The notes under the pieces: model-generated
Told to the model about the DNA's origin: nothing
Database searches by the model: none
What the model saw: the letters and a program-made list of their open reading frames with translations, nothing else
Program-made: the position numbers and the translations under genes
In this document: piece after piece, positions 1 through 64,000 of the stretch
Position numbering within the stretch: position 1 is the stretch's first letter
Layout: each line of letters opens with the position of its first letter
DNA from: Methanofollis liminatans DSM 4140
GTDB lineage: Archaea; Halobacteriota; Methanomicrobia; Methanomicrobiales; Methanofollaceae
NCBI RefSeq assembly: GCF_000275865.1
Contig: NZ_CM001555.1
Coordinates: 2,010,967 to 2,074,966 of the forward strand
Direction: 5' to 3'
DNA: 64,000 bases

Positions 1-1118
1 AGGTCGGGGTGATCCCGGTTGAACTCTTCGTCCTCGTCCATGAAGTCGGGCTCGATAGAGACTTCGGGCTTGGGGAAGGAGAAGGGCTTGCCCCAGGAGT
101 CCCCTTCGAGCATCACCTCCATCATTGCCTTGAAGAGGAGGCGGACCTCCCGTTCGAACTCCCCATAGGTCCGTTTCGGCGCCTGCGTGCCGTCCCAGAC
201 CTTGCCCTTGTAGACGCAGGGTTTCTCTTTCCAGAGGGAAGGGACGCCCGGGGAGAGCTGGACCGAGGAGAAGACCAGCTGCCCGCCGCGGGCGACCATC
301 ATCTGGGTCATCTCGTAGACGAACATCTGCATCAGCTGCTTGATCTCGTCATAGGCCAGCCCTTCGAAATACGGGGCCATGAAGGTGAGGAAGTTGTAGT
401 AGCCCTGCCCGCCGGCAAAGTTCGTCTGGGCGCTCCCGAGGGCCTTGACGGCGTGAAGGACGGCGACCTCGGCGCGTTTCGCCGGACCGGCCACGCTCGC
501 CTTCGTGCCGTTGCCGTCGGGCATCAGGCCGTAATAGAAGAAGTAGCGGAGGTCCCAATCTTGACAAAACGGTCTGGATCCGAAGTATTCGAGGTCGTGG
601 ATATGGAGGTCGCCGGCAAGGTGGCGGTCGGCGAGCTCGGGCGGGAGCTGGAGGAGGTACTGCTCCTTGGAGATCTTGTCGGCCTTCTTCTTATGCGAGG
701 TCTCGGCGTTTTCCTGCAGGTTGGCGTTGTCGTGCGCTTCGAACCCCCGGCCAACGTCGATGAGGTGGGCGTCGAAGACCGGGGTGCCGACGCGGGTGCA
801 GACATTTCTATACTGCACCATCCCCTGCTCAAGGAGGGTTATGTTCACGATCTCCCTGATCAGGGGACCGGAGAGGGCGCGCAGACCCAGTTTTCTGATC
901 CGGTCCTCGACCGTCCGGGCGATCTCTTCGGCCTGCTCATGGGTCGCCCCTACATACCCGTAAAACTCCTCGACAAGCCGGGTCTCCTTCACGATCTGGG
1001 CGACGATCCTGGAACGGTCCCAGTCGAAGATATGCCCCTCGGACGAGCGGACCTTCGGCATGGGGGGAACGAAGACGCCGTCAAGGGTCGCCTGCTTCGT
1101 CTGCCGGTCCACGGTCAC
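1..1118 (-). CDS. nrdD: Anaerobic (class III) ribonucleoside-triphosphate reductase, N-terminal part
   Basis: The gene runs off the left edge, so only about 372 N-terminal residues are visible. Class III reductase makes dNTPs without oxygen using a glycyl radical installed by NrdG. I translated the minus strand from a GTG whose bases overlap the stop of the upstream redoxin gene (GTGA, 1118-1115). An N-terminal ATP-cone-like region is followed by the segment DNANLQENAETS and by HIHDLEY, both typical of archaeal NrdD; VFSSVQLSPGVPS also fits. The C-terminal glycyl-radical loop lies outside the window. The coupled redoxin supports the call. The long plus-strand open frame here is a GC-rich shadow. 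Confidence 0.93.
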   Translation of the reverse strand, partial: MTVDRQTKQATLDGVFVPPMPKVRSSEGHIFDWDRSRIVAQIVKETRLVEEFYGYVGATHEQAEEIARTVEDRIRKLGLRALSGPLIREIVNITLLEQGMVQYRNVCTRVGTPVFDAHLIDVGRGFEAHDNANLQENAETSHKKKADKISKEQYLLQLPPELADRHLAGDLHIHDLEYFGSRPFCQDWDLRYFFYYGLMPDGNGTKASVAGPAKRAEVAVLHAVKALGSAQTNFAGGQGYYNFLTFMAPYFEGLAYDEIKQLMQMFVYEMTQMMVARGGQLVFSSVQLSPGVPSLWKEKPCVYKGKVWDGTQAPKRTYGEFEREVRLLFKAMMEVMLEGDSWGKPFSFPKPEVSIEPDFMDEDEEFNRDHPD

Positions 1119-1384
1119 TCACCCGCTGCAATACCGTCGATAACGTCTTCCCGCACGCGGCCGCCCGCAAAGAGGTCGGCGGAGGTGTAGAAGTCGTCTC
1201 CCAGACGCAGGACCGGCGCCTCGTTCACAAAGACGCCGTTCACCCGCAGCTCGGTCAGGTTCTCCGCGGTGGACATGTCCTGCTCCTCATAGGAGTGGCC
1301 CTTTGCCGTGAGGCAGGCCTTCAGGAGTTCGCAGTTCGGGCAGAATTCAAGGGTATATATGATAAAACGCAGGTCTTCAGCCAT
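1115..1384 (-). CDS. Glutaredoxin/NrdH-like redoxin
   Basis: An 89-residue thioredoxin-fold protein with a CPNC active site near residues 15-18 (sequence LEFCPNCELLK). It sits directly upstream of nrdD and overlaps its GTG start by four bases, so the two are translationally coupled. Redoxins of this type deliver electrons to ribonucleotide reductases; archaeal class III enzymes can use such redoxins or formate. Role as NrdD reductant is inferred from the neighbourhood. The start ATG at 1384 leaves a 168-base divergent region before thpR. Confidence 0.85.
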   Translation of the reverse strand: MAEDLRFIIYTLEFCPNCELLKACLTAKGHSYEEQDMSTAENLTELRVNGVFVNEAPVLRLGDDFYTSADLFAGGRVREDVIDGIAAGE

Positions 1385-1552
1385 GGATACTCTCCCGCCA
1401 TCCTCGGCTCGATGCCGATATCAGCCCATAACTATCGGGATGATCCCATATGGATTCTTCCCGGACAGAATGCAACACCTTGCATGTGAGAACGCATGAA
1501 GGTTGTGCTTTTGCGATGATGATTTTAACTCTGGCGGCGATACCATGCAGAT
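1385..1552. promoter_or_regulatory. Divergent intergenic region between redoxin-nrdD and thpR-cca
   Basis: A 168-base spacer between divergent operons, so it should hold promoters for both. An A/T-rich patch, tgatgattttaact, lies about 35 bases before the thpR ATG. On the other strand no clear TATA box could be picked out with certainty. Short open frames reading through here are not credible genes. Confidence 0.4.
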
Positions 1553-2101
1553 ATGGTGAGGGCTTTTGTCGCGATCGAACTCTCTGACGCCGTCAAGGAA
1601 GGGCTTGGACGTGCGCAGGAAAGGTTGCGCACCGTCGGTGGTCGGCTGAATCTGGTGGACCCCGCCCTTGCGCACATCACTCTCAAGTTTCTCGGCGATG
1701 TTGAACCGGAAAACCTTGAGCGCGTGAAAACAGCGCTCCTCAATATCAGAGGAAGCATCTACGATCTCACGCTCGTCGGGGTGTCGGGGAACAACCTCCG
1801 GCGCCCACGGGTCGTCTGGTTCGAGGTGAGGGACGGCGGCAGAACGGCACGACTCGCCGGGGCGGTGGAGGAGGCCCTCTCCCCCCTGGGGTTCGAGCCG
1901 GAGAGGCGCAGTTTCACCGCCCATGTCACCCTTGCACGGGTGAAGGAGTTCGATCCCTCGCTGTCCGGAACAATCGCAGCGATCGCCGGCATGGAGGCCG
2001 GAACCTGCACGATCGACCGGATCGCCCTCAAGAAGTCCACCCTGACACCGCAGGGCCCGATCTATGAGACCCTGCTGGAGGTGCCCCTTGGCGCGGAGTG
2101 A
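1553..2101 (+). CDS. thpR: RNA 2',3'-cyclic phosphodiesterase (2'-5' RNA ligase family)
   Basis: 182 residues, the usual length for this family. Two HxTL motifs are visible, HITL at residue 41 and HVTL at residue 124; these provide the catalytic histidines of the 2H phosphoesterase fold. The family hydrolyses 2',3'-cyclic phosphate RNA ends and reversibly ligates 2'-5' bonds in vitro. It overlaps the start of the CCA-adding enzyme gene, an arrangement that fits a role in tRNA 3'-end processing. Start is the ATG at 1553, followed by RAFVAIEL, the normal N-terminus. Confidence 0.93.
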   Translation: MVRAFVAIELSDAVKEGLGRAQERLRTVGGRLNLVDPALAHITLKFLGDVEPENLERVKTALLNIRGSIYDLTLVGVSGNNLRRPRVVWFEVRDGGRTARLAGAVEEALSPLGFEPERRSFTAHVTLARVKEFDPSLSGTIAAIAGMEAGTCTIDRIALKKSTLTPQGPIYETLLEVPLGAE

Positions 2102-3461
2102 GAGGGAGGAGGCGGTGCTCGACCAGATCAGACCGCAGGCCGCCGAGCAGGAGGAGATCCAGGGAGTTGCCCACGAGATCATCGATGCGGTGAACGCCTC
2201 GGGCCGCGCCGAGGCGATGCTCGTCGGTTCGGTGGCACGCAGGACGTGGGTGCGGGGGGACCGCGATCTCGACATCTTCATGCTCTACGACCCGGTCCTG
2301 ACGAGAGAACAACTCGAAGAGCAGGGGCTTGCGCTTGCCAGGGATATCGCACGACGTTTCGGGGATGAGTGGCGGGAGAAATACGCCGAGCACCCGTACA
2401 TCAACGCCACGATCCAGGGACTCGACGTCGATCTGGTGCCCTGCTACCGGGTGGCAAGCGGGGCCGAGATCAGGAGCGCAGTCGACCGGACGCCCTTCCA
2501 CACCCGGTATATCAGGGAGCGGATTGCCCCTTTCGTCGACGATGTCCTGCTCCTCAAACAGTTTGCCAAAGCAGGCGGGGTGTACGGCTCAGACCAGATG
2601 ACCGAGGGGTTTGCAGGCTACCTCTGCGAACTCCTGATCCTGCACTACGGCGGGTTCCTGCCCCTTCTCCGGGCGGCCGCTCGCTGGAAACCCGGGCTTT
2701 TCATCGATATCGAGGGGCACGCCGCAAAGACCTTCGAGGAGCCGATGGTCGTCATCGACCCGGTAGATCCGAAGAGAAACGTCGCGGCCTCGGTCTCCCT
2801 ATCACAGATGTTCTCCTTCGTGGAACTTTGCCGCGGCTATCTCGACACACCCTCGGATCTCTTCTTCTTCAGGCCGGCAAGAGAGCCCCTCACGCAGGAA
2901 GCGTTTGCCGCTCTCGTGGCCGGGCGGGGAACCTGCCTCTACGCCATCACCTTTGCGACGCCGCCGTTTATCCCTGACGTCGTCGTTCCCCAGCTGAGGC
3001 GGAGCCTCGAAGGTGTGCGTGCCCTGCTCGAACGCTCGGGGTTCCCGGTGAACCGGGCTGAAGAGGCGATGGGCGAGGAGCGGTGCATGCTCCTCTTCGA
3101 GCTCTTCTCCGACCGGATGCCCGCGGTCGTCCGGCATATCGGCCCGCCGCTCTGGAGCCGGGAGAACGCCGAGAAGTTCGCCGGGAAGTGGCGGAAGAGA
3201 GAGCGTTTCTCCGGCCCGTACATCGAGGACGGCCGCTATGTCGTCGAGGTGGAGCGGCGCTACACCGGTGCGGCCGCCCTGCTGGCGTCGCCCGAGGCGC
3301 TCGGTGTCGGCCTGGGCAAGCACGTGAAGCGGGCGATGGAGGAGGAGTGGACAGTGCTCGAAGGCGAGGCGTGCTGGAGTCTGGAGTTTGCTCTGTTTCT
3401 CACAGAGTTTCTGCAGAAGGAGTCCCCGTTGAGCCAGATATTGCAGGTAGGCAGGCGATAA
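2088..3461 (+). CDS. cca: CCA tRNA nucleotidyltransferase, archaeal class I
   Basis: About 457 residues. It adds or repairs the CCA 3' end of tRNAs. The N-terminal nucleotidyltransferase core shows GSVARRTWVRGDRDLDIF, with the two metal-binding aspartates in DLD, followed by INATIQGLDVDLVPCY with a further acidic residue. The rest matches the archaeal class I body and tail domains. I chose a TTG at 2088 because GGAGGTG lies at a good distance upstream (2077-2083); this makes a 14-base overlap with thpR. A GTG at 2115 is an alternative. Co-transcription with thpR groups two tRNA-end enzymes. Confidence 0.95.
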   Translation: MARSEREEAVLDQIRPQAAEQEEIQGVAHEIIDAVNASGRAEAMLVGSVARRTWVRGDRDLDIFMLYDPVLTREQLEEQGLALARDIARRFGDEWREKYAEHPYINATIQGLDVDLVPCYRVASGAEIRSAVDRTPFHTRYIRERIAPFVDDVLLLKQFAKAGGVYGSDQMTEGFAGYLCELLILHYGGFLPLLRAAARWKPGLFIDIEGHAAKTFEEPMVVIDPVDPKRNVAASVSLSQMFSFVELCRGYLDTPSDLFFFRPAREPLTQEAFAALVAGRGTCLYAITFATPPFIPDVVVPQLRRSLEGVRALLERSGFPVNRAEEAMGEERCMLLFELFSDRMPAVVRHIGPPLWSRENAEKFAGKWRKRERFSGPYIEDGRYVVEVERRYTGAAALLASPEALGVGLGKHVKRAMEEEWTVLEGEACWSLEFALFLTEFLQKESPLSQILQVGRR

Positions 3462-3557
3462 TCAGATAAATAATATTATATATTATCAACAGGATATGTC
3501 GGCACAGATGGCCCGGCCGATCCTGATCGGCGCGGAAAAGCCGTCCGGTGATCTGCC
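3462..3557 (+). promoter_or_regulatory. Promoter region of the asparagine-synthetase-like gene
   Basis: Just after the cca stop comes an A/T-rich run, ataaataatattatatattatc (3473-3486 core), followed by GC-rich sequence to the ATG at 3558. It is a good TATA-like element for the next gene. Confidence 0.45.
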
Positions 3558-5057
3558 ATGTCTTTTACCGAATCGGAATATACCAGACTCCTGTATCGGC
3601 GCCAGTTCATCCTCGGCCCCCGCTTTGTAGAGAGGCACGGGACCTGGAAGAGGCATGCCGTGGCCGATGGCCTCTGCCTGACGGCCCACCCCGACCTGCC
3701 GGTCACGGTGGCAGAGAGCGGGAACCGGAAACTTCTCCTTCTCGGATACCTGCTCGATCCCTATCACCCTGATCAGGATGACGCCGCCATTCTGCAGGGT
3801 ATCCTGGAGGAGATCGTCCGGCCGACCGACATCTTCCAGGGCACCGCGACGCTCGGCGGGAGATGGGCCCTCATCTATGCCGATCCTGACGAGACCTGGC
3901 TTCTGAACGATCCGATGGGGCTCAGGCAGGTCGTCCATACGACCGATGCCCTCCCCGACCTCTGGTGCGCCTCCCAGCCCGGCACGATTGCCGAAGAGCT
4001 GGGCCTGGACCCCGACCCTGAGGTGATGGAGCGACTTGTCGGGGCACCCGAATACGGCGAGGCCCTCGAATACTGGTGGCCGGGCGATCTTTCCCCGTAC
4101 AACGGCATAAAACACCTGCTGCCGAATCGCTACCTGGACCTGAAGAGGCGCAGCGTGCATCGGTTCTGGCCTGACCGACGATTGGAGCGGATCCGCACCG
4201 AAGAGTGCGTCAAGAAGTGCGCAACCGTCCTGCATGGCATGATGGAAAGCGCCGCAAAACGGTTCGACCTGGCACACACCGTCACCGCAGGCTGGGACTC
4301 GAGGACCGCTCTCAGCGCATGCAAAACGGTCAGCCCGGAGATCTTCTATTTCACGATGATCTATTACAACAAAACCGTAAAAACGCCGGACATACAGGTT
4401 GCCAGGGATTTGATCACCGGGCTCGGGCTGGAGCACCACCTGATCCTCTGTCCGGACTCGATGGATGCGGGGTTTGCTGAGATCTACAGGAAAAATGTCT
4501 GGGGGGCGCATGAGGGCTGGGGGGCGATCGCCCGCGGGATGTACGACCACTACCCGAAGGAGAGGGTCTGCATCAAGGGCAACGGCAGCGGTATGCTCAA
4601 ATGCCGGTACAGGCAGGGATGGGACCAGGCGTGCACCGGGGAACTGCTCGCAGATCTGGCAGATATAGGGCCGATGAAGAACAACGAAATGACGATCGAG
4701 CACTTCGACCGCTGGCTTGCTGAGGCACAGGAGGTATCTGCCCGTTCGGGGATCCATATCCTCGACCTCTTCTACCAGGAGCAGCGGATGGCGCGACGGC
4801 AGGGGATGAGCCAGCTGGAGTGGGACATCGTCCAGGAGGTGCTCGTTCCCTGGAACTCCAGGGAACTGATCGCCGCCGGATTCTCGGTGGAGGGGCGGTG
4901 CCGGGGATCGCGGCACCCCCTGATCCAGCACGGGATCATCAGGGCGCTCTGGCCCGAAGTCCTCGCCATGCCGGTAAACCCGCCACCAGGCATAAAAGGC
5001 GTTGCCGCGGCGCTCCTCTGGCAGGCCAGACTCTGGCCCTTTGACCGGACGTTCTGA
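3558..5057 (+). CDS. Asparagine-synthetase-like protein without a glutaminase cysteine
   Basis: 499 residues. The N-terminal ~190 residues resemble a class II glutamine-amidotransferase sandwich (LGGRWALIYADP, then LLNDPMG), but the protein starts MSFTESEY, so the catalytic Cys2 of true glutaminases is absent. The C-terminal half has the PP-loop ATP-pyrophosphatase signature as TAGWDSRTALSA around residue 243, a variant of SGGxDS, so ATP activation may persist. It is probably an amide- or acyl-adenylate-forming enzyme of unknown substrate rather than a standard AsnB. It stands alone between cca and a histidine kinase, with its own A/T-rich promoter region. Confidence 0.75.
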   Translation: MSFTESEYTRLLYRRQFILGPRFVERHGTWKRHAVADGLCLTAHPDLPVTVAESGNRKLLLLGYLLDPYHPDQDDAAILQGILEEIVRPTDIFQGTATLGGRWALIYADPDETWLLNDPMGLRQVVHTTDALPDLWCASQPGTIAEELGLDPDPEVMERLVGAPEYGEALEYWWPGDLSPYNGIKHLLPNRYLDLKRRSVHRFWPDRRLERIRTEECVKKCATVLHGMMESAAKRFDLAHTVTAGWDSRTALSACKTVSPEIFYFTMIYYNKTVKTPDIQVARDLITGLGLEHHLILCPDSMDAGFAEIYRKNVWGAHEGWGAIARGMYDHYPKERVCIKGNGSGMLKCRYRQGWDQACTGELLADLADIGPMKNNEMTIEHFDRWLAEAQEVSARSGIHILDLFYQEQRMARRQGMSQLEWDIVQEVLVPWNSRELIAAGFSVEGRCRGSRHPLIQHGIIRALWPEVLAMPVNPPPGIKGVAAALLWQARLWPFDRTF

Positions 5058-5256
5058 TAGAGGGAATGGAGGTGTTCGCGGGATCATCGCCAGGGTTGGC
5101 TGGAGAGGTGAAAACTGCGAAAGGTCATAGGTGCTTCTTTAATGAGCGGCCGTTCTGGCCGGGTTTTAGAAAAAGCAGCTCAATATTTTGACACCCTCAA
5201 AACATCTGATTCTTATCGCCAGATACTATTATTCCGTTTTGCTGAGACATTCATAT

Positions 5257-7479
5257 ATGAACGGCACCGGCTCTCCCCCGCCATCATTGTCAGTCCTCTA
5301 TGTCGACGACGAGCCTGCCCTCCTTGAGATCGGAAAACTCTTCCTGCAGCGGAGCGGAGATTTTGTGGTCTCCACCTGCGAGAGTGCACCAGATGCGATC
5401 CGGCTCCTCTCCGAAGCATCATTTGACGCCATCATCTCGGACTACCAGATGCCGGGGATGGACGGGATCCAGTTCCTCCAGCACCTCAGGCAGCATGGCA
5501 ATACAATACCCTTCATCATCTTCACCGGAAAAGGCCGTGAGGATGTGGTGGCCGAGGCACTCAACAGTGGCGCCGACTTCTATCTCCAGAAAGGGGGCAA
5601 TCCAAAGCCCCAGTTTGCTGAGCTTTCCGATAAGATCCGGTACGCTGTTGCCAGACGGCAGGTTGAAGAGGAGATCCGCCAGCAACGAGATGATCTTGCC
5701 GTGGCCCAGCAGGAGATCAGGGAGTCGGAGGAGCAGTTTCGGCAGCTCTTCGAGAGCATGGACGAAGGGATGGCTCTCCACGAACTCGTCGTGCTGGAGG
5801 GAGAAGAACCCGAAGACTACAGGATCCTGGCGGCGAACCCTTCTCTTGAACGGATCCTGGGGATCGATCGGCAGTCCATTATCGGGAAACTGAGCAGGGA
5901 TGCCTACGGAACAGATGAACCCCCATATCTTCAGAGGTATGCCCGGGTTGCACAGACTGGCATACCTGATTCCTTTGAGACCTATTTCCCCCCGCTTGAC
6001 AAACACTTCAGAATATCGGTTTATTCTCCCAGGAAAAACCAGTTTGCCACGATCTTCGAGGATATCACCGGGAGGATACAGAAGGAGGAGGCGCTCCGAA
6101 AGAGCGAAGAAAAGTTCAGAAACCTCGTGGAAAATCTCAACGAAATATTCTACGTCCTGGACGAAAATGCCACTATCACGTATATCTCCCGAAATATCGA
6201 ATCGATTGGCGGCTATCCCGCCTCCAAGGTGATCGGGAGGCCTTACATCGACTTCGTTCACCCGGAAGACAGAGCCGGGCGAATTCTGCAGTTCAGGTCA
6301 ATCCTCTCCGGCAGCAACGAGCCGACCGAATATCGCTTTCTCAAAGCAGATGGCGGATCTGTCTGGGTGAAGACGGCTGCCCGCCCGATACTCAGGGAGG
6401 GTCGCGTCGTCGGCATTCAGGGCATGCTTACTGATATCACCAGCCTTAAAATGATGGAGGCGGGGTTGCGGGAGAGCGAGGAACAGTACCGTGACCTGGC
6501 GGAAAATGCCCCGATCGGCATCCTCACCTGCGACACCGAGGGGCGTATCACCTACGTCAACCAGCGTGGGCTTGAGATCCTCGGATCGCCAGGGGAGGAG
6601 GAGACCCGCAGGATCAACCTCCTGACCTTCCCCTCTCTGGTCCGGATCGGGTTTGCAGAAATGCTTCGAAAAACCATGGATTCCGGCAGGCCCATCCCTG
6701 CCATTGAGGGAGAATACTGTACTAAGTGGGGAAAAGCAGCCTATTATCGCGTACACTTCTCACCCATTCTCTATCAGGGAACGATAACCGGCGCCCGGAT
6801 CATCCTGGACGATATATCCGAGCATAAAAAAGCTGAAGGCGCCCTCAATAAGGCAAACAAGAAACTCCAGCTCCTCTCAGGGATCACCCGCCACGATATC
6901 CTGAACCAGATCATGGTAATCCAGGGATACCTCGATCTTGCAAAGGATGTGGATAAAGACCCGGCACTCTCAGAGTTTTGTGGGTATGTGGGCAGGGCGG
7001 CGGCAGCCATCCAGCGGCAGATCGAGTTCACCCGCGAGTATGAGCAACTGGGCCTAAAGGAACCCACCTGGCTCTCCCTGGGCGGCCTGATTGAAGAGAG
7101 CGATGATCCCCGCCTTCCAATCAGGCATGAATGCCGCGGCATCTCAATCTATGCTGACCCGATGATAGAGAAGGTCTTTTCGAACCTGATGGACAACACC
7201 ATCCGCCATGCCGAAGGGGCAACCGGCGTGCAGATCAGGTGTTCAAAGAGCGGATCCGCCCTCATGATCACCTGGGAGGATGACGGCCCCGGTGTCCCTG
7301 ATGATCAAAAGGGGCGGATCTTTGAACGTGGGTTTGGGAAGAACACCGGCCTTGGCCTCTTCCTTGCACGCGAGATCCTCGGGATCACCGGGATTGCCAT
7401 CGCTGAGACCGGGGTGTATGGGGAAGGGGCGAGGTTTGAGATGCTGGTTCCAGAAGGCGGGTACCGGATCGATGCCTGA
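5257..7479 (+). CDS. Response-regulator/PAS hybrid sensor histidine kinase
   Basis: About 740 residues with no membrane segment, so probably cytoplasmic. Order of domains: REC receiver (residues ~8-125, phosphoacceptor Asp62 in IISDYQMPGMDG, Lys in FTGKG), coiled linker, three PAS domains (~150-270, 275-400, 405-525), a short dimerisation region with RHDILNQ near residue 546 as the likely phospho-histidine site, and an HATPase_c domain with NLMDNTIRHA, DDGPGVP and TGLGLFLAREIL. This layout is common in Methanomicrobia. I prefer the ATG at 5257 over 5188 because the upstream stretch is A/T-rich and promoter-like. No signal or partner regulator is visible. Confidence 0.9.
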   Translation: MNGTGSPPPSLSVLYVDDEPALLEIGKLFLQRSGDFVVSTCESAPDAIRLLSEASFDAIISDYQMPGMDGIQFLQHLRQHGNTIPFIIFTGKGREDVVAEALNSGADFYLQKGGNPKPQFAELSDKIRYAVARRQVEEEIRQQRDDLAVAQQEIRESEEQFRQLFESMDEGMALHELVVLEGEEPEDYRILAANPSLERILGIDRQSIIGKLSRDAYGTDEPPYLQRYARVAQTGIPDSFETYFPPLDKHFRISVYSPRKNQFATIFEDITGRIQKEEALRKSEEKFRNLVENLNEIFYVLDENATITYISRNIESIGGYPASKVIGRPYIDFVHPEDRAGRILQFRSILSGSNEPTEYRFLKADGGSVWVKTAARPILREGRVVGIQGMLTDITSLKMMEAGLRESEEQYRDLAENAPIGILTCDTEGRITYVNQRGLEILGSPGEEETRRINLLTFPSLVRIGFAEMLRKTMDSGRPIPAIEGEYCTKWGKAAYYRVHFSPILYQGTITGARIILDDISEHKKAEGALNKANKKLQLLSGITRHDILNQIMVIQGYLDLAKDVDKDPALSEFCGYVGRAAAAIQRQIEFTREYEQLGLKEPTWLSLGGLIEESDDPRLPIRHECRGISIYADPMIEKVFSNLMDNTIRHAEGATGVQIRCSKSGSALMITWEDDGPGVPDDQKGRIFERGFGKNTGLGLFLAREILGITGIAIAETGVYGEGARFEMLVPEGGYRIDA

Positions 7480-8017
7480 CCTCATCCCCTCAGGATCGTA
7501 GGCAGGGTTTCGCCTGCTTCAATTCCAGGGGCCGCGGATCCGCAGACACCTCGGGCATGAGGGACAGTCGGTGCCGGGATGAAAGTGAGAGTATAAGAAG
7601 GGAAAATATGTTTTTCGCCAGGAATTTAAAGATAATAGTAAACGCCGGGGGGGCGAATCGCCAAAATAAAGGAAATTCTCAATTCTTTTCAAAAATTAGC
7701 CCTCTTACCCCTCACGACCCTGATCGTGATCTCGCTCCAATGACGTTAATTTTATGCGCGCCTTCAGGCGAACGATCGAGCACATCGCCGGCCGGTCGTG
7801 CTCGCTCATTCTTCGCGTCGTACCACCTCCCTCTTCGGTGGAGGGCCGCGTATCTTGACGCCCGCCCGGCCCTCGCTGCCTCCTCCCTCCCGGGCAGCAA
7901 TCACGATAGTAACCCTGGCGGGCAAAGGCGGTCGATGCGCCGCGAGCCTGCGAGCAAGCATGGACCGCCGGCGGGGGTGGGTGGTGGGTAGAGCATCACC
8001 GGGCCCCCCGGGCCCGG
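7480..8017. other. Gene-poor junction between chromosome and accessory block
   Basis: No convincing gene in ~540 bases. The left part is A/T-rich around 7600-7690; then the sequence turns sharply GC-rich. It holds the 13-base candidate attachment site (7641-7653) and an inverted repeat CGAGCAC (7777-7783)/GTGCTCG (7798-7804). Open frames here (such as 7557-7991 on the plus strand) have low-complexity, Arg/Pro-rich translations and overlap the end of the ArdC gene on the other strand, so I do not call them. Confidence 0.5.
7641..7653 (+). other. Candidate left attachment site (attR/attL copy of tRNA-Ser 3' end)
   Basis: AACGCCGGGGGGG is identical to 47411-47423, the last 11 bases of tRNA-Ser(CGA) plus two flanking bases. 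The next seven bases match at four positions, so similarity fades into the T-loop. It lies exactly where backbone genes stop and element genes begin. Caution: GGGGGCGAATCG, overlapping this site, also occurs at 24571 and 26043. Confidence 0.55.
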
Positions 8018-8887
8018 TCATGGTGAGCACAGCGCCAGCGTCGAAGAAGAAGAGGCCGGGACGAATCCCCCGGTCAGAAAATCCGCCGCCCGCTGCGCAT
8101 CCGTCGCCGCCCGCACCACATCGGCCGCCGACCCCTTCCGGATATGCCCGAGCCACCCGGCGATATAGGCCGCCGTGTTCTCCTGGAGCGGCGGCGTATC
8201 GATCCCGCACATCGCACACAGAAACGCCGCCCCCATCTCCGCCGTCAACTCCTCCCGGGAATACCGCTCGCTCCCGAACCGCACCGCCTCCGTGATCCCC
8301 TCCCGGTTCAGCCGGTGCGCCGCCCCGCTCCAGTGGGTGAGTTCATGAAAGAGCGTCGCATAATAGGCCTCCGCCGAGGTGAACCGCCCCGCCGGCGGCA
8401 TCAGGATCACATCCCGCCCCGGCGCATAGGCCGGCTCCCCCGGGAGGACCCGGGGCTCGTTCTGCCTGAGGATCCCCTCACACGACGCAATCGGCCGCAC
8501 CTCCCGCCCCTCGGGCACCGTCACGCCCTCGCACTGTCCGATATGGAAGACCTTGTAGCACCGCACCAGGGGCCGATCCCGCAGGCCCCGCACGAGCACC
8601 TCGTCGCCCTGGTCGTTCACCTCCCGGCGGCACTCCTCCATCGACCAGAAGACCACCATCCCCGCGGCCCGCTCCCCCCGCCGCACATAGCCGCCCATCT
8701 GCCGCACCTGGTTATAGGTCCCCCACCAGGGCGACCCGGCCAGGAGGATCCGGTTGATCCCCCGGTACGGCCGGCCCGTGAGGACGTTGCAGGGGGTCAT
8801 CCCCTGCCAGGTCTGCCGCCACGGCACCGTGCCGGATGCAAGAGAGGAGAGGATCCTCTCCCGCACCTGCTCGTAGACCGACGCCAT
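8018..8887 (-). CDS. ArdC-like antirestriction protein with zincin metallopeptidase domain
   Basis: 289 residues. The N-terminal half resembles the ArdC single-stranded-DNA-binding domain (VYEQVRERI, GTVPWRQTW, YRGINRILL). The C-terminal half is a zinc-dependent polyvalent peptidase-like domain with HELTHWSG (residues 181-188) and a downstream glutamate in EELTAEMGAAFL. ArdC proteins are carried by plasmids and integrative elements and protect incoming single-stranded DNA from restriction. It is the last gene of a tightly overlapping five-gene operon, its ATG overlapping the previous stop (ATGA). Its presence marks this as mobile DNA. Extreme C-terminus is serine-rich and may be poorly conserved. 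Confidence 0.88.
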   Translation of the reverse strand: MASVYEQVRERILSSLASGTVPWRQTWQGMTPCNVLTGRPYRGINRILLAGSPWWGTYNQVRQMGGYVRRGERAAGMVVFWSMEECRREVNDQGDEVLVRGLRDRPLVRCYKVFHIGQCEGVTVPEGREVRPIASCEGILRQNEPRVLPGEPAYAPGRDVILMPPAGRFTSAEAYYATLFHELTHWSGAAHRLNREGITEAVRFGSERYSREELTAEMGAAFLCAMCGIDTPPLQENTAAYIAGWLGHIRKGSAADVVRAATDAQRAADFLTGGFVPASSSSTLALCSP

Positions 8888-9111
8888 CAGGGCACCTCGA
8901 TGATCTCGGTTCCCCGCCGGGCATGGGCGGCGCAGGCCTCCAGCCCGAAGACCGCCACCATCCGCTCATAGTGCCGGCGGATCCGGGCCGCCTCGTGCCG
9001 GCAGGCCGCCGCCTCCCGCTCGCAGGCCTCGGCCCGCCGCTCCAGGGCAGAGAGCCGCTCACGGTCCCCGGCCGGGGTCATGGTGTCGTAAATGGTGGGG
9101 GAGGGCGTCAC
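8887..9111 (-). CDS. Small coiled-coil protein
   Basis: 74 residues from a GTG whose bases overlap the upstream stop (GTGA at 9111-9108); an internal ATG at 9081 would give 64 residues. The middle is a charged, Cys/Ala/Arg-rich helix (RERLSALERRAEACEREAAA) likely to form a coiled coil. I do not recognise the family. Coupling to its neighbours on both sides by four- and three-base overlaps is the best evidence that it is real. Confidence 0.65.
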   Translation of the reverse strand: MTPSPTIYDTMTPAGDRERLSALERRAEACEREAAACRHEAARIRRHYERMVAVFGLEACAAHARRGTEIIEVP

Positions 9112-9269
9112 CGCCGCCACCTCTTGAAATCGAACTCGGCGCCGCACTGCCCGCACCGGACCGCCCCCCGCCTGATCATACAGACGTTTCCGACCGCATC
9201 GCACCGGGGGCAGCGGCCGGCGAGGACCGCCCGCCGCTCCTGGATCTCTGTGATCGTCGTCCCGGCCAT
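9108..9269 (-). CDS. Small zinc-ribbon protein
   Basis: 53 residues, starting at the ATG 9269 only three bases after the previous stop. Two cysteine pairs, CPRC near residue 20 and CGQC near residue 39, form a zinc ribbon ending in EFDFKRWRR. Such micro-proteins on mobile elements often bind nucleic acid or partner proteins; the role here is unknown. It is below common gene-size cut-offs, and the larger frame covering it (to 9425) overlaps the upstream gene, so the short form is preferred. Confidence 0.7.
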   Translation of the reverse strand: MAGTTITEIQERRAVLAGRCPRCDAVGNVCMIRRGAVRCGQCGAEFDFKRWRR

Positions 9270-9271
9270 CC

Positions 9272-9571
9272 TCACCACTCCCACTTGATCCGCTCCCCGT
9301 CCACCGGGCACTCGTAGTAGTCCGCACCCTCCACCCGGTCGGTAGAGCCGTAGGAGAGGACCGCCCCGCAGAGCGGGCACCGCGGCACCCGCCCGGCGCC
9401 GTGCACCTGGGCGAGCGTCCGGCACCCGGCGTTGTAGTCCGGGCGGGGCACCACGGCGGCCGCCGGGCCGGTCTCGTAGGGCGAGGGGACGATAACAAAA
9501 GAATGATGAGCGGGGAGGTCAAACACTCCCTGCTCTTCATGGGCCGTGGTGGCGTTTGTGCGTCCAAACAT
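9272..9571 (-). CDS. Small protein with C-terminal zinc-finger-like pairs
   Basis: 99 residues. The C-terminal half contains CPLCGAVLSYG and later YYECPVDGERIKWEW; together with an earlier cysteine this suggests a metal-binding ribbon. The N-terminal half has no recognised motif. Its ATG at 9571 directly abuts the stop of the preceding gene and its own stop is two bases before the next ATG, so it is part of the ArdC operon. Family not recognised. Confidence 0.65.
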   Translation of the reverse strand: MFGRTNATTAHEEQGVFDLPAHHSFVIVPSPYETGPAAAVVPRPDYNAGCRTLAQVHGAGRVPRCPLCGAVLSYGSTDRVEGADYYECPVDGERIKWEW

Positions 9572-9832
9572 TCACGCCACCTCGAAAACTGCCGCTTTTG
9601 CGATCTCGCCTGCGACCATCCGCAGGAACTGCGCCCGCACGACCGTATAGAGACGGTCGGCCATGTGAAAGTTCACCGCCCGCCCCGAGGCGCTCGCCAG
9701 GGCGTAGCCGTGCCGCTCGCCGTCCTCGCCGACAAGCATCGTCTCGTTGAAGGCGAACCGGCCGAGGTCGTCGATCTCCACCTGAAGGCGCCCATCTGAG
9801 AGGGCCAGCCTTCCCGCTTTTTTGAAGGTCAT
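9572..9832 (-). CDS. Small element protein, paralogue of the gene at 45229-45573
   Basis: 86 residues, first gene of the left-end operon. Its C-terminal part (GRAVNF ... LYTVVRAQFLRMVAGEI) lines up with GRAVKI ... HFIVPLVSFRRVVTGEA in the 114-residue protein at the right end of the accessory block. The shared pattern GRAV-x(n)-V-x(4)-F-x-R-x-V-x-GE suggests one family. No function is known to me. Upstream lies an A/T-rich divergent promoter shared with the small plus-strand gene at 9964. Confidence 0.7.
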   Translation of the reverse strand: MTFKKAGRLALSDGRLQVEIDDLGRFAFNETMLVGEDGERHGYALASASGRAVNFHMADRLYTVVRAQFLRMVAGEIAKAAVFEVA

Positions 9833-9963
9833 TTTTCGATTCCTCCGGTGAGCGGCCTTCCGCTCACTATTATAGTATAGGCCGCAATAGTATTTAAATG
9901 TATTTACAATGTATAAACATAGTATATTTTTTAGATATCTATTAATGACACAACGTTGAAACT
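9833..9963. promoter_or_regulatory. A/T-rich divergent promoter region
   Basis: A 131-base region that is strikingly A/T-rich in a GC-rich neighbourhood. It contains tattatagtata (about 9869-9880), gtatttaaatgtattt (about 9889) and agtatatttttt (about 9921). These can serve as TATA boxes for the leftward ArdC operon and the rightward DUF2080-like gene. Confidence 0.6.
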
Positions 9964-10119
9964 ATGATAATGGATCTCATCGAAGTCTCGATCAGGGGAT
10001 ATGAAGTGCGGGAGAAGACTGTCACCAAGACCGGGAACAGCGGCCACGTGATGGTGCCCCCTTCATGGATCGGGAAGCGGGTCAAAATTATTCTGCTCGA
10101 TCCCGTTGAGGAAGAGTGA
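9964..10119 (+). CDS. DUF2080-like (transposon-encoded/AbrB-like) small protein
   Basis: 51 residues, translated by eye because it is very short. The C-terminal half, KTGNSGHVMVPPSWIGKRVK, matches the short swapped-hairpin pattern of DUF2080 'transposon-encoded' proteins, which look like AbrB-type DNA-binding modules (G-x-SG-x-V-x-VP-x-x-W-x-G-K-x-V). A second ATG at 9970 could also start translation. It faces away from the ArdC operon across a shared promoter region, so it could be that operon's regulator; this is inference. Confidence 0.7.
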   Translation: MIMDLIEVSIRGYEVREKTVTKTGNSGHVMVPPSWIGKRVKIILLDPVEEE

Positions 10120-10456
10120 TCCCGCTCTCCCGTCCAGGGTCCAATCGCAACGACTGCCCCCCTGAAAGGGGGGAGGAGGCCCGAAGGGCCGGGCGGGGGT
10201 GATGCCTATCGCCGCGTGCGGCGGTAGGGGGCACAGCGCAGCGTCCAGGAGCCGGGAGGCGTGCCCCGCAGGGTGACGCCTCCCGGCGGTTCTCAGCGGA
10301 GCCGGCACGGGCCGAGCCTGGGCCGCGAGGTCCGTGCGGGCGTACACCCGCACCAGAACACGCACGAAACGAGGCGGTGATGGCCGGTGAGCCTGCATCC
10401 TTGCGAACCGGTCATGCCCGCCGGCCCCACCTCATCCTGACATCACAATTGAGCAC
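10120..10456. other. Non-coding, hairpin-rich region
   Basis: No believable gene. At least three perfect inverted repeats: CCCCCC-tgaaa-GGGGGG (10157-10173), GGCCC-gaa-GGGCC (10178-10190) and GCCGGGAGGCGT/ACGCCTCCCGGC (10251-10262 and 10276-10287, 12-base stem, 13-base loop). It lies between convergent genes and next to the iteron cluster. It might be terminators, a structured RNA, or part of a replication origin. Confidence 0.5.
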
Positions 10457-10457
10457 T

Positions 10458-10539
10458 GATATGCGCAGATCACATATCCGATCACATAAACGAGGGGATA
10501 TGTGATCGATATGTGCAGATCACATAGCGGATCACAAAC
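10458..10539. repeat. Iteron-like repeat cluster
   Basis: Two direct repeats of about 33 bases start 50 bases apart (10458 and 10508), both beginning GATATG-Y-GCAGATCACATA and continuing to a second GATCACA. An inverted copy GATATGTGATC (10497-10507) pairs with GATCACATATC (10468-10478). The core GATCACA thus occurs four times directly and once inverted in 82 bases. The cluster sits between convergent genes rather than in front of one, which favours a replication origin over an operator. Confidence 0.65.
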
Positions 10540-10747
10540 CCCGGCGTTCGCTCCCGCCCGGCAGGTAGCGATACCGGCTGCCCTTCCCCACGCCCTCGCG
10601 GACAATCGCGGGCTCTTCGTGCTGCACCTCTTTCATCACCCGCACCACCTGATGCCGGTCCAGGTGTGCGATCTGCCGGATCTCCGCCGCTCCCCCTCGG
10701 GATGAACCGGACGCGAACCAGCACATCAACCGGGTTGCAAACCACAA
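10532..10747 (-). CDS. Winged-helix DNA-binding protein
   Basis: Up to 71 residues from a TTG at 10747. The segment AAEIRQIAHLDRHQVVRVMKE is a helix-turn-helix and GKGSRYRYLP looks like the wing. The N-terminus is uncertain: another frame (from 10766) reads LVRVRFIPRG just before the G-rich stretch at about 10685, so a frameshift or an internal start is possible. Its stop codon lies inside the second iteron. A regulator or a replication initiator binding these repeats is plausible but not shown. Confidence 0.6.
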   Translation of the reverse strand: MWFATRLMCWFASGSSRGGAAEIRQIAHLDRHQVVRVMKEVQHEEPAIVREGVGKGSRYRYLPGGSERRGL

Positions 10748-10810
10748 CCCTTATGATCGCGAGCACCCATCTCCTTTTTCAGAGGTTAATTCTCAAAATG
10801 GGGAATCAAA

Positions 10811-11593
10811 ATGCCTAAAAAACACAAAATCGATCGTGTCGCACTTCTGATTGAAGCCCTCTCGGCGCCGTCCCTGCGGGTGCGGTCCGTTGCCGTGCGG
10901 GGGCTTACCCCCCTCCGGGATGCACGGGCAATCCGACCTATCATTGAGTCTGTCAGGGGGCTTGAAGACGAATGCGAAGATTTCATCCCTCCCTTCATCA
11001 GCGAGGTCATGATCGCTCTCGCCTCCTCCGACGACAGAGGGGCCCTCATACCATTCTTCACCACGCTTGATGCCTCATTTGAGGACCTCCACCCGATCGT
11101 CTGGCATCTAACACAAGAGGACCGCTCGGCGATCCTCAGTCTGGCCGAACTCTATGAGGATGATATCGAACCCCTGAAACAGATCCTGTTCGGTCCGTAT
11201 TCCGATTACACAAAAAATTGTGTCATCAATATCCTTGCAGAAACCGACACGTATGAGGCAGACCACGCCCTCATCGAGGTGCTCCAGGACCGGGAGATGG
11301 ACGACTATCTCGTCACCGAGGCGGCCGATGCACTGGGCAGATCGAGGTGCAGGGACGCATTCCACCCGCTCTGCGCAATCCTGATCAACAAGACGGACAT
11401 TTCCGACGATACCCGGAGTGCGGCGGCGGGAGCACTCGGGCGGATCGGCGATCCCCGGGCAATCGCCCCCCTTGTAGCGGTGCTGACCGACCCGGACGAA
11501 GATCGACACTCCCTGACCTATGAATTCGCCATCGATGCACTGCAAATGCTTGTGGGCAACGGCCAGGAGATCGAGGAAGACGGAGAAAATTGA
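10811..11593 (+). CDS. HEAT-repeat protein
   Basis: 260 residues made largely of helical HEAT/PBS-lyase-like repeats, for example SLRVRSVAVRGLTPLRDARAIRP near residue 20 and TRSAAAGALGRIGDPRAIAPLV near residue 210. The repeats form a solenoid for protein-protein contact; no catalytic residues are seen. Start at ATG 10811 with gggga just upstream. It may be co-transcribed with the small gene at 11617. Partner and role unknown. Confidence 0.8.
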   Translation: MPKKHKIDRVALLIEALSAPSLRVRSVAVRGLTPLRDARAIRPIIESVRGLEDECEDFIPPFISEVMIALASSDDRGALIPFFTTLDASFEDLHPIVWHLTQEDRSAILSLAELYEDDIEPLKQILFGPYSDYTKNCVINILAETDTYEADHALIEVLQDREMDDYLVTEAADALGRSRCRDAFHPLCAILINKTDISDDTRSAAAGALGRIGDPRAIAPLVAVLTDPDEDRHSLTYEFAIDALQMLVGNGQEIEEDGEN

Positions 11594-11616
11594 GGAAATA
11601 ACGCCATCTGAGGGGG

Positions 11617-11805
11617 ATGATGAGGTGTTCAGGGTTCTTTGTGAAGCAGATTACACCTCCGATCTGGATAGCGGGCACGTGCGGTGCAGGCCCCGGGGCG
11701 CTGCTGGAGGTGATCTCAGATGTGCATCGGTGCGGGGAACGCTCTGCCGATGCCTATGAAGCATTCGAGTCGATAATTGAAGCGATGGAGAAACGGTCTG
11801 AGTGA
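11617..11805 (+). CDS. Small hypothetical protein
   Basis: 62 residues, starting at a double ATG (11617 and 11620) preceded by gaggggg. The sequence has a hydrophobic N-terminal half with ITPPIWIAGTCGAGPGALL and a helical acidic C-terminus. It follows the HEAT-repeat gene by 23 bases on the same strand. Family not recognised; an alternative overlapping frame exists, so the call is tentative. Confidence 0.4.
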   Translation: MMRCSGFFVKQITPPIWIAGTCGAGPGALLEVISDVHRCGERSADAYEAFESIIEAMEKRSE

Positions 11806-12115
11806 GGCGGCCTCCCCGGAATGCCTCTCCATACCATTCCAGATTTCTCCTCAAATTCGCGCCAATTTCCGCCCGTTTTCCCGCCCTCCACCTCTCCCGT
11901 GCAGATGATCCCCTTCTTCTGGACCATCACCTCCTCAGGCAGGGCACGTACATCCAGTGGAAACAGAGGCATTTCTCCTCAATGGGAGATTTTACCGCCA
12001 TTTTAGCGTTTTTAAAAACGGAGGCCAAATCATAGAGTAATACCCGTCCAGAATCGAAAATAAGGCCCATAATGGCCGCTTTAACCACGAGAGAGGGATC
12101 GAAATCCCCCCTCCC
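11806..12115. other. Intergenic region with a palindromic terminator-like element
   Basis: No convincing gene in about 310 bases between convergent units. It contains a perfect 14-base palindrome CGTTTTTAAAAACG (12007-12020) that could act as a bidirectional terminator for the small plus-strand gene and the minus-strand pair to the right. Short open frames in the region have no coherent composition. Confidence 0.5.
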
Positions 12116-12316
12116 TCACCGCTCATCCCACGCAGACGACTCCCGCCCGGCGATCGAATCCCGGGCAAAGTCGAACTTCTGCGCCTGGTCCATCAGGTCG
12201 ATGCCGGCATTCCGGCGGGCCCGGCGGTCCAGGGCGTCGGCGACGGTGGGGATCGCGGCAACCGCCATCCCCACGACCGACACCCCGGCGACGATCACGG
12301 TCGCATCAATCGGCAT
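12116..12316 (-). CDS. Small single-pass membrane protein
   Basis: 66 residues. The N-terminal third (ATVIVAGVSVVGMAVAAIP) is one transmembrane helix; the remainder is charged (ALDRRARRNAGIDLMDQAQK). It lies 30 bases downstream of the 167-residue gene on the same strand. The group of a small membrane protein, an abundant-looking beta-rich protein and an XhlA-like protein resembles virion or phage-lysis-type modules, but I do not recognise this family. Confidence 0.6.
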   Translation of the reverse strand: MPIDATVIVAGVSVVGMAVAAIPTVADALDRRARRNAGIDLMDQAQKFDFARDSIAGRESSAWDER

Positions 12317-12346
12317 GATTCACCCAGAAGAGGGGGAAGATCCCCC

Positions 12347-12850
12347 TCAGTTCAGGGCCGCGACCCCGTCCGCCCAGGTCTCGACGGTCGCAAGAACGGC
12401 GTCGTCCTCGTACGAGGTGATCCGCACGCTCTCGCGGGCCAGAGCGACGTAGTAGGTCTCCCCGCTCGCGTCATGGCACTTCAGCTGGCAGCTGAAGGCG
12501 TCGGCGTCGGGGTTCCGCACGGCGTCGCCCCCGAGCGCGGTCTCGAGGGCCGCGTCGTTGAGGACGGCGGTCGCCGCTGCGTTGAAGGCGGCCATGTCCG
12601 GCGCCTTGACGGTGACGGTCCCGACGACGTTGCCCTCGACGTCCTCGTAGTTCACCCGCAGGGAATAGGACTCGCGGTTGCGCTCGACGCCAGGATGGGT
12701 CGAACCGCCCTGCACGTACTCCACACACCCGAAGGGGTTGTCGGCGATCACGCCGGCGACGATCGCCTCGAAGGTCGCAATGTCTGCGATCGGGGCCGGG
12801 ATCTGCCGCACGGCGGTCTTGGTGTTGCTGGTCTCGACAAAGTCTGCCAT
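12347..12850 (-). CDS. Hypothetical element protein (possible structural protein)
   Basis: 167 residues from the ATG at 12850, which gives the sensible N-terminus MADFVETSNTK; an upstream ATG (12892) would add 14 residues. Composition is acidic and Ala/Val/Thr-rich with alternating strand-like segments (SLRVNYEDVEGNVVGTVTVK, YVALARESVRITSY). Only two or three cysteines and no enzymatic motif. Its place beside small membrane and XhlA-like genes suggests a virus-like structural component, which is inference only. Confidence 0.6.
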   Translation of the reverse strand: MADFVETSNTKTAVRQIPAPIADIATFEAIVAGVIADNPFGCVEYVQGGSTHPGVERNRESYSLRVNYEDVEGNVVGTVTVKAPDMAAFNAAATAVLNDAALETALGGDAVRNPDADAFSCQLKCHDASGETYYVALARESVRITSYEDDAVLATVETWADGVAALN

Positions 12851-12894
12851 AGATTTCTCCTGCCCGTATGCTCCCAGGTGCATCTCAGGCACAC

Positions 12895-12919
12895 AGTAAT
12901 ATTACCTCAAGTAATATTA
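12895..12919. promoter_or_regulatory. Divergent promoter with AGTAATATTA repeats
   Basis: AGTAATATTA occurs at 12895-12904 and again at 12910-12919, 15 bases apart, and GTAATATTAC at 12896-12905 is a perfect palindrome. It lies between divergent genes starting at 12850 and 12951, so it probably combines a TATA region with an operator. Confidence 0.55.
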
Positions 12920-12950
12920 ATCTACCTTGACCGCCCATGTTCTCTCGACC

Positions 12951-13193
12951 ATGGAGGAGAGGAGCACCCGGGAACTGGTCATCGAGACCGCCCGGGACGT
13001 GAAATGGATCTGCCGGACCCTGCGGAGGATGGAGGAGGAGGGGACCTGCCGCGAGGAGCGGCTCCGTGCCCTGGAAGGGTGGCAGAGCGAACAGGTGGGC
13101 GAGAGCCGGCGGGATCGGCAGATCGCCGCCGGGGCCGGCGGGATCGTGGGCGGGGCGGTGGCTATCGTGCTGCAGATGTTTGGGTGGGGGTGA
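12951..13193 (+). CDS. XhlA-like coiled-coil plus C-terminal membrane-anchor protein
   Basis: 80 residues from the ATG at 12951. A charged helical part (RDVKWICRTLRRMEEEG, then RLRALEGWQSEQVGESRRD) is followed by one C-terminal hydrophobic helix (AAGAGGIVGGAVAIVLQMF). This is the architecture of XhlA/haemolysin-type phage membrane proteins associated with holins. Resemblance is by layout, not by a proven match. A 24-base piece of its 3' end is duplicated at 14941, on the far side of the DUF4062 gene. Confidence 0.6.
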   Translation: MEERSTRELVIETARDVKWICRTLRRMEEEGTCREERLRALEGWQSEQVGESRRDRQIAAGAGGIVGGAVAIVLQMFGWG

Positions 13194-13395
13194 GGGGTTA
13201 CCCCGTTGCCCCGGGCACCATCACGCACTGATCACGCAGATATCCGCATCCTGCCGTGGTGACCTCTTCGGCGATGGCGACGTCGTTGTTTCGGGATGCT
13301 CCTGCTCGCCCGTCTAGAGACAGGTGAGGGCGTCGCGGAAGGAGGCGACACCCCGCCCCCGCGCAAGACGCTCACGCTCGCCGACGGCGCTCATC
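13194..13395. other. Intergenic, no gene seen
   Basis: About 200 bases between the XhlA-like gene and the convergent DUF4062 gene. GC-rich, no coding support. It would be the place for transcription termination of both. Confidence 0.4.
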
Positions 13396-14868
13396 TTAAC
13401 CGCCGATAATCTCCCAACGGCCGCCTTTCCTTGGACCTACCCGTTTGAGCCGACCGGCCTGCTTCAATTGCCGGATCTGCCATTCAATCCCTTTCGGCGT
13501 GATACCGATCTGCTCTGCGAGCTCTTTTGTACTGATGGCCGGGTCGGCTGCGATCAGGGCCAGCATTTTTTCCCTGGTGTTCTCCCTAGTTTCTTCCCTA
13601 GTTTTATCCCTAGTTTCTTCCCGAGTTTCGCCGGCACCTCTGTTCTGGACCCGGCGGATGGTCGTCTGGAACCCGTCGCTGACGGCGAACGCCGGCTCCG
13701 GCAGACCTGCCTCGGTGCAGCGCCGGATCATGTCCCGCGTCCCTGTGCCCATCCGCTCGATATAGCCGGCGAGATACATCGGTTCGGCGAGGAGGGGGTT
13801 CGCCGGCACCGAGCCATGGGCCTCCCGGAGTTTTTCGAGGGTCAGGGACGGCGGGAGGGTGCCGGGGTTCCAGACTTCCAGGCGGTCGGCGAAGAGCATC
13901 ACCTGCACGCTGCCGTTGCTGGTGTAGTCGCGGTGGGCGACGGCGTTGACGATCGCCTCCGCCACCGCCTCCTTCGGGATCTCGTAGCGGACCGGCGCCT
14001 GCGGACCGGCCTCGCGGGTGCCGACCGAGAGGGCGATCTTGCTTAAGACGAAGTCCACCGCCGCATCCACGAGATCGAAGACCGTGCCTTTGTAGACCTG
14101 GTAGGACGGGATCGGTTTGGCCACCTCGGTGCCGTGGAAGTGGGCGCACTTGATCTCGGAGGAGATCAGGAACCGTTGCGGCCGGTTCCCGAAGAGGAGG
14201 ACCGCCGCGTTTGTCACCTTTCCGTCGTCGAGGAGGTTCAGGTGCGCCAGCAGTTCATGAGGAGAAGCGTCCCCGGCGAGGGGGAACCGGCGGGTCGCTC
14301 TGGCCGTGCGGATGAACCAGGCCATCCGCTCAGGGTCCAGGTCTCCGGGCATCGCCTTCATGCACGGGGCCGCGTCGAAGGGGCCGGAGCGGATGAGCTG
14401 TTTCTCCTCGAGGTACTCGACGAGCGCCGCATACAGCCCGGCGACCAGTTCCGAGGGGGTGTTGAACCGCTTCCGGATCAGCCCGGCCTCTGCCCTGCCG
14501 ATGAGCGCACGCATCTTCGGGTGACGGGCGGCGTCGTCCGTGCCCCTGACGTAGATGAGCCGGTACTTGCCTTCGGTGGTGGCGAGGTCGAACTCCCGTT
14601 CGGTCGGCGAGAGCCCTCCGGCGTTTTCAGAGCCGTAGTCGTTCCCGAAGAGTCCGACATAGATGTCGCAGCGCCTGACCTCGTCGAGGTACAGGTCGTC
14701 GGTGCGGCGGTCGGCGGCCGGGACGTCCTCGAAGAGGAAGACCTCAAAGAACCGCCGCATCAGTGCGTCGCCCCGCAGGTAGTCGCGGAGGGCCGCCCGT
14801 TCCCCGGCGAACTCCTTCTGCACGCTGCTGATGAAGATGCGGACGGGGGTGAGGGCGAAGGGGGGCAT
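13396..14868 (-). CDS. DUF4062 / RecG-like ATPase-fold / winged-helix fusion protein
   Basis: 490 residues in three parts. Residues ~8-160 match DUF4062 (VRIFISSVQKEFAGERAAL, CDIYVGLFGNDYG), a module seen in NTPase and signalling proteins linked to defence. Residues ~185-400 match the Schlafen/RecG-like C-terminal ATP-binding fold (AVAEAIVNAVAHRDY, EVWNPGTLPPSL, GTGTRDMIRRC). A repetitive linker of TREE/TREN units (~residues 415-440) leads to a winged helix (ISTKELAEQIGITPKGIEWQI). The linker reflects repeated ctagttt/cttccctagttt DNA around 13585-13625. A regulator or abortive-type sensor is possible; no function is known to me. Confidence 0.8.
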   Translation of the reverse strand: MPPFALTPVRIFISSVQKEFAGERAALRDYLRGDALMRRFFEVFLFEDVPAADRRTDDLYLDEVRRCDIYVGLFGNDYGSENAGGLSPTEREFDLATTEGKYRLIYVRGTDDAARHPKMRALIGRAEAGLIRKRFNTPSELVAGLYAALVEYLEEKQLIRSGPFDAAPCMKAMPGDLDPERMAWFIRTARATRRFPLAGDASPHELLAHLNLLDDGKVTNAAVLLFGNRPQRFLISSEIKCAHFHGTEVAKPIPSYQVYKGTVFDLVDAAVDFVLSKIALSVGTREAGPQAPVRYEIPKEAVAEAIVNAVAHRDYTSNGSVQVMLFADRLEVWNPGTLPPSLTLEKLREAHGSVPANPLLAEPMYLAGYIERMGTGTRDMIRRCTEAGLPEPAFAVSDGFQTTIRRVQNRGAGETREETRDKTREETRENTREKMLALIAADPAISTKELAEQIGITPKGIEWQIRQLKQAGRLKRVGPRKGGRWEIIGG

Positions 14869-14940
14869 ATCTGTTTCGGGTGGTGCATGCGTTCATTTAT
14901 AGTGTTCGGAGGGGGTGTGCCGCATGACGGGGCCGGGCAG

Positions 14941-14979
14941 GCGGTGGCGATCGTGCTGCAGATGAACGGGCAGGGGTGA
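14941..14979 (+). repeat. Duplicated 3' end of the XhlA-like gene
   Basis: GGCGGTGGCGATCGTGCTGC and the following AGATG match 13155-13178 with one mismatch, and both copies run on to a TGA stop after a short Gly-rich tail (MFGWG versus MNGQG). The copy at 14941 has no matching gene body, so it looks like a remnant left on the other side of the inserted DUF4062 gene. Confidence 0.55.
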
Positions 14980-15177
14980 AGAAGGCCGCTCTTCTAATAT
15001 TCAGATCTTCGAACCAAACTTCAGTAGGAGTGAAAAATACTCTGCAAATACCGGGTTGATTATTTAATGAAACCCATCCAGCAACCAGATAAGGCATCAA
15101 AAATATCAAAACGACAATATTATTTATTCTCTCGATAAGCACCTTTCATGTGTCCTTCTAACCCCTCAAAAGTCATA
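14980..15177 (+). promoter_or_regulatory. A/T-rich upstream region of the HerA module
   Basis: A sharp drop in GC content begins near 14990. The region holds acaatattatttattctctc (about 15112-15131), a plausible TATA region about 50 bases before the ATG at 15178. No gene is supported here. Confidence 0.5.
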
Positions 15178-16116
15178 ATGCCAAAAAACATGGATGATCT
15201 GTTCAAACACGTCACCGAAACCAGAGAGAACACACAAAAAAAAGAAACGTGGGAGTCGTTTCTTGAGAGGTATTGGTCAATTCATAAAATCGATCCGGAT
15301 CAGTTGTTTTGCAATATCCAGTTTATCGGGAGCATACAATCAAGAAAGAATATGTATTTTTGTTATGAGTACGGAGCCCTCTACCTCCTATCAACTGGAT
15401 TTAAAGAGATCACCAGGCCAAACATCGTCATGAAAGAAGAAGTCGAAGAGCTTGCTGACTTCATCTCAGATACCAGGCCCCTTAAAGCCTTTTCATTAAG
15501 CCAACTGATGGATGCGATGTGCGGCCATACTTTTTCATCAGAAAGGATCTCAGAGGCATTGGCGTTAAACCGGACTGAAACATTGAGGGACGACCCGCTT
15601 TATCTGTTGGTGATGAATGCGTGCTATGTGCTGACGGCCCTCAACAGGTTGTCCCTCGATAAAGTCGGAAGAGGCGTTATCTTCTCAAAGAAAGTGCGTA
15701 AGGACCAGCATGCAGACGACACCGATATCTATGCAGGCATCAGATATGTCGGGAAAATACGGGATAAAACATGGCTTTTCGAAAATCAAAAATTATACTT
15801 TACGATCCAGATGAATCTCTTCCGGGGGAGTATCGTGCCATACATAAAGGAGGAGATCGAGTATCTTCAAAAATTTGTAACACAATATCCTGTTGGTGAA
15901 CGAGTCATCATAAATGATATCGTGGGCGATTTTGATTACTCCAAACGATTCCAGAAGATCTATACCCAGATCGAATACCGCAATATTAGAAATGACCGTG
16001 ATGATAGGGATTTCTTTGTAAGCAGGATAAAAAACAGTCTTGAAGTGGTCGAATATCTCGCTCATTCTGTAAAAGTGAAAAAGGAAGGCAGGAATAGAGT
16101 ATTTGAACGGATTTGA
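15178..16116 (+). CDS. Unknown protein with an internal tandem duplication, partner of the HerA-like ATPase
   Basis: 312 residues from the ATG at 15178 (an upstream ATG at 15148 is possible). I do not recognise the family. The protein contains two similar modules of roughly 90 residues: IQFIGSIQSRKNMYF ... MKEEVEELADFI (residues ~45-125) and IRYVGKIRDKTWLFE ... IKEEIEYLQKFV (~190-270). Each ends with a short segment before a conserved-looking SxRI/SKRF. Composition is Lys/Ile/Tyr-rich and lower in GC than the backbone. It is followed 41 bases later by the HerA-like gene, so the two are probably one operon. Confidence 0.75.
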   Translation: MPKNMDDLFKHVTETRENTQKKETWESFLERYWSIHKIDPDQLFCNIQFIGSIQSRKNMYFCYEYGALYLLSTGFKEITRPNIVMKEEVEELADFISDTRPLKAFSLSQLMDAMCGHTFSSERISEALALNRTETLRDDPLYLLVMNACYVLTALNRLSLDKVGRGVIFSKKVRKDQHADDTDIYAGIRYVGKIRDKTWLFENQKLYFTIQMNLFRGSIVPYIKEEIEYLQKFVTQYPVGERVIINDIVGDFDYSKRFQKIYTQIEYRNIRNDRDDRDFFVSRIKNSLEVVEYLAHSVKVKKEGRNRVFERI

Positions 16117-16157
16117 CGGCTGACTGAAAGATATCAATACTCCATGGAGCAAGACCC

Positions 16158-17210
16158 TTGACTGTAAAAATCTGGCTTGGCAGCCTGGACGAACTGAATG
16201 CATGGGATGAACCGGTCTTCTGGACCCCTGAATCAGAACAAAACCCTCATCTGTTGATATCCGGGGCTTCAGGATCGGGAAAGACAGAGACCCTGAAGGT
16301 GATCTGTGAGGAACTGAATCGTCAGAATATCCCCCTGCTGATCTTTGATTTCCATGACGATTTTCTGGGGTTTGGATCGAATATTGTCAATGAAGATAAA
16401 ATCCGGATCCATCCCCTGCAGATCCTCGTCGGCGAGAAACCGAAGGATGTGGTCTATAAGGTCTCATCCATCATCAGGCACACCTTCAATGGCATCACAG
16501 ATGTCCAGGAGGGGACGTTGCGAGAGGCAATGAGGTTGTTTTACACCGATTCCGGGATCGATGATCTCAACAGACCTCTCGCGACCGAGACCCCCCTGCT
16601 GCCATTTTCGCAGTTTAAATACTATATTGAGATGACATCCTCAGAACAGCGTACGATGAACAGTCTGAAGATAAAACTGGACATCCTCTTTGATTATGAA
16701 TTGTTCCAGGCATCTGGGGATGCTGTCAATTTCGACTCGCTTCTGTCGTCATCGACAGTGTTCCAGTTGAAGAATGCTCCAAGTGACGATGTGAAACAGA
16801 TCGTTGCCGATTTGATGATCAACAAATTGATCCAGTACTCCTATCGCCTTGAAAAGACCAACACTGTACGATTGTATTGTATCCTGGATGAAGCCCACAG
16901 GATGACCTATAAGGGTTCCCCGATCGATACCCTCTTTCGGGAAGCACGGAAATATGGCATCGGTGTTATTTTAGCATCGCAGCGGGCGATCGATTTCAAT
17001 GAGACGCTTCTTGCAAATGCGGGCACGATCATCACCCTGAAACAGAATCTTGTAAAGGATGCCGGGTATATTGCGAAGAATAAATGGGCGGACAAGCAGG
17101 TCCTGCTGAATGCTCGCCCGGGGTGTGGGTTTATCAAACGGTCAAGTGAGAACCGGGCAAAGCAGATTCAGGTCGTTCCGCTCGGCGAGAGGGCGAAGAA
17201 CCAGATTTGA
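16158..17210 (+). CDS. HerA/VirB4-like DNA-translocating ATPase
   Basis: 350 residues from a TTG preceded by ggagcaag. Walker A is GASGSGKTE (residues 36-44) and Walker B is LYCILDEAH (DEAH at 244-247); EARKYGIGVILASQ is the HerA/FtsK-type helix and sensor segment, with a probable arginine finger near the end. There is no N-terminal HAS barrel, so it is a short, single-domain member. HerA-like ATPases paired with nucleases or unknown effectors are a repeated theme in defence modules. The partner here is the upstream duplicated-domain protein. GC is low for the genome, indicating transfer. Confidence 0.85.
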   Translation: MTVKIWLGSLDELNAWDEPVFWTPESEQNPHLLISGASGSGKTETLKVICEELNRQNIPLLIFDFHDDFLGFGSNIVNEDKIRIHPLQILVGEKPKDVVYKVSSIIRHTFNGITDVQEGTLREAMRLFYTDSGIDDLNRPLATETPLLPFSQFKYYIEMTSSEQRTMNSLKIKLDILFDYELFQASGDAVNFDSLLSSSTVFQLKNAPSDDVKQIVADLMINKLIQYSYRLEKTNTVRLYCILDEAHRMTYKGSPIDTLFREARKYGIGVILASQRAIDFNETLLANAGTIITLKQNLVKDAGYIAKNKWADKQVLLNARPGCGFIKRSSENRAKQIQVVPLGERAKNQI

Positions 17211-17259
17211 TCTTTTTTCAGGAGTGGGATCCAGGGAGGGTGGATGTGCAGGGTTTTGC
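17211..17259 (+). terminator. T-run terminator after the HerA-like gene
   Basis: The run cttttttc at 17213-17220 directly follows the TGA at 17210. Oligo-T tracts are the usual archaeal terminator. The next gene is convergent. Confidence 0.5.
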
Positions 17260-18081
17260 TCACCCCACCATCCCGAACCACGCCCCCCGCAGCCCGACAT
17301 TATACTGGGCGATGAAGAGGGCATCCCCGACCTCGATCGCCCCGTTCTCGTGCACGTCGGTCTGCCGGAAGAGATCAGTCCCGGCCACCGGTGCCCCCTC
17401 CAGCCCGACGACCACCCGCAGCACCCGGAGGGTGTCGGCCTGGTTCACGACGCCGTCGTCGTTGGCGTCGCCGAGGAGCACGGGAAGGACGTCGATCGTC
17501 CGTGTCGCCGTATCCTCCCCGCCGTTGACCGAGAGGGTGACGGTGTAGATGCCGGCGGCGGTATAGGTGTGCGACGGGTGCTGCACCGCCGCCGTCCCGC
17601 CGTCGCCGAAGGTCCAGGACCAGGATCTGGCGTTCGTCGAGAGGTCGGCGAACCTGACCGTCAGGGGTGCGACGCCCAGGGCGGGCGAGGCGGTGAACGC
17701 CGCGTGCGTCCCGGTGGGATCGAGGGCGCTCGCCGGGGCGGTGAGGTCCAGGCGGACGACGGCCCCGGGGGAGAACGCCAGCGTCTCGGCGGCCGCCTCC
17801 CCGTTCACGGTGAAGGCGACGGTCGCCCCGGCCGTCTCGCCGCCGATGATCAACCGCTCATCGAAAGTGCCGGCGCCGCCCATCACGCCGTCCTGGTCCA
17901 GGGTGATCTGCCCGCAGACCGCCCCGTCGATCAGGGCGGCGACGACCGTTCCGGCCGGGGCCGGAGTGCCGCCGCAGGTCACGGTCCCGTAGACCTCCTG
18001 CGGGAGGGCGGGCACGGCCGCGGCCGGGAGGGCGAGGAGGAAGAGCAGGAAGAGAAGGCAGACGGTCTTCATCTTCATCAC
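17260..18081 (-). CDS. Secreted PKD-domain protein with dockerin-like C-terminus
   Basis: 273 residues. N-terminal signal peptide (MKTVCLLFLLFLLALPAAA). A carboxypeptidase-regulatory-like or beta-sandwich part covers residues ~28-125. A PKD domain follows (PLTVRFADLSTNARSWSWTF, HTYTAAGIYTVTLSV). The C-terminus (LLGDANDDGVVNQADTLRVL, then a second GAIEVGDALFIAQY) is a dockerin-like double loop. The protein is probably displayed outside the cell and may dock to cohesin-like partners. It is the last gene of a three-gene surface operon; its ATG overlaps the preceding stop by four bases. Confidence 0.85.
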   Translation of the reverse strand: MMKMKTVCLLFLLFLLALPAAAVPALPQEVYGTVTCGGTPAPAGTVVAALIDGAVCGQITLDQDGVMGGAGTFDERLIIGGETAGATVAFTVNGEAAAETLAFSPGAVVRLDLTAPASALDPTGTHAAFTASPALGVAPLTVRFADLSTNARSWSWTFGDGGTAAVQHPSHTYTAAGIYTVTLSVNGGEDTATRTIDVLPVLLGDANDDGVVNQADTLRVLRVVVGLEGAPVAGTDLFRQTDVHENGAIEVGDALFIAQYNVGLRGAWFGMVG

Positions 18082-19922
18082 GCCCCGATGGCGGCGAGTG
18101 TGCCGTCCTCTGTCATATACAGCCAGTAACCCTTCGCCGGGAGCATCCAGCCCGCGTCGCTGTGATCGCCGCTCCCGCCCCTGATGATCGAGGTCTCGTA
18201 GGTCTGACTCTCTGCGTCAAAGCCCATCAACACCGACCAGGAATTGCCGAGGGATAGGAGGGCATCGCGTGCCGCAGTAGGTCTTGTGTCAGAGAACCCG
18301 ATCGCGTTCCACCCGACCGCAAGAGCGCGCTCGGGCGGCGCCTGCGGGGTACCGGTGGCATAGGAGAGGGGGATGTCCACATCTGCCGCCGCGTAGATCC
18401 AGTAGCCCTCCAGCGGGCGGATCCGGTCGGTGGGCTTCAGGGGGATCCAGGATCGGGTGGGGGTATCGTAGCGGAAGATCGAGTGACCTGCCGTATCCAC
18501 CCCGGCGAAGATCGCCGTGGTGTCCTTCCCGATGGAGAGGGTCTTTGGTGTGGAGACGAAGTTCCAGCCCTGGGAGAGGGGGATGGAGGTTACCGGCGGG
18601 GTGGCGGGTGAGGTCTCTGAGAGCGAGACATTCAGCCGGTAGTCGCTCCCGACGACGACGGTATCGTCACTCCTCTGAAAACTGTGGAAGAGGAGGATGT
18701 CATCAGCCCCGTCGCCGGTCGGCACCGTGCCGGTGAGGTTGACGAGCACGCTCACCTCTGTGTCGGACTGATACGCAAGGTCCCACCCGGCGATCGAGAG
18801 CTGGTGGTTCCCGACCGTCTGGTAGGTCTGGAAGTTCGGCACACCGTCGATCGCGATGTTATAGGACCAGACCGGGTCATCGATCCCGGTGGCGAAGACC
18901 AGGGAGTGGGCGGGGGGGAAGGTATAATCACGATAAGAACCTTCGAGGCGGATCTCGCCCTCAAGCCTGAATGCACCGCCGGCAACGATGTTGGCGAGCG
19001 GGGGGTCCACGTGCAGGCGCTCGATCTCGTAGTTGCCATCGAGAGAGGGGCGCGGGTGGGAGAAGCCGTAGAGTTCGAACTGTGCCGTGGCAGCGGGTTC
19101 CCCACCCGGAGCGGTGACGTTCAGGGTGTAGCGCCCCTCGGTCATGCCGGTCGAGTCCACCGGGAAATGCCAGTATCTGATGTTGTCGGTCCCAGACACC
19201 GTCACCGTCCCGTTTCGGGCCGGCGCCGTCTCCCCTTCCAGGGTGAAGGCGTAGTGCAGTTCGGTGCCCTCAGGGAGGCAGGCCGAACCCGAGACGGTGA
19301 AGGTCTCGCCGACGTCGTAACTGCCGACGGCGTCGATCCTTATCCACTGCACGGCGGGATCGAGCACCTCAAACGAGAGGCGGATGTAGGTGTCGTCGCA
19401 GTTCGGCGAGTTGAGCATATCGCAGAGGGCGGTGATGGCTTCGGAGGCGGCCAGGCTGCCGAGGTCGACACCCCACCCCCAGTCATTGACGATGCTGAAG
19501 TCTGTGGTGCTCCCCGGGGAACGAGCATAGACATCGAAGACGCCATTGGTCATCGGGTGCTGGACGACCAGATAGCACTGCCCGGCAGGAGGGGTCAGGT
19601 CGCCCGGGACGGTGTACGAGAAGGTGCCGTCGTCTCCCACGGTGGCGTTTACCCCGAGCAGGCGGTAATTTTCACCGGTTACCCAGATCTGGACCGCCTC
19701 TGGATCGTCCTCTACAACCCCGGAGACGGTGATCTGATCCCCTAAGACGACGGTGGCCTGGAGGGTATCGACTGAGATATAGGGGGACTGTATGATTGCC
19801 GACCCATTTGTCTCTTCAACCTCTTCCCATTGTGCCATCGCAGGTAGCATCATACAGCACCCGGCGATGAGTATCACATAGACGGTAATGTTTGTTTTTG
19901 ATCGCATTTTCATCTCCATCAC
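18078..19922 (-). CDS. Surface protein with signal peptide and GWNFVSTPK-type C-terminal domain
   Basis: 614 residues. An N-terminal hydrophobic segment (ITVYVILIAGCCMMLPAMA) is a signal peptide. The middle consists of beta-sandwich repeats with MTNGVFDVYARS and a cluster mentioning DDTYIRLSFEVLDP, like the central part of the upstream paralogue. The last ~170 residues (GWNFVSTPKTL, EGYWIYAA, GWNAIGFSDT, AKGYWLYMT) are nearly identical to those of the 1101-residue neighbour. There is no C-terminal membrane helix or PGF-type tail, so this domain itself may serve attachment or sorting. Starts four bases inside the upstream gene. Confidence 0.8.
   Translation of the reverse strand: MMEMKMRSKTNITVYVILIAGCCMMLPAMAQWEEVEETNGSAIIQSPYISVDTLQATVVLGDQITVSGVVEDDPEAVQIWVTGENYRLLGVNATVGDDGTFSYTVPGDLTPPAGQCYLVVQHPMTNGVFDVYARSPGSTTDFSIVNDWGWGVDLGSLAASEAITALCDMLNSPNCDDTYIRLSFEVLDPAVQWIRIDAVGSYDVGETFTVSGSACLPEGTELHYAFTLEGETAPARNGTVTVSGTDNIRYWHFPVDSTGMTEGRYTLNVTAPGGEPAATAQFELYGFSHPRPSLDGNYEIERLHVDPPLANIVAGGAFRLEGEIRLEGSYRDYTFPPAHSLVFATGIDDPVWSYNIAIDGVPNFQTYQTVGNHQLSIAGWDLAYQSDTEVSVLVNLTGTVPTGDGADDILLFHSFQRSDDTVVVGSDYRLNVSLSETSPATPPVTSIPLSQGWNFVSTPKTLSIGKDTTAIFAGVDTAGHSIFRYDTPTRSWIPLKPTDRIRPLEGYWIYAAADVDIPLSYATGTPQAPPERALAVGWNAIGFSDTRPTAARDALLSLGNSWSVLMGFDAESQTYETSIIRGGSGDHSDAGWMLPAKGYWLYMTEDGTLAAIGA
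18081..18560. repeat. Repeat copy 1: 3' end of surface gene
   Basis: Encodes the ~160-residue C-terminal domain. It matches 19922-20404 closely at DNA level (for example gatcgccgctcccgcccctgatgatcg and gaggtctcgtaggtctgact in both). The match is better than in the upstream parts of the two proteins, which suggests gene conversion or recent duplication. Confidence 0.75.
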
Positions 19923-22900
19923 GCCCCGATGGCGGCAAGGGTGCCGTTACCGGTCATATACAGCCAGTAGCCCTTCGCCGGGAGCATCCAGCCTGAATCG
20001 CTGTGATCTCCGCTCCCGCCCCTGATGATCGAGGTCTCGTAGGTCTGACTCTCGCCGTCAAAGCCCATCAGCACCGACCAGGCACTCCCGAGGGAGACGA
20101 GCGTATCACGGGCTGTGGCAGGTTCGGTGTCAGAAAAGCCGATGGCGTTCCAGCCCGTCGTCAGGGTGCGGGTTGCCGGAGCCTGTGGCGAGGCGGTGGC
20201 GTAGGTGAGGGGGATCTCCGTCGCCGTCGCCGCGTAGATCCAGTAGCCCTCGAGGGGGCGGACCGGGTCGGTGGGCTTCAGCGCCGCCCAGGCCCCGGTC
20301 AGGGTGTCGTAGCGGAGGATCGAGTGGCCGGCCGTGTCCACCCCGGCGAAGATCGCCGCGGTGTCGCTCCCGGCGGCGAGGGTCTTTGGCGTGGAGACGA
20401 AGTTCCAGCCGGAGGAGAGGAGGAACGCCGTGCTGTTGTAGGCAGGAGGCCCAACCACTGATCCTCCACCTCCACCTCCTCCGTCACCCGGGGAGGTCAG
20501 GTTGATCATGAACGCACTCCCCGGTATGGGCGTGCTGCCCCCGGCCAGCTGGGTGATGCTCTGAATGGTGACGGTTTTTAGCCCATCCACCTCAGGGACG
20601 GAGGGATCAGATGTCGGATTGATAGCATGGCACTGGGCCATGAGATATACGTCCACGTCCACACCGGCTGGATATGCGAGATCCCAACCATTGATCGTGA
20701 TTATCCCGTAATCAGATCGGGACATAACATCGTTGCCATTGACCGCAATCGTGTAACGAATCGGATCATGGAAAATAACACGTTCATACTGTAGGTTGCC
20801 GATCTGGAGTGCATCCCCCGAAGAGAACGGTGTTCCATTCTTATCTGCAGGGTTCATGGTTGCAAGGACGGTGAACAACTTCGATGAAATATCAGTCTGG
20901 AATGGCTCTGCGACAGAGGGGTACACGAATGCGCACTCGACTCCATAATCTGCCGATTCAGGATAGATCGGCTCTGATCCACCATAGAGTGTGAAATTCA
21001 AACGGTCCTGCACAGCCCCGTCCTGACTTGAGAGCGTGACAGCGTAATCGCCCCCTTCAAGGGTTTTAAGGTCCAGGCTAAATTGCCAGGGATAGTATGA
21101 GAGTGACTCTATTATGGTGGATCCCGAGGTACAAACCGCTGTACCGTTATAGGGTGTCACCGTCCATGTGAGAGGCGTTCCGACGGGATAATTGGAGTGC
21201 CCCATGAATGTGATCGTTCCGTCATCTATCCGTTCATTCTCATTTTCATTTAAAAAATTCACATCGAATCTGATGTATCTGCTCTCCTCCACATGGAATG
21301 ACACCATGGCCGCGGTATCGTCGCAGGAGGGAGAGAACACAGCATCGGTAACAGCCTGTGCTGCATCTATCGGCGAGAGCGTGGCGAGATCGGTGACCGT
21401 CCCGTCCGCCTCGATGATCCAGGAGTCGGTGAGGTTCTCGGGGTGGAGGGGCCGCACACCGAACTCGCCATCCCCCATCGGGTGCTGGGCGATCACATAG
21501 TAATCCCCTGAAAAGTTGATGGTGTCCTCGGACTGCAGGGAATATGACCACTGGCCGTCCTGATAATAAGAGAGGTTCGAGCCCTGTTCTCCCATGACCC
21601 GACAACCCTCTCCGAAGATCCACATCTGCACAGCGGGCGGATTGCCGGTCGCCTGTCCGCTGATGGAAAGAGTGCCTCCCTGACTGATGCTCACATCGTT
21701 GACCGAGGCAGAGATGAATGGCTTTTTCAGGATGATATCTGCGGTGCAATAGACGACGCCCTCAAGGTGGTCGGCGTCCACCGGCGCCCCTGTATCATCG
21801 GTAGCCGCACTCACCGCATACACCCGGCACGTCCCTTCATCCAGAAGCGGTGCAAGGACAGAGGTGTCCCATCGATATAGATATGAGTCTCCCCCTTCGA
21901 GGAGGCAGACGGTGTAATGACCGTCGGCCGCATGGGCGCTGACGTTGTCCAGTGCGATTCCCGTTGCGATGGCGATCTCTGGACTGGTCAGGAAGAGGTA
22001 TACGGCCCTGGTATCGGTATTGGTGACTGACAGCCTGATCTCGTCACCAACATAATAGACGCCGCTCCCTTCGGCGGTGAGGGTGACTGCGCCCCTTTCG
22101 ACCGTGACCGTCACCTCATCACATCTGGTGGTATCTCTCGGGTCGAGGACCTTGATCGTGAAGATCTGTCCGTCGTCGGTGGCGGTGGTGAACTCGATAG
22201 AGCGGGTGCCACCATTCGAGGAGGTGGTGAAGAAGGCAGCGGTACCGGGAACATATGCGCCGCCGACGATCGCACGCTCATTGTTGGCGAGGGTGTCAGC
22301 AGCGGGGTCAGATGCGAGCGCAAAGGCGACGTTGGTGATGGTCACACTGGGTTGACCCGGCTTGATGGTCGGGTACTGGTTGGCCGCCGCTAGGCTGGCG
22401 TTCTTGATGTACAGGTAGTAGTCCGTCTTGAAGTCGCCGGTGATGGTCACGACGAAGGGGTAGTTCCTGACGACGTTCTCCTTGTTGGAGACGATGGAGA
22501 TCTCCTTCGTGGCAACGGAGAAGATCACGACGTTGGAGTCGGTGGCGTAGTCGGCGAAGCCGGTGGGGGTGGCCCAGACGGCGTTCGTGGTGTAGGTGCC
22601 TTCCTCAAGCTGGCTGATGTCTATGTTGCGGTAGTACGTCCTCGGGGCGTTCAGCGGGAGGCCCGTAAAGTTCTGGACAAGACCTGCAGCGTCGGGAATC
22701 TCATGGATGATACCGCCGCCGGGCGTGACGATCCTGACATTCACGGTAGCGACATCCGCACTGATGAGGAAGGTGCCGACCTCGGTTGCATCGAACCTGA
22801 AGGCGATGGGCGTGTTCTTGGTCACCGTCTTGCCGGCGATAGATGCGCTGAGGTCGTTTTCGAGGCAGACGCCAAAGTATATCTCAGGATTGCGGATGTA

Positions 22901-23224
22901 GATCTTCTTTGCTGTGTCTCTCATGAGGTAATAGGTACCATAATTACCCTGCATATCGATCTGGGTCAGGTCGAGGTTTGCCGCGTTGGCGACCGGGATC
23001 GAGAAGATCATTCCCTTTGTGGGGTCGTCATCAAAATACATCGCGAGCTGATCCCCGTCCTCCGCAATTCCCGAGAGGTCGAGGTCAGCCTCATAGTCAA
23101 ACACCGTATCGCCGTTTCCAATCGCCCGGCCCGCCCCGGGCGCCGCCATGAGGCAGAGCCCGACGAGCAGGACGAGTATGGCAGTTCTCCGTTCAGGCAC
23201 CATATGCATCCGTCCTTCATGCAC
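19919..23224 (-). CDS. Large S-layer-like surface protein (DUF3821-like)
   Basis: 1101 residues from the ATG at 23224; ATGs at 23209 and 23203 are alternatives. Signal peptide RRTAILVLLVGLCLMAAPGA is followed by GNGDTVFDYEADLDLSG, which resembles the start of DUF3821 domains found in Methanomicrobiales surface proteins. Several beta-rich immunoglobulin-like repeats follow, then a glycine run (GGGGGGG near residue 915) and the GWNFVSTPKTL C-terminal domain shared with the neighbour. It is first in the surface operon. Likely exported and part of or attached to the cell envelope. Position inside a mobile block suggests surface variation as cargo. Confidence 0.82.
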   Translation of the reverse strand: MHEGRMHMVPERRTAILVLLVGLCLMAAPGAGRAIGNGDTVFDYEADLDLSGIAEDGDQLAMYFDDDPTKGMIFSIPVANAANLDLTQIDMQGNYGTYYLMRDTAKKIYIRNPEIYFGVCLENDLSASIAGKTVTKNTPIAFRFDATEVGTFLISADVATVNVRIVTPGGGIIHEIPDAAGLVQNFTGLPLNAPRTYYRNIDISQLEEGTYTTNAVWATPTGFADYATDSNVVIFSVATKEISIVSNKENVVRNYPFVVTITGDFKTDYYLYIKNASLAAANQYPTIKPGQPSVTITNVAFALASDPAADTLANNERAIVGGAYVPGTAAFFTTSSNGGTRSIEFTTATDDGQIFTIKVLDPRDTTRCDEVTVTVERGAVTLTAEGSGVYYVGDEIRLSVTNTDTRAVYLFLTSPEIAIATGIALDNVSAHAADGHYTVCLLEGGDSYLYRWDTSVLAPLLDEGTCRVYAVSAATDDTGAPVDADHLEGVVYCTADIILKKPFISASVNDVSISQGGTLSISGQATGNPPAVQMWIFGEGCRVMGEQGSNLSYYQDGQWSYSLQSEDTINFSGDYYVIAQHPMGDGEFGVRPLHPENLTDSWIIEADGTVTDLATLSPIDAAQAVTDAVFSPSCDDTAAMVSFHVEESRYIRFDVNFLNENENERIDDGTITFMGHSNYPVGTPLTWTVTPYNGTAVCTSGSTIIESLSYYPWQFSLDLKTLEGGDYAVTLSSQDGAVQDRLNFTLYGGSEPIYPESADYGVECAFVYPSVAEPFQTDISSKLFTVLATMNPADKNGTPFSSGDALQIGNLQYERVIFHDPIRYTIAVNGNDVMSRSDYGIITINGWDLAYPAGVDVDVYLMAQCHAINPTSDPSVPEVDGLKTVTIQSITQLAGGSTPIPGSAFMINLTSPGDGGGGGGGSVVGPPAYNSTAFLLSSGWNFVSTPKTLAAGSDTAAIFAGVDTAGHSILRYDTLTGAWAALKPTDPVRPLEGYWIYAATATEIPLTYATASPQAPATRTLTTGWNAIGFSDTEPATARDTLVSLGSAWSVLMGFDGESQTYETSIIRGGSGDHSDSGWMLPAKGYWLYMTGNGTLAAIGA
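19922..20404. repeat. Repeat copy 2: 3' end of large surface gene
   Basis: Partner of the repeat at 18081-18560, in the same orientation and about 1.84 kb away. The two form a substrate for homologous exchange that would delete or fuse the intervening surface gene. Confidence 0.75.
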
Positions 23225-23437
23225 GGGACAGATCGGCCAATCGAAAATACGGTGGGGGATCCGGGGAGATGGCGGGCCGGAGTGTTCTCCGGGCCCGCCG
23301 GGGGTTTTCTCCCGTGCGCAGGGGATAATTATCTGCCCCCATCCATAAAGGTGTCGTTATGGAAGGAGAGATCGGTCCCTTCACTTTCACCCCGCACGCG
23401 GCCCGCCCCTATATACCCTCCCGATCACCCCTTCACC
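23225..23437. promoter_or_regulatory. Divergent region between surface operon and orc1/cdc6
   Basis: About 210 bases. Ccctatataccc at 23407-23418 places a TATA box about 25 bases before the ATG at 23438, which suggests a nearly leaderless orc1/cdc6 mRNA. Toward the surface operon, ggataattatctgc (about 23321) is the only A/T-rich candidate. Confidence 0.55.
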
Positions 23438-24616
23438 ATGAAACATCCCTCCCTCATGAGCGACCAGACGCTCTTTCGCGACCCGGCAATCTTCGAGACC
23501 ACCCACCTCCCCGAGGTCTTCAACTACCGCGACGCCCAGATGAACGACCTCGCCTTCGCCCTGCGGCCGGCCGTCCGGGGTTTTTCGCCGTTGAACACGG
23601 TGCTCCGGGGGCCGCCGGGCACCGGGAAGACCACGGCCGTCCGCCGGATCTTTGCCGAGGTGCGGGAGGTGACGCAGCGGGTCGTGCCGGTGCTCATCTC
23701 CTGCCAGACCGAACAGGCGCCCAATGCGATCTACAGCCAGATCTTTCGCGCCATCTTCGGCCATATGCCGCCCAGGTCAGGGGTTGCGAACGAGCGGATC
23801 CTGGAAAAGATCGCCCTGCGCCTGATCGAGCGCAAGGCGGCGCTCGTGGTCTGCCTGGACGACGCACACTACCTCATCCCGGACGGGACGCTGAACCGTG
23901 TGCTCTCGGCGATCCTCAGGATGTACGAGGCATGGCCGGGCACCCACACCGGGGTGTTTCTGACCATATCCGACCTGAGCACCGATTTTACCCGGACGCT
24001 CAACCCGGCGACGCTCTCGGTGCTCCACGCCGCGAACGTGTATTTCATGCCCTATGGAGCGGAGGAGATCCGGGAGATCCTCCTCGACCGGATCAGGGTG
24101 GGGCTGTACCCGGGGGTGGTGCCGCCGGCGGCGCTGGACTATCTGGTGGAGCGGACATACGCCTGCTGCGATCTCCGGATGGGGCTGGACCTGGTGAAGC
24201 GGGCGGCCACGACGGCCGAGCGGGAGGCGCGGACCGAGGTGACGGTGGAGGACCTGGCGGCGGCGTTTCAGATCTCCCGGCACCTGGAGGTGGCGACGGT
24301 GGTGGGCACGCTCTCTTCGGGCGAGCGGGCGGTGCTCGATGCGGTGCTGGCGGTGGAGAACGAGGGGCCGGAGCAGGTGATAGCGAAGCAGGTGTACGAG
24401 CGCCTCGGCGAGAGGGAGCATGTCAGTTATACGGTGTTTCATGAGCGGTTGCGGAAACTGGAGCACCTGCGCCTGCTGGACCTGACGGTGCGGCAGGAGA
24501 AGGGGAGGAGGCGGGAGATTTTTGTGCGGGAGGGGGTGGAGGAGGTGCTCCAGGGCCCGGCAGGTTCATCGGGGGCGAATCGATGTGCAGGAGTGTGTGA
24601 CGATGAAAAATGGTGA
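23438..24616 (+). CDS. Orc1/Cdc6-like replication initiator (AAA+)
   Basis: 392 residues. Walker A LRGPPGTGKTTAVRRIF (residues ~50-66), Walker B LVVCLDDAHYL (~137-147), sensor-1-like LTISDLS, and a C-terminal winged helix (VYERLGEREHVSYTVFHERL, LEHLRLLDL). Orc1/Cdc6 proteins bind origin repeats and load MCM. I place the start at 23438; the frame is open upstream for 735 bases but that stretch lies opposite the surface gene. The last ~16 residues (from SSGANRCAG) are encoded by a 54-base repeat, so the native C-terminus may have been changed. On a mobile block this is probably the element's own initiator or an extra copy. Confidence 0.85.
   Translation: MKHPSLMSDQTLFRDPAIFETTHLPEVFNYRDAQMNDLAFALRPAVRGFSPLNTVLRGPPGTGKTTAVRRIFAEVREVTQRVVPVLISCQTEQAPNAIYSQIFRAIFGHMPPRSGVANERILEKIALRLIERKAALVVCLDDAHYLIPDGTLNRVLSAILRMYEAWPGTHTGVFLTISDLSTDFTRTLNPATLSVLHAANVYFMPYGAEEIREILLDRIRVGLYPGVVPPAALDYLVERTYACCDLRMGLDLVKRAATTAEREARTEVTVEDLAAAFQISRHLEVATVVGTLSSGERAVLDAVLAVENEGPEQVIAKQVYERLGEREHVSYTVFHERLRKLEHLRLLDLTVRQEKGRRREIFVREGVEEVLQGPAGSSGANRCAGVCDDEKW
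24559..24612 (+). repeat. 54-base direct repeat, copy 1
   Basis: Matches 26031-26084 with two mismatches. It covers the end of the orc1/cdc6-like gene and the start of the small gene at 24603. CATCG ... CGATG inside it forms a short hairpin. Confidence 0.8.
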
Positions 24617-24749
24617 GGTGAAGGTGGCGGGGGTGATCACGGTCGATCTCTCGCGGGAGTTCTGGGAGTCGACGTCGATCGCCTCGACCGAGGGGGATGT
24701 ATCGGTGCCGGGGAGGGAGGAGATCACGATCGGGGTAACGAGACGGTGA
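24603..24749 (+). CDS. Shortened copy of the small protein at 26075
   Basis: 48 residues (MKNGEVKV ... VITVDLSREF ... SIASTEGDVSVPGREEITIGV). It aligns with the 59-residue protein at 26075-26254 but lacks about four residues before VITVDLSREF and about six before the SIAST segment, all in-frame losses. It overlaps the orc1/cdc6-like stop. Probably a decaying duplicate. Family unknown. Confidence 0.55.
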   Translation: MKNGEVKVAGVITVDLSREFWESTSIASTEGDVSVPGREEITIGVTRR

Positions 24750-24753
24750 ACCT

Positions 24754-25053
24754 ATGGGATCGGGTGATCCTCCAGATGGTCCGGACCCGGGGAAAGAAGG
24801 GGCCCGGTTTCTTGCATGGGTGAAGAAAAGAGGTTCGATGGTTCGCTTCAAGGACTGCCATAAAAAACATCTCCAGTCCGGTTTTGATGCGCATTCATTT
24901 GTCCGGTCTCTAGGATCCCCCTTTATTGAGAAGTACGCCTGGCGGGGAGAGGCGGTTCTGAAACTTGAGGATCTCCCCTGGGCCGACCGCTGGATGATCT
25001 GGTATGGCGAAGAGGTGCCCCATCATCGGCACTGGCAGCAACTGAAAAAATAA
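24754..25053 (+). CDS. Small hypothetical protein
   Basis: 99 residues; the better part begins near ARFLAWVKKRGSMVRFKDC and continues with a Trp-rich C-terminus (YAWRGEAVLKLEDLPWADRW). It might be an HTH-like or partner-binding domain, but I recognise no family. Follows the short duplicate by four bases and is followed by an A/T-rich promoter-like region (25055-25080). Confidence 0.5.
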   Translation: MGSGDPPDGPDPGKEGARFLAWVKKRGSMVRFKDCHKKHLQSGFDAHSFVRSLGSPFIEKYAWRGEAVLKLEDLPWADRWMIWYGEEVPHHRHWQQLKK

Positions 25054-25114
25054 TTTCAATAATAGAAAATATTTTTATTGTTTGGGGAGCAGGTATGATG
25101 GATATGTGGTTACT

Positions 25115-25594
25115 ATGACCGGCACAGTCTACCCGGAGTTGCCTGCAGAACGTGCGCAGTTCCTTGAAAAACCGTTTGGGGGGCTTTTCGGGAAAACGGT
25201 GCTTTCGCAGGTGGTTGAAGAGGTCGTGGCCGATCCTTCTGCGCTCTATACCCCGAAATATCTCCAGGAACTGACCGGAGCCTCGGCGCCCCGGCTCAGG
25301 GAAGCCCTTGCGACCCTCACGTCGCTTTGTCTGCTGCACCGGAAGGAGATCGACCGGCAGCACCCGGTCTTCTCCGTCAATACGGGGTCGAAGGTCTTTG
25401 TGGCGCTTTCGTTCCTCGCATATGCGGTCCTCGACGATCGTGACGGCTCGGGGTGCATGGATCAGGCGGTCTGTGAGTATTATCAGACGACACTCAGGGA
25501 GGAGTGCGAACCGTTCGCCCTGGCCTCGACGGTCGATACCGAATATGTGGCTGAGGACGGAACATGCACCGGATGCTACGGGGCGGCGGTCTGA
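25115..25594 (+). CDS. Winged-helix regulator-like protein
   Basis: 159 residues from the ATG at 25115. The segment LYTPKYLQELTGASAPRLREALATL is a helix-turn-helix followed by LTSLCLLHRKEIDRQHPVFSVN as the wing. The C-terminal part carries several cysteines (CMDQAVCEYY, EECEPF, CTGCYG), which could bind metal. An A/T-rich promoter, aatagaaaatatttttattg (25061-25080), lies just upstream. The stop is adjacent to the DUF3467 start, so both belong to one operon. Confidence 0.75.
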   Translation: MTGTVYPELPAERAQFLEKPFGGLFGKTVLSQVVEEVVADPSALYTPKYLQELTGASAPRLREALATLTSLCLLHRKEIDRQHPVFSVNTGSKVFVALSFLAYAVLDDRDGSGCMDQAVCEYYQTTLREECEPFALASTVDTEYVAEDGTCTGCYGAAV

Positions 25595-25969
25595 ATGGAT
25601 GGAGAGGAGAAGAAGAGCGGCAGAATGGTGATCGATCTGCGGGAGATGTACGAGTATGAACCGTCCGATCTGGTTCCGGAGATTGGCGAGACGGTGTACT
25701 CGAACCTTGCCTATGTGCAGGCCACGCACCGCGATGTGTTCATCGATTTTCTCCAGATGCCGGGCGTGAAGCGGGACGGGAAGATGCACGTGCAGGGGAC
25801 GCGGGTGTATATGTCCCATGCGGCGGCGCAGAAACTTGCCGGGGCGCTTGCAGGCACGGTGGAGAGGGTCTATTCAGACGGGGCGATGGAGCAGTACCGC
25901 CCGGAGAGGGCCGGGGAGCGGGAGCTTTCGACGCAGGTTTCTCGGGTGACGAAGGAGAGGACGGTTTAA
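25595..25969 (+). CDS. DUF3467 family protein
   Basis: 124 residues. The core VYSNLAYVQATHRDVFIDFL ... MSHAAAQKLAGAL matches DUF3467, a small conserved family in archaea and bacteria without an assigned reaction. It begins at the base after the previous stop. The pair, winged-helix plus DUF3467, is flanked by the 54-base direct repeats, so it may have been inserted or duplicated as a unit. Confidence 0.75.
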   Translation: MDGEEKKSGRMVIDLREMYEYEPSDLVPEIGETVYSNLAYVQATHRDVFIDFLQMPGVKRDGKMHVQGTRVYMSHAAAQKLAGALAGTVERVYSDGAMEQYRPERAGERELSTQVSRVTKERTV

Positions 25970-26030
25970 TTGGTGCTCTTCTCACAGGTCTGATGCCTGC
26001 ACTTTCTCTGAACCGGGGGGCGCTCTTTCC

Positions 26031-26084
26031 GGCAGGTGCATCGGGGGCGAATCGATGTGCAGGAGTGTGCGACGATGAAAAATG
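26031..26084 (+). repeat. 54-base direct repeat, copy 2
   Basis: Second copy of the repeat at 24559-24612, 1472 bases away and in the same orientation. It precedes and enters the small gene at 26075. Confidence 0.8.
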
Positions 26085-26254
26085 TTGAGATGAAGGTGGA
26101 GGGGGATAGGCTGGTGATCACGGTCGATCTCTCGCGGGAGTTTGGAGCGTCGAAGTCAGGGAAGTCGATCACGATCGCCTCGACGGATGGGAATGTGTCG
26201 GTGCCGGGGCGGGAGGAGATCAAGATCGGGGTGAATGTGTACCGGAAGAAGTGA
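26075..26254 (+). CDS. Small conserved protein (full-length copy)
   Basis: 59 residues: MKNVEMKVEGDRLVITVDLS begins the protein, which ends GREEIKIGVNVYRKK. Beta-rich with no catalytic motif. It appears to be the intact version of the gene at 24603. Preceded by caggagtg as a ribosome-binding site. Function unknown. Confidence 0.65.
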   Translation: MKNVEMKVEGDRLVITVDLSREFGASKSGKSITIASTDGNVSVPGREEIKIGVNVYRKK

Positions 26255-26333
26255 AGGATGAGAGGTAGTACGAATCAATGGTAAAGGATATATTTCTCGG
26301 ATAACTGATTCTATAATATCTCATTAGGTATTT
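26255..26333 (+). promoter_or_regulatory. Promoter of the HTH-ImmA/PIN operon
   Basis: A/T-rich region with ggatatatttctc (26286-26298) and ctataatatctc (26310-26321) before the ATG at 26334. Since the first protein has an HTH, self-repression here is likely but is inferred. Confidence 0.5.
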
Positions 26334-27473
26334 ATGCGAAAAAGATCGCCGAACATTCGAATTAAGCCAGATATATTTCGCTGGTTGCGTGAAAGTTCAG
26401 GGTGGACTCTTGAAGACGTGAGTAACCATTTGAATGTCTCGGTCGAGTGGGTTTTAAAATGGGAACGGGGAGAAAAAGAGCCCACACTTAACGAAATAAA
26501 GAATTTATCAAAGGCATATAAAAGGCCTCTGGCTGCATTTTTTCTTCCTGCGCCGGAGAGTGAACTTCCTCTCCCCCAGGATTTCAGAAGGCTTCCTGGA
26601 CAGCAGCGTCCACTTTCAAAGAAGACTATTCTGGCGATCCGAAAAGCGCGGAATCTACAAGTCATTTGCACCGAACTGATGACAAATGTTGATATTCCGG
26701 TCGACCCGGATGTGATACGTGCACAGTTGAGTGACGATGCTGAGGACATCGCTCTTAGGGAAAGAGATAGATTTGGTATTTGGATTGAGGATCAACACCC
26801 GTGGCATAATCCCTATGAAGCATTCAAGAACTGGCGGGATCTCATCGAACATAAAAATATCCGTGTTTTTCAGTTTCCAATGGAATTGGAGGAACTCCGG
26901 GGGGTTGCTCTGATGGATTCGAAACCATATGCCATTGTCATAAATTCTTCAGACACGATACAGGCACGCATATTCACTTTATTCCACGAATATGGACATA
27001 TATTGCTCCACGAACCTGCCCTTTGCACACCTGAAAATCCCATGACTGGTGATAGCCATGGAGCGAAGGTTGAGAGTTGGTGCAATCATTTTGCAGGTGC
27101 ATTTCTTCTTCCTCAAGAAAGTATCAGAGGAGATTTTGCCCGATGCGGTTTGCACGGCTACAGCCGGATTGCAGCCCGATATAAGGTTAGTCTTTCAACG
27201 GTTCTCACTCGACTTGTATCCCTCCATCTCATCTCCCAAAACCAGTATCTCAGTGAAATGAGGAAACTCTCCGGGGAGAGTAGCGATAAAGAGGATCAGG
27301 CCGGTGGGGGGGGTGAAAGTTCTGCCCGGCGTGCTCAGAGAGAGAGGGGGGAGGTTTTTGTCTCTCTTGTCCTTGAAAACACACAAAGAGGACTTATTAC
27401 CAGCAGCCGGGCTCTGGACTACCTCGATATAAAAACAAAGCACCTTGGTGAATTGACAAAACAAAAGCCGTGA
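26334..27473 (+). CDS. XRE-family HTH plus ImmA/IrrE metallopeptidase antitoxin-type protein
   Basis: 379 residues. N-terminal HTH (WTLEDVSNHLNVSVEWVLKW, residues ~22-45) is followed by a linker and a zinc peptidase domain with HEYGHILLHEP (~residue 222) of the ImmA/IrrE (COG2856) family. Proteins of this type regulate mobile-element excision or act as antitoxins. The partner PIN-type gene starts five bases after its stop. The C-terminal ~60 residues are Gly/Ser/Arg-rich then helical. Low GC relative to the genome. Confidence 0.9.
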   Translation: MRKRSPNIRIKPDIFRWLRESSGWTLEDVSNHLNVSVEWVLKWERGEKEPTLNEIKNLSKAYKRPLAAFFLPAPESELPLPQDFRRLPGQQRPLSKKTILAIRKARNLQVICTELMTNVDIPVDPDVIRAQLSDDAEDIALRERDRFGIWIEDQHPWHNPYEAFKNWRDLIEHKNIRVFQFPMELEELRGVALMDSKPYAIVINSSDTIQARIFTLFHEYGHILLHEPALCTPENPMTGDSHGAKVESWCNHFAGAFLLPQESIRGDFARCGLHGYSRIAARYKVSLSTVLTRLVSLHLISQNQYLSEMRKLSGESSDKEDQAGGGGESSARRAQRERGEVFVSLVLENTQRGLITSSRALDYLDIKTKHLGELTKQKP

Positions 27474-27477
27474 TATA

Positions 27478-27987
27478 ATGCCGGGTAATTCATTCTATGT
27501 CATTGATTCTTCTTCTCTTATTGATATGAAAATGTATTACCCGATGACCGTTTTCAGATCTCTCTGGGTGCGATGTGATAGTTTAATTGCTGAGGGTCGT
27601 CTGTGTGCACCCCCTGTCGTGCTTGAAGAACTTGAACAAAAAGATGATGAACTGACCGAGTGGGCACGGGGTCGTAATGGTGCATTGTTCCACCTGGACT
27701 CTTCCGATCTCATGGGACGAGTGAGTGAGATCCTCGGGGTTTTTCCAAATCTTATCAATTCGAATCTGGATCGAGAGCAGGCAGATCCTTTTGTTATCGC
27801 GATGGCCCTCGAAAAAAGAGAGGGTCCGCAACAGATGCTCTGTGGCGGCGGCGATGTTTACGTTGTTACCGAGGAGAAGAATAATAGAAACGGAAACAAA
27901 ACAAAAATCCCAAAGGTCTGTGACCATTTTGGGCTCCCATATATCTCCATGGTCGATATGATGGTCAATGAGGGCTGGGAATTTTAA
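27478..27987 (+). CDS. DUF4411 / PIN-like toxin
   Basis: 169 residues. FYVIDSSSLIDMKMYYP at the N-terminus and DREQADPFVIAMAL in the middle supply the acidic residues of a PIN-type nuclease fold; the sequence fits DUF4411, which is normally found beside HTH-ImmA proteins. The predicted action is RNA cleavage, held in check by the upstream protein. Spacing of four bases indicates one operon. Confidence 0.85.
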   Translation: MPGNSFYVIDSSSLIDMKMYYPMTVFRSLWVRCDSLIAEGRLCAPPVVLEELEQKDDELTEWARGRNGALFHLDSSDLMGRVSEILGVFPNLINSNLDREQADPFVIAMALEKREGPQQMLCGGGDVYVVTEEKNNRNGNKTKIPKVCDHFGLPYISMVDMMVNEGWEF

Positions 27988-28025
27988 TTGTGCATATTTT
28001 CGATCAAGAGGAACAAGATAGAACA

Positions 28026-28739
28026 ATGGAATGGATTGTCACGCTTTCCGGAGATAACCACTTATTGGAGGAGTTATCAAAATCATTCAGCAGTGCCGAC
28101 ATCTGCATACAGAAAGAGAATGGGAATTATGTTCTCAAATCAGATCGATTTGCAGAGCTCTCCGCCGAGCAAGATGTACGGGATCACGCGGAAAAGTTGT
28201 TACAATTGCTCAAGGGTCCTGCAAAACTTGCTCTGGGTAATGGGCCTGCAATAAAAATTAATCATATTCTGCAGATCTGTGAGGATGGAACAAGGCACTG
28301 TTTTGTCCATCTTTCGGAATGTGTCATGTTGTCTTGTTCTGTTGATGTGAGAATAACAAATCCTGATGGGACCGTCGAAGAACATCATCCTGCAGATGCC
28401 ACTGTGGATTGGGTGAGCCTCTCCCAAAAGGATCCTGCCGTCAAAATGATGTTTGATCAGGTGTCTGATGATTTTGAAAACTGGCATGGTCTGTACAATG
28501 TCTTTGACATTATACGGGAGGATGTTGGGGACATTCCCAGAAAGGGTTGGTGTGACGCAGGAGAATTGAAAAGGTTTACACAGACTGCCAACAGCAAGGA
28601 GGCCGTAGGTGTGAAGGCCAGGCATGGGAAATGGATCTCGGCACCATGCAACCCAATGTCATTATCTGAGGCAAAAGGATTGATGAAAAAAATAATCACA
28701 GAATGGTTGCAGGAGAAAGCGATCCGCTATGGCCTTTAA
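28026..28739 (+). CDS. Unknown protein downstream of the HTH-ImmA/PIN pair
   Basis: 237 residues from the ATG at 28026, preceded by agaggaacaag; a GTG at 27990 would add 12 residues. No family recognised with certainty. A central CEDGTRHCFVHLSECV has three cysteines. The C-terminal QTANSKEAVGVKARHGKW looks like a conserved helical motif ending in Ala-Arg-His-Gly. It follows the toxin gene closely on the same strand and shares its low GC, so it may belong to the module. Confidence 0.65.
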   Translation: MEWIVTLSGDNHLLEELSKSFSSADICIQKENGNYVLKSDRFAELSAEQDVRDHAEKLLQLLKGPAKLALGNGPAIKINHILQICEDGTRHCFVHLSECVMLSCSVDVRITNPDGTVEEHHPADATVDWVSLSQKDPAVKMMFDQVSDDFENWHGLYNVFDIIREDVGDIPRKGWCDAGELKRFTQTANSKEAVGVKARHGKWISAPCNPMSLSEAKGLMKKIITEWLQEKAIRYGL

Positions 28740-28796
28740 TACTGGCCGTATCATTCCGCCTTTTGCTAGGGGTCTGATGTGACGCACTCACTCGAG

Positions 28797-28940
28797 CGCC
28801 TTTCAATTCTCTCCTGATTGGACCGATGTGGTTGTCGAAGATAAACAGGCGGATCGGTGCACTGATCAGGTAGTCCCGGTGCATCAGGGCGTTGACCAGC
28901 AACTCTTCAAAGACCACCGGCGAGATCTCCGGGACGCCGG
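28797..28940 (-). pseudogene. Fragment of a Schlafen/RecG-like ATP-binding protein
   Basis: On the minus strand the translation VVFEELLVNALMHRDYLISA then PIRLFIFDNHI matches the conserved AVxEALVNAxxHRDY segment of RecG-like/AlbA_2 proteins, as in the gene at 13396. Only about 45 residues remain; both flanks lose the match and no start is present. It is a broken remnant, showing past insertion or deletion near the toxin genes. Confidence 0.65.
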
Positions 28941-29062
28941 GGGCGGAACCGTCTCACGACACCCGAGTAGCGGGAGGAGTCCTCAATTCTTTCTGGGCAT
29001 CCTGGCCGTGTGAAATCAATACGTACAAGTGTTCATACACACAACCGGAAAAAGAGCGATCC

Positions 29063-29446
29063 ATGGTAGACCTCACGGTTAAAATGATCATCGAAGTCCA
29101 GATCCATATTATCATGGCGAGTAAACACCAGGAGGATGAAAGAACCGAGGGGCTTGTACGTGACTATGGAACTCTCGATTATCTCGTCGATGAGATGAAT
29201 TACATCAACGATTCATGCACTAAGGCCGCCCTGATGCTTCATGGCATTGCTTCCCGGCACCCCTTTTATCAGGGAAATAAACGGACTGCACTCGCCATTG
29301 CAGAAATAATCCTCATGCTCGAGGGGGGATGGTATATTGCTGCCGAGGATGAGGCGATCGATCTCTATGTTCGTGAAGTTGCATGTTATCAGCATGACCT
29401 TAATGAAGTGAAATGCTGGCTTCAGAAAAACTGCCAAAAAATGTAG
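29063..29446 (+). CDS. Doc/Fic-family toxin-like protein
   Basis: 127 residues from ATG 29063. HPFYQGNKRTALAIAE near residue 72 is the Fic/Doc active-site loop (HxFxxGNxRT); the acidic position is Gln here. Doc-type proteins inactivate EF-Tu by phosphorylation, and Fic proteins AMPylate targets. The expected small Phd-like antitoxin is not visible immediately upstream, where only the RecG-like fragment lies. The substitution of the usual Asp/Glu by Gln may affect metal binding. Confidence 0.85.
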   Translation: MVDLTVKMIIEVQIHIIMASKHQEDERTEGLVRDYGTLDYLVDEMNYINDSCTKAALMLHGIASRHPFYQGNKRTALAIAEIILMLEGGWYIAAEDEAIDLYVREVACYQHDLNEVKCWLQKNCQKM

Positions 29447-29448
29447 GA

Positions 29449-29739
29449 TTAATGCTGGGCCAGGAGATCATATGCCCGCCTGTGCCTCTGCATCGAGAGT
29501 TCGAGGGCGGCCCGCTCGACCGGGGTGAGACCTTTCTCTTCTTTACCGTGATCTACCAGTCTGAAGGCACTATCTACATTATATGTCGTAGTTTCACCGA
29601 TGGTGAAGGTGCCACGAGGGGCAAAAGAGCCCGAGCTTCCAGCGACCATAGTAGAGTTCTCCGATGAGCGGAAACGATACGGTCCAACGGATTTCATGAA
29701 TCCCTCTTCGTTATTCGAATTTTTCATCCTCGGACACAT
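29449..29739 (-). CDS. Small hypothetical protein downstream of the SDH protease
   Basis: 96 residues, starting at ATG 29739 with a strong GGAGGTG ribosome-binding site. The N-terminus is polar and low-complexity; the last 30 residues (TPVERAALELSMQRHRRAYD) form a helix. It follows the protease gene by 18 bases on the same strand. No family recognised. Convergent with the Doc-like gene, with a two-base gap. Confidence 0.6.
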   Translation of the reverse strand: MCPRMKNSNNEEGFMKSVGPYRFRSSENSTMVAGSSGSFAPRGTFTIGETTTYNVDSAFRLVDHGKEEKGLTPVERAALELSMQRHRRAYDLLAQH

Positions 29740-29757
29740 GCTGGCACCTCCTCATTT

Positions 29758-30858
29758 TTACTGGATTATCTTCCAGCCCTGAGACATAGGTGTTACGTTG
29801 ATATTAATGTTCAGATCTGGATTCCTGATCGCGTTGATCATAATTCTTGATCGATAGTCGCTTCGAATTCTAGTGCTCTCGACCGTTGCGTTAAAAAACT
29901 CATAATAAACAGGTTGTACAGGCACAACATGGACGTTCTGTAAAAATTGTTGGTAGACCTGCTTGAGAAGATCAGGGGGGAGATTGGCTGGCACCTGTAT
30001 CTGGGGTACCGGCCCAATCTGCTGGGATAGAACGGGGTCGGCCATAGCAACCTCAAAGGGATTGAAAGGCTCATTACATCTCATCTCTCCTTCGAGATCT
30101 TTCCAGACTTTCCAGATGAGGGTTTCAAGGTCATCAGGAGCTTCTATGATAGGAAGCCCAATCTTCTTCGCCTCTGCTCGTCCAACCGGGTAGCCGTGAT
30201 GGTAAAAGGATTTATTGAGGGCTTCTGAGATCGCCCGCACTTTGTTCTGGTCGTCCATGTGGAGGCTGAGAAGTTTTTCTCCGAGGGATAGGGCAAGGTT
30301 TGAACTTCGCTTTGCAGCTCCGATCGGAACTGTACCAACCTCTTTGCAGAGGAGTTCAAAGGCGCGTTCTTTCTGTGCCTGGTCTGTAATCCCAACATCG
30401 GACTGGACAAAGTCAATGAAATGCGAGAGGTCTTCGGCTGCAAAGTCCAGGCCTTCCCGTTTTCCTTCATTGTTCTTTTCCACATGGAGTTGTGGATCCA
30501 CAGGGCCAAGGTTCGAGAAAGGGTGCATGATAATCTCGTCTGCACCGAGGGCGAGGAGCGTTGCAGCACTGTAGGCCTGGTATGGGAGGAGAACCCCGAT
30601 TTTGTCGAATCGTTCTCTAAGCATACTGATTATGCGCCATGAGACAATCGGATCGCCTCCCTCGCTGACGATGAGGATATCGACCCCGTGCGCGGTCGTG
30701 GGAAGTCGTTGGATCTGCTCGCAAAACATTGGTATCGCATCAGATCCCATGCGCCCTCCACCACCATCGCTACGGGAACTGGTGACATAGGTTATCAAAG
30801 GTCGCTTTCGTACTTCTTCGATCTGTTTATAGAGTTCTACCCGCTCGGCATAGCCCAT
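29758..30858 (-). CDS. SDH-type serine proteinase (ClpP/SppA-like fold)
   Basis: 366 residues from ATG 30858. The core (ILIVSEGGDPIVSWRIISML, YQAYSAATLLALGADEIIMH, SNLGPVDPQ) matches the serine dehydrogenase proteinase family (PF01972), a ClpP-crotonase-fold serine protease; the Ser in QAYSAAT is the likely nucleophile and the Asp/Lys follow. Such proteins act near membranes on damaged or signalling proteins. A two-helix membrane protein is encoded just upstream, as with other SppA/NfeD-type pairs. Low-complexity C-terminal 70 residues (VHVVPVQPVYYEFFNATVES) are unusual. Confidence 0.85.
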   Translation of the reverse strand: MGYAERVELYKQIEEVRKRPLITYVTSSRSDGGGGRMGSDAIPMFCEQIQRLPTTAHGVDILIVSEGGDPIVSWRIISMLRERFDKIGVLLPYQAYSAATLLALGADEIIMHPFSNLGPVDPQLHVEKNNEGKREGLDFAAEDLSHFIDFVQSDVGITDQAQKERAFELLCKEVGTVPIGAAKRSSNLALSLGEKLLSLHMDDQNKVRAISEALNKSFYHHGYPVGRAEAKKIGLPIIEAPDDLETLIWKVWKDLEGEMRCNEPFNPFEVAMADPVLSQQIGPVPQIQVPANLPPDLLKQVYQQFLQNVHVVPVQPVYYEFFNATVESTRIRSDYRSRIMINAIRNPDLNININVTPMSQGWKIIQ

Positions 30859-30907
30859 ACAATACCCTTTGTTTGTCCCTATATCAAGATGATGAAATAT
30901 TCGTACC

Positions 30908-31270
30908 TCAGTGCAGAATTGCCACGATGAAAACACATCCGATCAAAAATCCTATCACAAAGAGAACTATGCCCAGAGCGGGACTACCAGCACTCCAGGC
31001 CATCGTAAAGATTTCTATGACTCCAATAACGGCTATTACTGCAGAAAAAACAGCGAAAATGGCCCGGAAAGATCTAAAATCAGATTCCGGGCTGCTCTCT
31101 TCGCAGACTTCGACGGTGGTCTCGAATACCTGACCGACAATGGCCTCGGGTTCGGCCTGGATGCCGGTCTTCAGAGCGATGCCGGCAAATATCCCGGCGC
31201 AAAGTCCTTCAAAAAATATTTTAGTCTCTGGGGACTGGCCAGGGGAAGTTGTATGCCGTCTCCGTGCCAT
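30908..31270 (-). CDS. Small membrane protein upstream of the SDH protease
   Basis: 120 residues. An N-terminal amphipathic or partly buried segment (FFEGLCAGIFAGIALKTGI) is followed by two hydrophobic helices (AIFAVFSAVIAVIGVIEIFT and LGIVLFVIGFLIGCVFIVAI). It is encoded 49 bases upstream of the protease on the same strand, so it may anchor it to the membrane. Family not recognised. Confidence 0.65.
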   Translation of the reverse strand: MARRRHTTSPGQSPETKIFFEGLCAGIFAGIALKTGIQAEPEAIVGQVFETTVEVCEESSPESDFRSFRAIFAVFSAVIAVIGVIEIFTMAWSAGSPALGIVLFVIGFLIGCVFIVAILH

Positions 31271-31540
31271 ATGTGACGATCAGAGCGCTCCAGCAAAATG
31301 CTTTGTGCTCGATGGGTCGGACCATCCGGGAGGTGGCCAGAACCCGGAGGCGCACGAACCGACGACCGACGCGATCAGGTGTGTCCCGATCTTCCTCGCC
31401 AGCTGCTTCTTCTCCGCCGCAGTCCTATCCAGCAGCACCTCTGCAGGTTCGTACCGCAGGGCACTGCGGCACCCGTTTGCCCTACACCACCAACTGCAGG
31501 GTGAAGGCGGAGAAATGGTCAATACGCTTTATTTCAGAGC
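31271..31540. other. Intergenic region, no supported gene
   Basis: About 270 bases between the membrane-protein gene and the end of hsdR. An 80-codon minus-strand frame (31280-31522) has a helical patch (TAAEKKQLARKIGTHLIASV) but a low-complexity remainder; it could be a remnant, and I do not call it. Confidence 0.4.
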
Positions 31541-34500
31541 CTATTCGTCAGCTGCCTCCTTCCTGACGGCATCAAAGATCTCTTTTGCCAGAATTGGAAA
31601 TGCAGACCCCTGAAACTCCTGATCAGACATATACCGCGTCACGATCTTGTCATTATCGGCCATGCGATCGATCATGATCTCCTCGATCAGTCTGCGGATC
31701 CCCAGTTCAAATTTGTCGAGCGGATTCGCGAGAGCGGTCTGGATCACCCGGTCATCGCTGCAGGCGCTTTCCTTGATCTGCTGGAAGAACAACCGGTCTC
31801 CTTCGGCGAACTGTGTCCCGAAACGCTCGTTCAGGACCTCTATGATCTCGGAAAGGGGTGCTTTTTCTTCCTTTGCCTTGCCGGTGCCGACTGCTGAGGG
31901 CGCTCTTACACCGGGGACGTCTCCCTCTCTCAGATCGATGGCGCCGGAAAAGACCCGCTCCAGACGGTAGTACTGGAGTTCGACCTCGTTGCTCACTTTC
32001 ACGATCTCCTCGTCCTGGTCGAGGGTCAGATGAGGGATCAGGAAGCGCCCATAACTGTAGAGCATCTCCAAATCCGGGTCGTTATACGGCATGATCTGGC
32101 TCATGAATGCATACAGCCGGACGTAACTGCAGAGTCTGTCGCGGAACTCCTGCTTCTTCTCCTCATCTTCAATCCCCTTAAAGCGGTCCACGGCGGGCTG
32201 GAGGTGGAACTGCATGCGGGCATGGTCCGAGGGTTTTTGTTGGTCTGGCGGTTTGTAAAAGATCCTGGCGAAGGCCGCCACCTCGCTCCAGAAGTACACC
32301 TGCGCCTGGTCGAGTTGAAATTTGAGGGCTTCAAGCTGCGACGGATCGGTGCATTCCTGGAGGCTGGTTTTGTCATAATAGGGTTTGAATGCCCCGTAAA
32401 TATCTTCGGCCTCGTTGACGAAGTCAAGAACGAACGGCTCGTCTTTTCCCGGGATCTTCCGGTTGAGCCGGGATAAGGCCTGTACGGCATGGACGCCGTC
32501 GAGCCGTTTGTCGACATACATCGTGTGGAGCAGCGGCTGATCAAAGCCTGTCTGGTACTTGTTGGCCGCAATGAGGATCTGGTAATCGTTAGAGTCGAAC
32601 CGTTCGGGGAGCTGGGATTCACTGATGTGCTGGCCGGTGATCACGTCGATGTTCATGCCGGGTTCGGTGTACTCAAGGCCGGTGTTCGGGTCCGTGACGG
32701 TTCCGCTGAAGGCGACGAGGGGATGGATGTCGGTGTATCCGTGTTCGTCGATGTAGCGCTGGAATGCCTCCATATAGCGGACGGCATTGAGGCGTGTGGC
32801 GGTGATCAGCATCGCCTTTGCCCGGCCGCCGAGACGGTGCTGCACATGGGTGCGGAAGTGTTCCACGATCACCGCGGTCTTCTGCTCGATGTTGTAGGGG
32901 TGGAGACTCATGAATTTTGCGAGCACCCGGGCCGCCTTCTTCCTGGGCATAGCGGGGTCTTCCTCGATGGCCTTCAGGAGTCTGTAGTAGGTGGCATAGG
33001 TGGTGTAATTGGTCAGGACGTCGAGGATGAACCCTTCTTCTATCGCCTGGCGCATGCTGTAGAGGTGGAAGGCTTCAGGGACGCCGTCTGCGCCGGGTCT
33101 GCCGAAGAGTTCGATCGTCTTGCCTTTGGGTGTGGCGGTGAAGGCGAAGAAACTCAGGTTTGGCTGCCGGCCGCGGGATTGCATGACCTGGTTTAACCCA
33201 TCTTCCCAGTCGGGATCGCCGTTTTCCCCGGGTGTTGCGGCTGCACCGAGGATCGCCTTCAATTCCCGGGAAGTCTCACCGCTCTGGCTGGAGTGGGCTT
33301 CGTCCACGATCACCGCATAGTTTCGGACGGCGATGGCCCGCTGCCACGCTTTTGCCTGTTCTTTCTCCTCTTCGGTCGCCTCTTCGAGGTTTTTTGCCCC
33401 TGCTGCGGTGAGCAACCCATGCAACACAAACGGGAACTTCTGGAGGGTGGTAACCACGATCTTTGTGCCGTCGATGAGGGCTGCGGCCAGTTGTTTTGAG
33501 TCCTGGTCGATGGCCTGGACTACTCCCTGTGCGTGTTCGATCTGGTAGATGGCGTCCTGGAGTTGCTGGTCGAGGATGCGGCGGTCGGTGATGACGATGA
33601 CGCAGTCGAAGATTTTTTTGTCGTCTGCGTTGTGGAGGCTGGCGAGCCGGTGGGAGAGCCAGGAGATGCTGTTGGTCTTGCCGCTGCCGGCGGAGTGCTG
33701 GATGAGATAGTTGTGTCCCGGACCTTCTTTTTTGGCGGCGGCGACGATCGCGCGGAGGGCGTCGAGCTGGTGGTAGCGGGGGAAGACCATCTTCTCCTTT
33801 TTGATACGCTTTTTCCCGCCGTGCCCGTCGTCGACGGTCTGTTCCTTATTTTCGATGAACATGAAGCGGCCGATGATGTCGAGGAAACTGTCGCGCTGGA
33901 GGACGTCTTCCCAGAAGTAACCGGTGCGGTAGCCGGAGGGATGGGCGGGGTTGCCGGCGCCGCACTGGATCTGGCCGGGGTGGCTGCCGCGGTTGAACGG
34001 GAGGAAGTTTGTCCGGTCGTTTTCGAGGCAGGTGGTCATGTACACCTGTTCACTGTCGGCGGCGAAGTGGACGAGGGACCGCTTTTTGAACTGGAAGAGG
34101 GGAGCACGCGGGTCCCGGTCTTCACGGTATTGCCTCACGGCGTTGCGCCAGGTCTGGCCGGTCCCGGGGTTTTTCAGTTCGCAGGTCGCCACCGGGATGC
34201 CGTTGACGGCGAAGAGGAGGTCCACGGTGTCGCACCTGCCCGGGTGGCAGGGGACCTGGCGCGTGAGAGTCAGCTGGTTTTTTGCGTAGAGGGCAAGGGT
34301 CTCTGCGTTGAGGCCGTGGGCCGGTTTGAAGGAGGCGAGCCTGAAGGTCTTACCGTAGAACTTGAAGCCGTGGCGGAGGACGTGGAGGGTGCCTTTGGTG
34401 TCGAGTTCTTTGACCAGGGTCGCGAGGATGAGGTCTTCGAGCCGTTCCCCGTGGAGTCCCTGCATCTCGGCCCAGAGGTCGGGTTGCGTCTCCTGGAGGA

Positions 34501-34633
34501 AGGAGACGATCCGCTGCGGGAAGAGGGCGCGTTCGACGTCCCATTCTTCTTTTTTGCCCGCCTGCCAGCCTCCTTTGCGGAGGATCTCTTCGAGGTAGGT
34601 TTCAAAGGCCTTCTCGTCGGTCTGACCGGTCAT
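31541..34633 (-). CDS. hsdR: Type I restriction enzyme, R subunit
   Basis: 1030 residues, normal for HsdR. The N-terminal nuclease domain has DLLFAVNGIPVATCELKNP (PD-ExK). The motor follows with HSAGSGKTNSISWLSHRL (motif I) and VIVDEAHSSQSGE (DEAH). Further helicase motifs include FFAFTATPKGKT and ALSRLNRKIPGKDEPFVLDF. It cuts unmodified DNA after translocation. Overlaps hsdS by four bases, and the operon order is M-S-R. No frameshift is seen, so the system looks complete. Confidence 0.95.
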   Translation of the reverse strand: MTGQTDEKAFETYLEEILRKGGWQAGKKEEWDVERALFPQRIVSFLQETQPDLWAEMQGLHGERLEDLILATLVKELDTKGTLHVLRHGFKFYGKTFRLASFKPAHGLNAETLALYAKNQLTLTRQVPCHPGRCDTVDLLFAVNGIPVATCELKNPGTGQTWRNAVRQYREDRDPRAPLFQFKKRSLVHFAADSEQVYMTTCLENDRTNFLPFNRGSHPGQIQCGAGNPAHPSGYRTGYFWEDVLQRDSFLDIIGRFMFIENKEQTVDDGHGGKKRIKKEKMVFPRYHQLDALRAIVAAAKKEGPGHNYLIQHSAGSGKTNSISWLSHRLASLHNADDKKIFDCVIVITDRRILDQQLQDAIYQIEHAQGVVQAIDQDSKQLAAALIDGTKIVVTTLQKFPFVLHGLLTAAGAKNLEEATEEEKEQAKAWQRAIAVRNYAVIVDEAHSSQSGETSRELKAILGAAATPGENGDPDWEDGLNQVMQSRGRQPNLSFFAFTATPKGKTIELFGRPGADGVPEAFHLYSMRQAIEEGFILDVLTNYTTYATYYRLLKAIEEDPAMPRKKAARVLAKFMSLHPYNIEQKTAVIVEHFRTHVQHRLGGRAKAMLITATRLNAVRYMEAFQRYIDEHGYTDIHPLVAFSGTVTDPNTGLEYTEPGMNIDVITGQHISESQLPERFDSNDYQILIAANKYQTGFDQPLLHTMYVDKRLDGVHAVQALSRLNRKIPGKDEPFVLDFVNEAEDIYGAFKPYYDKTSLQECTDPSQLEALKFQLDQAQVYFWSEVAAFARIFYKPPDQQKPSDHARMQFHLQPAVDRFKGIEDEEKKQEFRDRLCSYVRLYAFMSQIMPYNDPDLEMLYSYGRFLIPHLTLDQDEEIVKVSNEVELQYYRLERVFSGAIDLREGDVPGVRAPSAVGTGKAKEEKAPLSEIIEVLNERFGTQFAEGDRLFFQQIKESACSDDRVIQTALANPLDKFELGIRRLIEEIMIDRMADNDKIVTRYMSDQEFQGSAFPILAKEIFDAVRKEAADE

Positions 34634-36030
34634 ACCTCTGCCCTCTCCCGCACATCGATCTTCCCGGTGACGGCGGCGGTGATCAGCGCCGAGCGGTACT
34701 CCTGCAGGCGGTCGATCACCGCTTCTTCCAGGGAGACCAGACGATCGATCTTTGCGGTCTGGCGGTCGAGGAAGTCGGCGATGGCGCGTTGTTCGGGGAG
34801 AGGGGGGATCAATATAGGTATATTACGAAGAATGTCGGTATTTATTGACTCCCTCGTAGATCCAACAGACTGCAGTTCTACGAATGTTAGTCCCGCCTCC
34901 GAACCGAGAATATAAAGAGCATATCTCCTATTGATTTGTGGATTTCTCAATCGGAGTCTCAACATTTGACCAGAGATTAGCCATCCATCTTCTTTTTCCG
35001 TACATAACGCAATTCTTCCGACACTTCCAACACGACTGAAGACGAGATCACCGGTCTGCAACCGATACATTGCCAATCGACTCGCATCTTCTTCAGATAT
35101 TCTGGGTATTTCAGTATCGTCGATTTTAAAGTCATTCACATTACGAATCAAAATCAGTGGAACACCCTCATCTACATAATCACTTGCATGGAGTTGTGCC
35201 CCGAAAGGTCCAGTTTGGACGACCGATTGATCGTTTCCTTCAAGCAACTTTACTTTCGCAACACCCCAGTGCTCTGGCACATCTCCCAGCCATTCAACAC
35301 CCGAAGGCTTGAGCGGGGGATGGGGGTCGAGCCCGGCGGCCCGGGCGGCGGCGGGCGGGAGGCCGCGGGTGACCGTCCGCGAGATGAGGGCGGAGCGCTT
35401 CTCCTTCAGTCTCTCGATGAGCGCCCGCCTCTTTGCGATGAGGGTGTCGATCCGTCCGGTCTGGCGGTCGAGGAAATCGGCGATGGCGCGCTGTTCGTCA
35501 ATCGGAGGAAGTGGTAACAACGCCTCTCCAATTGCACTTTTTGGCAATCCATATCGTGTCACACCAGTTGCGGCGATCTGGAACTGGTGGTTGACGGCAC
35601 TGGATTGTAAGGACCGAAAGAGAAATGCCCCCAGTAGTTTCCGGAGGTTGGGCCGAATAATTGCAAGGTGGTAACCACATACAAGATCTGGAGTTGTCTC
35701 CCTAACAAGGGCAGGAACAGCAATATCATCCCATTCCTCAGAGTCTTTGGTAATTACCACGTCACCGAGATGGAGTCTGAACCTTTGAATCTCCTCGGCG
35801 GTTGCCGTTGTCTCCATCAACTCTAATCCCGGATGGATGTGGTCATTGTAGTAGACATCTGTGTAGTTGCAGAGCCGGACTGGTAATTCGTCTTCAGATG
35901 GAACCTTATCTACATTACTTGTCCTGGTATTTGCTGTGGTTTTAAGCCGCTTCACCTCCCACCCCGCCGGCACATCCCCCAGCCACGCCACGCCGCTGGG
36001 CTTATACGAAGGATAAGGGGAATACTTCAC
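34630..36030 (-). CDS. hsdS: Type I restriction enzyme, specificity subunit
   Basis: 466 residues with two target-recognition domains, each introduced by KPSGVxWLGDVP and closed by a conserved helical spacer containing EQRAIADFLDRQT (around residues 200 and 415). The second half of the first spacer (KRRALIERLKEKRSALISRT) and of the second (EEAVIDRLQEYRSALITAAV) are similar. The TRDs read the two halves of a bipartite site. The TRD stretches are lower in GC than the spacers, typical of module exchange. Overlaps hsdM and hsdR by four bases each. Confidence 0.95.
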   Translation of the reverse strand: MKYSPYPSYKPSGVAWLGDVPAGWEVKRLKTTANTRTSNVDKVPSEDELPVRLCNYTDVYYNDHIHPGLELMETTATAEEIQRFRLHLGDVVITKDSEEWDDIAVPALVRETTPDLVCGYHLAIIRPNLRKLLGAFLFRSLQSSAVNHQFQIAATGVTRYGLPKSAIGEALLPLPPIDEQRAIADFLDRQTGRIDTLIAKRRALIERLKEKRSALISRTVTRGLPPAAARAAGLDPHPPLKPSGVEWLGDVPEHWGVAKVKLLEGNDQSVVQTGPFGAQLHASDYVDEGVPLILIRNVNDFKIDDTEIPRISEEDASRLAMYRLQTGDLVFSRVGSVGRIALCTEKEDGWLISGQMLRLRLRNPQINRRYALYILGSEAGLTFVELQSVGSTRESINTDILRNIPILIPPLPEQRAIADFLDRQTAKIDRLVSLEEAVIDRLQEYRSALITAAVTGKIDVRERAEV

Positions 36031-38147
36031 TCGGCCACCTCCTCCAGAAGCGCCAGGATTTCCCTCTCCAGCGCCTTGATCTCTGCATCAATCTCCTCCA
36101 GGGACCGCGGGGGCTCGTACTGGTAGAAGTGGCGGTTGAGCGGGATCTCATACCCCACCTTCGTCCTCTTCTCGTCAATCCAGGCGTCGGGTACATGGGG
36201 CAGCACCTCGCGTGCAACATACTCCTCGATGCTCTCCTTCAGGGGCACGCTCTCGGTGTCTCGGAGGTCTGCATCCGGCTCAGGATTGCCTTTGCTATCG
36301 CGGCAGATCTCCGCCGTCTCGTCCCGCTCGCCCAGGGCGTTCAGCACCGCCTTCAACTCTGCGGCTGTCAGGAGCACCCCTTTCCTGCGGTCCATCGCCC
36401 GCAGGTCGCGGAGGAAGGCGATACGATCCTTGTAGCATTTTCCCCCACTGGATTCTGCGAATGCTTCGAGAAGTGCACGTATCTCTTGCTGCCGCTGCTT
36501 TCCCGCCCCTATCTCCTTGAGGCGCATCTCCCCATCCTTTTTCTTGCTCGTGGCAAGGTTCTGGAAGGCCGTCTCATTCACGATCCGCTCGATACGCTCA
36601 GGTGTGGCCTGGAAATTCAGCCGGAGCGGGCGCTCGACAGTGATCTTCTGGTAGCCAAAATCCTCGTTATCGAAGATCTTGCTGACAACAACGCTCTTCT
36701 CATCACCGTTCGTACCGATCAGGCGCGTCTCGCCGTCCCGGAAGGCGCCATAGATCCGCGTGATCTCCCCGATCTGGTCGGGTTCCCCCTCGTCCTTCTC
36801 CCCGATCTTGTTCCGCTTGTTCCCCAGGCTCTTCTTCATCTTCACAAAGAACTGGCGTGCATCGATGAGCTGGACCTTCCCCTTACGCTCCTCGGCCTTC
36901 CGGTTCGTCAGCACCCAGATGTAGGTAGAGATCCCCGTATTGTAGAAGAGCTGGTCAGGCAGGGCGACAACCGCCTCAAGCCAGTCGTTCTCGATGATCC
37001 ACCGGCGGATCTCGCTCTCCCCGCTCCCGGCATCGCCCGTGAACAACGGCGACCCGTTGAAGACGATGCCGATCCGGCTGCCGCCTTTTTCTGGCGGGCA
37101 CATCTTGGAGATCATATGCTGGAGGAAGAGCAGCGAACCGTCATTGATGCGGGGCAACCCTGCGCCGAACCGGCCATTGTAGCCCAGCGTTTCATATTCC
37201 TTCGTGATAAACGCCTGTTGCGTCTTCCACTCCACGCCGAAGGGCGGGTTCGCCAGCATATAATCAAACGTGATCTTCTCGCCACTGTCGCTGTAGCTGA
37301 AACTGTCCTTGGCAAAAGAGTCGCCAAGCCGGATATTATCCGCCTCCTCCCCTTTGATCAGCATGTCGGACTTACAGATCGCCCAGGCCTCATCATTCAG
37401 ATCCTGACCATAGAGCAGCGGTTTGGCCTCGTTGTTCAGCTCGTGGATGTATTGCTCGGCCACTGAGAGCATCCCCCCGGTCCCGCAGGCCGGATCGAAG
37501 ATCGTCTTCACCACATGGCTCCGGGCCAGATCCTTCTCAGGCGAGAGCAGGAGGTTCACGATCAACTTGATCACCTCGCGCGGGGTGAAGTGCTCCCCGG
37601 CCTCTTCGTTCGACTGTTCGGATCCGATCCTGATCAATTCCTCGAAGATATAGCCCATCTGGATATTATCCACATGATCAGGGGAGAGATTGACCGTATC
37701 GAACGCCTTGATGACCTCATAGAGGAGGTTCTTTTCATCCATCTTGGCAATCTGCTGACTGAACGCAAATCTCTCCATTATTTTGCGGACGTTGGGAGAG
37801 AAACCGTTGATATAACCGTTTAGATTTGGAGCAAGATTTTCCGGGTCATCGAGCAATGTGTGGAAGGTCAATCTGGACAGATTATAAAAGGGCAGGCCTG
37901 TGATCTTCTGAAGTTTGCTGCGAATAACACTCTCCGGCTTGTTCTTGATCTCAGCGTACTCCTGGAGAACCAGTTCTTTGGTGGGCACCAGCAGACAGTC
38001 AAAGCGCCGCAGCACGGTAAGGGGCAGGATAACCTTCCTGTATTCGTTGCGCTTGTACGGTCCCCTGAGCAAATTGCAGATGTTCCAGATGAAATTTGCC
38101 ATTTCAGCGTGTGTAGCCGTTGTGCTGCTGTTCTTTGTTGCCATCAT
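36027..38147 (-). CDS. hsdM: Type I restriction enzyme, M (N6-adenine methyltransferase) subunit
   Basis: 706 residues from the first of two tandem ATGs (38147/38144); the open frame extends 23 codons further but without support. FDPACGTGGMLSVAEQYI is motif I (AdoMet), NPPFGVEW is motif IV (NPPF), and the N-terminal helical bundle ANFIWNICNLLRGPYK is typical of HsdM. The C-terminal extension of ~200 residues is longer than in many homologues and contains several charged helices. First gene of the M-S-R operon. Confidence 0.95.
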   Translation of the reverse strand: MMATKNSSTTATHAEMANFIWNICNLLRGPYKRNEYRKVILPLTVLRRFDCLLVPTKELVLQEYAEIKNKPESVIRSKLQKITGLPFYNLSRLTFHTLLDDPENLAPNLNGYINGFSPNVRKIMERFAFSQQIAKMDEKNLLYEVIKAFDTVNLSPDHVDNIQMGYIFEELIRIGSEQSNEEAGEHFTPREVIKLIVNLLLSPEKDLARSHVVKTIFDPACGTGGMLSVAEQYIHELNNEAKPLLYGQDLNDEAWAICKSDMLIKGEEADNIRLGDSFAKDSFSYSDSGEKITFDYMLANPPFGVEWKTQQAFITKEYETLGYNGRFGAGLPRINDGSLLFLQHMISKMCPPEKGGSRIGIVFNGSPLFTGDAGSGESEIRRWIIENDWLEAVVALPDQLFYNTGISTYIWVLTNRKAEERKGKVQLIDARQFFVKMKKSLGNKRNKIGEKDEGEPDQIGEITRIYGAFRDGETRLIGTNGDEKSVVVSKIFDNEDFGYQKITVERPLRLNFQATPERIERIVNETAFQNLATSKKKDGEMRLKEIGAGKQRQQEIRALLEAFAESSGGKCYKDRIAFLRDLRAMDRRKGVLLTAAELKAVLNALGERDETAEICRDSKGNPEPDADLRDTESVPLKESIEEYVAREVLPHVPDAWIDEKRTKVGYEIPLNRHFYQYEPPRSLEEIDAEIKALEREILALLEEVAE

Positions 38148-38518
38148 TCCATCACTCGTGTTCCATAAGATTCGTGGGTGTCGTGTATAGCCATTCTTAT
38201 TGCCTGCACCGATCATCCTGCAGGTTTTTCATTTCCATAACCGCTACGTCCAGATCAAACTTCATCCCCGCATCACCATCTGGATCGTTCAGCCGGTTAC
38301 CTCAAGAATGAAATCATGTTTCGCGATAATTTTAACCGAATATCCTGCAATGAACCTTCTATTTCCTCAAAGGCACGATATACTTTTTCAATTGTATCGA
38401 TGTCCTCTACAGGAAGTATCTTCTGCGAATGCCCCGGCAAAAGAGCCTTTTAGTATCCTCAGATCTCCCCGGCCCGGAACCGCAGGGTGATATACAAGAC
38501 CCGCACAAATGTCATCTT
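38148..38518. promoter_or_regulatory. Divergent region between the hsd operon and the EVE operon
   Basis: About 370 bases without a supported gene. A/T-rich stretches occur at 38318-38345 (gcgataattttaaccgaatatcc) and 38380-38400 (cgatatactttttcaattg). Promoters for both operons must lie here. ORFs reading through have no protein-like composition. Confidence 0.5.
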
Positions 38519-38977
38519 ATGACCCGCTGGCTCGCCATATCCAACCGCACAAACTCCGACATCACGATCAAAAAACACCTCTGGGGCGTCCCGAAGCGCG
38601 CCATCAACCAGATCAGCAAGACCCACCCATGCGACACCCTCCTCGTCTATGTCGGGCAGCAGGTGATCGATAAGGACACCACCCTCCCGCCGGCGATCAC
38701 CGGGTGCTTCGAGATCATCTCAGAGGTCTATGAGGACGCAAAACCGGTCTTCACCGCACCCCCGAAACTCGGGAATGAGGTCTTCCCGCTGCGGATCAAA
38801 CTGAAGACGATAGAGGTCTTCGACCCCCCGGTCGAGTTCAAGCCCCTGATCCCGCACCTCGCCTTCATCACCAACAAAAAGCAGTGGTCCGGGCACATCA
38901 GGGGCCAGGCGATGCGGACGATCCCGGAGGAGGACCACGCGTATATCATGAAGGCGGCACAGACGCCGCGGGACTGA
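38519..38977 (+). CDS. EVE-domain protein (PUA-like modified-base reader)
   Basis: 152 residues from ATG 38519. TRWLAISNRTNSDITIKKHLWGVP starts the domain; DTLLVYVGQQ, ITGCFEIISEVYED and PHLAFITNKKQWSGHIRG complete the EVE fold, which holds an aromatic cage for flipped modified bases in characterised relatives. EVE domains are commonly fused or linked to restriction systems. Here it is encoded four bases upstream of a nuclease gene. Confidence 0.88.
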   Translation: MTRWLAISNRTNSDITIKKHLWGVPKRAINQISKTHPCDTLLVYVGQQVIDKDTTLPPAITGCFEIISEVYEDAKPVFTAPPKLGNEVFPLRIKLKTIEVFDPPVEFKPLIPHLAFITNKKQWSGHIRGQAMRTIPEEDHAYIMKAAQTPRD

Positions 38978-38981
38978 TCAG

Positions 38982-39896
38982 ATGGGCGACATCCGCATCT
39001 TCCGCATCGACGGCCCGCAGGCAGAAGAACTCAAAGGCACCTCCGTCGCCCTGGAAAAATCCCTCCAAACCTACATGGAGCAGAACCTCGAACCCCTCCT
39101 CGGCGTCACCTTCCTGGCCAGCGAATATGCCACCGGCAAGACGCACGGCGGCCGGATTGACACCCTCGGTATCGACGAGAACGGCTTCCCGGTCATCATC
39201 GAATACAAGCGGGCGCTCAACGAGAACGTCATCAACCAGGGGCTCTACTACCTCGACTGGCTCCTCGACCACAAGGCCGAGTTCGAACTCCTCTACCTGA
39301 AGAAGTTCAAGAAGCAGGGCGACGAGGTCATCGACTGGACCGGCCCCCGCCTCCTCTGCATCGCCGGCGACTTCACCAAATACGATGTCCACGCCGTCCA
39401 GCAGATCAACCGGAATGTGGAGCTGATCCGCTACCGCCAGTTCGACCGCTCCCTCCTCCTCCTCGACCTGGTGAACGTCACCTCCCAGAACGGCGACACC
39501 GCCGCCCCGGCACCCTCCGCCCCCGGCAGAAAATCGACTGGGAAGACCTTCAGCGACGCCCTCGCCCTCTCTGACACCGACCTGCAGGACCGCTACGAAG
39601 CCATCAAGGCCTTCTGCCTCGCCCTCGGCGACGACGTCCAGGTGAAGATCACCAAATTCTATGCGGCCTTCCGGCGGATCAAAAACTTCACCAGTGTCGA
39701 GATACGCCCGCAGTCCGGCCTGCTCCTCCTCTACCTCCGCCTCGACCCCGACACCGTCACCCTCGAGGAGGGGTTCACCCGCGACGTGAGAAGGATCGGT
39801 CACTGGGGGACCGGCGACCTGGAGATCGTCATCCGCTCGGACGCCGAACTGGAGCGGGCCCGCCCCCTGATCGTGCGGAGTTATGAGGAGAACTGA
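38982..39896 (+). CDS. PD-(D/E)XK nuclease-like protein with DUF5655 C-terminal domain
   Basis: 304 residues. The N-terminal domain shows GGRIDTLGIDENGFPVIIEY followed by KR, the PD-(D/E)XK active-site arrangement (D, then E-x-K). NQGLYYLDWLL follows. After a Pro/Ala-rich linker near residue 185, the C-terminal ~115 residues match DUF5655 (VKITKFYAAFRRIKNFTSVE, GHWGTGDLEIVIRS). This architecture is known from genomes but not assigned a biological role by me. Coupled to the EVE gene, it may cut modified DNA. Confidence 0.85.
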   Translation: MGDIRIFRIDGPQAEELKGTSVALEKSLQTYMEQNLEPLLGVTFLASEYATGKTHGGRIDTLGIDENGFPVIIEYKRALNENVINQGLYYLDWLLDHKAEFELLYLKKFKKQGDEVIDWTGPRLLCIAGDFTKYDVHAVQQINRNVELIRYRQFDRSLLLLDLVNVTSQNGDTAAPAPSAPGRKSTGKTFSDALALSDTDLQDRYEAIKAFCLALGDDVQVKITKFYAAFRRIKNFTSVEIRPQSGLLLLYLRLDPDTVTLEEGFTRDVRRIGHWGTGDLEIVIRSDAELERARPLIVRSYEEN

Positions 39897-39961
39897 GTTT
39901 TGATGAAAATCCCTTTCAGCGGAAAGTATCTGAGGGAATAGACCTCATCTTTTTTCTGGGA
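39897..39961 (+). terminator. T-run between nuclease and TBP-like gene
   Basis: Catcttttttctggg at 39946-39960 is an oligo-T tract ending just before the TBP-like ATG. It could terminate the upstream operon, but the short distance leaves read-through possible. Confidence 0.4.
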
Positions 39962-40480
39962 ATGAAAATAGTCAATATCGTCTCCTCAGGCGACCTCCAC
40001 CAGCCCGTCCCCTTCCAGCGGCTGCCCGAACTCCCCGCCAGCAGGTACAAATACGACCCAGAGATGTATCACGGAGCCTACCTACTCCTCAACGCAGGCA
40101 AGGCCACCGTCTACCGGAGCGGAAAATATATTTTAATCGGTCTGAAAGCGCTTGAAGAGGTAGATACATCATTCAAAGAACTCCTCGCCCTCCTCTCCCC
40201 CATCATCGACCCCTCCCTCGTCTCGCCGCCGCGGGTCCAGAACATCGTCGGCATGGAGGATTTTCAGGTCGAGATCCCGTTGACAAGGCTCGTCGTCGCC
40301 CTCCAGATGGAGCGCGTCGAGTACGAACCCGAACAGTTCCCGGGCGTCATCTACCGGGGGGAGCAGGGCACCGCCCTGATCTTCTCCTCGGGCAAGGTGA
40401 TCCTCGCCGGGTTCAAAGACCTGGGTGCGATGGCGGCGTTCGCATCAGAACTGAAGGAAAAGATCAGGACGATCGGATAA
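39962..40480 (+). CDS. TATA-box-binding-protein-like paralogue
   Basis: 172 residues with the two-fold TBP saddle. The second repeat is canonical (VQNIVGMEDFQVEIPLTRLV, YEPEQFPGVIYR, LIFSSGKVILAG). The first is diverged: YDPEMYHGAYLLL replaces the usual FPGLVYR stretch, though KIVNIVSSGDL and TVYRSGKYILIG remain. Canonical TBP uses both halves and pairs of phenylalanines to bend DNA, so binding may differ. The location in an accessory block beside restriction genes is unusual, and it probably directs element-specific transcription. Confidence 0.88.
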   Translation: MKIVNIVSSGDLHQPVPFQRLPELPASRYKYDPEMYHGAYLLLNAGKATVYRSGKYILIGLKALEEVDTSFKELLALLSPIIDPSLVSPPRVQNIVGMEDFQVEIPLTRLVVALQMERVEYEPEQFPGVIYRGEQGTALIFSSGKVILAGFKDLGAMAAFASELKEKIRTIG

Positions 40481-40508
40481 CGTCTCTTCCTCGCATTCGC
40501 CGCCCGAA

Positions 40509-41171
40509 TCAACGGTGTGCATCCCCGAGGAACCGCACATCGCAAATCGCCGTTGTGTCCAGCACCCGCCCCCGGTTCCGCACGATATGGCCCAGGTCCC
40601 CCGTCCACAGCACCAGCCCCGGCACACACAGCGCCAGGTCATGGGCGTCGAGCACCACCTCGATATCGTCCGGGTCGTCGATGGCGTTCAACCCCCGGTA
40701 GATCTCCGGGTAATCGGTCCGCCGCCGGTGCAGGGAGAGCACCGCCCGGTCCTCCAGGCGGGCCAGGCGTCGGGTGCACTCCCCCTCATAGCAGGTCTTC
40801 ACCTCCTCCAGCACCTTCCCGATCGCCGCCGCCTCCCTCCCGGCCCTGGCGATCGCCTCAGCCACAACACCCTGGATCCTCCACGTCGCCACCTCCGCCT
40901 CCAGGGCATCGGCCGACGGATCCCGTTTCAGGGCGGCGATCGCCCGGCGGAACTCCCGCACAATCTTTTTCTGGATTGTGGCACACCGCCCGCCGTTCTC
41001 GACCCCGAAACACTCCCCCCAGACAAACGTGCTCGAATAATTCAGTTCGGGATCGTCAAACACACAGGTCGCCGCCCGCCCCCAACCATCGGCGGCATGA
41101 AAATAGTAGCCGATCAGGACGTTGCTGTCATGGAAATACGGCAGCCTAACGCCTCCCCGGCGGCATCTCAA
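40509..41171 (-). CDS. PIN-domain-like protein, probable toxin partner
   Basis: 220 residues. FHDSNVLIGYYF at the N-terminus, WGECFG, VVLDAHDLALCV and LWTGDLGHIV provide the spaced acidic residues of a PIN nuclease. A ~90-residue helical insertion separates the first two from the last two. It overlaps the end of the upstream Panacea-like gene by 26 bases, so translation is probably coupled. RNA cleavage is predicted from the fold only. The first ATG codons are uncertain because of this overlap. Confidence 0.75.
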   Translation of the reverse strand: MRCRRGGVRLPYFHDSNVLIGYYFHAADGWGRAATCVFDDPELNYSSTFVWGECFGVENGGRCATIQKKIVREFRRAIAALKRDPSADALEAEVATWRIQGVVAEAIARAGREAAAIGKVLEEVKTCYEGECTRRLARLEDRAVLSLHRRRTDYPEIYRGLNAIDDPDDIEVVLDAHDLALCVPGLVLWTGDLGHIVRNRGRVLDTTAICDVRFLGDAHR

Positions 41172-42129
41172 GCGCCAGGGACCGGGAGAGGCGCATTGTC
41201 AGGTCAAGGAGATCGCTGGTCGTTGTTGTGACCTCGCAGAGGTTTTCGGGGTGCTCACGGAAGAGACCCTCCCTGATGGTATCAAATCTCTCCTCCACCT
41301 CCTCGCAGTACGCCGCCAGCACCTCTCTCCCGACCGCACCGGACTGCACGGCGTACGAAGTAAAGCACAGGGCGTCGCAGCACTCAGCGGTCAGGGATGA
41401 CACCACCGCCGGGTTCAATCGAAGGGCCAGGCGGAAGGTGTCGTCCCATGCGAGGTATGCGTCGTAGAAGACCGCAAGCGAGGGGAGGGGGTAGCGCACC
41501 ACGAGATCGTCGAGGACCTCCTCCACCTTTACGACCCGTTCCGGGGTAAAGGGATGGATGGCATCTGAGAGATCCGCCGACAGCGTGGTCATGCGGGTAC
41601 AGAACTCCCGCTGAAACCCGTCGATAAAGAGCCCGAAACTTTCAACAAGCCGCATCTCATCGTCATCGAGGGCAAAGTAATCGAGGGGGATCTCTTCACC
41701 GTCCCTGAATTCTTTCCAGAGCCGGAGGTGGTGGGTGAGGTCGCTGACCGATGTGGCCTTTTTCCCCCTGAGTGCTGTCAGGATCATGTGAAAGAGAGCG
41801 ATTTCATAGCGGCTGAACAGATCACGGTTCACCGGCACCCTGACCTGAAACAGATAATGGTCATAGGGCCGGGTGGCCGAACTTTTCCCCTTCCCTCTGC
41901 TCTTCTTGACCGTGAAAAAGTCGTTTGTTTCGCCGGTGAGAGAGTACGCCACCGGATCCACCGGTCCCTTCGGCATCCTGATGTAGGTGCTGTCAAAGAG
42001 GGTGGTGCCCCGCTGGTTATAGTGGATGAGGTCGGCGAAGAAGATGAACTTCATCAGTTTTGTCCGACCGATGGCGGGGTCATGCTCCATCGCATAGAGC
42101 ATCGCATGGATTTTTTTGAGTTTTTTCAT
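41146..42129 (-). CDS. Panacea/SocA-like antitoxin domain with a long C-terminal extension
   Basis: 327 residues from ATG 42129, chosen for the GGTGATG upstream; 42144 is the alternative. The N-terminal ~130 residues (KKIHAMLYAMEH, GRTKLMKFIFFADL, GPVDPVAYSL) match the Panacea/SocA (DUF4065) fold, known in hyperpromiscuous antitoxins. The remaining ~190 residues are helical and unfamiliar to me. The gene is directly upstream of, and overlaps, the PIN gene, which fits an antitoxin-toxin order. Normal Panacea proteins are shorter, so this is a fusion or an enlarged form. Confidence 0.78.
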   Translation of the reverse strand: MKKLKKIHAMLYAMEHDPAIGRTKLMKFIFFADLIHYNQRGTTLFDSTYIRMPKGPVDPVAYSLTGETNDFFTVKKSRGKGKSSATRPYDHYLFQVRVPVNRDLFSRYEIALFHMILTALRGKKATSVSDLTHHLRLWKEFRDGEEIPLDYFALDDDEMRLVESFGLFIDGFQREFCTRMTTLSADLSDAIHPFTPERVVKVEEVLDDLVVRYPLPSLAVFYDAYLAWDDTFRLALRLNPAVVSSLTAECCDALCFTSYAVQSGAVGREVLAAYCEEVEERFDTIREGLFREHPENLCEVTTTTSDLLDLTMRLSRSLALEMPPGRR

Positions 42130-42248
42130 ACCATCACCCCGCATCGCCGGAAAAAACGCTCCGCTTTCCCATCGGCTTTGCGTCTATACACCTCGTATGA
42201 TGTATACAAAAAGATAACCCTTTCGGAAAAAGAGCGTGCCCTGAATGT

Positions 42249-42488
42249 TCACCTCCCGCCGTGCGCACCGTTCACCACCCCCACCACCGCCATCACCCAG
42301 TAAAACCCGAACATCACCATCACGTACGGGTTCTCCGTCACCGCCCCGTACGCCACCCAGAACAGATTCCCCACCACCCACGCAAAAAACCCACACGCCC
42401 GCACGCCGGAACTCCTCCCGGCCACCAGCACCGCCCCCACCATCCCGAGCACCACCGCCGGCGCCTGGAGGGGATCGAGAGGGATCAC
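42249..42488 (-). CDS. Small membrane protein
   Basis: 79 residues with two or three hydrophobic helices (AVVLGMVGAVLVAG, FFAWVVGNLFWVAYG, YVMVMFGFYWVMAVVGVV). It starts inside the last codons of the primase-helicase gene (four-base overlap), so it belongs to the right-end replication operon. Similar small proteins with a WVxGNxxW pattern occur in phages and plasmids, but I cannot assign one. Confidence 0.7.
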   Translation of the reverse strand: MIPLDPLQAPAVVLGMVGAVLVAGRSSGVRACGFFAWVVGNLFWVAYGAVTENPYVMVMFGFYWVMAVVGVVNGAHGGR

Positions 42489-45232
42489 GCGATCCCCCTC
42501 CCCTCATTCCACGCCCGCACCAGCCGCGCATAACACCCCTCGCAGAGGCGCGTCCGCCCGTCCGCCGACCGGAACACCGCCCGCCCCTCCCCGCATCCCG
42601 TGCAGCGCCCGAGGTCCGTGCTCACCCGGGAAAACTCCGTGTGCTCCAGCACGCCCGGCAGGGTCAGCACACCTGCCCGCTCTTTCAGCACCATCCCGAC
42701 ATTCGGCGTTTTTCGGCAGGCGCTGAAAACAGAACCGGCGCCATTCTCACCGGTATCCGGGTTTTCGTCCCCGTTCTGCCGGTTTGAAAAACCACTTTCA
42801 GCAGGCCGGGAACCACAGCCCCCCACCCCCGCCTCTTCGCCATCGCCGGTCGCACCCTGTGATCCCTCTTCCTGCTGAAAAGAAGTACCTATGTACGTAC
42901 CTTGATCATTATACTCCTCAGTACGTTCGGATCCGCCCCCGTCCTGACCCGTTCCCTTCTTTCGGCAGGTGCTGAAAACCTGCTGAAAACTGCTGTCATC
43001 ATCCGGGTCATCGTCCAGCCATACGCCGGGGCTCGCCGCCCACTCCCGGTAACGCACCCGGTCAAAGAGAAAGTGCAGCTCGTGCCGCTTCACCGAACAC
43101 TCGCAACCCTCCTCGGTCACCGTCGTGTTGATCACGCTCACCGCCGGGCACTTCTCCAGCAGCCCCGTATAGGTCGTCCCGCGGCTCACATACCCCTGCA
43201 GCACCCGGTAGGCCTGCTGATACGAGATCCCGAGCGCCTCCTGCAGCTGCCCGACGGTGAACACGCTGACGCCCATCGCCGCGATCGTCTCCAGGGCCGC
43301 CGCCTCGTTCCGGGTCATCTTCGACTCTTGCCCCCCGGCCGTCCCGTTCAGGGCGCCGTAGAGCCGGACCGCTGCGGCGAAATCGTCGGGGGATGCGATC
43401 ACCCGTCCCTCCTCGTCACACCCCCGCTGCAGGAAGAAGAGGCGGGCACGGCACTTGATCAGGTCGAAGAGCATGCCGGGGTTCCGGCGGTTCTGCGCCG
43501 CCGAGAAGTGGATGCGCCGGGCAAACGGGATGCGGACCGGCAGGACCTCTTCCTTGACGGCCTCCCAGATCGCCCGGGCGGTCTGCACCGCTTCGCTCTC
43601 CCCGGGGTCAGGCACGGTCGCCTCGGCCCTCTTCATGTGTTCGAGCACCGCCCGGTCCTGCTCTTTCGAGTCATCGATCCAGACGGTGAGCATGCGGTTC
43701 ATCACCTGGTCGTCGCCCGGGTCCTCGACGCGGGCGAGCCACCAGACGCACCGTTCAGGGATGGCGCAGACGCGGAGCTGCCGGTCGGCGGTGACGGTGC
43801 GGTGCTCAATAGGTTCCTTGAAGTTGGTGGTTGCTGACTTCAGGACCTCCTGGAGGTCGTCGGATAACGAGACATCGTCGAAGAGGAGGACGGTGCCGGG
43901 CCGGAGGCTGTCGTGGTAGTAGAGCGCCTTGTTGGAGACGGTGCCCTTGAGCCTGAAGATCTCGGGGAGGAGGTTGAGCATGACGTTGCATGCGTGGGTC
44001 TTGCCCTTGCCTGAGTTGCCCGAGATGGCGACGTGCAGCCCGTTCGTGTTCTCGACCGCCTGCGAGGCGATGGACAGGATCAGGCACTCGGCGACGGTGC
44101 GGTCGCCGACATGCTCCCGGTTGAAGGTGTCCAGGAGGAACCGGAGGGGATCGCCGTGCTGCAGGATCTCCATCGCCCGCTCCCGGTATGCCGGCGCCGG
44201 CGCCGGTGCTGCGGGAGGAGGGGGAGGCGGAGGTGGCGAAACCTCCTGCCGCTTCTGCCTCTTTGGTTCGTGCATCGCCCGGAGTTCGGGCCAGCGCTGC
44301 ACCCCGCCGCCGCAGCTGGCGTGGTGGCACCCGGCATAGACCGCTCCCGAGGAGAACTGGATCGCAAAGGCGCCGTCGTGGTGGGCGCCCGAGAAGGGGC
44401 AGTCCTCCAGGACATAGAGGGTGCCGCCCTGCCAGGGCCGGGTGCTCCGCACGGCCAGGGCGTGCTCACGGAGCCAGCGCCCCAGGTCGAAGGGGGAGGA
44501 GGCCTTCGCCGGGGCCGGGGCCTCGACCGGGAGGAGGGCGGCGATCTCCCTGAGGAGGTCGGGGGAGACGGTCTCCGCCGTCTCGGGCGCCGAGAGGATC
44601 CTCGCCCGCCGGTGCGGGCGTTCGGGCGTGTGGTCGCCCTTGCGCGAGGTGGTGCCGTAGAGTTTCCAGATCCGGGCGGGGTTCGAGTTGGCGGTGTCCA
44701 CGGTGACGTGCTCATCAGAGAACAAGGCGTCGAGGGTGGTGAGCACCCCTTTGACCAGCCCGCCGTCGTCGGGCGGGAGGTCGATCCGGTAGAGGAGGTG
44801 CGCCCCGTTGCCCGAGTCAGCCCGGATCGGGGCGGGGAACCCCCGATCGGAGAGCCAGAGGGCGATCTCGTCGGCTTTCCGCAGGGCGGCGTCATGCTCC
44901 GCATCGGTGGACGAGACCCCGCTCGGCCGCACCGGGTCCAGGTCGATGGGCAACCAGCGCCGGCGGAGGATGTCGGTGTCGCTCGTGGTGGGATCGTTCC
45001 TGGTCAGCCGCATCTTCACCCGGTTCGCCCGCCGGGCGAGGAGGGCGCCCTTCACCTCATTGAGGGTGACGTAGATCCCCCGGACCTCCGGGTCGGCGTC
45101 CAGGGCCGCCGCCGCCTCGGCGCACTTCGCCAGGTCGTCGAAGTAGCCCGAGTGCGTGAAGCGGTCGGCGAGGGCCCGGACCTCCACCACTCCCCCCTCG
45201 CAAAACAGGGCGGCGAGGGCCTCCCCGATCAT
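42485..45232 (-). CDS. Primase-helicase replication protein of the element
   Basis: 915 residues. The N-terminal part resembles archaeo-eukaryotic primase/prim-pol proteins of plasmids (LPIDLDPVRPSG, SGNGAHLLYRID), followed by a zinc motif (CPFSGAHHDG ... GCHHASC), a Pro-rich linker near residue 335, an AAA+ ATPase (SGNSGKGKTHACNV about residue 400, LLFDDVSL), a winged helix (VGQLQEALGISYQQAYRVL) and a low-complexity tail ending in a zinc ribbon (CTGCG ... CEGC). It should prime and unwind the element's DNA. The coding sequence is very GC-rich. It lies in an operon with small genes next to the integrase. Confidence 0.82.
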   Translation of the reverse strand: MIGEALAALFCEGGVVEVRALADRFTHSGYFDDLAKCAEAAAALDADPEVRGIYVTLNEVKGALLARRANRVKMRLTRNDPTTSDTDILRRRWLPIDLDPVRPSGVSSTDAEHDAALRKADEIALWLSDRGFPAPIRADSGNGAHLLYRIDLPPDDGGLVKGVLTTLDALFSDEHVTVDTANSNPARIWKLYGTTSRKGDHTPERPHRRARILSAPETAETVSPDLLREIAALLPVEAPAPAKASSPFDLGRWLREHALAVRSTRPWQGGTLYVLEDCPFSGAHHDGAFAIQFSSGAVYAGCHHASCGGGVQRWPELRAMHEPKRQKRQEVSPPPPPPPPAAPAPAPAYRERAMEILQHGDPLRFLLDTFNREHVGDRTVAECLILSIASQAVENTNGLHVAISGNSGKGKTHACNVMLNLLPEIFRLKGTVSNKALYYHDSLRPGTVLLFDDVSLSDDLQEVLKSATTNFKEPIEHRTVTADRQLRVCAIPERCVWWLARVEDPGDDQVMNRMLTVWIDDSKEQDRAVLEHMKRAEATVPDPGESEAVQTARAIWEAVKEEVLPVRIPFARRIHFSAAQNRRNPGMLFDLIKCRARLFFLQRGCDEEGRVIASPDDFAAAVRLYGALNGTAGGQESKMTRNEAAALETIAAMGVSVFTVGQLQEALGISYQQAYRVLQGYVSRGTTYTGLLEKCPAVSVINTTVTEEGCECSVKRHELHFLFDRVRYREWAASPGVWLDDDPDDDSSFQQVFSTCRKKGTGQDGGGSERTEEYNDQGTYIGTSFQQEEGSQGATGDGEEAGVGGCGSRPAESGFSNRQNGDENPDTGENGAGSVFSACRKTPNVGMVLKERAGVLTLPGVLEHTEFSRVSTDLGRCTGCGEGRAVFRSADGRTRLCEGCYARLVRAWNEGRGIA

Positions 45233-45573
45233 GGGTAGCCCTCCTCGATGAGGGGGAAGAGCGGCGCCGAGACCGCCTCTCCCGTGACCACCCGGCGGAA
45301 CGAGACGAGCGGCACGATGAAGTGGCCGATCCTGGTGAAGATCTTCACCGCCCGGCCCGTGACGCCCATCGCTGCGTGCCCGACGATCGCCGTCTCGGTG
45401 ACGATCACACCGTCCGGTCCCTCCTCGGCGACGGTCATCGTCACCGGGGCCGGGTGGCCGCGGAAGAGCAGGGTCCGCAGGTCGTCCTCGGCGATCCGGT
45501 AATGCTCACCCCCGACGATCAGGTGGAGGTTGTCCCCGGTGCCGAGGCGCAGGGTGCCGATCTCCTCGTTCAT
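45229..45573 (-). CDS. Small element protein, paralogue of the gene at 9572-9832
   Basis: 114 residues; four-base overlaps join it to the primase-helicase gene downstream and the 84-residue gene upstream. Beta-rich, with GRAVKIFTRIGHFIVPLVSF then RRVVTGEAV matching the left-end paralogue. No family name is known to me. Its coupling suggests a replication accessory role. Confidence 0.72.
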   Translation of the reverse strand: MNEEIGTLRLGTGDNLHLIVGGEHYRIAEDDLRTLLFRGHPAPVTMTVAEEGPDGVIVTETAIVGHAAMGVTGRAVKIFTRIGHFIVPLVSFRRVVTGEAVSAPLFPLIEEGYP

Positions 45574-45824
45574 TCCTCCCCCTCCCGGGTGACCACCGCG
45601 ACGGTGTAGCCGTTCCCGGCCACCTGTCGGACGTGGATCTCCTCGATCTGCCTGCCGAAGAGGCAGATTGCCGCCTCGATCATCTGCGGCACCAGGGAAA
45701 GCGGCACCGATACCGGCACCAGAATGTCGCTATGCTTATCTGCCATGCTCTCCGAGTCTGTGATGGCGGCCGGGCGGTTGGTGCGGTAACCATGTTCGTC
45801 CTGGCTGCCATCTATGCCCTGCAT
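45570..45824 (-). CDS. Small hypothetical element protein
   Basis: 84 residues from ATG 45824, which has a strong GGAGGAG site; an internal ATG at 45746 would give 58 residues with a weaker site. The last 55 residues (ILVPVSVPLSLVPQMIEAAI then HVRQVAGNGYTVAVV) look like a compact alpha/beta domain. Overlaps both neighbours, so it is one of a chain of coupled genes. Function unknown. Confidence 0.65.
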   Translation of the reverse strand: MQGIDGSQDEHGYRTNRPAAITDSESMADKHSDILVPVSVPLSLVPQMIEAAICLFGRQIEEIHVRQVAGNGYTVAVVTREGEE

Positions 45825-45955
45825 CTCTTCTCCTCCGCGACGATTTCCCAGATGCCGTGTTCAACCATTCGTTTCCCGATGCCCCGGTAGAACGGCGACC
45901 GTTCCTCAAAGGCGTCGATGTCTTCCGGTCTGACTTTTCGTGGTCCGTTTTTCAT
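45812..45955 (-). CDS. 47-residue hypothetical protein
   Basis: Translated by eye: MKNGPRKVRPEDIDAFEERS begins the protein, which ends EIVAEEKRCRA. The gene overlaps the start of the 84-residue gene by 13 bases and contains that gene's ribosome-binding site. Too short for most gene callers. Possibly a small DNA-associated regulator; unrecognised. Between it and the integrase end (45956-46120) no gene is seen. Confidence 0.55.
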   Translation of the reverse strand: MKNGPRKVRPEDIDAFEERSPFYRGIGKRMVEHGIWEIVAEEKRCRA

Positions 45956-46120
45956 GGAGGTCTGCCTCCGCAGTGAGGGGGCCGCAACCGGGTGATCGCT
46001 GAAACAAATGCTGCCGCCAGGGGCAGGTGGTGGGGGGTGAATGTCGGCCCGGCCGCCCTCGAAAAAGAGATGAAGATTTCGGGGTTATAAACAAAAAGTA
46101 GAGGTTTCGAATGTGTTTTT

Positions 46121-47350
46121 TCAGATTTCACCTTTCCGTTTCTTCTCGTTGATCATCTCCTCGACCATCGCCCTGAGGATCTGCGGGTGGGCGGTGAGAT
46201 CGGCCTCCATCTCCTCGATGGTGGCGATGCTCTCGCCGGTGAGGGCGCGGTGGCAGGTGGTGCAGTAGCGGGCGGTCGGGGCGTTGATGGTGTGGCACCC
46301 GGGACACTCCCGCGGCTCCAGGCTTGTGTCGGCCGCCTCGGCGGCGACGGTGACGCCGTAGTGGCCGAGGATCTCGCGGTCGATGTCCCGGCCGGTGAGA
46401 TGGGCGTAGGTCCCGAACATATCGGTGCTCAGGTTGCCCCACATCATCAGTTTGATGACCGACTCGTTGACGCCCTGGGTGATGAGGTGGGTGATGCGCG
46501 AGTGGCGGAAGAGGTGAGGCGTGACGTGTTTGGTGAGGCCGGCCCGCGCGGCAAGGTTGGTGAGGATCTTGAGGGTGGTGGCGTACTGGAACGGCGTCTT
46601 GCGGTTGGTGATGAAGACGAGGGCCCGCCCTTTTGGCTCGAAGGGGAAGTCGTTTCGCCATGCGGCGAGGTAGGGGAGGGACATGACCAGCCTGACGTGC
46701 CGGGTTTTGTGGCATTTGGTGTCCTCGACGGTGAGGACGGCGCCGTGTGCGTCGAAGGTGACCCGCTCCCAGGTGAGCCGCCCGATCTCGCCGATCCGGC
46801 ACCCGGACTCGTAGAGCACGGCGACGAGCGCACGGTCACGGGAGTTTGCGGCGGCTTTGATGAGGGCCCGGATCTCTTCCGGGGTGAGCATGTGCTCGGG
46901 GAGTTTGGTGTTCCGGTCCATGTCAGGCGCCTTGATCGCCTTGACCTTCTTGATGGGGACGGTGGAGATCTCGTTCTCGATGAGCCAGAGGTAGAAGCGC
47001 TTGAGGAGGATGATGTGGTCGTGCAGGGTGTTCTGCTTGAACGGTTTGCCCCGCTGGTTGGTGCCCCCTTTCAGGCGGTTGATGCCGGCGTAGAGGTCGA
47101 GGATGGTGTTGGTGCGGTACGGTCCGAGGAAGCGCCGCCAGTTGACGAGGAGGTAGATGAGTTTGTTGATCCGGACGGTGGTGAGCCCCCGGGAGGCCTG
47201 TTGTTCGGTGATGAAGGCCTCGAGGAGGGTGGCGTCGTCGTCGGTGAGACGGCCCTCAGCGAGGGCGCGGTCGATGGAGCGGTGCGCATAGACCTGCTTG
47301 ACCAGGTGGAAAGCACGGTCTTCCTGGGTTGGTGCGGTAGTTGAACCCAT
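46121..47350 (-). CDS. Tyrosine recombinase (integrase) with C-terminal zinc ribbon
   Basis: 409 residues. A SAM-like N-terminal domain (~50-125) precedes the catalytic domain: Arg185 in SGCRIGE, HLFR (His279, Arg282), Trp304 in MMWGN at the His/Trp position, and Tyr315 in TYAHL. The C-terminus holds CPGCHTINAPTARYCTTC, a zinc ribbon also seen in other archaeal integrases. It cuts and rejoins DNA at attachment sites. The gene starts 63 bases from the 3' end of tRNA-Ser, the classic position for tRNA-targeting elements. The gene is not split by the attachment site, unlike SSV-type integrases. Confidence 0.92.
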   Translation of the reverse strand: MGSTTAPTQEDRAFHLVKQVYAHRSIDRALAEGRLTDDDATLLEAFITEQQASRGLTTVRINKLIYLLVNWRRFLGPYRTNTILDLYAGINRLKGGTNQRGKPFKQNTLHDHIILLKRFYLWLIENEISTVPIKKVKAIKAPDMDRNTKLPEHMLTPEEIRALIKAAANSRDRALVAVLYESGCRIGEIGRLTWERVTFDAHGAVLTVEDTKCHKTRHVRLVMSLPYLAAWRNDFPFEPKGRALVFITNRKTPFQYATTLKILTNLAARAGLTKHVTPHLFRHSRITHLITQGVNESVIKLMMWGNLSTDMFGTYAHLTGRDIDREILGHYGVTVAAEAADTSLEPRECPGCHTINAPTARYCTTCHRALTGESIATIEEMEADLTAHPQILRAMVEEMINEKKRKGEI

Positions 47351-47410
47351 GAAGAGTGGTCAGAAAGGAGGTATTAAAAGATTCGGTTGAAGAATTGAAC
47401 TTGAATTCTT

Positions 47411-47423
47411 AACGCCGGGGGGG
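47411..47423 (+). other. Candidate right attachment site in the tRNA-Ser 3' end
   Basis: AACGCCGGGGGGG is the 3' end of the tRNA gene (acceptor stem plus discriminator, on the minus strand) and matches 7641-7653. Its position with the integrase at its side fits an att site that rebuilds the tRNA on integration. Confidence 0.55.
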
Positions 47424-47497
47424 AGATTTGAACTCCCGAGGTGTCAGACACCAGTAGCTTTCGAGGCTACCGCCTTCCCGGACTAGACTACCCCGGC
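47413..47497 (-). tRNA. tRNA-Ser(CGA)
   Basis: 85 nt on the minus strand. The acceptor stem GCCGGGG pairs with CCCCGGC, the anticodon stem is GTAGC/GCTAC with loop CTCGAAA (anticodon CGA, reading UCG), a long variable arm follows, and the T-arm has GTTCAAATC. The discriminator base is G, as expected for serine tRNA. CCA is not encoded. Confidence 0.93.
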
Positions 47498-47543
47498 ACT
47501 GCGTGGGTAAAAATATCTGTCGGCAGTCCAGATAACCTTTACG

Positions 47544-47747
47544 ATGGAATGCACGCTCCACTTCCCCCGCGAGGGGGTGACGCTCACCTACACCGGCGCC
47601 GCCGGCGACACCTGGGAGACGGCCCTCCTCTCCCTCGGAGTGAACCCCGACACCGTCATCGTCTTTGCAAACGGCGTACCGGTTCCGCAGGACGATGAGA
47701 TAAAAATAGATGAGGCCGAGATAATCTCGACCTGTTCGCGCGGGTAA
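47544..47747 (+). CDS. Ubiquitin-like/MoaD-ThiS-like small protein
   Basis: 67 residues with a beta-grasp pattern (CTLHFPREGVTLTYTGAAGD, VIVFANGVPVPQDDEIKIDEAEII). MoaD/ThiS/SAMP proteins carry sulfur or modify proteins through a C-terminal Gly-Gly; this one ends CSRG, a single glycine after Arg, with a cysteine three residues before. That tail could still be active or the protein may be a relative without carrier function. It lies between tRNA-Ser and the thermosome gene. Confidence 0.7.
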   Translation: MECTLHFPREGVTLTYTGAAGDTWETALLSLGVNPDTVIVFANGVPVPQDDEIKIDEAEIISTCSRG

Positions 47748-47757
47748 ATGTGGCTGT

Positions 47758-49353
47758 TCAGGCCATCGGGCCTGCACCCGGACCCTTCTTGACCGTCACA
47801 AACATATCGTCGACGCGGATGAGCATGCTCGCCATCTCGGCGGCCGACATGATCGCCTGCTTCTTCACGCGGGCGGGCTCGAAGACGCGCTCCTCCTTCA
47901 TGTCGATGATCTCGCCGGTGTAGACGTTGAGCCCGGCGTACTTCTGGCCCTGTGCATGGGCCTGCTTGAGGGCGACCACCTTGTCGATCGGGTCGAAGCC
48001 CGAGTTCTCTGCAAGGGTCTTTGGAACCTCCTCGAAGACATCGGCGAAGGCCTCAAGGGCGATCTGGATCCGGCCGCCGACGGTCGCCGCATACTCGCGG
48101 ATCTTAAGCATCATCTCGGTCTCGACCGAGCCGCCGCCGACGACAAAGGTCCGGTCTTCGAGGGCGTCCTGAACGACCCGCCGGGCGTCCTCGACGGCGC
48201 GCTCCAGTTCGTCGATCAGGTGCTGGGTCGAGCCGCGCAGCAGGATGGTGACCGCCTTCGGGTTCGTGCACTCGGCAATCTTCACGAGCTCGGCGTCCTC
48301 GACCTGCTCGACATATCCAGCCGTGCCGAGCACTTCAGGGGAGAGTTCATGGACCTTGTTCACGATCACACCGCCGACCGCCTTTGCCATGAACTTCATG
48401 TCATTCTCCTTGACGTCCTCAACGGCGAAGATGCCGTACTTCGCAAGGTAATACTGGACGGCGTCGGCGATGCCCTTCTGGCAGAACACGACATTGGCGC
48501 CGGCGTCCCTGACGGCGTCCGCGAGTTTCTTCAGGCTCTCGCGCTCCTGTTCGCCGAAGGCGGCGAGCTGCTCCGACCCCGAGATCTTGATCTTCGACTT
48601 CACCTGGGTCTTGGTGATCTCCAGGGGCTGGGCAAGGAGGGCGACCTTCGCTCCGACAACCTTCCGCGGCATGCCGTCTGAGACCCGCTTCTTGTTGATG
48701 ACGACGCCCTTTACGAGTTCGGCGTCGTTCATCGTCTCGCCGACCTCCTTGGTGACCATCACGTCGTCCTCGTCGATGACGAGTTTGCCGTCCTTCTCCT
48801 CGGCGATGCTCTTCACCGCATCGACGATGATCCCGGCGACCTTCTCCTTCACCGACTCGATCGACTTGCCGGTCATCGAGGTGGAGGCGATCTGGAGGAG
48901 GATCTCGCGGTCCTCAGGGGTGACGGTGATGGTGAGGTCTTTGAGGATCTCAAGAGCCTTCTCCATGCCCATGCGGTAGCCGTGGGCGATGACCGTCGGG
49001 TGGATCTCCTTGGCAAGCATCACGCCGGCCCGCTCCATCATCGCTCCGCCGAGGATGCAGGCGGTGGTGGTTCCGTCGCCGACCTCGTCGTCCTGGGTCT
49101 CGGCGACCTCGACCATCATCTTCGCGCCGGGGTGCTGGACCGAGAGCTCGCGAAGGATCGTCGCGCCGTCGTTGGTGATCGTGACGTCCCCACTTGAGGA
49201 AACGAGCATCTTGTCCATGCCGCGGGGGCCGAGGGTCGTCCTGACGGCCGAGGCGATTGCTTTTGCCGCAAGAATATTGGACTGCTGGGCCTCGTGGCCC
49301 CGGGTGCGCTCTACATTATCTCTTAATACTACGATTGGCTGTCCAGCAAGCAT
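47758..49353 (-). CDS. thsA: Thermosome subunit (group II chaperonin)
   Basis: 531 residues. The family hallmarks are present: ILAAKAIASAVRTTLGPRGM (N-terminal), TITNDGATILRE, DDEVGDGTTTACI with the catalytic Asp, and a Gly/Met-rich end (GPGAGPMA). It builds the two-ring ATP-driven protein-folding cage. The end PGAGPMA is short compared with GGM-rich tails. The A/T-rich sequence cttctatatatgg at 49391-49403 on the opposite strand would be its TATA region. Confidence 0.97.
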   Translation of the reverse strand: MLAGQPIVVLRDNVERTRGHEAQQSNILAAKAIASAVRTTLGPRGMDKMLVSSSGDVTITNDGATILRELSVQHPGAKMMVEVAETQDDEVGDGTTTACILGGAMMERAGVMLAKEIHPTVIAHGYRMGMEKALEILKDLTITVTPEDREILLQIASTSMTGKSIESVKEKVAGIIVDAVKSIAEEKDGKLVIDEDDVMVTKEVGETMNDAELVKGVVINKKRVSDGMPRKVVGAKVALLAQPLEITKTQVKSKIKISGSEQLAAFGEQERESLKKLADAVRDAGANVVFCQKGIADAVQYYLAKYGIFAVEDVKENDMKFMAKAVGGVIVNKVHELSPEVLGTAGYVEQVEDAELVKIAECTNPKAVTILLRGSTQHLIDELERAVEDARRVVQDALEDRTFVVGGGSVETEMMLKIREYAATVGGRIQIALEAFADVFEEVPKTLAENSGFDPIDKVVALKQAHAQGQKYAGLNVYTGEIIDMKEERVFEPARVKKQAIMSAAEMASMLIRVDDMFVTVKKGPGAGPMA

Positions 49354-49496
49354 GGTATAATCCTCCGATATCTCAATAATATGGATTTGAACTTCTATAT
49401 ATGGTATTCGGTGACGATCCGCCGTACCGCTGGCGCCCCGAGATTCAGGCGGTCAATTCGGAAGGGCTTTGTGTGCCGGCGGCTCACGGAAGATCG
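49354..49496. promoter_or_regulatory. Divergent promoter of thermosome and archaellin-like genes
   Basis: Ctatatatgg at 49395-49404 is nearly palindromic and can act as a TATA box leftwards for the thermosome (about 40 bases before its ATG). The archaellin-like gene on the right would need its own signal; ORF extension upstream of 49497 is not supported. Confidence 0.5.
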
Positions 49497-50054
49497 ATGA
49501 GGCATATCGCCGGTTTCACCGCCCTTGAGTGGACCATCCTGATCGTCATGGCCGGCCTCCTCTTCACCGTCGCCGGTCACATGACAGGCGGCGGCAAACC
49601 TTCTGGACTGGTCTATACGGCACTCGGAGAGACCGGCAGCCTGATCGAGGTAGACGATGTGGTGGGGTATCAGGCCGCCGCCGATCCCGGCGCCCTCGAC
49701 TCGGCGTCCTTCACGATCCGCCTCTTTCTCGGGGACATGGGCGGCGTGGATATGGATCGGGCGACGGTTACGTTCTCGGACAGAAGCGGCGCCACCGTTC
49801 TCCCGCAGGGCACAGCGGGCGACGCCCCGCCGTGCTGGATGATCGCCGACCGGCTGAACAGCCCCCCCTTCCTGATCGCAGACGGAGACGATCGCCTCGA
49901 ACCGGGCGAGTCATTTGTGATCAGGGTGCTCTTCCCTCACCCCGTGGGAGCGGGCGAGACCTTCACCATCGCCCTCACCCCGCCGGGCGGCCTTCAAGAG
50001 AGCATACAGAGGGCAGTCCCCCCGCGGGTGACGCCGGTGACGGTGCTCGGATGA
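49497..50054 (+). CDS. Archaellin/type IV pilin-like protein
   Basis: 185 residues from ATG 49497. The N-terminus MRHIAGFTALEWTILIVMAG then LLFTVAGHM has a short charged leader and a hydrophobic helix of the class III signal-peptide (archaellin/pilin) type. The rest (LIEVDDVVGYQAAADPGALD, FTIRLFLGDMGGVDMDRATV, FVIRVLFPHPVGAGETFTIAL) is the beta-sandwich head found in archaellins. It is a single copy away from an arl cluster, so it may be a minor filament subunit. Confidence 0.8.
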   Translation: MRHIAGFTALEWTILIVMAGLLFTVAGHMTGGGKPSGLVYTALGETGSLIEVDDVVGYQAAADPGALDSASFTIRLFLGDMGGVDMDRATVTFSDRSGATVLPQGTAGDAPPCWMIADRLNSPPFLIADGDDRLEPGESFVIRVLFPHPVGAGETFTIALTPPGGLQESIQRAVPPRVTPVTVLG

Positions 50055-50104
50055 CCCTCTTCCCCGTCATCGGCGGCGGCGCCTATCTGCCCGCTGACCG
50101 ACAG

Positions 50105-50141
50105 TCACCGTGACGGCGATGAGACGGAAAAAAAGAGAAGA
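50105..50141 (-). terminator. T-run terminator of gfcR
   Basis: On the minus strand cttctctttttttccgtc lies directly after the gfcR stop at 50142. Confidence 0.5.
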
Positions 50142-50762
50142 TCAGTCGATCCTGGATACGGTATAGAGCGGGAAGACCGGGACACCCTCGACCGCTTTTA
50201 CTCCCCGCTTGTCGAAGAGCACCCAGATGGCGATCGGTTTAGCCCCATGCGAGCGCAGATACTCGACGACTTCGTGGAGCGTCTTGCCGGTGGTAATCAC
50301 GTCGTCGACGATGATGCAGGACCGCCCTGCGACCGATGCGAAACTCCCCGAAACCGAACCGACCTTTTTCTGAGCCGGGCTGTGCTTTGCCGGGTGATAG
50401 ATGGCAAGGCGCGTCCCGGTCCCCCGGGCGATGAGGGTCGCCACCGGGACACCGGAGAGCGATATGCCGACGACCGTATCAAAGTCCGCCTCACCTGATC
50501 TGAGGGGAATCTGCCCTTCCTCGACGGCGATCTCGTAGCGGCGTATCATCATCTCGGTCGTCAGGTCGAGCATCCGGGCGTCGGCGCTCGTCGCCGTCCA
50601 GTCGATGTGCACGTCCTTGGGCGCCTCCTCCCCCCGCTGCTGGGTCAACAGCCAGGTCACCGTCTCCATCGAGAGGGAGAGTTCATCACCGATCTGTTCG
50701 GGGCTATGGCCGTCCGAGAGGAGGATCTGCGCCTTATTGATCAGTTCGTCGAGGGAAGTCAT
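50142..50762 (-). CDS. gfcR: GfcR/PurR-type phosphoribosyltransferase-like regulator
   Basis: 206 residues from ATG 50762. An N-terminal helix-turn-helix (SPEQIGDELSLSMETVTWLL) precedes a phosphoribosyltransferase domain with the PRPP loop SCIIVDDVITTGKTL. This fusion is the archaeal GfcR type, related to orotate phosphoribosyltransferase, reported as a regulator of glycolytic genes in haloarchaea; in methanogens the target is not established. It is a single gene; the larger frame upstream is not supported. Confidence 0.85.
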   Translation of the reverse strand: MTSLDELINKAQILLSDGHSPEQIGDELSLSMETVTWLLTQQRGEEAPKDVHIDWTATSADARMLDLTTEMMIRRYEIAVEEGQIPLRSGEADFDTVVGISLSGVPVATLIARGTGTRLAIYHPAKHSPAQKKVGSVSGSFASVAGRSCIIVDDVITTGKTLHEVVEYLRSHGAKPIAIWVLFDKRGVKAVEGVPVFPLYTVSRID

Positions 50763-50841
50763 ACAGAGTGGTCTGTTGGGAGATATATAAGGGTTTGCGG
50801 GGAGGCGGATTGCGCCTTGTTCCCTGATTCCCGGGCCCTTC

Positions 50842-51297
50842 TCACCGCCGCGTCCGCCTGATCGCCGCACCGCAGACCATGCACTCGCCCTCATGATCCG
50901 CGTAGCGCCCGCAGCCTGAGCAGCGGTACTTCCACCGCACCCGCACCGCCCGGCGCTGCTGGAGAGGCTCGGTCCCGACGCCGAGAACGATCGCCGCGTT
51001 CTGAAGGGCGAAATCGTCGGTGTAGATGACGCCCCCGATATCGAGGGCGAGGGCGAGCACCGAGAGATCGGTCGGTGAAAGCACCCCGATGTCGCGGCTC
51101 TTCTCCGCCGCACGTCTGGCCCGTTCCAGGGCCCCGGCCGACGCTCCCGAAACGGTGAGTCCGGTTGCAAGCAGCGCCTCGTACCGGCACTTCGCCCTGA
51201 GATCGACGAGCTCGGCAACGACTTCAGGGGTCGTGAAGAGAGCCCCCTCCACCGGCCGCTCCACAAAGAACGCCGTGGCGTCCAGCACCGCCTTCAT
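50842..51297 (-). CDS. nob1: rRNA maturation endonuclease Nob1
   Basis: 151 residues from ATG 51297, which overlaps the rtcA stop (ATGA). The PIN domain has the N-terminal AVLDATAFF, PEVVAELVDLR and VLALALDIGGVIYTDDFALQ; the C-terminal zinc ribbon is CSGCGRYADHEGECMVCGA. Nob1 makes the mature 3' end of 16S rRNA. Its place beside an RNA cyclase and prs is common in Methanomicrobia. Confidence 0.92.
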   Translation of the reverse strand: MKAVLDATAFFVERPVEGALFTTPEVVAELVDLRAKCRYEALLATGLTVSGASAGALERARRAAEKSRDIGVLSPTDLSVLALALDIGGVIYTDDFALQNAAIVLGVGTEPLQQRRAVRVRWKYRCSGCGRYADHEGECMVCGAAIRRTRR

Positions 51298-52259
51298 GCC
51301 GAGAACACCGCCGGGGAGGTGCCTGAGACGGCGATCTCGTAGCCGAATGTTGAGAGCAGGGAGCAGGCGGTCAGGGCATGGCTTGAGGCGGTCGGGGCCG
51401 TGTACCTCCCGCCGCTCAGGGCGAGGTAGACGAGGAGCTGGTCGGCAAGGTGCTCGTCGACCGCGCCCGGCGCCGCACAGGCGGCAAGAAGCCCTTCGGC
51501 CGCAGCCCGCCCGACACGTTCGGCAGGCAGCCCCAGCCGCCCGAGGGCCGACGCCCCCTTCGCCCCGGCCCATGCAGTCACCGACGTTCCCGTGCTCCTC
51601 CCGGTCCGGCGGTCGATCGTCACCGGAAAATCCGGGAGCACGGCGGACGCCGCGGACGCCTGCCGGTCCGCCACATGGTCAGGCAGGTTCTGGGTGCAGG
51701 AGACGATCCCCTGCTCATTCGGGAGGCGGGCCGGATCGATCGGAGCGAGTGCAGATGGCCCGGCCGTCACATGCACCACGCCACCGCCGGCCGGATAATA
51801 GCCGCGGGCCCGCACCTCCACCCGGACCTCAGCCCCGTGGGCCCTGAGCAGGGGGAGAAATACCTGCATAAAATAGTCGATCGTCGGGCTCTTCTCGACC
51901 TCGGTCCCGCCGGTGAGCGTGATCGACCCGCCGTGCACCAGCGCCACCGGGAGCCATGCCTGCAGCACCAGGGGGATGCTGCCGGCCGTGCCGATATCGA
52001 GGGCGATCGTCGTGCGCCTGATCTCCCCGGGCTCGAATACAAGGGTGTCGCTGCCGGCCGAGCACCCTTCAAGCGCCGCACCGCAGGCGAGGGCGACCGC
52101 CCGCACCGCCGTGCAGTGCTGGGCCGCGAGGCCGGGTTTCGGCCGTCCCGCCCGGATCTTTCTGATCCGCACCGGCGTTTCCGTCAGCGCCGAGAGGGCG
52201 ACGGCGGTCCGCACTACCTGCCCTCCCCCTTCCCCGAAGGATCCGTCGATCTCTAACAT
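51294..52259 (-). CDS. rtcA: RNA 3'-terminal phosphate cyclase
   Basis: 321 residues from ATG 52259. MLEIDGSFGEGGGQVVRTAV begins the protein, and GGGxxR is characteristic; PAGGGVVHV and SALGRLGLPAERVG fit the family, with SHALTACSLL near the end carrying the catalytic histidine. It converts 3'-phosphate RNA ends to 2',3'-cyclic phosphate using ATP. The start overlaps prs by seven bases. A longer frame runs to 52583, but it has no support. Confidence 0.93.
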   Translation of the reverse strand: MLEIDGSFGEGGGQVVRTAVALSALTETPVRIRKIRAGRPKPGLAAQHCTAVRAVALACGAALEGCSAGSDTLVFEPGEIRRTTIALDIGTAGSIPLVLQAWLPVALVHGGSITLTGGTEVEKSPTIDYFMQVFLPLLRAHGAEVRVEVRARGYYPAGGGVVHVTAGPSALAPIDPARLPNEQGIVSCTQNLPDHVADRQASAASAVLPDFPVTIDRRTGRSTGTSVTAWAGAKGASALGRLGLPAERVGRAAAEGLLAACAAPGAVDEHLADQLLVYLALSGGRYTAPTASSHALTACSLLSTFGYEIAVSGTSPAVFSA

Positions 52260-53104
52260 TTCTTCAGCGCTTCGGCGATGCGGTTTGCCGCCGTGAACGC
52301 CGAGCACGCCCGCTCGATCGTGTCCGAGCAGACGAGGCTCTTCACCCCGGCCGCCCGCAGACGGACATAAGCCCCGCCAGTGAAGACCCCGTGGACGCAG
52401 GCGGCGTGCACGGCATACGCCCCCTGATCGTAGAGCATCTTCGTCGCCGTGGCGAGCGTCCCTCCGGTCGAGATGATGTCGTCGACGATGACAACCTCTC
52501 TCCCCTTCACGTCGAAGGTCTTCGGCTCCATCCGCACCTCTTCCCCGGATAGCCGGGTCTTTTTCAGGTAATCGGCCTGCCATCCGCCCTCAGAAGCGAT
52601 CTCCATCGCGAAATCCGCCGCACCGCTGTCAGGGGCAAGGATCAGGGGATCGGCAAAACCCCGCCCTTTGATGTACTCCCCGACATCGGCAGCAAGAGAG
52701 AGATCATGTGCCGCCGCATCGAAGTACCGGGCGATCTCCTTCTCATGGATGTTGACCGTGATCACATCGCTTACCCCGCGGGAGAGGGCCCGTGCCGCAA
52801 CACGGGCGCTCACCGGTTCCCCGTCCCTGAACTTCTTATCCTGCCGTGCATATCCCATGTACGGGATAACAAGCGTATTCGTCGTCGCCTCGCAGGCATC
52901 GATAAGGAGCATCAGCTGGATAAAGGCGTCATTATCGGTGACGCTCCCGACGATCACGGTCTCGTCATCCAGCGGGCCGGCCACCTGCAGGTAGAGTTCA
53001 CCGTCAGGAAACTGAGAGAAGCGGGTCTCGACCGCCTGCACCCCGAGGTGGTCGGCGATCCGAACGGCGAGAATCTGTGATTTTTCTGTGCATACGACCT
53101 TCAT
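52253..53104 (-). CDS. prs: Ribose-phosphate pyrophosphokinase
   Basis: 283 residues, the archaeal (class III-like) length. It makes PRPP from ribose-5-phosphate and ATP. Recognisable are the flexible FSQFPDGELYLQV and the PRPP loop VVIVDDIISTGGTLATATKM, plus DSGAADFAMEIA. It is the first gene of the prs-rtcA-nob1 group. The divergent A/T-rich region upstream (53105-53190) holds promoters for prs and lonB. Confidence 0.95.
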   Translation of the reverse strand: MKVVCTEKSQILAVRIADHLGVQAVETRFSQFPDGELYLQVAGPLDDETVIVGSVTDNDAFIQLMLLIDACEATTNTLVIPYMGYARQDKKFRDGEPVSARVAARALSRGVSDVITVNIHEKEIARYFDAAAHDLSLAADVGEYIKGRGFADPLILAPDSGAADFAMEIASEGGWQADYLKKTRLSGEEVRMEPKTFDVKGREVVIVDDIISTGGTLATATKMLYDQGAYAVHAACVHGVFTGGAYVRLRAAGVKSLVCSDTIERACSAFTAANRIAEALKKC

Positions 53105-53190
53105 TTCTGGTCTTTCCTCCAGCTGAAACTACTTAAACTATCATGAAAATAGTATATAAAGTATCATTGCTTAACGAGGTTGCACCAATA
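53105..53190. promoter_or_regulatory. Divergent promoter of prs and lonB
   Basis: Agtatataaagt at 53150-53161 is a clean TATA box about 30-40 bases before the preferred lonB ATG at 53191. Acttaaactatc (53129-53140) may serve prs. The alternative lonB ATG at 53143 lies within the TATA region, another reason to prefer 53191. Confidence 0.65.
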
Positions 53191-55119
53191 ATGGAAGAGA
53201 GTGTTTCTGAAATCCTTGAGATGAGATCCGAGGAAGACGTCCTCCAGGGCTATGATGTCTCGAGTTCCTCCGAGATCACCGTGCCCCCCAGACTGATCGA
53301 TCAGGTGATCGGTCAGGAGAACGCCGTGGAGGTGATAAAGAAGGCCGCCACCCAGCGCCGACATGTGATGATGATCGGCAACCCCGGTACAGGCAAGTCG
53401 ATGCTGGCGAAAGCGATGGCCGAACTCCTCCCCAAAGAGGAACTCAAGGACATCCTTGTCTACCCGAACCTCGATGACTCGAACAACCCGATCATCAGGA
53501 CGGTGGCTTCGGGGAGGGGCAAGCAGATCGTTGCCGCCCACAAAGCCGAGGCAGGGAAACGCAAACAGATGCGCAACACCCTGATAATGCTCCTCATATT
53601 CGGCATCATCGGCTACGCCCTCATATCGGGCCAGTGGCTGATGGGCATCATCGCCGCCGCCTTCATCTTCATGGCCCTCCAGTACTCGAGGCCGCGTGAA
53701 GAGGCGATGATCCCCAAACTCCTCGTCTCCAGCGAGCCCAACGCCGTCGCCCCCTTCATCGACGGCACCGGGTCGCACGCCGGGGCCCTTCTCGGCGACG
53801 TGCGCCACGACCCCTTCCAGTCAGGCGGGCTCGAGACCCCGGCCCACGACCGGGTCGAGGCCGGCGCCATCCACCGCTCGAACGGCGGCGTGCTCTTCAT
53901 CGACGAGATCAACACCTTAACCCCGCACTCCCAGCAGAACCTGCTCACGGCCCTGCAGGAAGGGGAGTTCCCGATCACCGGCCAGTCAGAGCGGTCGAGC
54001 GGGGCGATGGTCAGGACAGAACCGGTCCCCTGCCGCTTCATCATGGTTGCGGCCGGCAACCTGGACGCCGTGCAGGGGATGCACCCGGCGTTGCGCTCCC
54101 GTATCAGGGGCTACGGCTACGAGGTGTATATGCAGGACACGATGCTCGACACCCCTGAGAACCGCGTGAAGTTTGTCAGGTTTATTGCGCAGGAGGTGAA
54201 GAACGACGGGAAGATCCCGCACTTCGACCGGAGCGCGATCGAAGAGGTGATCAGGGAAGGGCAGCGCCGGTCCAACCGGAAGGGGCACCTGACCCTGAAA
54301 CTCCGTGACATGGGCGGGCTGATCCGGGTCGCCGGCGATATCGCCCGCCAGGAAGGCGCCGACATGACGACCGCCGAGCATGTGCTCAAGGCGAAGCAGT
54401 CTGCCCGCTCGATCGAGCAGCAGATCTCAGACGAGTACATCACGCGGATCCGGGACTACGACCTCTCCGTCGTTACCGGCACGCAGATCGGGCGGGTGAA
54501 CGGCCTTGCCGTGATGGGCAGCGACTCGGGTTCGATCCTGCCGATCGTCGCCGAGGTCACCCCGTCGCAGGGGGCGAACGGGACGGTGATCGCCACCGGC
54601 CTGTTAAAGGAGATCGCAAAGGAATCGATCCAGAACGTCTCGGCGATCCTGAAGAAGTTCACCGGCCGGGACATCAGGAACATGGACGTGCACGTCCAGT
54701 TCATCGGCACCTACAGCGGCGTCGAGGGTGACTCGGCATCCATATCGGTGGCGACCGCCGTCATCTCGGCGATCGAGGGCATCCCGGTGAAGCAGGACGT
54801 GGCGATGACCGGCTCCCTCTCTGTCCGCGGCGACGTCCTGCCCATCGGCGGCGTCACCTACAAGATCGAGGCGGCCGCCAAGGCCGGGATCAAGACCGTG
54901 ATCATCCCGAAGGCGAACTTCGGGGACGTGTTGATCGAGGACCGGTACCGCACGATGGTGGAGATCATCCCGGTGGAGCATATCGAGGAGGTGCTCGAAG
55001 TGGCGCTCGTCCCGCAGAACCGTGAGGTCTTCCTGAACAAACTGAAAAAACTTGCCGCGGAACCGGCGAAGGTCTTTGAGTCCTCCACCGGTGCCGCCGG
55101 CAGCCATTCGGCGGCATAA
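53191..55119 (+). CDS. lonB: Archaeal Lon protease (LonB), membrane-anchored
   Basis: 642 residues from ATG 53191. AAA+ module with [10 protein letters not shown] (residues ~63-72), two transmembrane helices ([15 protein letters not shown] and [14 protein letters not shown], ~residues 130-165) inserted between Walker A and [11 protein letters not shown], and a C-terminal serine peptidase domain ([17 protein letters not shown] with Ser, and the following Lys in [13 protein letters not shown]). It degrades unfolded proteins at the membrane. Downstream tldD follows by three bases. Confidence 0.96.
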
Positions 55120-55122
55120 ACC

Positions 55123-56448
55123 ATGCATAATCTCCGCTATTACGATATTCGCCACGTCCGCGGCTCCTCGACCCATATCGACATCGACAACGGTGTGGTC
55201 GAGTCGGCGGGCACCAGTTTTTTCGACCATGCGGTCGTCAGGGTGCTCGGGGAGAAGGGGTGGGGAATCCTCACCCTCGAAAACCTCGATCCCGACGGTC
55301 CGGTTGAGGCGCTGATCAGGGAGGCGCTCGACCTTGCCCGGATCACCGAGGACCCGGTGGACCTCGCCGACGCTCCGCGCCAGATCCTGCCGGTGCCGGC
55401 GGTGGGCGAGGACCCCCGCGATGTCTCGCTCGAAGAGAAAACGCACCTTCTGGCCGGGATCGAGGGGACCGCCCGCATCCCCGGCATCGTGAACACGCGG
55501 GCCAGGTATAGCGAGACGATCGAAGAGGTCAGGTTCCTCGACTCGTCGGGTGTGGAGTTCTCCTACGAGATTCCCAGATGCGGATTCTCGGTGATGGCCG
55601 TTGCGGCCAGGAAGGGAGAGATGCAGATGGGACGCGAGAGCCTGCACACCATCCGCGGCCTCAACCTCCGCCACCGCGAAGAGATGGGCGTGAAAGCGGC
55701 AAATACCGCCGTCGCCCTCCTCGATGCGAGGGCGGCGAAAGGGGGACGGATGCGGGCGGTGCTCGACCCTGAACTCGCGGGTGTCTTTGCTCACGAGGCG
55801 ATCGGCCATGCGAGCGAGGGCGACCTCGTCAGAGAAGGCAACTCCGTCCTCGCCGGCAGGACCGGCGAGGTGATCGGCAGCCCGACCATCACGATCGTCG
55901 ACGATCCCACCCTCCCTGAGTTCGGGTTCGAACCGGTGGACGCCGAGGGCGTCTCAGTCGGCCGGACCGAACTGATCAGAAACGGACGGGTGAACGCCTA
56001 CATGCACTCGCGCCAGACGCTGGCGGCGGTGGGAAACGGCCGCGCCGGCCATGCCCGCGCCAGTGCCGGCGATCCCCCGCTCGTGCGGATGAGCAACACC
56101 TTCATCGAGGAAGGTGACGCCGCCTACGACGAGATCATCGCCGAGTGCCGGAGCGGCATCCTGCTGAAGGGCTCACGCGGAGGGCAGGTCGATCCCGGCC
56201 GCGGCGTCTTCCAGTTCAACGCCGAGTACGGGTATATCATCGAGGACGGTGCCCTCGGGGCGATGGTGCGGGACGTCTCCCTCTCAGGCGAGATCCTGGG
56301 CACGCTCCATGCGATCGCTCTGGTCGGCAACGACCGGGCGATGCACCAGGGGTATTGCGGCAAAGGCGGGCAGAGCGTCCCGGTGAGCGACGGGTCTCCC
56401 CATATTCTCCTCGAAGATGCGGTGGTGGGTGGCAGTGGAACTGATTGA
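55123..56448 (+). CDS. tldD: TldD-family metalloprotease
   Basis: 441 residues. HEAIGHASEGD near residue 226 is the TldD HExxxH zinc motif, and SRGGQVDPGRGVFQFN follows. TldD and TldE act as a heterodimeric peptidase in microcin maturation and antitoxin turnover in bacteria; archaeal substrates are not known. It is between lonB and its partner pmbA, which overlaps its end. Confidence 0.93.
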   Translation: MHNLRYYDIRHVRGSSTHIDIDNGVVESAGTSFFDHAVVRVLGEKGWGILTLENLDPDGPVEALIREALDLARITEDPVDLADAPRQILPVPAVGEDPRDVSLEEKTHLLAGIEGTARIPGIVNTRARYSETIEEVRFLDSSGVEFSYEIPRCGFSVMAVAARKGEMQMGRESLHTIRGLNLRHREEMGVKAANTAVALLDARAAKGGRMRAVLDPELAGVFAHEAIGHASEGDLVREGNSVLAGRTGEVIGSPTITIVDDPTLPEFGFEPVDAEGVSVGRTELIRNGRVNAYMHSRQTLAAVGNGRAGHARASAGDPPLVRMSNTFIEEGDAAYDEIIAECRSGILLKGSRGGQVDPGRGVFQFNAEYGYIIEDGALGAMVRDVSLSGEILGTLHAIALVGNDRAMHQGYCGKGGQSVPVSDGSPHILLEDAVVGGSGTD

Positions 56449-57715
56449 AGAGATCCTCCGCACCGGCGGAGAGATGGTGGACGAGATCGAGGTCTATGTC
56501 TCAGAGGCGGAATCGGTCTCTGCAGAGCTGAAACGCACCCTCATCGAGAATGCCGGGGGTGCAAAAGGGTTCGGCATCGGCATCCGCGTCATCGAGAGCG
56601 GGCGCATCGGCGTCTCCAGCACCGGCAGCCCGAAAGACTGGCGGGCCTGCCTGGAGGCGGCGATCGCCAGTGCACGCCTCGCCCACCCGCAGGAGTGGGG
56701 AGGACTCCCTGCCCCTGCATCCCTGCCGGACGCCCCGCCGATCTTCGACCCCTCGCTCAGCCTCGACCCTGACTGGACGAGATCCACCCTCGAAGAGATG
56801 CTCCGCGGGGCTGAAGTCCACGACGCAGACGTGACCGGTGGTTCGGCCTCGCTCTCCCGGTCGAAGGTGACGATCGCCAACTCTTCGGGCGTCGTCTACG
56901 AACAGGAGCGCACCAGCGCCGGGTGTTCCCTGGAATGCATCAACGAGCAGTCCACCGGTTTCGAGTTCGACGTCTCTCCCTTTGTCGGGATCGATCCCTG
57001 CCACACCGGCGAACAGGCGGCATTTTTTGCCGAGCACGGCGTTGACGGCGATGAGATCGAGACCGGGGACTACGACCTCGTCCTCTCGCCGGTCGCCCTC
57101 TCCCAGTTCCTCGGCCACGTCCTCGAACCCGCCCTCTCGGGCAGGAACGTGCATGCAGGCCGGTCCTGGCTTGCCGGGAAGGTAGGTGAGGAGTGCATCG
57201 GCGAAAACCTCTCGATCTATGACGATCCCTCCCGGTGCGGCCTTTCCAGCACCCGTTTCGACGCCGAAGGCGTGCCTGCAAGACGGATCGTCTTCTTCGA
57301 GAACGGCGTTTTGCAGGGCTATGCCTACGACCTGCGCACCGCCTACCGCTACGGACAGGAGAGCACCGGATCAGCGGTCCGCAGCGGGCCCGGCGGCGCT
57401 CCTGCGATCGGCGTCCACACCCTGGTCATCGACGGGGCGCGGGACACCGTCGACGACGAGCCTGCCGTCTATGTCCACGACATCGTCGGGGCGCACACGG
57501 CCAACCCCCTCACCGGCGACTTCTCGGTCGAACTCTCCAACCCTTCATGGGTCGAAGACGGGGCGTTCACCCTTCCGGTGCGGAGCGCCATGCTGGCCGG
57601 CAACGTCTTCGAACTCCTCGGTGCGGTCGCCGCCATCGGAAAAGAGGAACGCCTCGTCGGCGGCGCCGTGCTTCCGGCGGTAAGATTAAATAAGCAGCAT
57701 ATCATTGGTAAATAG
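56435..57715 (+). CDS. pmbA: PmbA/TldE-family protein
   Basis: About 426 residues from a GTG at 56435; ATG 56417 and GTG 56429 are alternatives, all overlapping the tldD end. The core (AKGFGIGIRVIESGRIGVSS, VSPFVGIDPCHTGEQAAFFA, SGPGGAPAIGVHTLVIDGAR) matches TldE; as in other TldE proteins no HExxxH is present. It forms the second half of the TldD/E protease. ggtggtgggtggc is the likely ribosome-binding region. Confidence 0.92.
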   Translation: MELIEEILRTGGEMVDEIEVYVSEAESVSAELKRTLIENAGGAKGFGIGIRVIESGRIGVSSTGSPKDWRACLEAAIASARLAHPQEWGGLPAPASLPDAPPIFDPSLSLDPDWTRSTLEEMLRGAEVHDADVTGGSASLSRSKVTIANSSGVVYEQERTSAGCSLECINEQSTGFEFDVSPFVGIDPCHTGEQAAFFAEHGVDGDEIETGDYDLVLSPVALSQFLGHVLEPALSGRNVHAGRSWLAGKVGEECIGENLSIYDDPSRCGLSSTRFDAEGVPARRIVFFENGVLQGYAYDLRTAYRYGQESTGSAVRSGPGGAPAIGVHTLVIDGARDTVDDEPAVYVHDIVGAHTANPLTGDFSVELSNPSWVEDGAFTLPVRSAMLAGNVFELLGAVAAIGKEERLVGGAVLPAVRLNKQHIIGK

Positions 57716-57716
57716 G

Positions 57717-57980
57717 ATGATAGAGACCATTATCGCCATCGCACTCGTGATCGTGGCTGTCGGGGTTCTGTATTATTTTTTCAAGCAGGCGACGACCCTG
57801 ATCATCAACGCCGTGGTCGGGCTGATCCTCCTCTTCCTGATCAACTACTTCCAGGTGACCGGCATGATCGGCGGGACCGAGATCCCGATAAACTGGGCGA
57901 CCGTCCTCATCTGCGCCCTCGGCGGTGTTATCGGCGTGGTGCTGCTCGTCCTGCTCAACCTTGCCGGGATCACCATCTGA
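57717..57980 (+). CDS. BofA-family membrane protein
   Basis: 87 residues from ATG 57717, one base after the pmbA stop. Three hydrophobic helices (ETIIAIALVIVAVGVLYYFF, LIINAVVGLILLFLINYF, WATVLICALGGVIGVVLLVL). The INAVVGLILLFLIN region matches pro-sigma-K processing inhibitor BofA proteins; archaea lack that pathway, so here it presumably modulates a membrane protease or another process. Confidence 0.8.
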   Translation: MIETIIAIALVIVAVGVLYYFFKQATTLIINAVVGLILLFLINYFQVTGMIGGTEIPINWATVLICALGGVIGVVLLVLLNLAGITI

Positions 57981-57986
57981 CTTTTT

Positions 57987-58694
57987 TCAAAAGACGTTCG
58001 CCTCTGAATAGACCTGCACCCGGTCTTTGAGGATCTCGTAGGGCTTGATCTCGCGCGAGTGGTTCGATCCCCGCATCTTCACCACCTCGACCGCCGGGTG
58101 GACCTCTGAGAGGTCTGAGGGGCGGATATAGCGGAGAAGGATGACGGTGTCGACCATGTACTCGATGAGGGAGTACTTGCTCGCATACGGGTTGTTCTGG
58201 AGGGTCTCCGAGGTGAGGATGAGCGTGCAGTCCTCGTCCCGCATCCTCTCGATGAACCTGAAGAGTTCCTGCCGCCGGGTCGATTCGTCGGTGAAAATGC
58301 CTTCGAAGAGCGAGATCGGATCGATCACCACCCTTCTTGCCCCGACGCTCCGGATCAGCTGCGGCAGTTCGTCCTTGATCTGGTTGACGGCGACGGTGAA
58401 ATCGGTCGGATCGAGTTTTATTACAAACAGGGACTTGTCCAGATAGGTGTCGAGGTCCCATCCCCTCCGCAGGATATCCCGGTGGATCATCTCGGTCCGT
58501 TCGTCGAGCGAGATGAAGATCGCCTTCTCACCCTGTTTTAACCCTTCATAAATGAACTGGAGGGCAAACGTCGTCTTGCCGGTGCCGTAGGTCCCCACGA
58601 TTGAGCAGATGGACCCTTCAAAAATCCCGCCGCTCAGCATGGAGTCGAGCCCCTCGATCCCGAACTGCACTCTCTGTTCGTCGTCCCCGTTCAT
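57987..58694 (-). CDS. KaiC-like RecA-fold ATPase
   Basis: 235 residues with an intact Walker A GTYGTGKTT (residues 34-42), the ISLDERTE catalytic pair and RRVVIDPISLF (Walker B-like). Single-domain KaiC-like proteins include ArlH, which works with ArlI and ArlJ. Its neighbour (58691-59539) is a KaiC-like protein with a broken P-loop, and a secretion ATPase and platform follow across a divergent promoter. The reading ends just next to the BofA stop, convergent. Confidence 0.85.
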   Translation of the reverse strand: MNGDDEQRVQFGIEGLDSMLSGGIFEGSICSIVGTYGTGKTTFALQFIYEGLKQGEKAIFISLDERTEMIHRDILRRGWDLDTYLDKSLFVIKLDPTDFTVAVNQIKDELPQLIRSVGARRVVIDPISLFEGIFTDESTRRQELFRFIERMRDEDCTLILTSETLQNNPYASKYSLIEYMVDTVILLRYIRPSDLSEVHPAVEVVKMRGSNHSREIKPYEILKDRVQVYSEANVF

Positions 58695-59539
58695 ATGACC
58701 ACCCTGATATTGGATACCTCAAACCCGCCCCCGGCGGTGATGCGCACGCCGAACTTCACCAGATCCTGCTCCTCGAGGTGGGGCATCACCCCCCTGAACT
58801 TCCTGAAGTACATCGTCCTCTGCCGCCGCATCGCCTGCGTCTCCTCCCACTGAAAGAGGGTGACGGCGTCGGCGATGTCCTGGATCTCGATCTCCTTCGC
58901 TGTTGGAAGGACACCGCGCGTCAGGGGTAGGTAGATCACCGACCCCCACCGTTTTGTCACCCGCTGCAGGCCGCGAAGAAAACCGGTGAACGCTTTCCAC
59001 TCCTGCGGCGTGTCGGCCTGTGCGGCAAGGTCGGTGAGCGAATCGAGATAAATGACGCTGCCCGGCGCCGCATCCGAGAGGATCGTCGAGAGTTCTCCGA
59101 GGATGTTTTCCCGTGAGGAGCGGCTTTGCATCCGGGTGAGGATGTTGCTCCCCCCATACCAATCGACCGGAACGACGCTGGCGTCAAAATAACGTTCGGA
59201 AAGATCGCTGAACCTGACCCCCTCCTCCATGGCGGCGTAGAGATCCGGGCTCACCGAACTCACCGCCTCCCTGAGGATATCGTCCCGTATGCGGGTGACC
59301 GTGATGTACAGGATCTCGCCGGCAGGAGCTGCTTCATCGCCTCGCTCTTTTTTCTCCTTTGATAGGAATATTGCTGATGACCTGATGAAGTCGCTGTTCC
59401 CTGCCCCGATATCCCCGAGAAGGAGTATCATCGACCCCGGCGGGACGCCGCCGTCCAGCACCGGGTCAAGGGAGGCGATCCCGGTTGGAACCCTCAGATC
59501 TGCTCTGTCCCTCATCTTCTCCCTGAAACTAATCGACAC
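58691..59539 (-). CDS. KaiC/RecA-like protein with degenerate P-loop
   Basis: 282 residues. The fold is recognisable (VPTGIASLDPVLDGGVPPGS, VIYLDSLTDLAAQ), but the Walker A is GDIGAGNSD (42-50), so the catalytic Lys is Asn48 and ATP binding or hydrolysis is probably lost. Its stop overlaps the start of the active KaiC-like gene by four bases, suggesting an active/inactive pair. The divergent region 59540-59629 carries ttcaataaaaataaagataaat (59567-59590) as promoter for the pilus operon. Confidence 0.82.
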   Translation of the reverse strand: MSISFREKMRDRADLRVPTGIASLDPVLDGGVPPGSMILLLGDIGAGNSDFIRSSAIFLSKEKKERGDEAAPAGEILYITVTRIRDDILREAVSSVSPDLYAAMEEGVRFSDLSERYFDASVVPVDWYGGSNILTRMQSRSSRENILGELSTILSDAAPGSVIYLDSLTDLAAQADTPQEWKAFTGFLRGLQRVTKRWGSVIYLPLTRGVLPTAKEIEIQDIADAVTLFQWEETQAMRRQRTMYFRKFRGVMPHLEEQDLVKFGVRITAGGGFEVSNIRVVI

Positions 59540-59629
59540 ACTTCTATAAAATGGTTGTAGATTCTTTGTTCAATAAAAATAAAGATAAATACTGGATCCG
59601 TTCAATCCTTCATAATCTGGAGTTCGCAC

Positions 59630-61207
59630 ATGAATCTGCCGTTTCCCTGGAAACACCCGGACCAATCAGAGATCTTCACCGATTACGACCCGGAAACCGA
59701 GCCGGCCCTGGTTGAGGCGGCGATCCCTGAGGCTTTTGATCTCGTTGAGAGTTACTGGGTGGATAAAGGGCGATCGCTTGTCTGTATCCTCCTCAACCGG
59801 CATATCGGCCAGAACGAGTATCACCTGATGGAGCCCGCCCTCTCCCCGTTTGAGTACGAACTCCTGGAACGCCTCCACGAAGACCTGCGCGACACGCTGA
59901 TCCTCTCGGACGACGAGATGATCCGTGAGCGCAAACGGGTGCTCATCGAGCGGATGAACGGTCTGATAAGGGAATACGGGGTCCAGATCGATCCCATCTC
60001 CCGCAGGAAGATCGAGTATTACATTTTGAGAAATTTCATCGGCTGGTCCCGCCTGGAGGGGCTGATGAAAGACCCCGATATCGAGGATATCTCCTGCGAC
60101 GGCACCAACATTCCCCTCTTCCTGTACCACCGGCGGTTCAAGAACATCAGGACAAACCTCTCCTTCTCCGAGGTCGAGTTGAACTCTCTCGGCATCTCCC
60201 TTGCCCAGCGTTCGGGGAAACACGTCTCGATCGGAACGCCGGTGGTGGACGCCACTCTTCCGGACGGTTCAAGGCTCCAGCTCACCTTCGGCAAGGAGGT
60301 CTCGACGCGCGGCACCTCGTTTACGATCAGGAAGTTCCGGGCCGAACCCTTCACCCCGGTCGAACTCCTCGACCTGGGCACCTTCTCCCCCGAGGAACTG
60401 GCCTATTTCTGGATGTCGATCGAGAACAACAAGAGCCTGCTCTTTATCGGCGGCACGGCCTCGGGCAAGACCTCCTCGCTCAACGCCGTCTCGCTGTTTA
60501 TCCCGCCCCTGGCAAAGGTCGTCTCCATCGAGGACACCCGCGAGATCACCCTCTTCCACGAGAACTGGATCGCCTCGGTGACGCGGGACACGATTGCAGG
60601 GGAGGCGTCGACCTCGATTTCGATGTTCGATCTCCTGAAGGCGGCGATGCGGCAGCGGCCCGAGTTCATTCTGGTCGGCGAGGTGCGCGGCGCCGAGGCC
60701 CAGACGCTCTTCCAGGCGATGAACACCGGGCACACCACCTTCTCCACGATGCATGCAGGCGGTGTCGACGCCGCCATCCACCGCCTGGAGAACGAACCCC
60801 TCAACGTCCCGAGGAACATGGTGCAGGCCCTGGACGTCGTCAGCGTGCAGGCGCTCATTTACCGCGGCACCGAGCGGGTCAGGCGCTGCCAGGAGGTCGT
60901 GGAGATCGCCGGCATCGACCCGGGCAGCGGGAACCTCCGGGTGAACACCGTCTTCACCTACGACGCCATCCACGACGTGATGCGCTACTCGGGCAGGTCG
61001 CTCGTCTACGGCAGGATCATGGAGATGCGGGGCTGGACCCAGGCGAGGCTTGAAGAGGAGATCAACGAGCGGATCCACATCCTCAGGGCGATGCAGGAGC
61101 AGAAGATCACCGATTATCGGAAGGTCTCTCATATCTTCCACCTCTATGCGATCAACCGGAACACCGTGATGGAGAGCATCGACACCCTTTCAAGGCTGTT
61201 TTCATGA
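59630..61207 (+). CDS. Type IV pilus/archaellum-type secretion ATPase (GspE/VirB11 family)
   Basis: 525 residues. An N-terminal domain (DYDPETEPALVEAAIPEAFD) is followed by the ATPase core: GGTASGKTSSLNAV (Walker A about residue 275), VSIEDTREI (Asp box), RPEFILVGEVRGAEAQTLFQ (Walker B) and TGHTTFSTMHAG (His box). It powers assembly of a pilus-like filament. The platform gene follows with a four-base overlap. It could be a TadA-type or ArlI-type enzyme; the lone pair of KaiC-like genes upstream hints at an archaellum-like regulator. Confidence 0.93.
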   Translation: MNLPFPWKHPDQSEIFTDYDPETEPALVEAAIPEAFDLVESYWVDKGRSLVCILLNRHIGQNEYHLMEPALSPFEYELLERLHEDLRDTLILSDDEMIRERKRVLIERMNGLIREYGVQIDPISRRKIEYYILRNFIGWSRLEGLMKDPDIEDISCDGTNIPLFLYHRRFKNIRTNLSFSEVELNSLGISLAQRSGKHVSIGTPVVDATLPDGSRLQLTFGKEVSTRGTSFTIRKFRAEPFTPVELLDLGTFSPEELAYFWMSIENNKSLLFIGGTASGKTSSLNAVSLFIPPLAKVVSIEDTREITLFHENWIASVTRDTIAGEASTSISMFDLLKAAMRQRPEFILVGEVRGAEAQTLFQAMNTGHTTFSTMHAGGVDAAIHRLENEPLNVPRNMVQALDVVSVQALIYRGTERVRRCQEVVEIAGIDPGSGNLRVNTVFTYDAIHDVMRYSGRSLVYGRIMEMRGWTQARLEEEINERIHILRAMQEQKITDYRKVSHIFHLYAINRNTVMESIDTLSRLFS

Positions 61208-63147
61208 GCGACGAGAGCAGGCCCGGTCTCTTCAGACGTTTTGTCGAGGCGGTCGTACGCCGGGACCCGGTAAAATACAACAACCTCAGGCAGGACCTGA
61301 TCTCGGCGCGGCTCGGCATGACGGTCGAGGGATATGTGGGCCGCTCAGTCCAGTTTGCCCTCCTGGCAGGCATGTTCTTCGGCCTCCTCGTCTATTTCAT
61401 CTCGGGCTTTGTACACCTGCCGGCAGGCAGCATTCAGATCGTCAACATCCTCCACCTGCCGATGCCTCTTCTCGAAAAAGGCTCGTCGTCCTGGTATCTG
61501 ATCCGGATCTTTGCCTTTATGGCGGCTGCAGCCATTGCCGGGGCGGCGTCCTACGCCCTTGCCCTCAGGTACCCGGCGCTGGAACGGGGAAACCGGGAGA
61601 CGAAGATCAACCTCTCCCTCCACAACACCGTCTCATACATCTATGCAATGCGGAGGGGGGGCGCCGAAATCATCGATATCTTCCGGTCTCTCTCGGAAAA
61701 CGCCGGAATTTACGGCGAGAGCGCCATCGAGTTTCGGCAGGTGGTGCGCGACGCCGATTATTTCGGCATGGACGTGGTATCGGCGATCCGTCACCTCTCC
61801 GAGACGACCCCATCAAAAAAACTCAAAGAGTTCCTTGAAGACCTCCTCTCGGTCATCGAGAGCGGGGGAAACCTTTCGGCGTTTCTCTCGACCCGCGTCC
61901 GGATATACCAGGAAGAGGCGCGCTTTGAGCAGAAACAGTTCATCAGCACCCTGGAGTTTGTCGGAGAGGCCTATGTCACCGCTTTTGTCGCCGGCCCGCT
62001 CTTCCTCGTGATCGTGATGGTAGTGATGGGGCTGCTCGGCGGATCGGCGATCACCCAGCTCTCGGTCGTCGCCTATGCCCTGCTCCCGATCGGCTCCCTG
62101 ATCATGATCCTTTTCATCGACCTGATCTCGGTGAAGGAAGAGGGCGCCGAGCGCTACACGAAGATGAAGGTGCTCGAAGCCTTCGGAGAGGTCAGGGTGG
62201 TCGATGTCGACGGAGAGGAAACCCTGTTCAAGCAGCTCGCCCATTACGACCGCATCCGGGGGATCAGGGCGTTCATCAGAGCACCGTTGCGCGGCTTCGT
62301 CGTGGACGCGCGGCGGACCTTCCTCATCACGGTGCCGGCGGCACTCCTCTACCTGCTGGCAATCTTCCTGAACCTCCCTCCCTCTCTCCCCTTCGAGGCT
62401 GCCGTCTCTGCCGTCGACGACCATGTCGTCATTGCGGCCCTTCTGGTCATGATCTGCTACGCTGTCTTCTTCGAGGTCTGGCGGCGCGAGATCAAGGGGA
62501 TGGAGGGAGCGGTCCCCGAGTTTCTGGCCAGGATGGCCGGCATCAACCAGGTCGGCCTCACCCTTGCACAGGCGATAGAGATCCTGGTGCGGACAAACCT
62601 CGGCGTTCTTTCCTACGAGATAAAGCGAATCAGCAAGGACATCGCATGGGGGGCAAATGTCCAGGACGCCCTCGTCCGTTTCGAGCACAGGGTGCGCACC
62701 CCGGTGGTCTCCCGCTCGGTCACCCTGATCACGACCGCCACCAGGATGAGCGGCAACATCTCCGAGATCCTGACAATCGCCTCAAAAGATGCCCAGATGT
62801 CCCAGGTGCTCAGGCAGGAGAGAAACGCGGCGATGCTCCTCTATCTTGCGGTCATCTACATCGCCTTCTTCGTCTTCATCTTCGTCGTCGTGGTCATCTC
62901 GGCCCAGTTCCTCCCGCTGCTCGAGGATGTCGGCGCCCAGGCAAGCCAGATCGGTGGAACCTTCGGCGATATCGGGAGTGGGTCGCTCCTCTCGATCAAG
63001 AGGCTCCTCTATCATATCTGCCTGATACAGGCCTTTTTCTCCGGCCTTGTCGCAGGGAAGATGGGTGAAGGCTCGGTGCGGGCCGGGGTGAAGCACGCCG
63101 CAATCATGCTCTTCATCGGACTGGCGGCGTTCAACCTGCTGGTGTAA
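61204..63147 (+). CDS. Type II/IV secretion membrane platform (TadC/ArlJ-like)
   Basis: 647 residues with two GspF-like domains and multiple transmembrane helices, e.g. ALLAGMFFGLLVYFISGFVH, FVAGPLFLVIVMVVMGLLGG, FLITVPAALLYLLAIFLNL, LYLAVIYIAFFVFIFVVVV and AAIMLFIGLAAFNLLV. Cytoplasmic segments contain SLHNTVSYIYAMRRGG and MEGAVPEFLARMAGINQVGL, the conserved F-domain motifs. It anchors the filament and couples it to the ATPase. The protein is the usual archaeal double-length form. Confidence 0.92.
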   Translation: MSDESRPGLFRRFVEAVVRRDPVKYNNLRQDLISARLGMTVEGYVGRSVQFALLAGMFFGLLVYFISGFVHLPAGSIQIVNILHLPMPLLEKGSSSWYLIRIFAFMAAAAIAGAASYALALRYPALERGNRETKINLSLHNTVSYIYAMRRGGAEIIDIFRSLSENAGIYGESAIEFRQVVRDADYFGMDVVSAIRHLSETTPSKKLKEFLEDLLSVIESGGNLSAFLSTRVRIYQEEARFEQKQFISTLEFVGEAYVTAFVAGPLFLVIVMVVMGLLGGSAITQLSVVAYALLPIGSLIMILFIDLISVKEEGAERYTKMKVLEAFGEVRVVDVDGEETLFKQLAHYDRIRGIRAFIRAPLRGFVVDARRTFLITVPAALLYLLAIFLNLPPSLPFEAAVSAVDDHVVIAALLVMICYAVFFEVWRREIKGMEGAVPEFLARMAGINQVGLTLAQAIEILVRTNLGVLSYEIKRISKDIAWGANVQDALVRFEHRVRTPVVSRSVTLITTATRMSGNISEILTIASKDAQMSQVLRQERNAAMLLYLAVIYIAFFVFIFVVVVISAQFLPLLEDVGAQASQIGGTFGDIGSGSLLSIKRLLYHICLIQAFFSGLVAGKMGEGSVRAGVKHAAIMLFIGLAAFNLLV

Positions 63148-63229
63148 CCGATTCCTCTCTTTTTTCAGGCCGGAATATCCCGGCTCCAGAACCAAATGCT
63201 TATATTCCATCGTTGCCGTAGTTCCTCGT
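63148..63229 (+). terminator. T-run terminator and promoter of the next pair
   Basis: Tctcttttttcagg at 63152-63165 follows the platform gene stop. Gcttatattcc (63199-63209) about 25 bases before the ATG at 63230 is a plausible TATA box. Confidence 0.55.
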
Positions 63230-63391
63230 ATGTGCTCCACTGGCGGTGGCCCCGATGTTGAGATCAACGAGAAAGTGAAGGAAGGAGAAGGAAAACGCTA
63301 CCGGTGCGGTGAGTGCGGCTATACGTTCTCGTCCCTGAGCCGGCACCCGATCTGCCCCTCCTGTCAATCCGAGGACGTCGAACAGATATGA
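63230..63391 (+). CDS. Small zinc-ribbon protein
   Basis: 53 residues, translated by eye: a short N-terminus is followed by KRYRCGECGYTFSSLSRHP and ICPSCQSEDVEQI, two CxxC pairs forming a rubredoxin/zinc-ribbon-type domain. Its stop overlaps the ATG of the next gene (ATGA). Role unknown, perhaps nucleic-acid or partner binding. Confidence 0.8.
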   Translation: MCSTGGGPDVEINEKVKEGEGKRYRCGECGYTFSSLSRHPICPSCQSEDVEQI

Positions 63392-63864
63392 TCCTGGAGC
63401 CCGGTGCCGGCGATCTCTTCCTGATACAGGGTTCCTCCTCTTTTCTTCTCGGCGGTGTCGTGCGCGAACGGTTCGCCCTTCCGGTGAACGCTGTCGATGA
63501 CGTCTACTTCGAGCCGGTCCGTCCGGGCGATCTCGTCTGTGTCTCAGCCCCGGAGGGCGGGTCTCTGCGGGCGGCGACAATGCTCCTTCTTCTCGTCCGG
63601 GACCATCACTTCCCGGTCTTCGCCCTCCCGAAAGGCCATCCGGGATCGACATGGGTGCCGATGGTCATCTCGACCGCCCCGTCGATCACCCTCTCCTGCG
63701 GGATCGTCAGGGGCACGCACCCTGACCAGCACCTCCTCTGTTCTTCAGCTGAACTTGCCGGCATCGTCCTGCGAGGCGGCGTGGACGCTGTCACGGTCGA
63801 GGGCCTTCCTGCGGGGTTCACGATCTCGTATATATGTGTTGACCGGGCGCTCGCCGCAGAATAA
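63388..63864 (+). CDS. Conserved-looking hypothetical protein
   Basis: 158 residues from ATG 63388, overlapping the zinc-ribbon stop. It looks like a small beta-rich domain (LFLIQGSSSFLLGGVVRERF, VLPKGH-like FALPKGHPGSTW, LRGGVDAVTVEGLPAGFTIS). I recognise no named family and make no functional claim. It is coupled to the zinc ribbon and lies just before the ATP synthase operon. Confidence 0.7.
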   Translation: MILEPGAGDLFLIQGSSSFLLGGVVRERFALPVNAVDDVYFEPVRPGDLVCVSAPEGGSLRAATMLLLLVRDHHFPVFALPKGHPGSTWVPMVISTAPSITLSCGIVRGTHPDQHLLCSSAELAGIVLRGGVDAVTVEGLPAGFTISYICVDRALAAE

Positions 63865-63920
63865 CAACAAATATAAAGGTAATTTTCATCAAATATTGTA
63901 AGCCGTGAGAGGAGGGTTGG
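63865..63920 (+). promoter_or_regulatory. Promoter of the A1AO ATP synthase operon
   Basis: Aaatataaagg (63870-63880) is a textbook archaeal TATA box, followed about 25 bases later by A/T-rich DNA around 63895-63900 where transcription should start; gaggaggg at 63907-63915 is the ribosome-binding site for the ATG at 63921. Confidence 0.7.
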
Positions 63921-64000
63921 ATGAAGAGTGAGGTTTTAAAAAGCATCAAGCAGGCAGAAGAAGAGTACATGTCAATGGTCAGCACCGCAAAGTCTGAACA
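63921..64000 (+). CDS. ahaH: A1AO ATP synthase subunit H, N-terminal fragment
   Basis: Only 26 residues are visible, MKSEVLKSIKQAEEEYMSMV then STAKSE, before the window ends. The pattern of a helical, Glu/Lys-rich start after a TATA box and a strong GGAGG fits subunit H (peripheral stalk), which is normally the first gene of the archaeal ATP synthase operon. Confidence 0.7.
   Translation, partial: MKSEVLKSIKQAEEEYMSMVSTAKSE

Follow-up and report, generated by a model that had tools for sequence, protein, structure and literature searches.

A repeat array behind a remnant Schlafen-type gene of Methanofollis liminatans as a putative 3' site of the gene's own C-terminal winged helix

The repeat array and the remnant gene

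The window analysed here is a stretch of 64,000 nucleotides of the Methanofollis liminatans DSM 4140 chromosome (C1:2010967-2074966), in which a short repeat array adjoins the 3' end of a small reading frame. The features concerned are the following.

10458-10536, no strand assigned: repeat array made up of two 29-nt direct repeats that enclose an inverted 12-mer; found in the same place in same-genus relatives
10468-10474, minus strand: core TGTGATC (in the sense of the gene)
10480-10486, minus strand: core TGTGATC, 12 bp from the copy at 10468
10501-10507, plus strand: inverted core copy, inside 10496-10507
10518-10524, minus strand: core TGTGATC
10530-10536, minus strand: core TGTGATC, 12 bp from the copy at 10518, in which the remnant gene has its stop codon
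10532-10747, minus strand: 71-codon ORF, remnant of the C-terminus of a SLFN_AlbA_2/HATPase_c_4/tandem-wHTH gene, with a TTG start as listed and homology to residues 528-570 of a 572-aa relative
13220-13238, minus strand: remnant of a second array, probably related, with TGCGTGA twice at a distance of 11 bp; the heptamer also occurs in the array of an HATPase_c_4 gene of the same genome at 220 kb

Two exact copies of GATATG[C/T]GCAGATCACATA were found on the plus strand, at 10458-10476 and 10508-10526, with the 50-base period that had been predicted originally. When up to three mismatches were allowed, 0.03 matches to this pattern were expected and two matches were obtained in 0 of 100 dinucleotide shuffles, which indicates that the repeat is not due to chance. 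The copies extend into 29-nt direct repeats (10458-10486 and 10508-10536, 90% identity), and between them lies the inverted copy GGATATGTGATC (10496-10507), likewise predicted, which is complementary to 10468-10479 at 12 of 12 positions. The array measures 79 bases, instead of the 82 first given. Its smallest repeat unit is GATCACA/TGTGATC, and the window has five core copies, of which one is inverted and stands between two tandem pairs with a 12-bp period. The tandem copies are phased and lie directly 3' of the stop codon, which falls in the first core; phased tandem copies amounted to 21 pairs when 1.1 were expected. With no mismatch, the paired pattern has the window array as its sole site in the 2,475,100-base chromosome; with two mismatches, two other chromosomal sites were detected and the reversed control pattern gave one.

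The remnant gene ends (TGA at 10532-10534) inside the second direct repeat. To the left, the nearest plus-strand ORF is DUF2080 (9967-10119), which converges with the remnant ORF; both points agree with the original prediction. The 71-aa ORF aligned solely with residues 528-570 of the 572-aa relative (74% identity, E 1.5e-14), in other words with its C-terminal HTH and wing, and it is therefore considered as a remnant of the parent gene. What had been called a winged-helix gene is thus one in part: the last HTH and the wing are retained, by homology to the modelled full-length protein, but helix 1 of the wHTH is missing and the search of the ORF against Pfam matched no family, SLFN_AlbA_2 and HATPase_c_4 being absent from the remnant. 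Judged by this alignment, the window gene is a copy without its 5' ~527 codons, in which the array and the last HTH-wing were retained. As helix 1 is missing, the remnant may not bind; the unit in the window is decayed and has probably ceased to function as a complete unit.

The full-length parent protein

Homologous C-termini were found in 9 of the 12 genomes of the same family. In genome G008, the relative forms the C-terminal end of a reading frame of 572 aa that encodes SLFN_AlbA_2 and HATPase_c_4 domains, and the parent protein is made up, in this order, of a SLFN_AlbA_2 nuclease-type domain, an HATPase_c_4 ATPase of the histidine-kinase type and tandem winged helices. In the model of a 567-aa relative (18-sequence alignment; pLDDT 86.6, pTM 0.60), two C-terminal winged helices were observed. 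The nearest solved structure, 3LMM, belongs to an uncharacterised Corynebacterium protein; it is the best Foldseek match and matches the profile almost end to end (E 7.2e-58). The residues E20, F26, K27 and D62 (L121 numbering) are invariant or at least 90% conserved. The N-terminal domain of the parent resembles mammalian Schlafen N-domains, and animal Schlafen-type proteins are tRNA/RNA nucleases.

Relatives were matched in 98 of 199 genomes by an order-wide search, and the named collection comprised 95 bacterial relatives, of which 80 were kept; the closest named relatives belong to Methanoculleus, Methanoregula and Methanospirillum. The genome of M. liminatans itself contains three HATPase_c_4 genes, and in none of the three does the C-terminus resemble the window remnant.

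The protein architecture is already known. PMC12839542 reports a wide occurrence of Schlafen RNase-histidine kinase-wHTH proteins in the vicinity of BREX systems and states that systems linked to Schlafen are able to take part in the defence of prokaryotes against phages. The Schlafen RNase-minimal histidine kinase-wHTH proteins reported there have the domain order of our full-length parent, whereas both the Schlafen and the ATPase part are missing from the window copy. That paper uses none of the words inverted repeat, direct repeat, operator and iteron, and no description of a 3' array of Schlafen/HATPase_c_4/wHTH genes was found in the openly available literature, mainly titles and abstracts.

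Arrays behind the stop codons of relatives

Among ten same-family loci inspected, seven had a clear array immediately behind the stop codon (L005, L006, L008-L012), and the arrays of three (L007, L013, L014) were degraded or partial. The repeats are therefore present near homologous genes; their absence would have spoken against the original prediction. Different repeats occupy the same place in archaeal and bacterial relatives (AATGTGA, TTTGGGA, GTTCTTA, TATGAAC and TGTCCAT, among others), and TTATGGA, TAATGTC, ATGCTCA, TCCAATT and AACGCAC are further types seen after the stop codons of relatives.

A mechanical test was applied to the 160 bp after the stop codon, in which direct and inverted 8-mer pairs were compared with dinucleotide shuffles (p <= 0.01). 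Significant 3' repeats were obtained for 56 of 125 relatives and for 29 of 383 other ORFs of the same loci (Fisher 2.6e-19), these loci having been drawn by homology search, with relatives that are non-independent and control ORFs that are unverified. By this test of the 160-bp 3' flank, 69 of the 125 relatives are without a significant array; on the 5' side, significant repeats were present in 14/126. At least three copies with a 9-12-bp tandem were observed in 36/125 relatives versus 9/383 control ORFs, direct repeats in 46/125 versus 17/383, and inverted repeats in 26/125 versus 23/383. In the 56 positives, 53 of the 88 adjacent same-strand copies were separated by 9-12 bp, the mode being 11 bp, about one DNA turn; further groups of spacings lay at 20-22 bp and 84-86 bp. 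The first copy of the array was at most 30 nt from the stop codon in 46 of these 56.

Plain intrinsic terminators were discarded as an explanation, since the excess concerns direct repeats and many significant control flanks resemble terminator hairpins by eye. A QKY-type C-terminal motif, as first defined, was not significantly associated with the absence of an array (arrays in 4/12 versus 52/113), and a narrower C-terminal class, chosen after the data had been seen, carried an array in 1/9.

Three further types of loci were recorded. An Mrr-type restriction endonuclease gene (L212:1043-1966, plus strand) has copies of TTTTCTG with an 11-bp spacing behind it, so that 3' arrays may extend beyond Schlafen-type genes. 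A minus-strand ORF of L148 (5670-6638), matching no Pfam family, has a five-copy TTTGGGA array at its 3' side. At L089, L098 and L099, 22-bp direct repeats (CTTACTG...) are located about 110 nt past the stop codon, unlike the phased arrays.

Repeat and C-terminal wing switch together

Nine closely related bacterial genes, with bodies that are 81-96% identical, were distributed into three tail/array classes. The tail GERGRxVxYR is paired with AAATGCA/AATGCAC (L156, L171, L177, L196), the tail GxKKGAWYExRA with ATAACCG/AACCGCG (L155, L191) and the tail GxRKxxWYERGxK with GCTCATA/CGCTCAT (L152, L166, L180, with a single clear copy in L166). Between L155 and L171, the bodies are 96% identical, the last 26 residues are 25% identical and the arrays are unlike. 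Similarly, L061 and L065 have bodies that are 92% identical with unlike C-terminal domains and arrays, and past its new array L065 retains a stretch of 52 nt that is 83% identical to the last part of the L061 array. L019 and L011 diverge from about 75 nt before the stop codon through the array; by eye, they have a near-identical recognition helix and a common TGTGA core, and the wing and the flanking bases differ.

Array similarity was found to track C-terminal identity beyond the identity of the bodies (partial r 0.20, a value reached in 0 of 2000 permutations), and it also correlates with body identity (r 0.51). One counter-case to a strict code was encountered, as L103 and L085 have a common core with C-termini that are 56% identical.

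Due to the family-wide 3' position and to the switching of the repeat together with the wing, the array is very probably cognate to the C-terminal domain. We therefore regard it, on comparative grounds, as the likely 3' site to which the C-terminal domain encoded by the gene itself would bind. The proposed tie between iteron-like repeats and a winged-helix gene is supported in this sense, as the repeats recur beside homologous genes and change when the recognition part at the C-terminus changes. A cognate 3' array that is swapped with the wing amounts to a predicted and directly testable DNA address for each protein, and the wing-to-sequence pairs represent a natural set for learning winged-helix recognition. 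The 3' arrays also offer a way, from sequence only, to spot intact units, decayed remnants and specificity switches.

A possible role in transcription

The main rivals to the control by docking that is proposed below are transcriptional regulation and a part in mobility; both may be partly true. Since wHTH proteins commonly bind operators, the array could be an operator by which the gene is autoregulated through its 3' end or an antisense promoter, or which serves the next downstream gene. This would be in keeping with a rough count on 43 units, in which the next ORF (at least 100 aa) was co-directional in 23, convergent in 11 and undetermined in 9. However, no neighbour is constant, the neighbouring genes and their direction vary, and the next gene in the window is convergent, with its start far away. 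Furthermore, the core is nearly missing upstream of the gene (4 matches in 13,080 bp versus 1.6 expected; 2/43 units), and a promoter operator of the gene itself was rejected for this reason. The earlier argument that the 3' position disfavours a classical operator was upheld, and we consider the array unlikely to be an operator.

Gene and array are shared as a unit

Fourteen pairs of related units were compared; in 13 of them no similarity was found in the available flanks, some of which are short, and one pair had common flanks. In 10 of the 14, homology ran past the stop codon and ended 94-142 nt beyond its start. Gene and array are thus shared as a unit between unrelated contexts, and we regard the gene as mobile. 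The analysis likewise shows the 3' position of the arrays, their family-wide occurrence, their helical spacing and their switching with the wing. In five Acidimicrobiia loci (L159-L163), the gene and about 2.8-2.9 kb upstream of it are common, with 96-98% identity, and the homology stops 11-22 nt past the stop codon in 8 of 10 pairs (not in L161/L162 and L159/L163).

Long direct duplications of neighbouring sequence were detected at 17/110 units versus 6/194 controls (Fisher 1.5e-4). The order may be a full gene, the unit and a second copy of the 3' end of that gene (L143, L155, L055; reversed in L048). At the window copy (L001 in the input), no flanking direct duplication was found. In PMC1643837, an 'insertion with long target duplication' is reported for restriction-modification genes. 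The likeness to that case lies in a unit placed between long direct duplications of host sequence; the difference is that the genes studied here are not restriction-modification genes and that the window copy has no duplication.

The limits of homology, the dissimilar flanks and the duplications are all features to be expected if the array were the end of a mobile element, where the unit would be cut, copied or joined and the protein would serve as a recombination factor, the long duplications being the trace of this event. However, the protein contains no transposase or recombinase domain, the array is present at one end only, as the count on the 5' side indicates, and the duplications, none of which is seen at the window copy, start up to several hundred nt away from the array. 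Moreover, comparable duplications are known from the report on restriction-modification genes in PMC1643837. A mobile-element end is for these reasons, like an operator, an improbable role for the array.

An RNA element or a replication origin as unlikely alternatives

The location right behind the stop codon and the inverted copies of many arrays could also suit a 3' UTR RNA element, such as a terminator or a structure bound by the Schlafen domain, but this is very unlikely, as the excess is mainly one of direct repeats with DNA-helical spacing and the Rfam matches in the window consist of one tRNA only.

Still less probable, and to be given hardly any weight, is the proposal from which this work started, namely that the array is the replication origin of a plasmid or an integrated element. 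Phased iterons do adjoin a wHTH gene, as in plasmid iteron origins, where phased short direct repeats stand beside the gene of the presumed binding protein, and a G011 contig of 30.8 kb carries one of the arrays, though the ends of this contig do not overlap. In contrast to such origins, the repeats come after the gene, the relatives are chromosomal in complete genomes, and the parent is a Schlafen-type/ATPase/wHTH protein; neither it nor the window ORF belongs to an initiator family, and no initiator gene adjoins the array. No plasmid relative came to light: a search with the parent protein at E <= 1e-20 gave 0 matches among 72,556 plasmid records. The two Orc1/Cdc6 genes are located elsewhere, at 135 kb and 1574 kb, at least 437 kb from the array at 2021 kb, and the AT content at the array is 0.36-0.51, with no AT-rich element. 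Since many intact relatives carry a matching array in the same place, an origin is improbable. Four weak phage matches were noted; when the 71-aa ORF was compared with viral contigs, 20 stretches were matched and none was confirmed.

Proposed docking in cis on the array

For the intact unit, the working that we favour, tentatively, is that docking in cis on the array controls the Schlafen-type nuclease. The protein, probably dimeric, would use the winged helices at its C-terminus to dock on tandem half-sites that are separated by one turn of the DNA, an arrangement suited to a dimer, and the docking place would be directly behind the protein's own gene. In this way, docking would position and control a defence- or conflict-type nuclease at its own locus. 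Binding to the array, dimerisation, the activity of the Schlafen nuclease and its control by docking are points that we infer. The gene is likely a defence gene, and the 3' array a likely, little-noticed part of it.

Truncated copies and the DNA site as a possible antidote

Among close relatives from the order-wide search, hand-picked pieces that kept the C-terminus outnumbered those with the N-terminus only by 10 to 2 (one-sided p 0.02). The former were G000, G001, G002, G003, G004, G011, G059, G076, G119 and G167, and the latter G009 and G163. The count excluded G144, which lies at the end of its contig, the decayed G010, and G050 and G127, in which a larger part of the broken gene remains; G008:C169, at a contig end, was excluded from the N-terminal count. 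An array was present in 7 of the 10 C-terminal remnants (G000, G001, G003, G004, G011, G076, G167). The comparison of the G000 and G003 remnants gave a dN/dS of 0.28 over 42 codons, a value which says little on selection, as the truncations may be recent.

An extension of docking in cis, which we consider doubtful, is that of a widespread class of mobile conflict gene with a DNA site as its antidote: docking on the array would keep the nuclease off, and loss of the unit or displacement by an invader would free it. Solo wHTH and array remnants, as in the window, would then be domesticated antidotes. The 10:2 excess of C-terminal remnants fits this possibility and is suggestive only, not a proof.

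The neighbourhood of the array

The second array remnant of the window (13220-13238) is situated about 160 nt past the stop codon of a DUF4062/HATPase_c_4/HTH gene (13396-14868, minus strand). A 40-bp direct repeat, 85% identical, is present on both sides of this gene and is the 3'-terminal part of a small gene (12927-13193).

The stretch between DUF2080 and the array (10120-10457) is GC-rich (AT 0.20-0.38), contains no convincing gene and is, by eye, partly common to G003; it is possibly an RNA or the end of an element. Further to the right, a HerA-type ATPase gene (16158-17210, plus strand), with DndH and mad8 as best PADLOC matches, adjoins a gene of 322 aa without significant family match, and the two are possible defence genes near the array. 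Finally, an ArdC-type anti-restriction protein with ArdcN and MPTase-PolyVal domains is encoded at 8018-8887 on the minus strand, which hints at a former mobile element.

Follow-up and report, generated by a model that had tools for sequence, protein, structure and literature searches.

Gene content of the locus

The window analysed here is a stretch of 64,000 nucleotides from Methanofollis liminatans DSM 4140, whose genome is assembled as one contig of 2.475 Mb. On its minus strand lie hsdM (36027-38216, taken as the longest open reading frame, the true start being possibly further in), encoding a type I methyltransferase (PF02384, PF12161; PADLOC MTase_I, 943 bits), hsdS (34630-36030), encoding the specificity subunit (PF01420; PADLOC Specificity_I), and hsdR (31541-34633), encoding the restriction subunit (HSDR_N, SWI2_SNF2 and T1R_D3; PADLOC REase_I). 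According to Pfam and PADLOC the three genes are intact, and with their 4-nt overlaps they form a single operon and a complete type I RM system. The plus strand carries a module that faces away from this operon and consists of an EVE gene (38519-38977), a nuclease gene (38982-39896) and a TBP-like gene (39962-40480). The common orientation of these three genes, divergent from hsdM-hsdS-hsdR (31541-38216), and the spacing of 4 nt between the EVE stop and the nuclease start are as described in the earlier note on this DNA. The intergenic region 38217-38518 is common to the hsd operon and the EVE module and presumably contains the promoters of both.

The first gene of the module encodes a protein of the PUA superfamily (PF01878, 56 bits with a cut-off of 23; NF002008, 170 bits with a cut-off of 139) with the solved relatives 2p5d (MJECL36) and 1wmm (PH1033), and is predicted to read modified bases. 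The nuclease has an N-terminal PD-(D/E)XK part, weakly similar to NucS_C (PF01939, 22.0 bits, cut-off 24), and a C-terminal DUF5655 domain (38.8 bits, cut-off 24), and matches over its full length the model PDLC04946 (467 bits) of PDC-S18, a candidate single-gene PADLOC entry. A full NucS/EndoMS identity was rejected given the scores for PF01939 and NF003270 (21.3 of 216 bits), the resemblance to NucS being confined to the catalytic-domain part. The AlphaFold model (pLDDT 59) is too poor for a structure search, and the PD-(D/E)XK fold is a putative one; of its motif, D60-x13-E74-x-K76 and Q86 are invariant in 15 sequences. EVE adjoins the nuclease or stands one gene away from it in 11 of 15 nuclease loci, and EVE and/or DUF365 lies upstream of it in 12 of the 15; together with the invariant D-x13-E-x-K residues, this arrangement makes a modification-dependent nuclease a plausible reading of the EVE-nuclease pair.

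Between the nuclease and the TBP-like gene, a stretch of 24 nt on the plus strand (39918-39941, AGCGGAAAGTATCTGAGGGAATAG) corresponds to the 3' end of the DUF365 gene (codons ..S-G-K-Y-L-R-E-stop) that stands directly upstream of the TBP gene in relatives and for which a solved relative exists (2kku). The match is exact and single in the window, none being expected by chance, and it aligns with the intact DUF365 3' ends of five other loci (L039, L040, L042, L048 and L103). The module was therefore formerly arranged EVE-nuclease-DUF365-TBP, with DUF365, a putative second reader, deleted in the window; the TBP gene has thus lost its neighbour and yet persisted. The short T-run noted earlier before the TBP gene is present, but it is not free-standing and belongs to a DUF365-TBP leader conserved in relatives.

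Beside the module (40509-47498) are found an unknown gene of 220 aa, a SocA/Panacea gene, a gene of 915 aa with no Pfam match, a tyrosine integrase and a tRNA-Ser(CGA). At eight loci (L045, L040, L104, L109, L110, L116, L119 and L122) the 915-aa gene is again found close to the TBP or the nuclease, as if these genes were carried by integrative elements of a single kind. A search for a duplicate of the tRNA-Ser 3' end, which could mark the element end (att), found none.

The TBP-like protein and its clade

The TBP-like protein matches PF00352 over two repeats (95.4 bits, gathering threshold 22.9), and its fold model is a normal TBP saddle (pLDDT 90.5; TM 0.9 to human TBP). Its departure from ordinary TBPs lies in the N-lobe, where the intercalating Phe pair is replaced by Tyr (Y36 and Y51), as in 15/15 close relatives; with one of the two canonical Phe pairs missing, the protein is a TBP homologue and not a canonical TBP. 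The C-lobe retains its Phe pair (F141 being Leu in one relative) and an EPEQFPG motif that is invariant in 14/14 sequences. Within this motif E122 and E124, which are invariant in 15/15, correspond to the two acidic residues of EPE described as TFB contacts (PMC7221094).

In a maximum-likelihood tree of 113 TBPs, which is midpoint-rooted, has some long branches and does not include the pNRC100 TbpC among its rows, the 15 sequences of the window type make up a single branch (100/99) and group with 22 haloarchaeal TBPs in a 37-member clade (100/100), apart from the other 76. The haloarchaeal members have Tyr or His at the two N-lobe positions occupied by Phe in ordinary TBPs. The TbpC of Halobacterium salinarum pNRC100 carries the same N- and C-lobe signature and shares 83% identity with L130, a clade member, and on these residues the clade of the window TBP matches the TbpC family, with the N-lobe pair lost and the C-lobe pair kept. 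TbpC-like TBPs were described in 2014 in haloarchaea; their function was left open, a loss of function being suggested, and restriction was not mentioned (PMC4230888). The present clade agrees with that description in its residues but also takes in methanogens and haloviruses, and its genes are linked to defence operons.

Linkage to defence operons

Close relatives of the window TBP have a patchy distribution and occur in about 20 of the 232 genomes of the order Methanomicrobiales. Thirteen of 14 intact relatives lie with EVE, DUF365 or nuclease genes, which are present at 0 of 78 other TBP loci; in the remaining one, from Methanospirillum hungatei M59 (L109, identical to L124), the TBP lies between hsdS and hsdR. 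The prospect raised in the earlier note that the homologues would occupy a fixed chromosomal site unlinked to defence is therefore contradicted, and its suspicion that a TBP paralogue is tied to defence, which would be unusual, was borne out by the neighbourhood survey. A conserved housekeeping position is likewise ruled out by the varied neighbourhoods of the relatives. The host genome itself holds a second copy of the module within a BREX system (L039, G000:C1:1284001-1304000, 9930-16937), with the genes PglZ-BrxL-EVE-nuclease-DUF365-TBP in the same direction and identities to the window copy of 91% for the nuclease, 76% for the TBP and 55% for EVE. Elsewhere the order is EVE-nuclease-DUF365-TBP (L040), EVE-nuclease-TBP adjoining a type I system (L041), or EVE-DUF365-TBP divergent either from BREX genes (L105; BrxC, 705 bits) or from a helicase and type IIG pair (L103), and the TBP directly precedes PglZ in a BREX locus that also has EVE and DUF365 (L107), a position directly before PglZ being recorded for a BREX locus of the genus Methanospirillum. 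At L043 (7943-9770) and L044 (8069-9896) an AAA_21 ATPase and DUF4276 pair stands between DUF365 and TBP, as if inserted. Eight further loci contain TBP remnants or broken copies (L045, L047, L048, L049, L050, L051, L108 and L110), comprising the first 33-92 residues, an inner piece, the last 54 residues, or frameshifted genes. Such remnants are often found at points where other defence genes start, marking replaced modules.

Among the haloarchaea the TBP accompanies other systems. It ends type I operons, as hsdM-hsdS-hsdR-TBP (L129) or hsdR-hsdS-hsdM-TBP with a 4-nt overlap with hsdM (L235), and follows a type IIG enzyme or a type IIG-helicase pair with overlaps of 1-4 nt or abutting (L128, L130, L231 and L238), the overlap being of 4 nt with the type IIG enzyme in L238 and with the helicase in L130, L241 and L309. 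The tbpC gene of H. salinarum pNRC100 follows methyltransferase (MTase) pieces and a helicase, one MTase gene being interrupted by an ISH3-like element. In a Haloarcula BREX locus the TBP stands between a PglX-like MTase and PglZ, and at other loci it is divergent from an MTase or PglX gene across 119-197 nt. In halovirus HRTV-9 the TBP gene comes after a type IIG enzyme; in HJTV-2, whose TBP aligns poorly in the N-lobe, the gene has an N4-MTase and an Eco29kI nuclease nearby. Further annotated records place the TBP with BREX-5 in three genera, with a type I system and with a DUF499 system. Some of the annotated records, those of pNRC100, the two haloviruses and Haloarcula included, were selected for names in which TBP C or helicase already appeared, and they are illustrative and not counted. 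One locus (L232, 9087-10311) has two clade-type TBP genes in a back-to-back arrangement with 122 nt between them, and hsdM-hsdS-hsdR follows directly downstream of one of the two.

Overall, type I, type IIG, BREX, DUF499 or helicase-MTase systems occur in or beside 34 of the 45 clade loci vs 0 of 105 control TBP loci (Fisher p about 2e-24), a comparison in which some of the query proteins were taken from clade loci and 37 of the 105 controls belong to the same two archaeal groups. With the 11 loci that supplied query sequences removed, 23 of 34 are linked (Fisher p 3e-18). PADLOC searches of 71 proteins beside haloarchaeal Tyr-TBPs gave matches of MTase_I models to up to 10 of them and of type IIG models to up to 7, and among the 128 proteins beside ordinary TBPs both were absent from the top matches listed, where the best families, mostly generic helicases, reached 7-8 proteins. 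Ten ordinary TBPs from haloarchaeal plasmids have metal, phosphonate and unrelated genes as neighbours and are not near restriction systems, L302 being an uncertain case since it adjoins a helicase, an unspecified methyltransferase and NucS. The 105 TBP loci, the 128 neighbour proteins and the 10 plasmid TBPs rule out linkage by chance. Scans of the genome and of viral contigs with single proteins found nothing.

At eight control loci (L270, L271, L273, L275, L277, L279, L281 and L282) a second ordinary TBP of the Methanomicrobiales adjoins a gene of ~900-1000 aa, and seven control neighbours match SNF2/BrxHI-like helicase models (best E 7e-111). Eukaryotic Mot1 is a SNF2 ATPase that acts on TBP, and these SNF2-like neighbours of TBP recall it.

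The association goes beyond the two-component, EVE-nuclease system to which the earlier note had assigned the TBP. That assignment proved too narrow: EVE, DUF365 and nuclease genes occur together with no TBP (L111-L116 and L119), and the same clade sits with type I, type IIG, BREX and DUF499 systems that have no EVE or nuclease. Among roughly 18 plasmid BREX-5 loci the TBP is present in only about 3. It is thus not an obligate partner of either the nuclease or BREX-5, both of which mostly occur with no such TBP, and is an optional add-on and not a core part of the linked systems.

Possible function of the TBP

We consider that the window TBP has about an even chance of being an optional, defence-dedicated promoter factor that works with the single TFB of the host and controls the linked defence locus. 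According to this proposal, the TbpC-type TBP would be a specialist transcription factor of mobile defence operons, binding TFB through its unchanged C-lobe, while the rebuilt N-lobe may read a changed TATA half-site and so alter promoter choice; how strongly or when the defence locus is transcribed would be set in this way, as controller proteins do in bacterial restriction systems. The host genome has four TBP genes and one TFB gene, which rules out a dedicated TFB partner, so that the window TBP would have to share this TFB with the others if it acts as a transcription factor. Its positions at the end of operons, within them or at a short divergent distance resemble the layout of a regulator, and the lack of a common effector among the accompanied systems argues for a general task such as expression. 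Control of transcription accounts best for a protein that is optional, joins unrelated systems, keeps its TFB face, has one DNA-reading lobe changed and is placed in operons. An element-specific TBP acting on transcription of the defence genes, as the earlier note proposed, would fit the residue pattern.

Loss of the N-lobe Phe pair could instead abolish stable TATA binding, which counts against a promoter factor. The low frequency of the TBP among plasmid BREX-5 loci indicates that the linked systems can be expressed when it is absent, and deletion of tbpC in Halobacterium has no reported phenotype (PMC2121645), a result qualified by the IS-interrupted MTase gene that adjoins tbpC there. Footprinting upstream of EVE, of the haloarchaeal MTase-helicase-TBP operons and in the divergent BREX-5 regions gave no usable motif for a target promoter, the sequences being too diverged or too few. 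Two divergent TBP/pglX regions of BREX-5 loci from different genera (L247, 7873-7992; L249, 7868-7992) have the short blocks CCACCAGAGTAAT and AATGTTGC in common, and these might be candidate binding sites.

Other roles have to be weighed against transcriptional control. The TBP may regulate nothing and simply secure transcription of the mobile cassette after its arrival in another host, or during infection, once the host TBP/TFB has been seized by viral factors; the patchy distribution of the gene, its carriage with RM genes by plasmids and two haloviruses, and the lodging of the modules in exchangeable slots with TBP remnants are in keeping with this, but most defence cassettes in the same archaea have no TBP, and we regard it as rather unlikely. 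It is improbable, too, that the protein is a structural subunit bending or reading DNA within an effector complex (with EVE/DUF365 and the nuclease here, with an MTase or PglX elsewhere). Cotranscription with the effectors and the 4-nt overlaps would suit such a subunit, N-lobe changes could retune its DNA binding, and TBP proteins do occur in the bacterial TOTE/TALON conflict systems (PMC12458937); the partner systems, however, have no common protein to bind, the TBP is optional even within one type of system, and the invariant TFB-contact motif would be needless for a subunit. That the gene is a passenger, or decaying, in gene-rich defence islands, along the lines suggested for TbpC in 2014, is very doubtful: the remnants and frameshifted copies (L045, L048-L051, L108 and L110) and the tbpC knockout with no phenotype speak for it, but the subfamily is under purifying selection (dN/dS 0.08-0.25), its invariant C-lobe and fixed N-lobe signature extend across two archaeal groups and a virus, and ordinary accessory TBPs on plasmids are not found near restriction systems (10 loci).

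Comparison with known systems and implications

Bacterial controller (C) proteins are helix-turn-helix proteins. Like them and other regulators of bacterial defence operons, the window TBP is a small DNA-binding protein encoded within or divergently from RM or BREX operons; unlike them, it is a paralogue of a general transcription factor that retains its TFB-binding face. EVE genes that stand on their own next to type I RM systems, often with ASCH, have been reported from archaea (PMC7641849), and the combination of EVE, type I RM and a second PUA-like gene, DUF365 in the relatives, is similar; that report contains no TBP gene, DUF365 or DUF5655, its single allusion being a remark on a TBP-like fold in DUF1831. 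The nuclease, catalogued alone as PDC-S18, is here part of a larger arrangement, following EVE and/or DUF365 at most of its loci.

TBP genes are already known from two conflict systems of bacteria, TOTE and TALON (cited in PMC12458937), which likewise encode a TBP with defence effectors that include PD-(D/E)XK nucleases. TALON is reported from Bacillati, mostly Chloroflexota, and includes TPR-CSD and the YprA helicase; neither a TPR-CSD (OB) gene nor a YprA helicase is present in the module or among its immediate neighbours in the window, which is thus not assigned to TOTE/TALON. This comparison with TOTE and TALON is one of gene content. In a literature search that left out most subscription papers, nothing was found that connects the TBP or TbpC of archaea with restriction or BREX operons.

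The location of most genes of the clade beside restriction or BREX genes, in methanogens, salt-loving archaea and some of their viruses, suggests the existence in archaea of a general transcription factor that is specialised for immune functions. A bolder version, which we think improbable, is that this deep clade is an immune-specific general transcription factor swapped among unrelated defence systems and viruses, which may act as a guard, maintaining defence transcription or turning it on during viral takeover of the host TBP and TFB. With this TBP, the type I, type IIG and BREX loci of archaea gain an optional gene that has not been catalogued, and new defence operons in archaea can be sought with N-lobe Tyr in a TBP as the marker. 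It has long been asked why several TBPs are retained by many archaea; the link between the clade and defence gives TbpC a testable job and may explain its missing laboratory phenotype. If the proposal is true, archaeal immunity would use a copy of the basal transcription machinery as its counterpart of the bacterial controller proteins.
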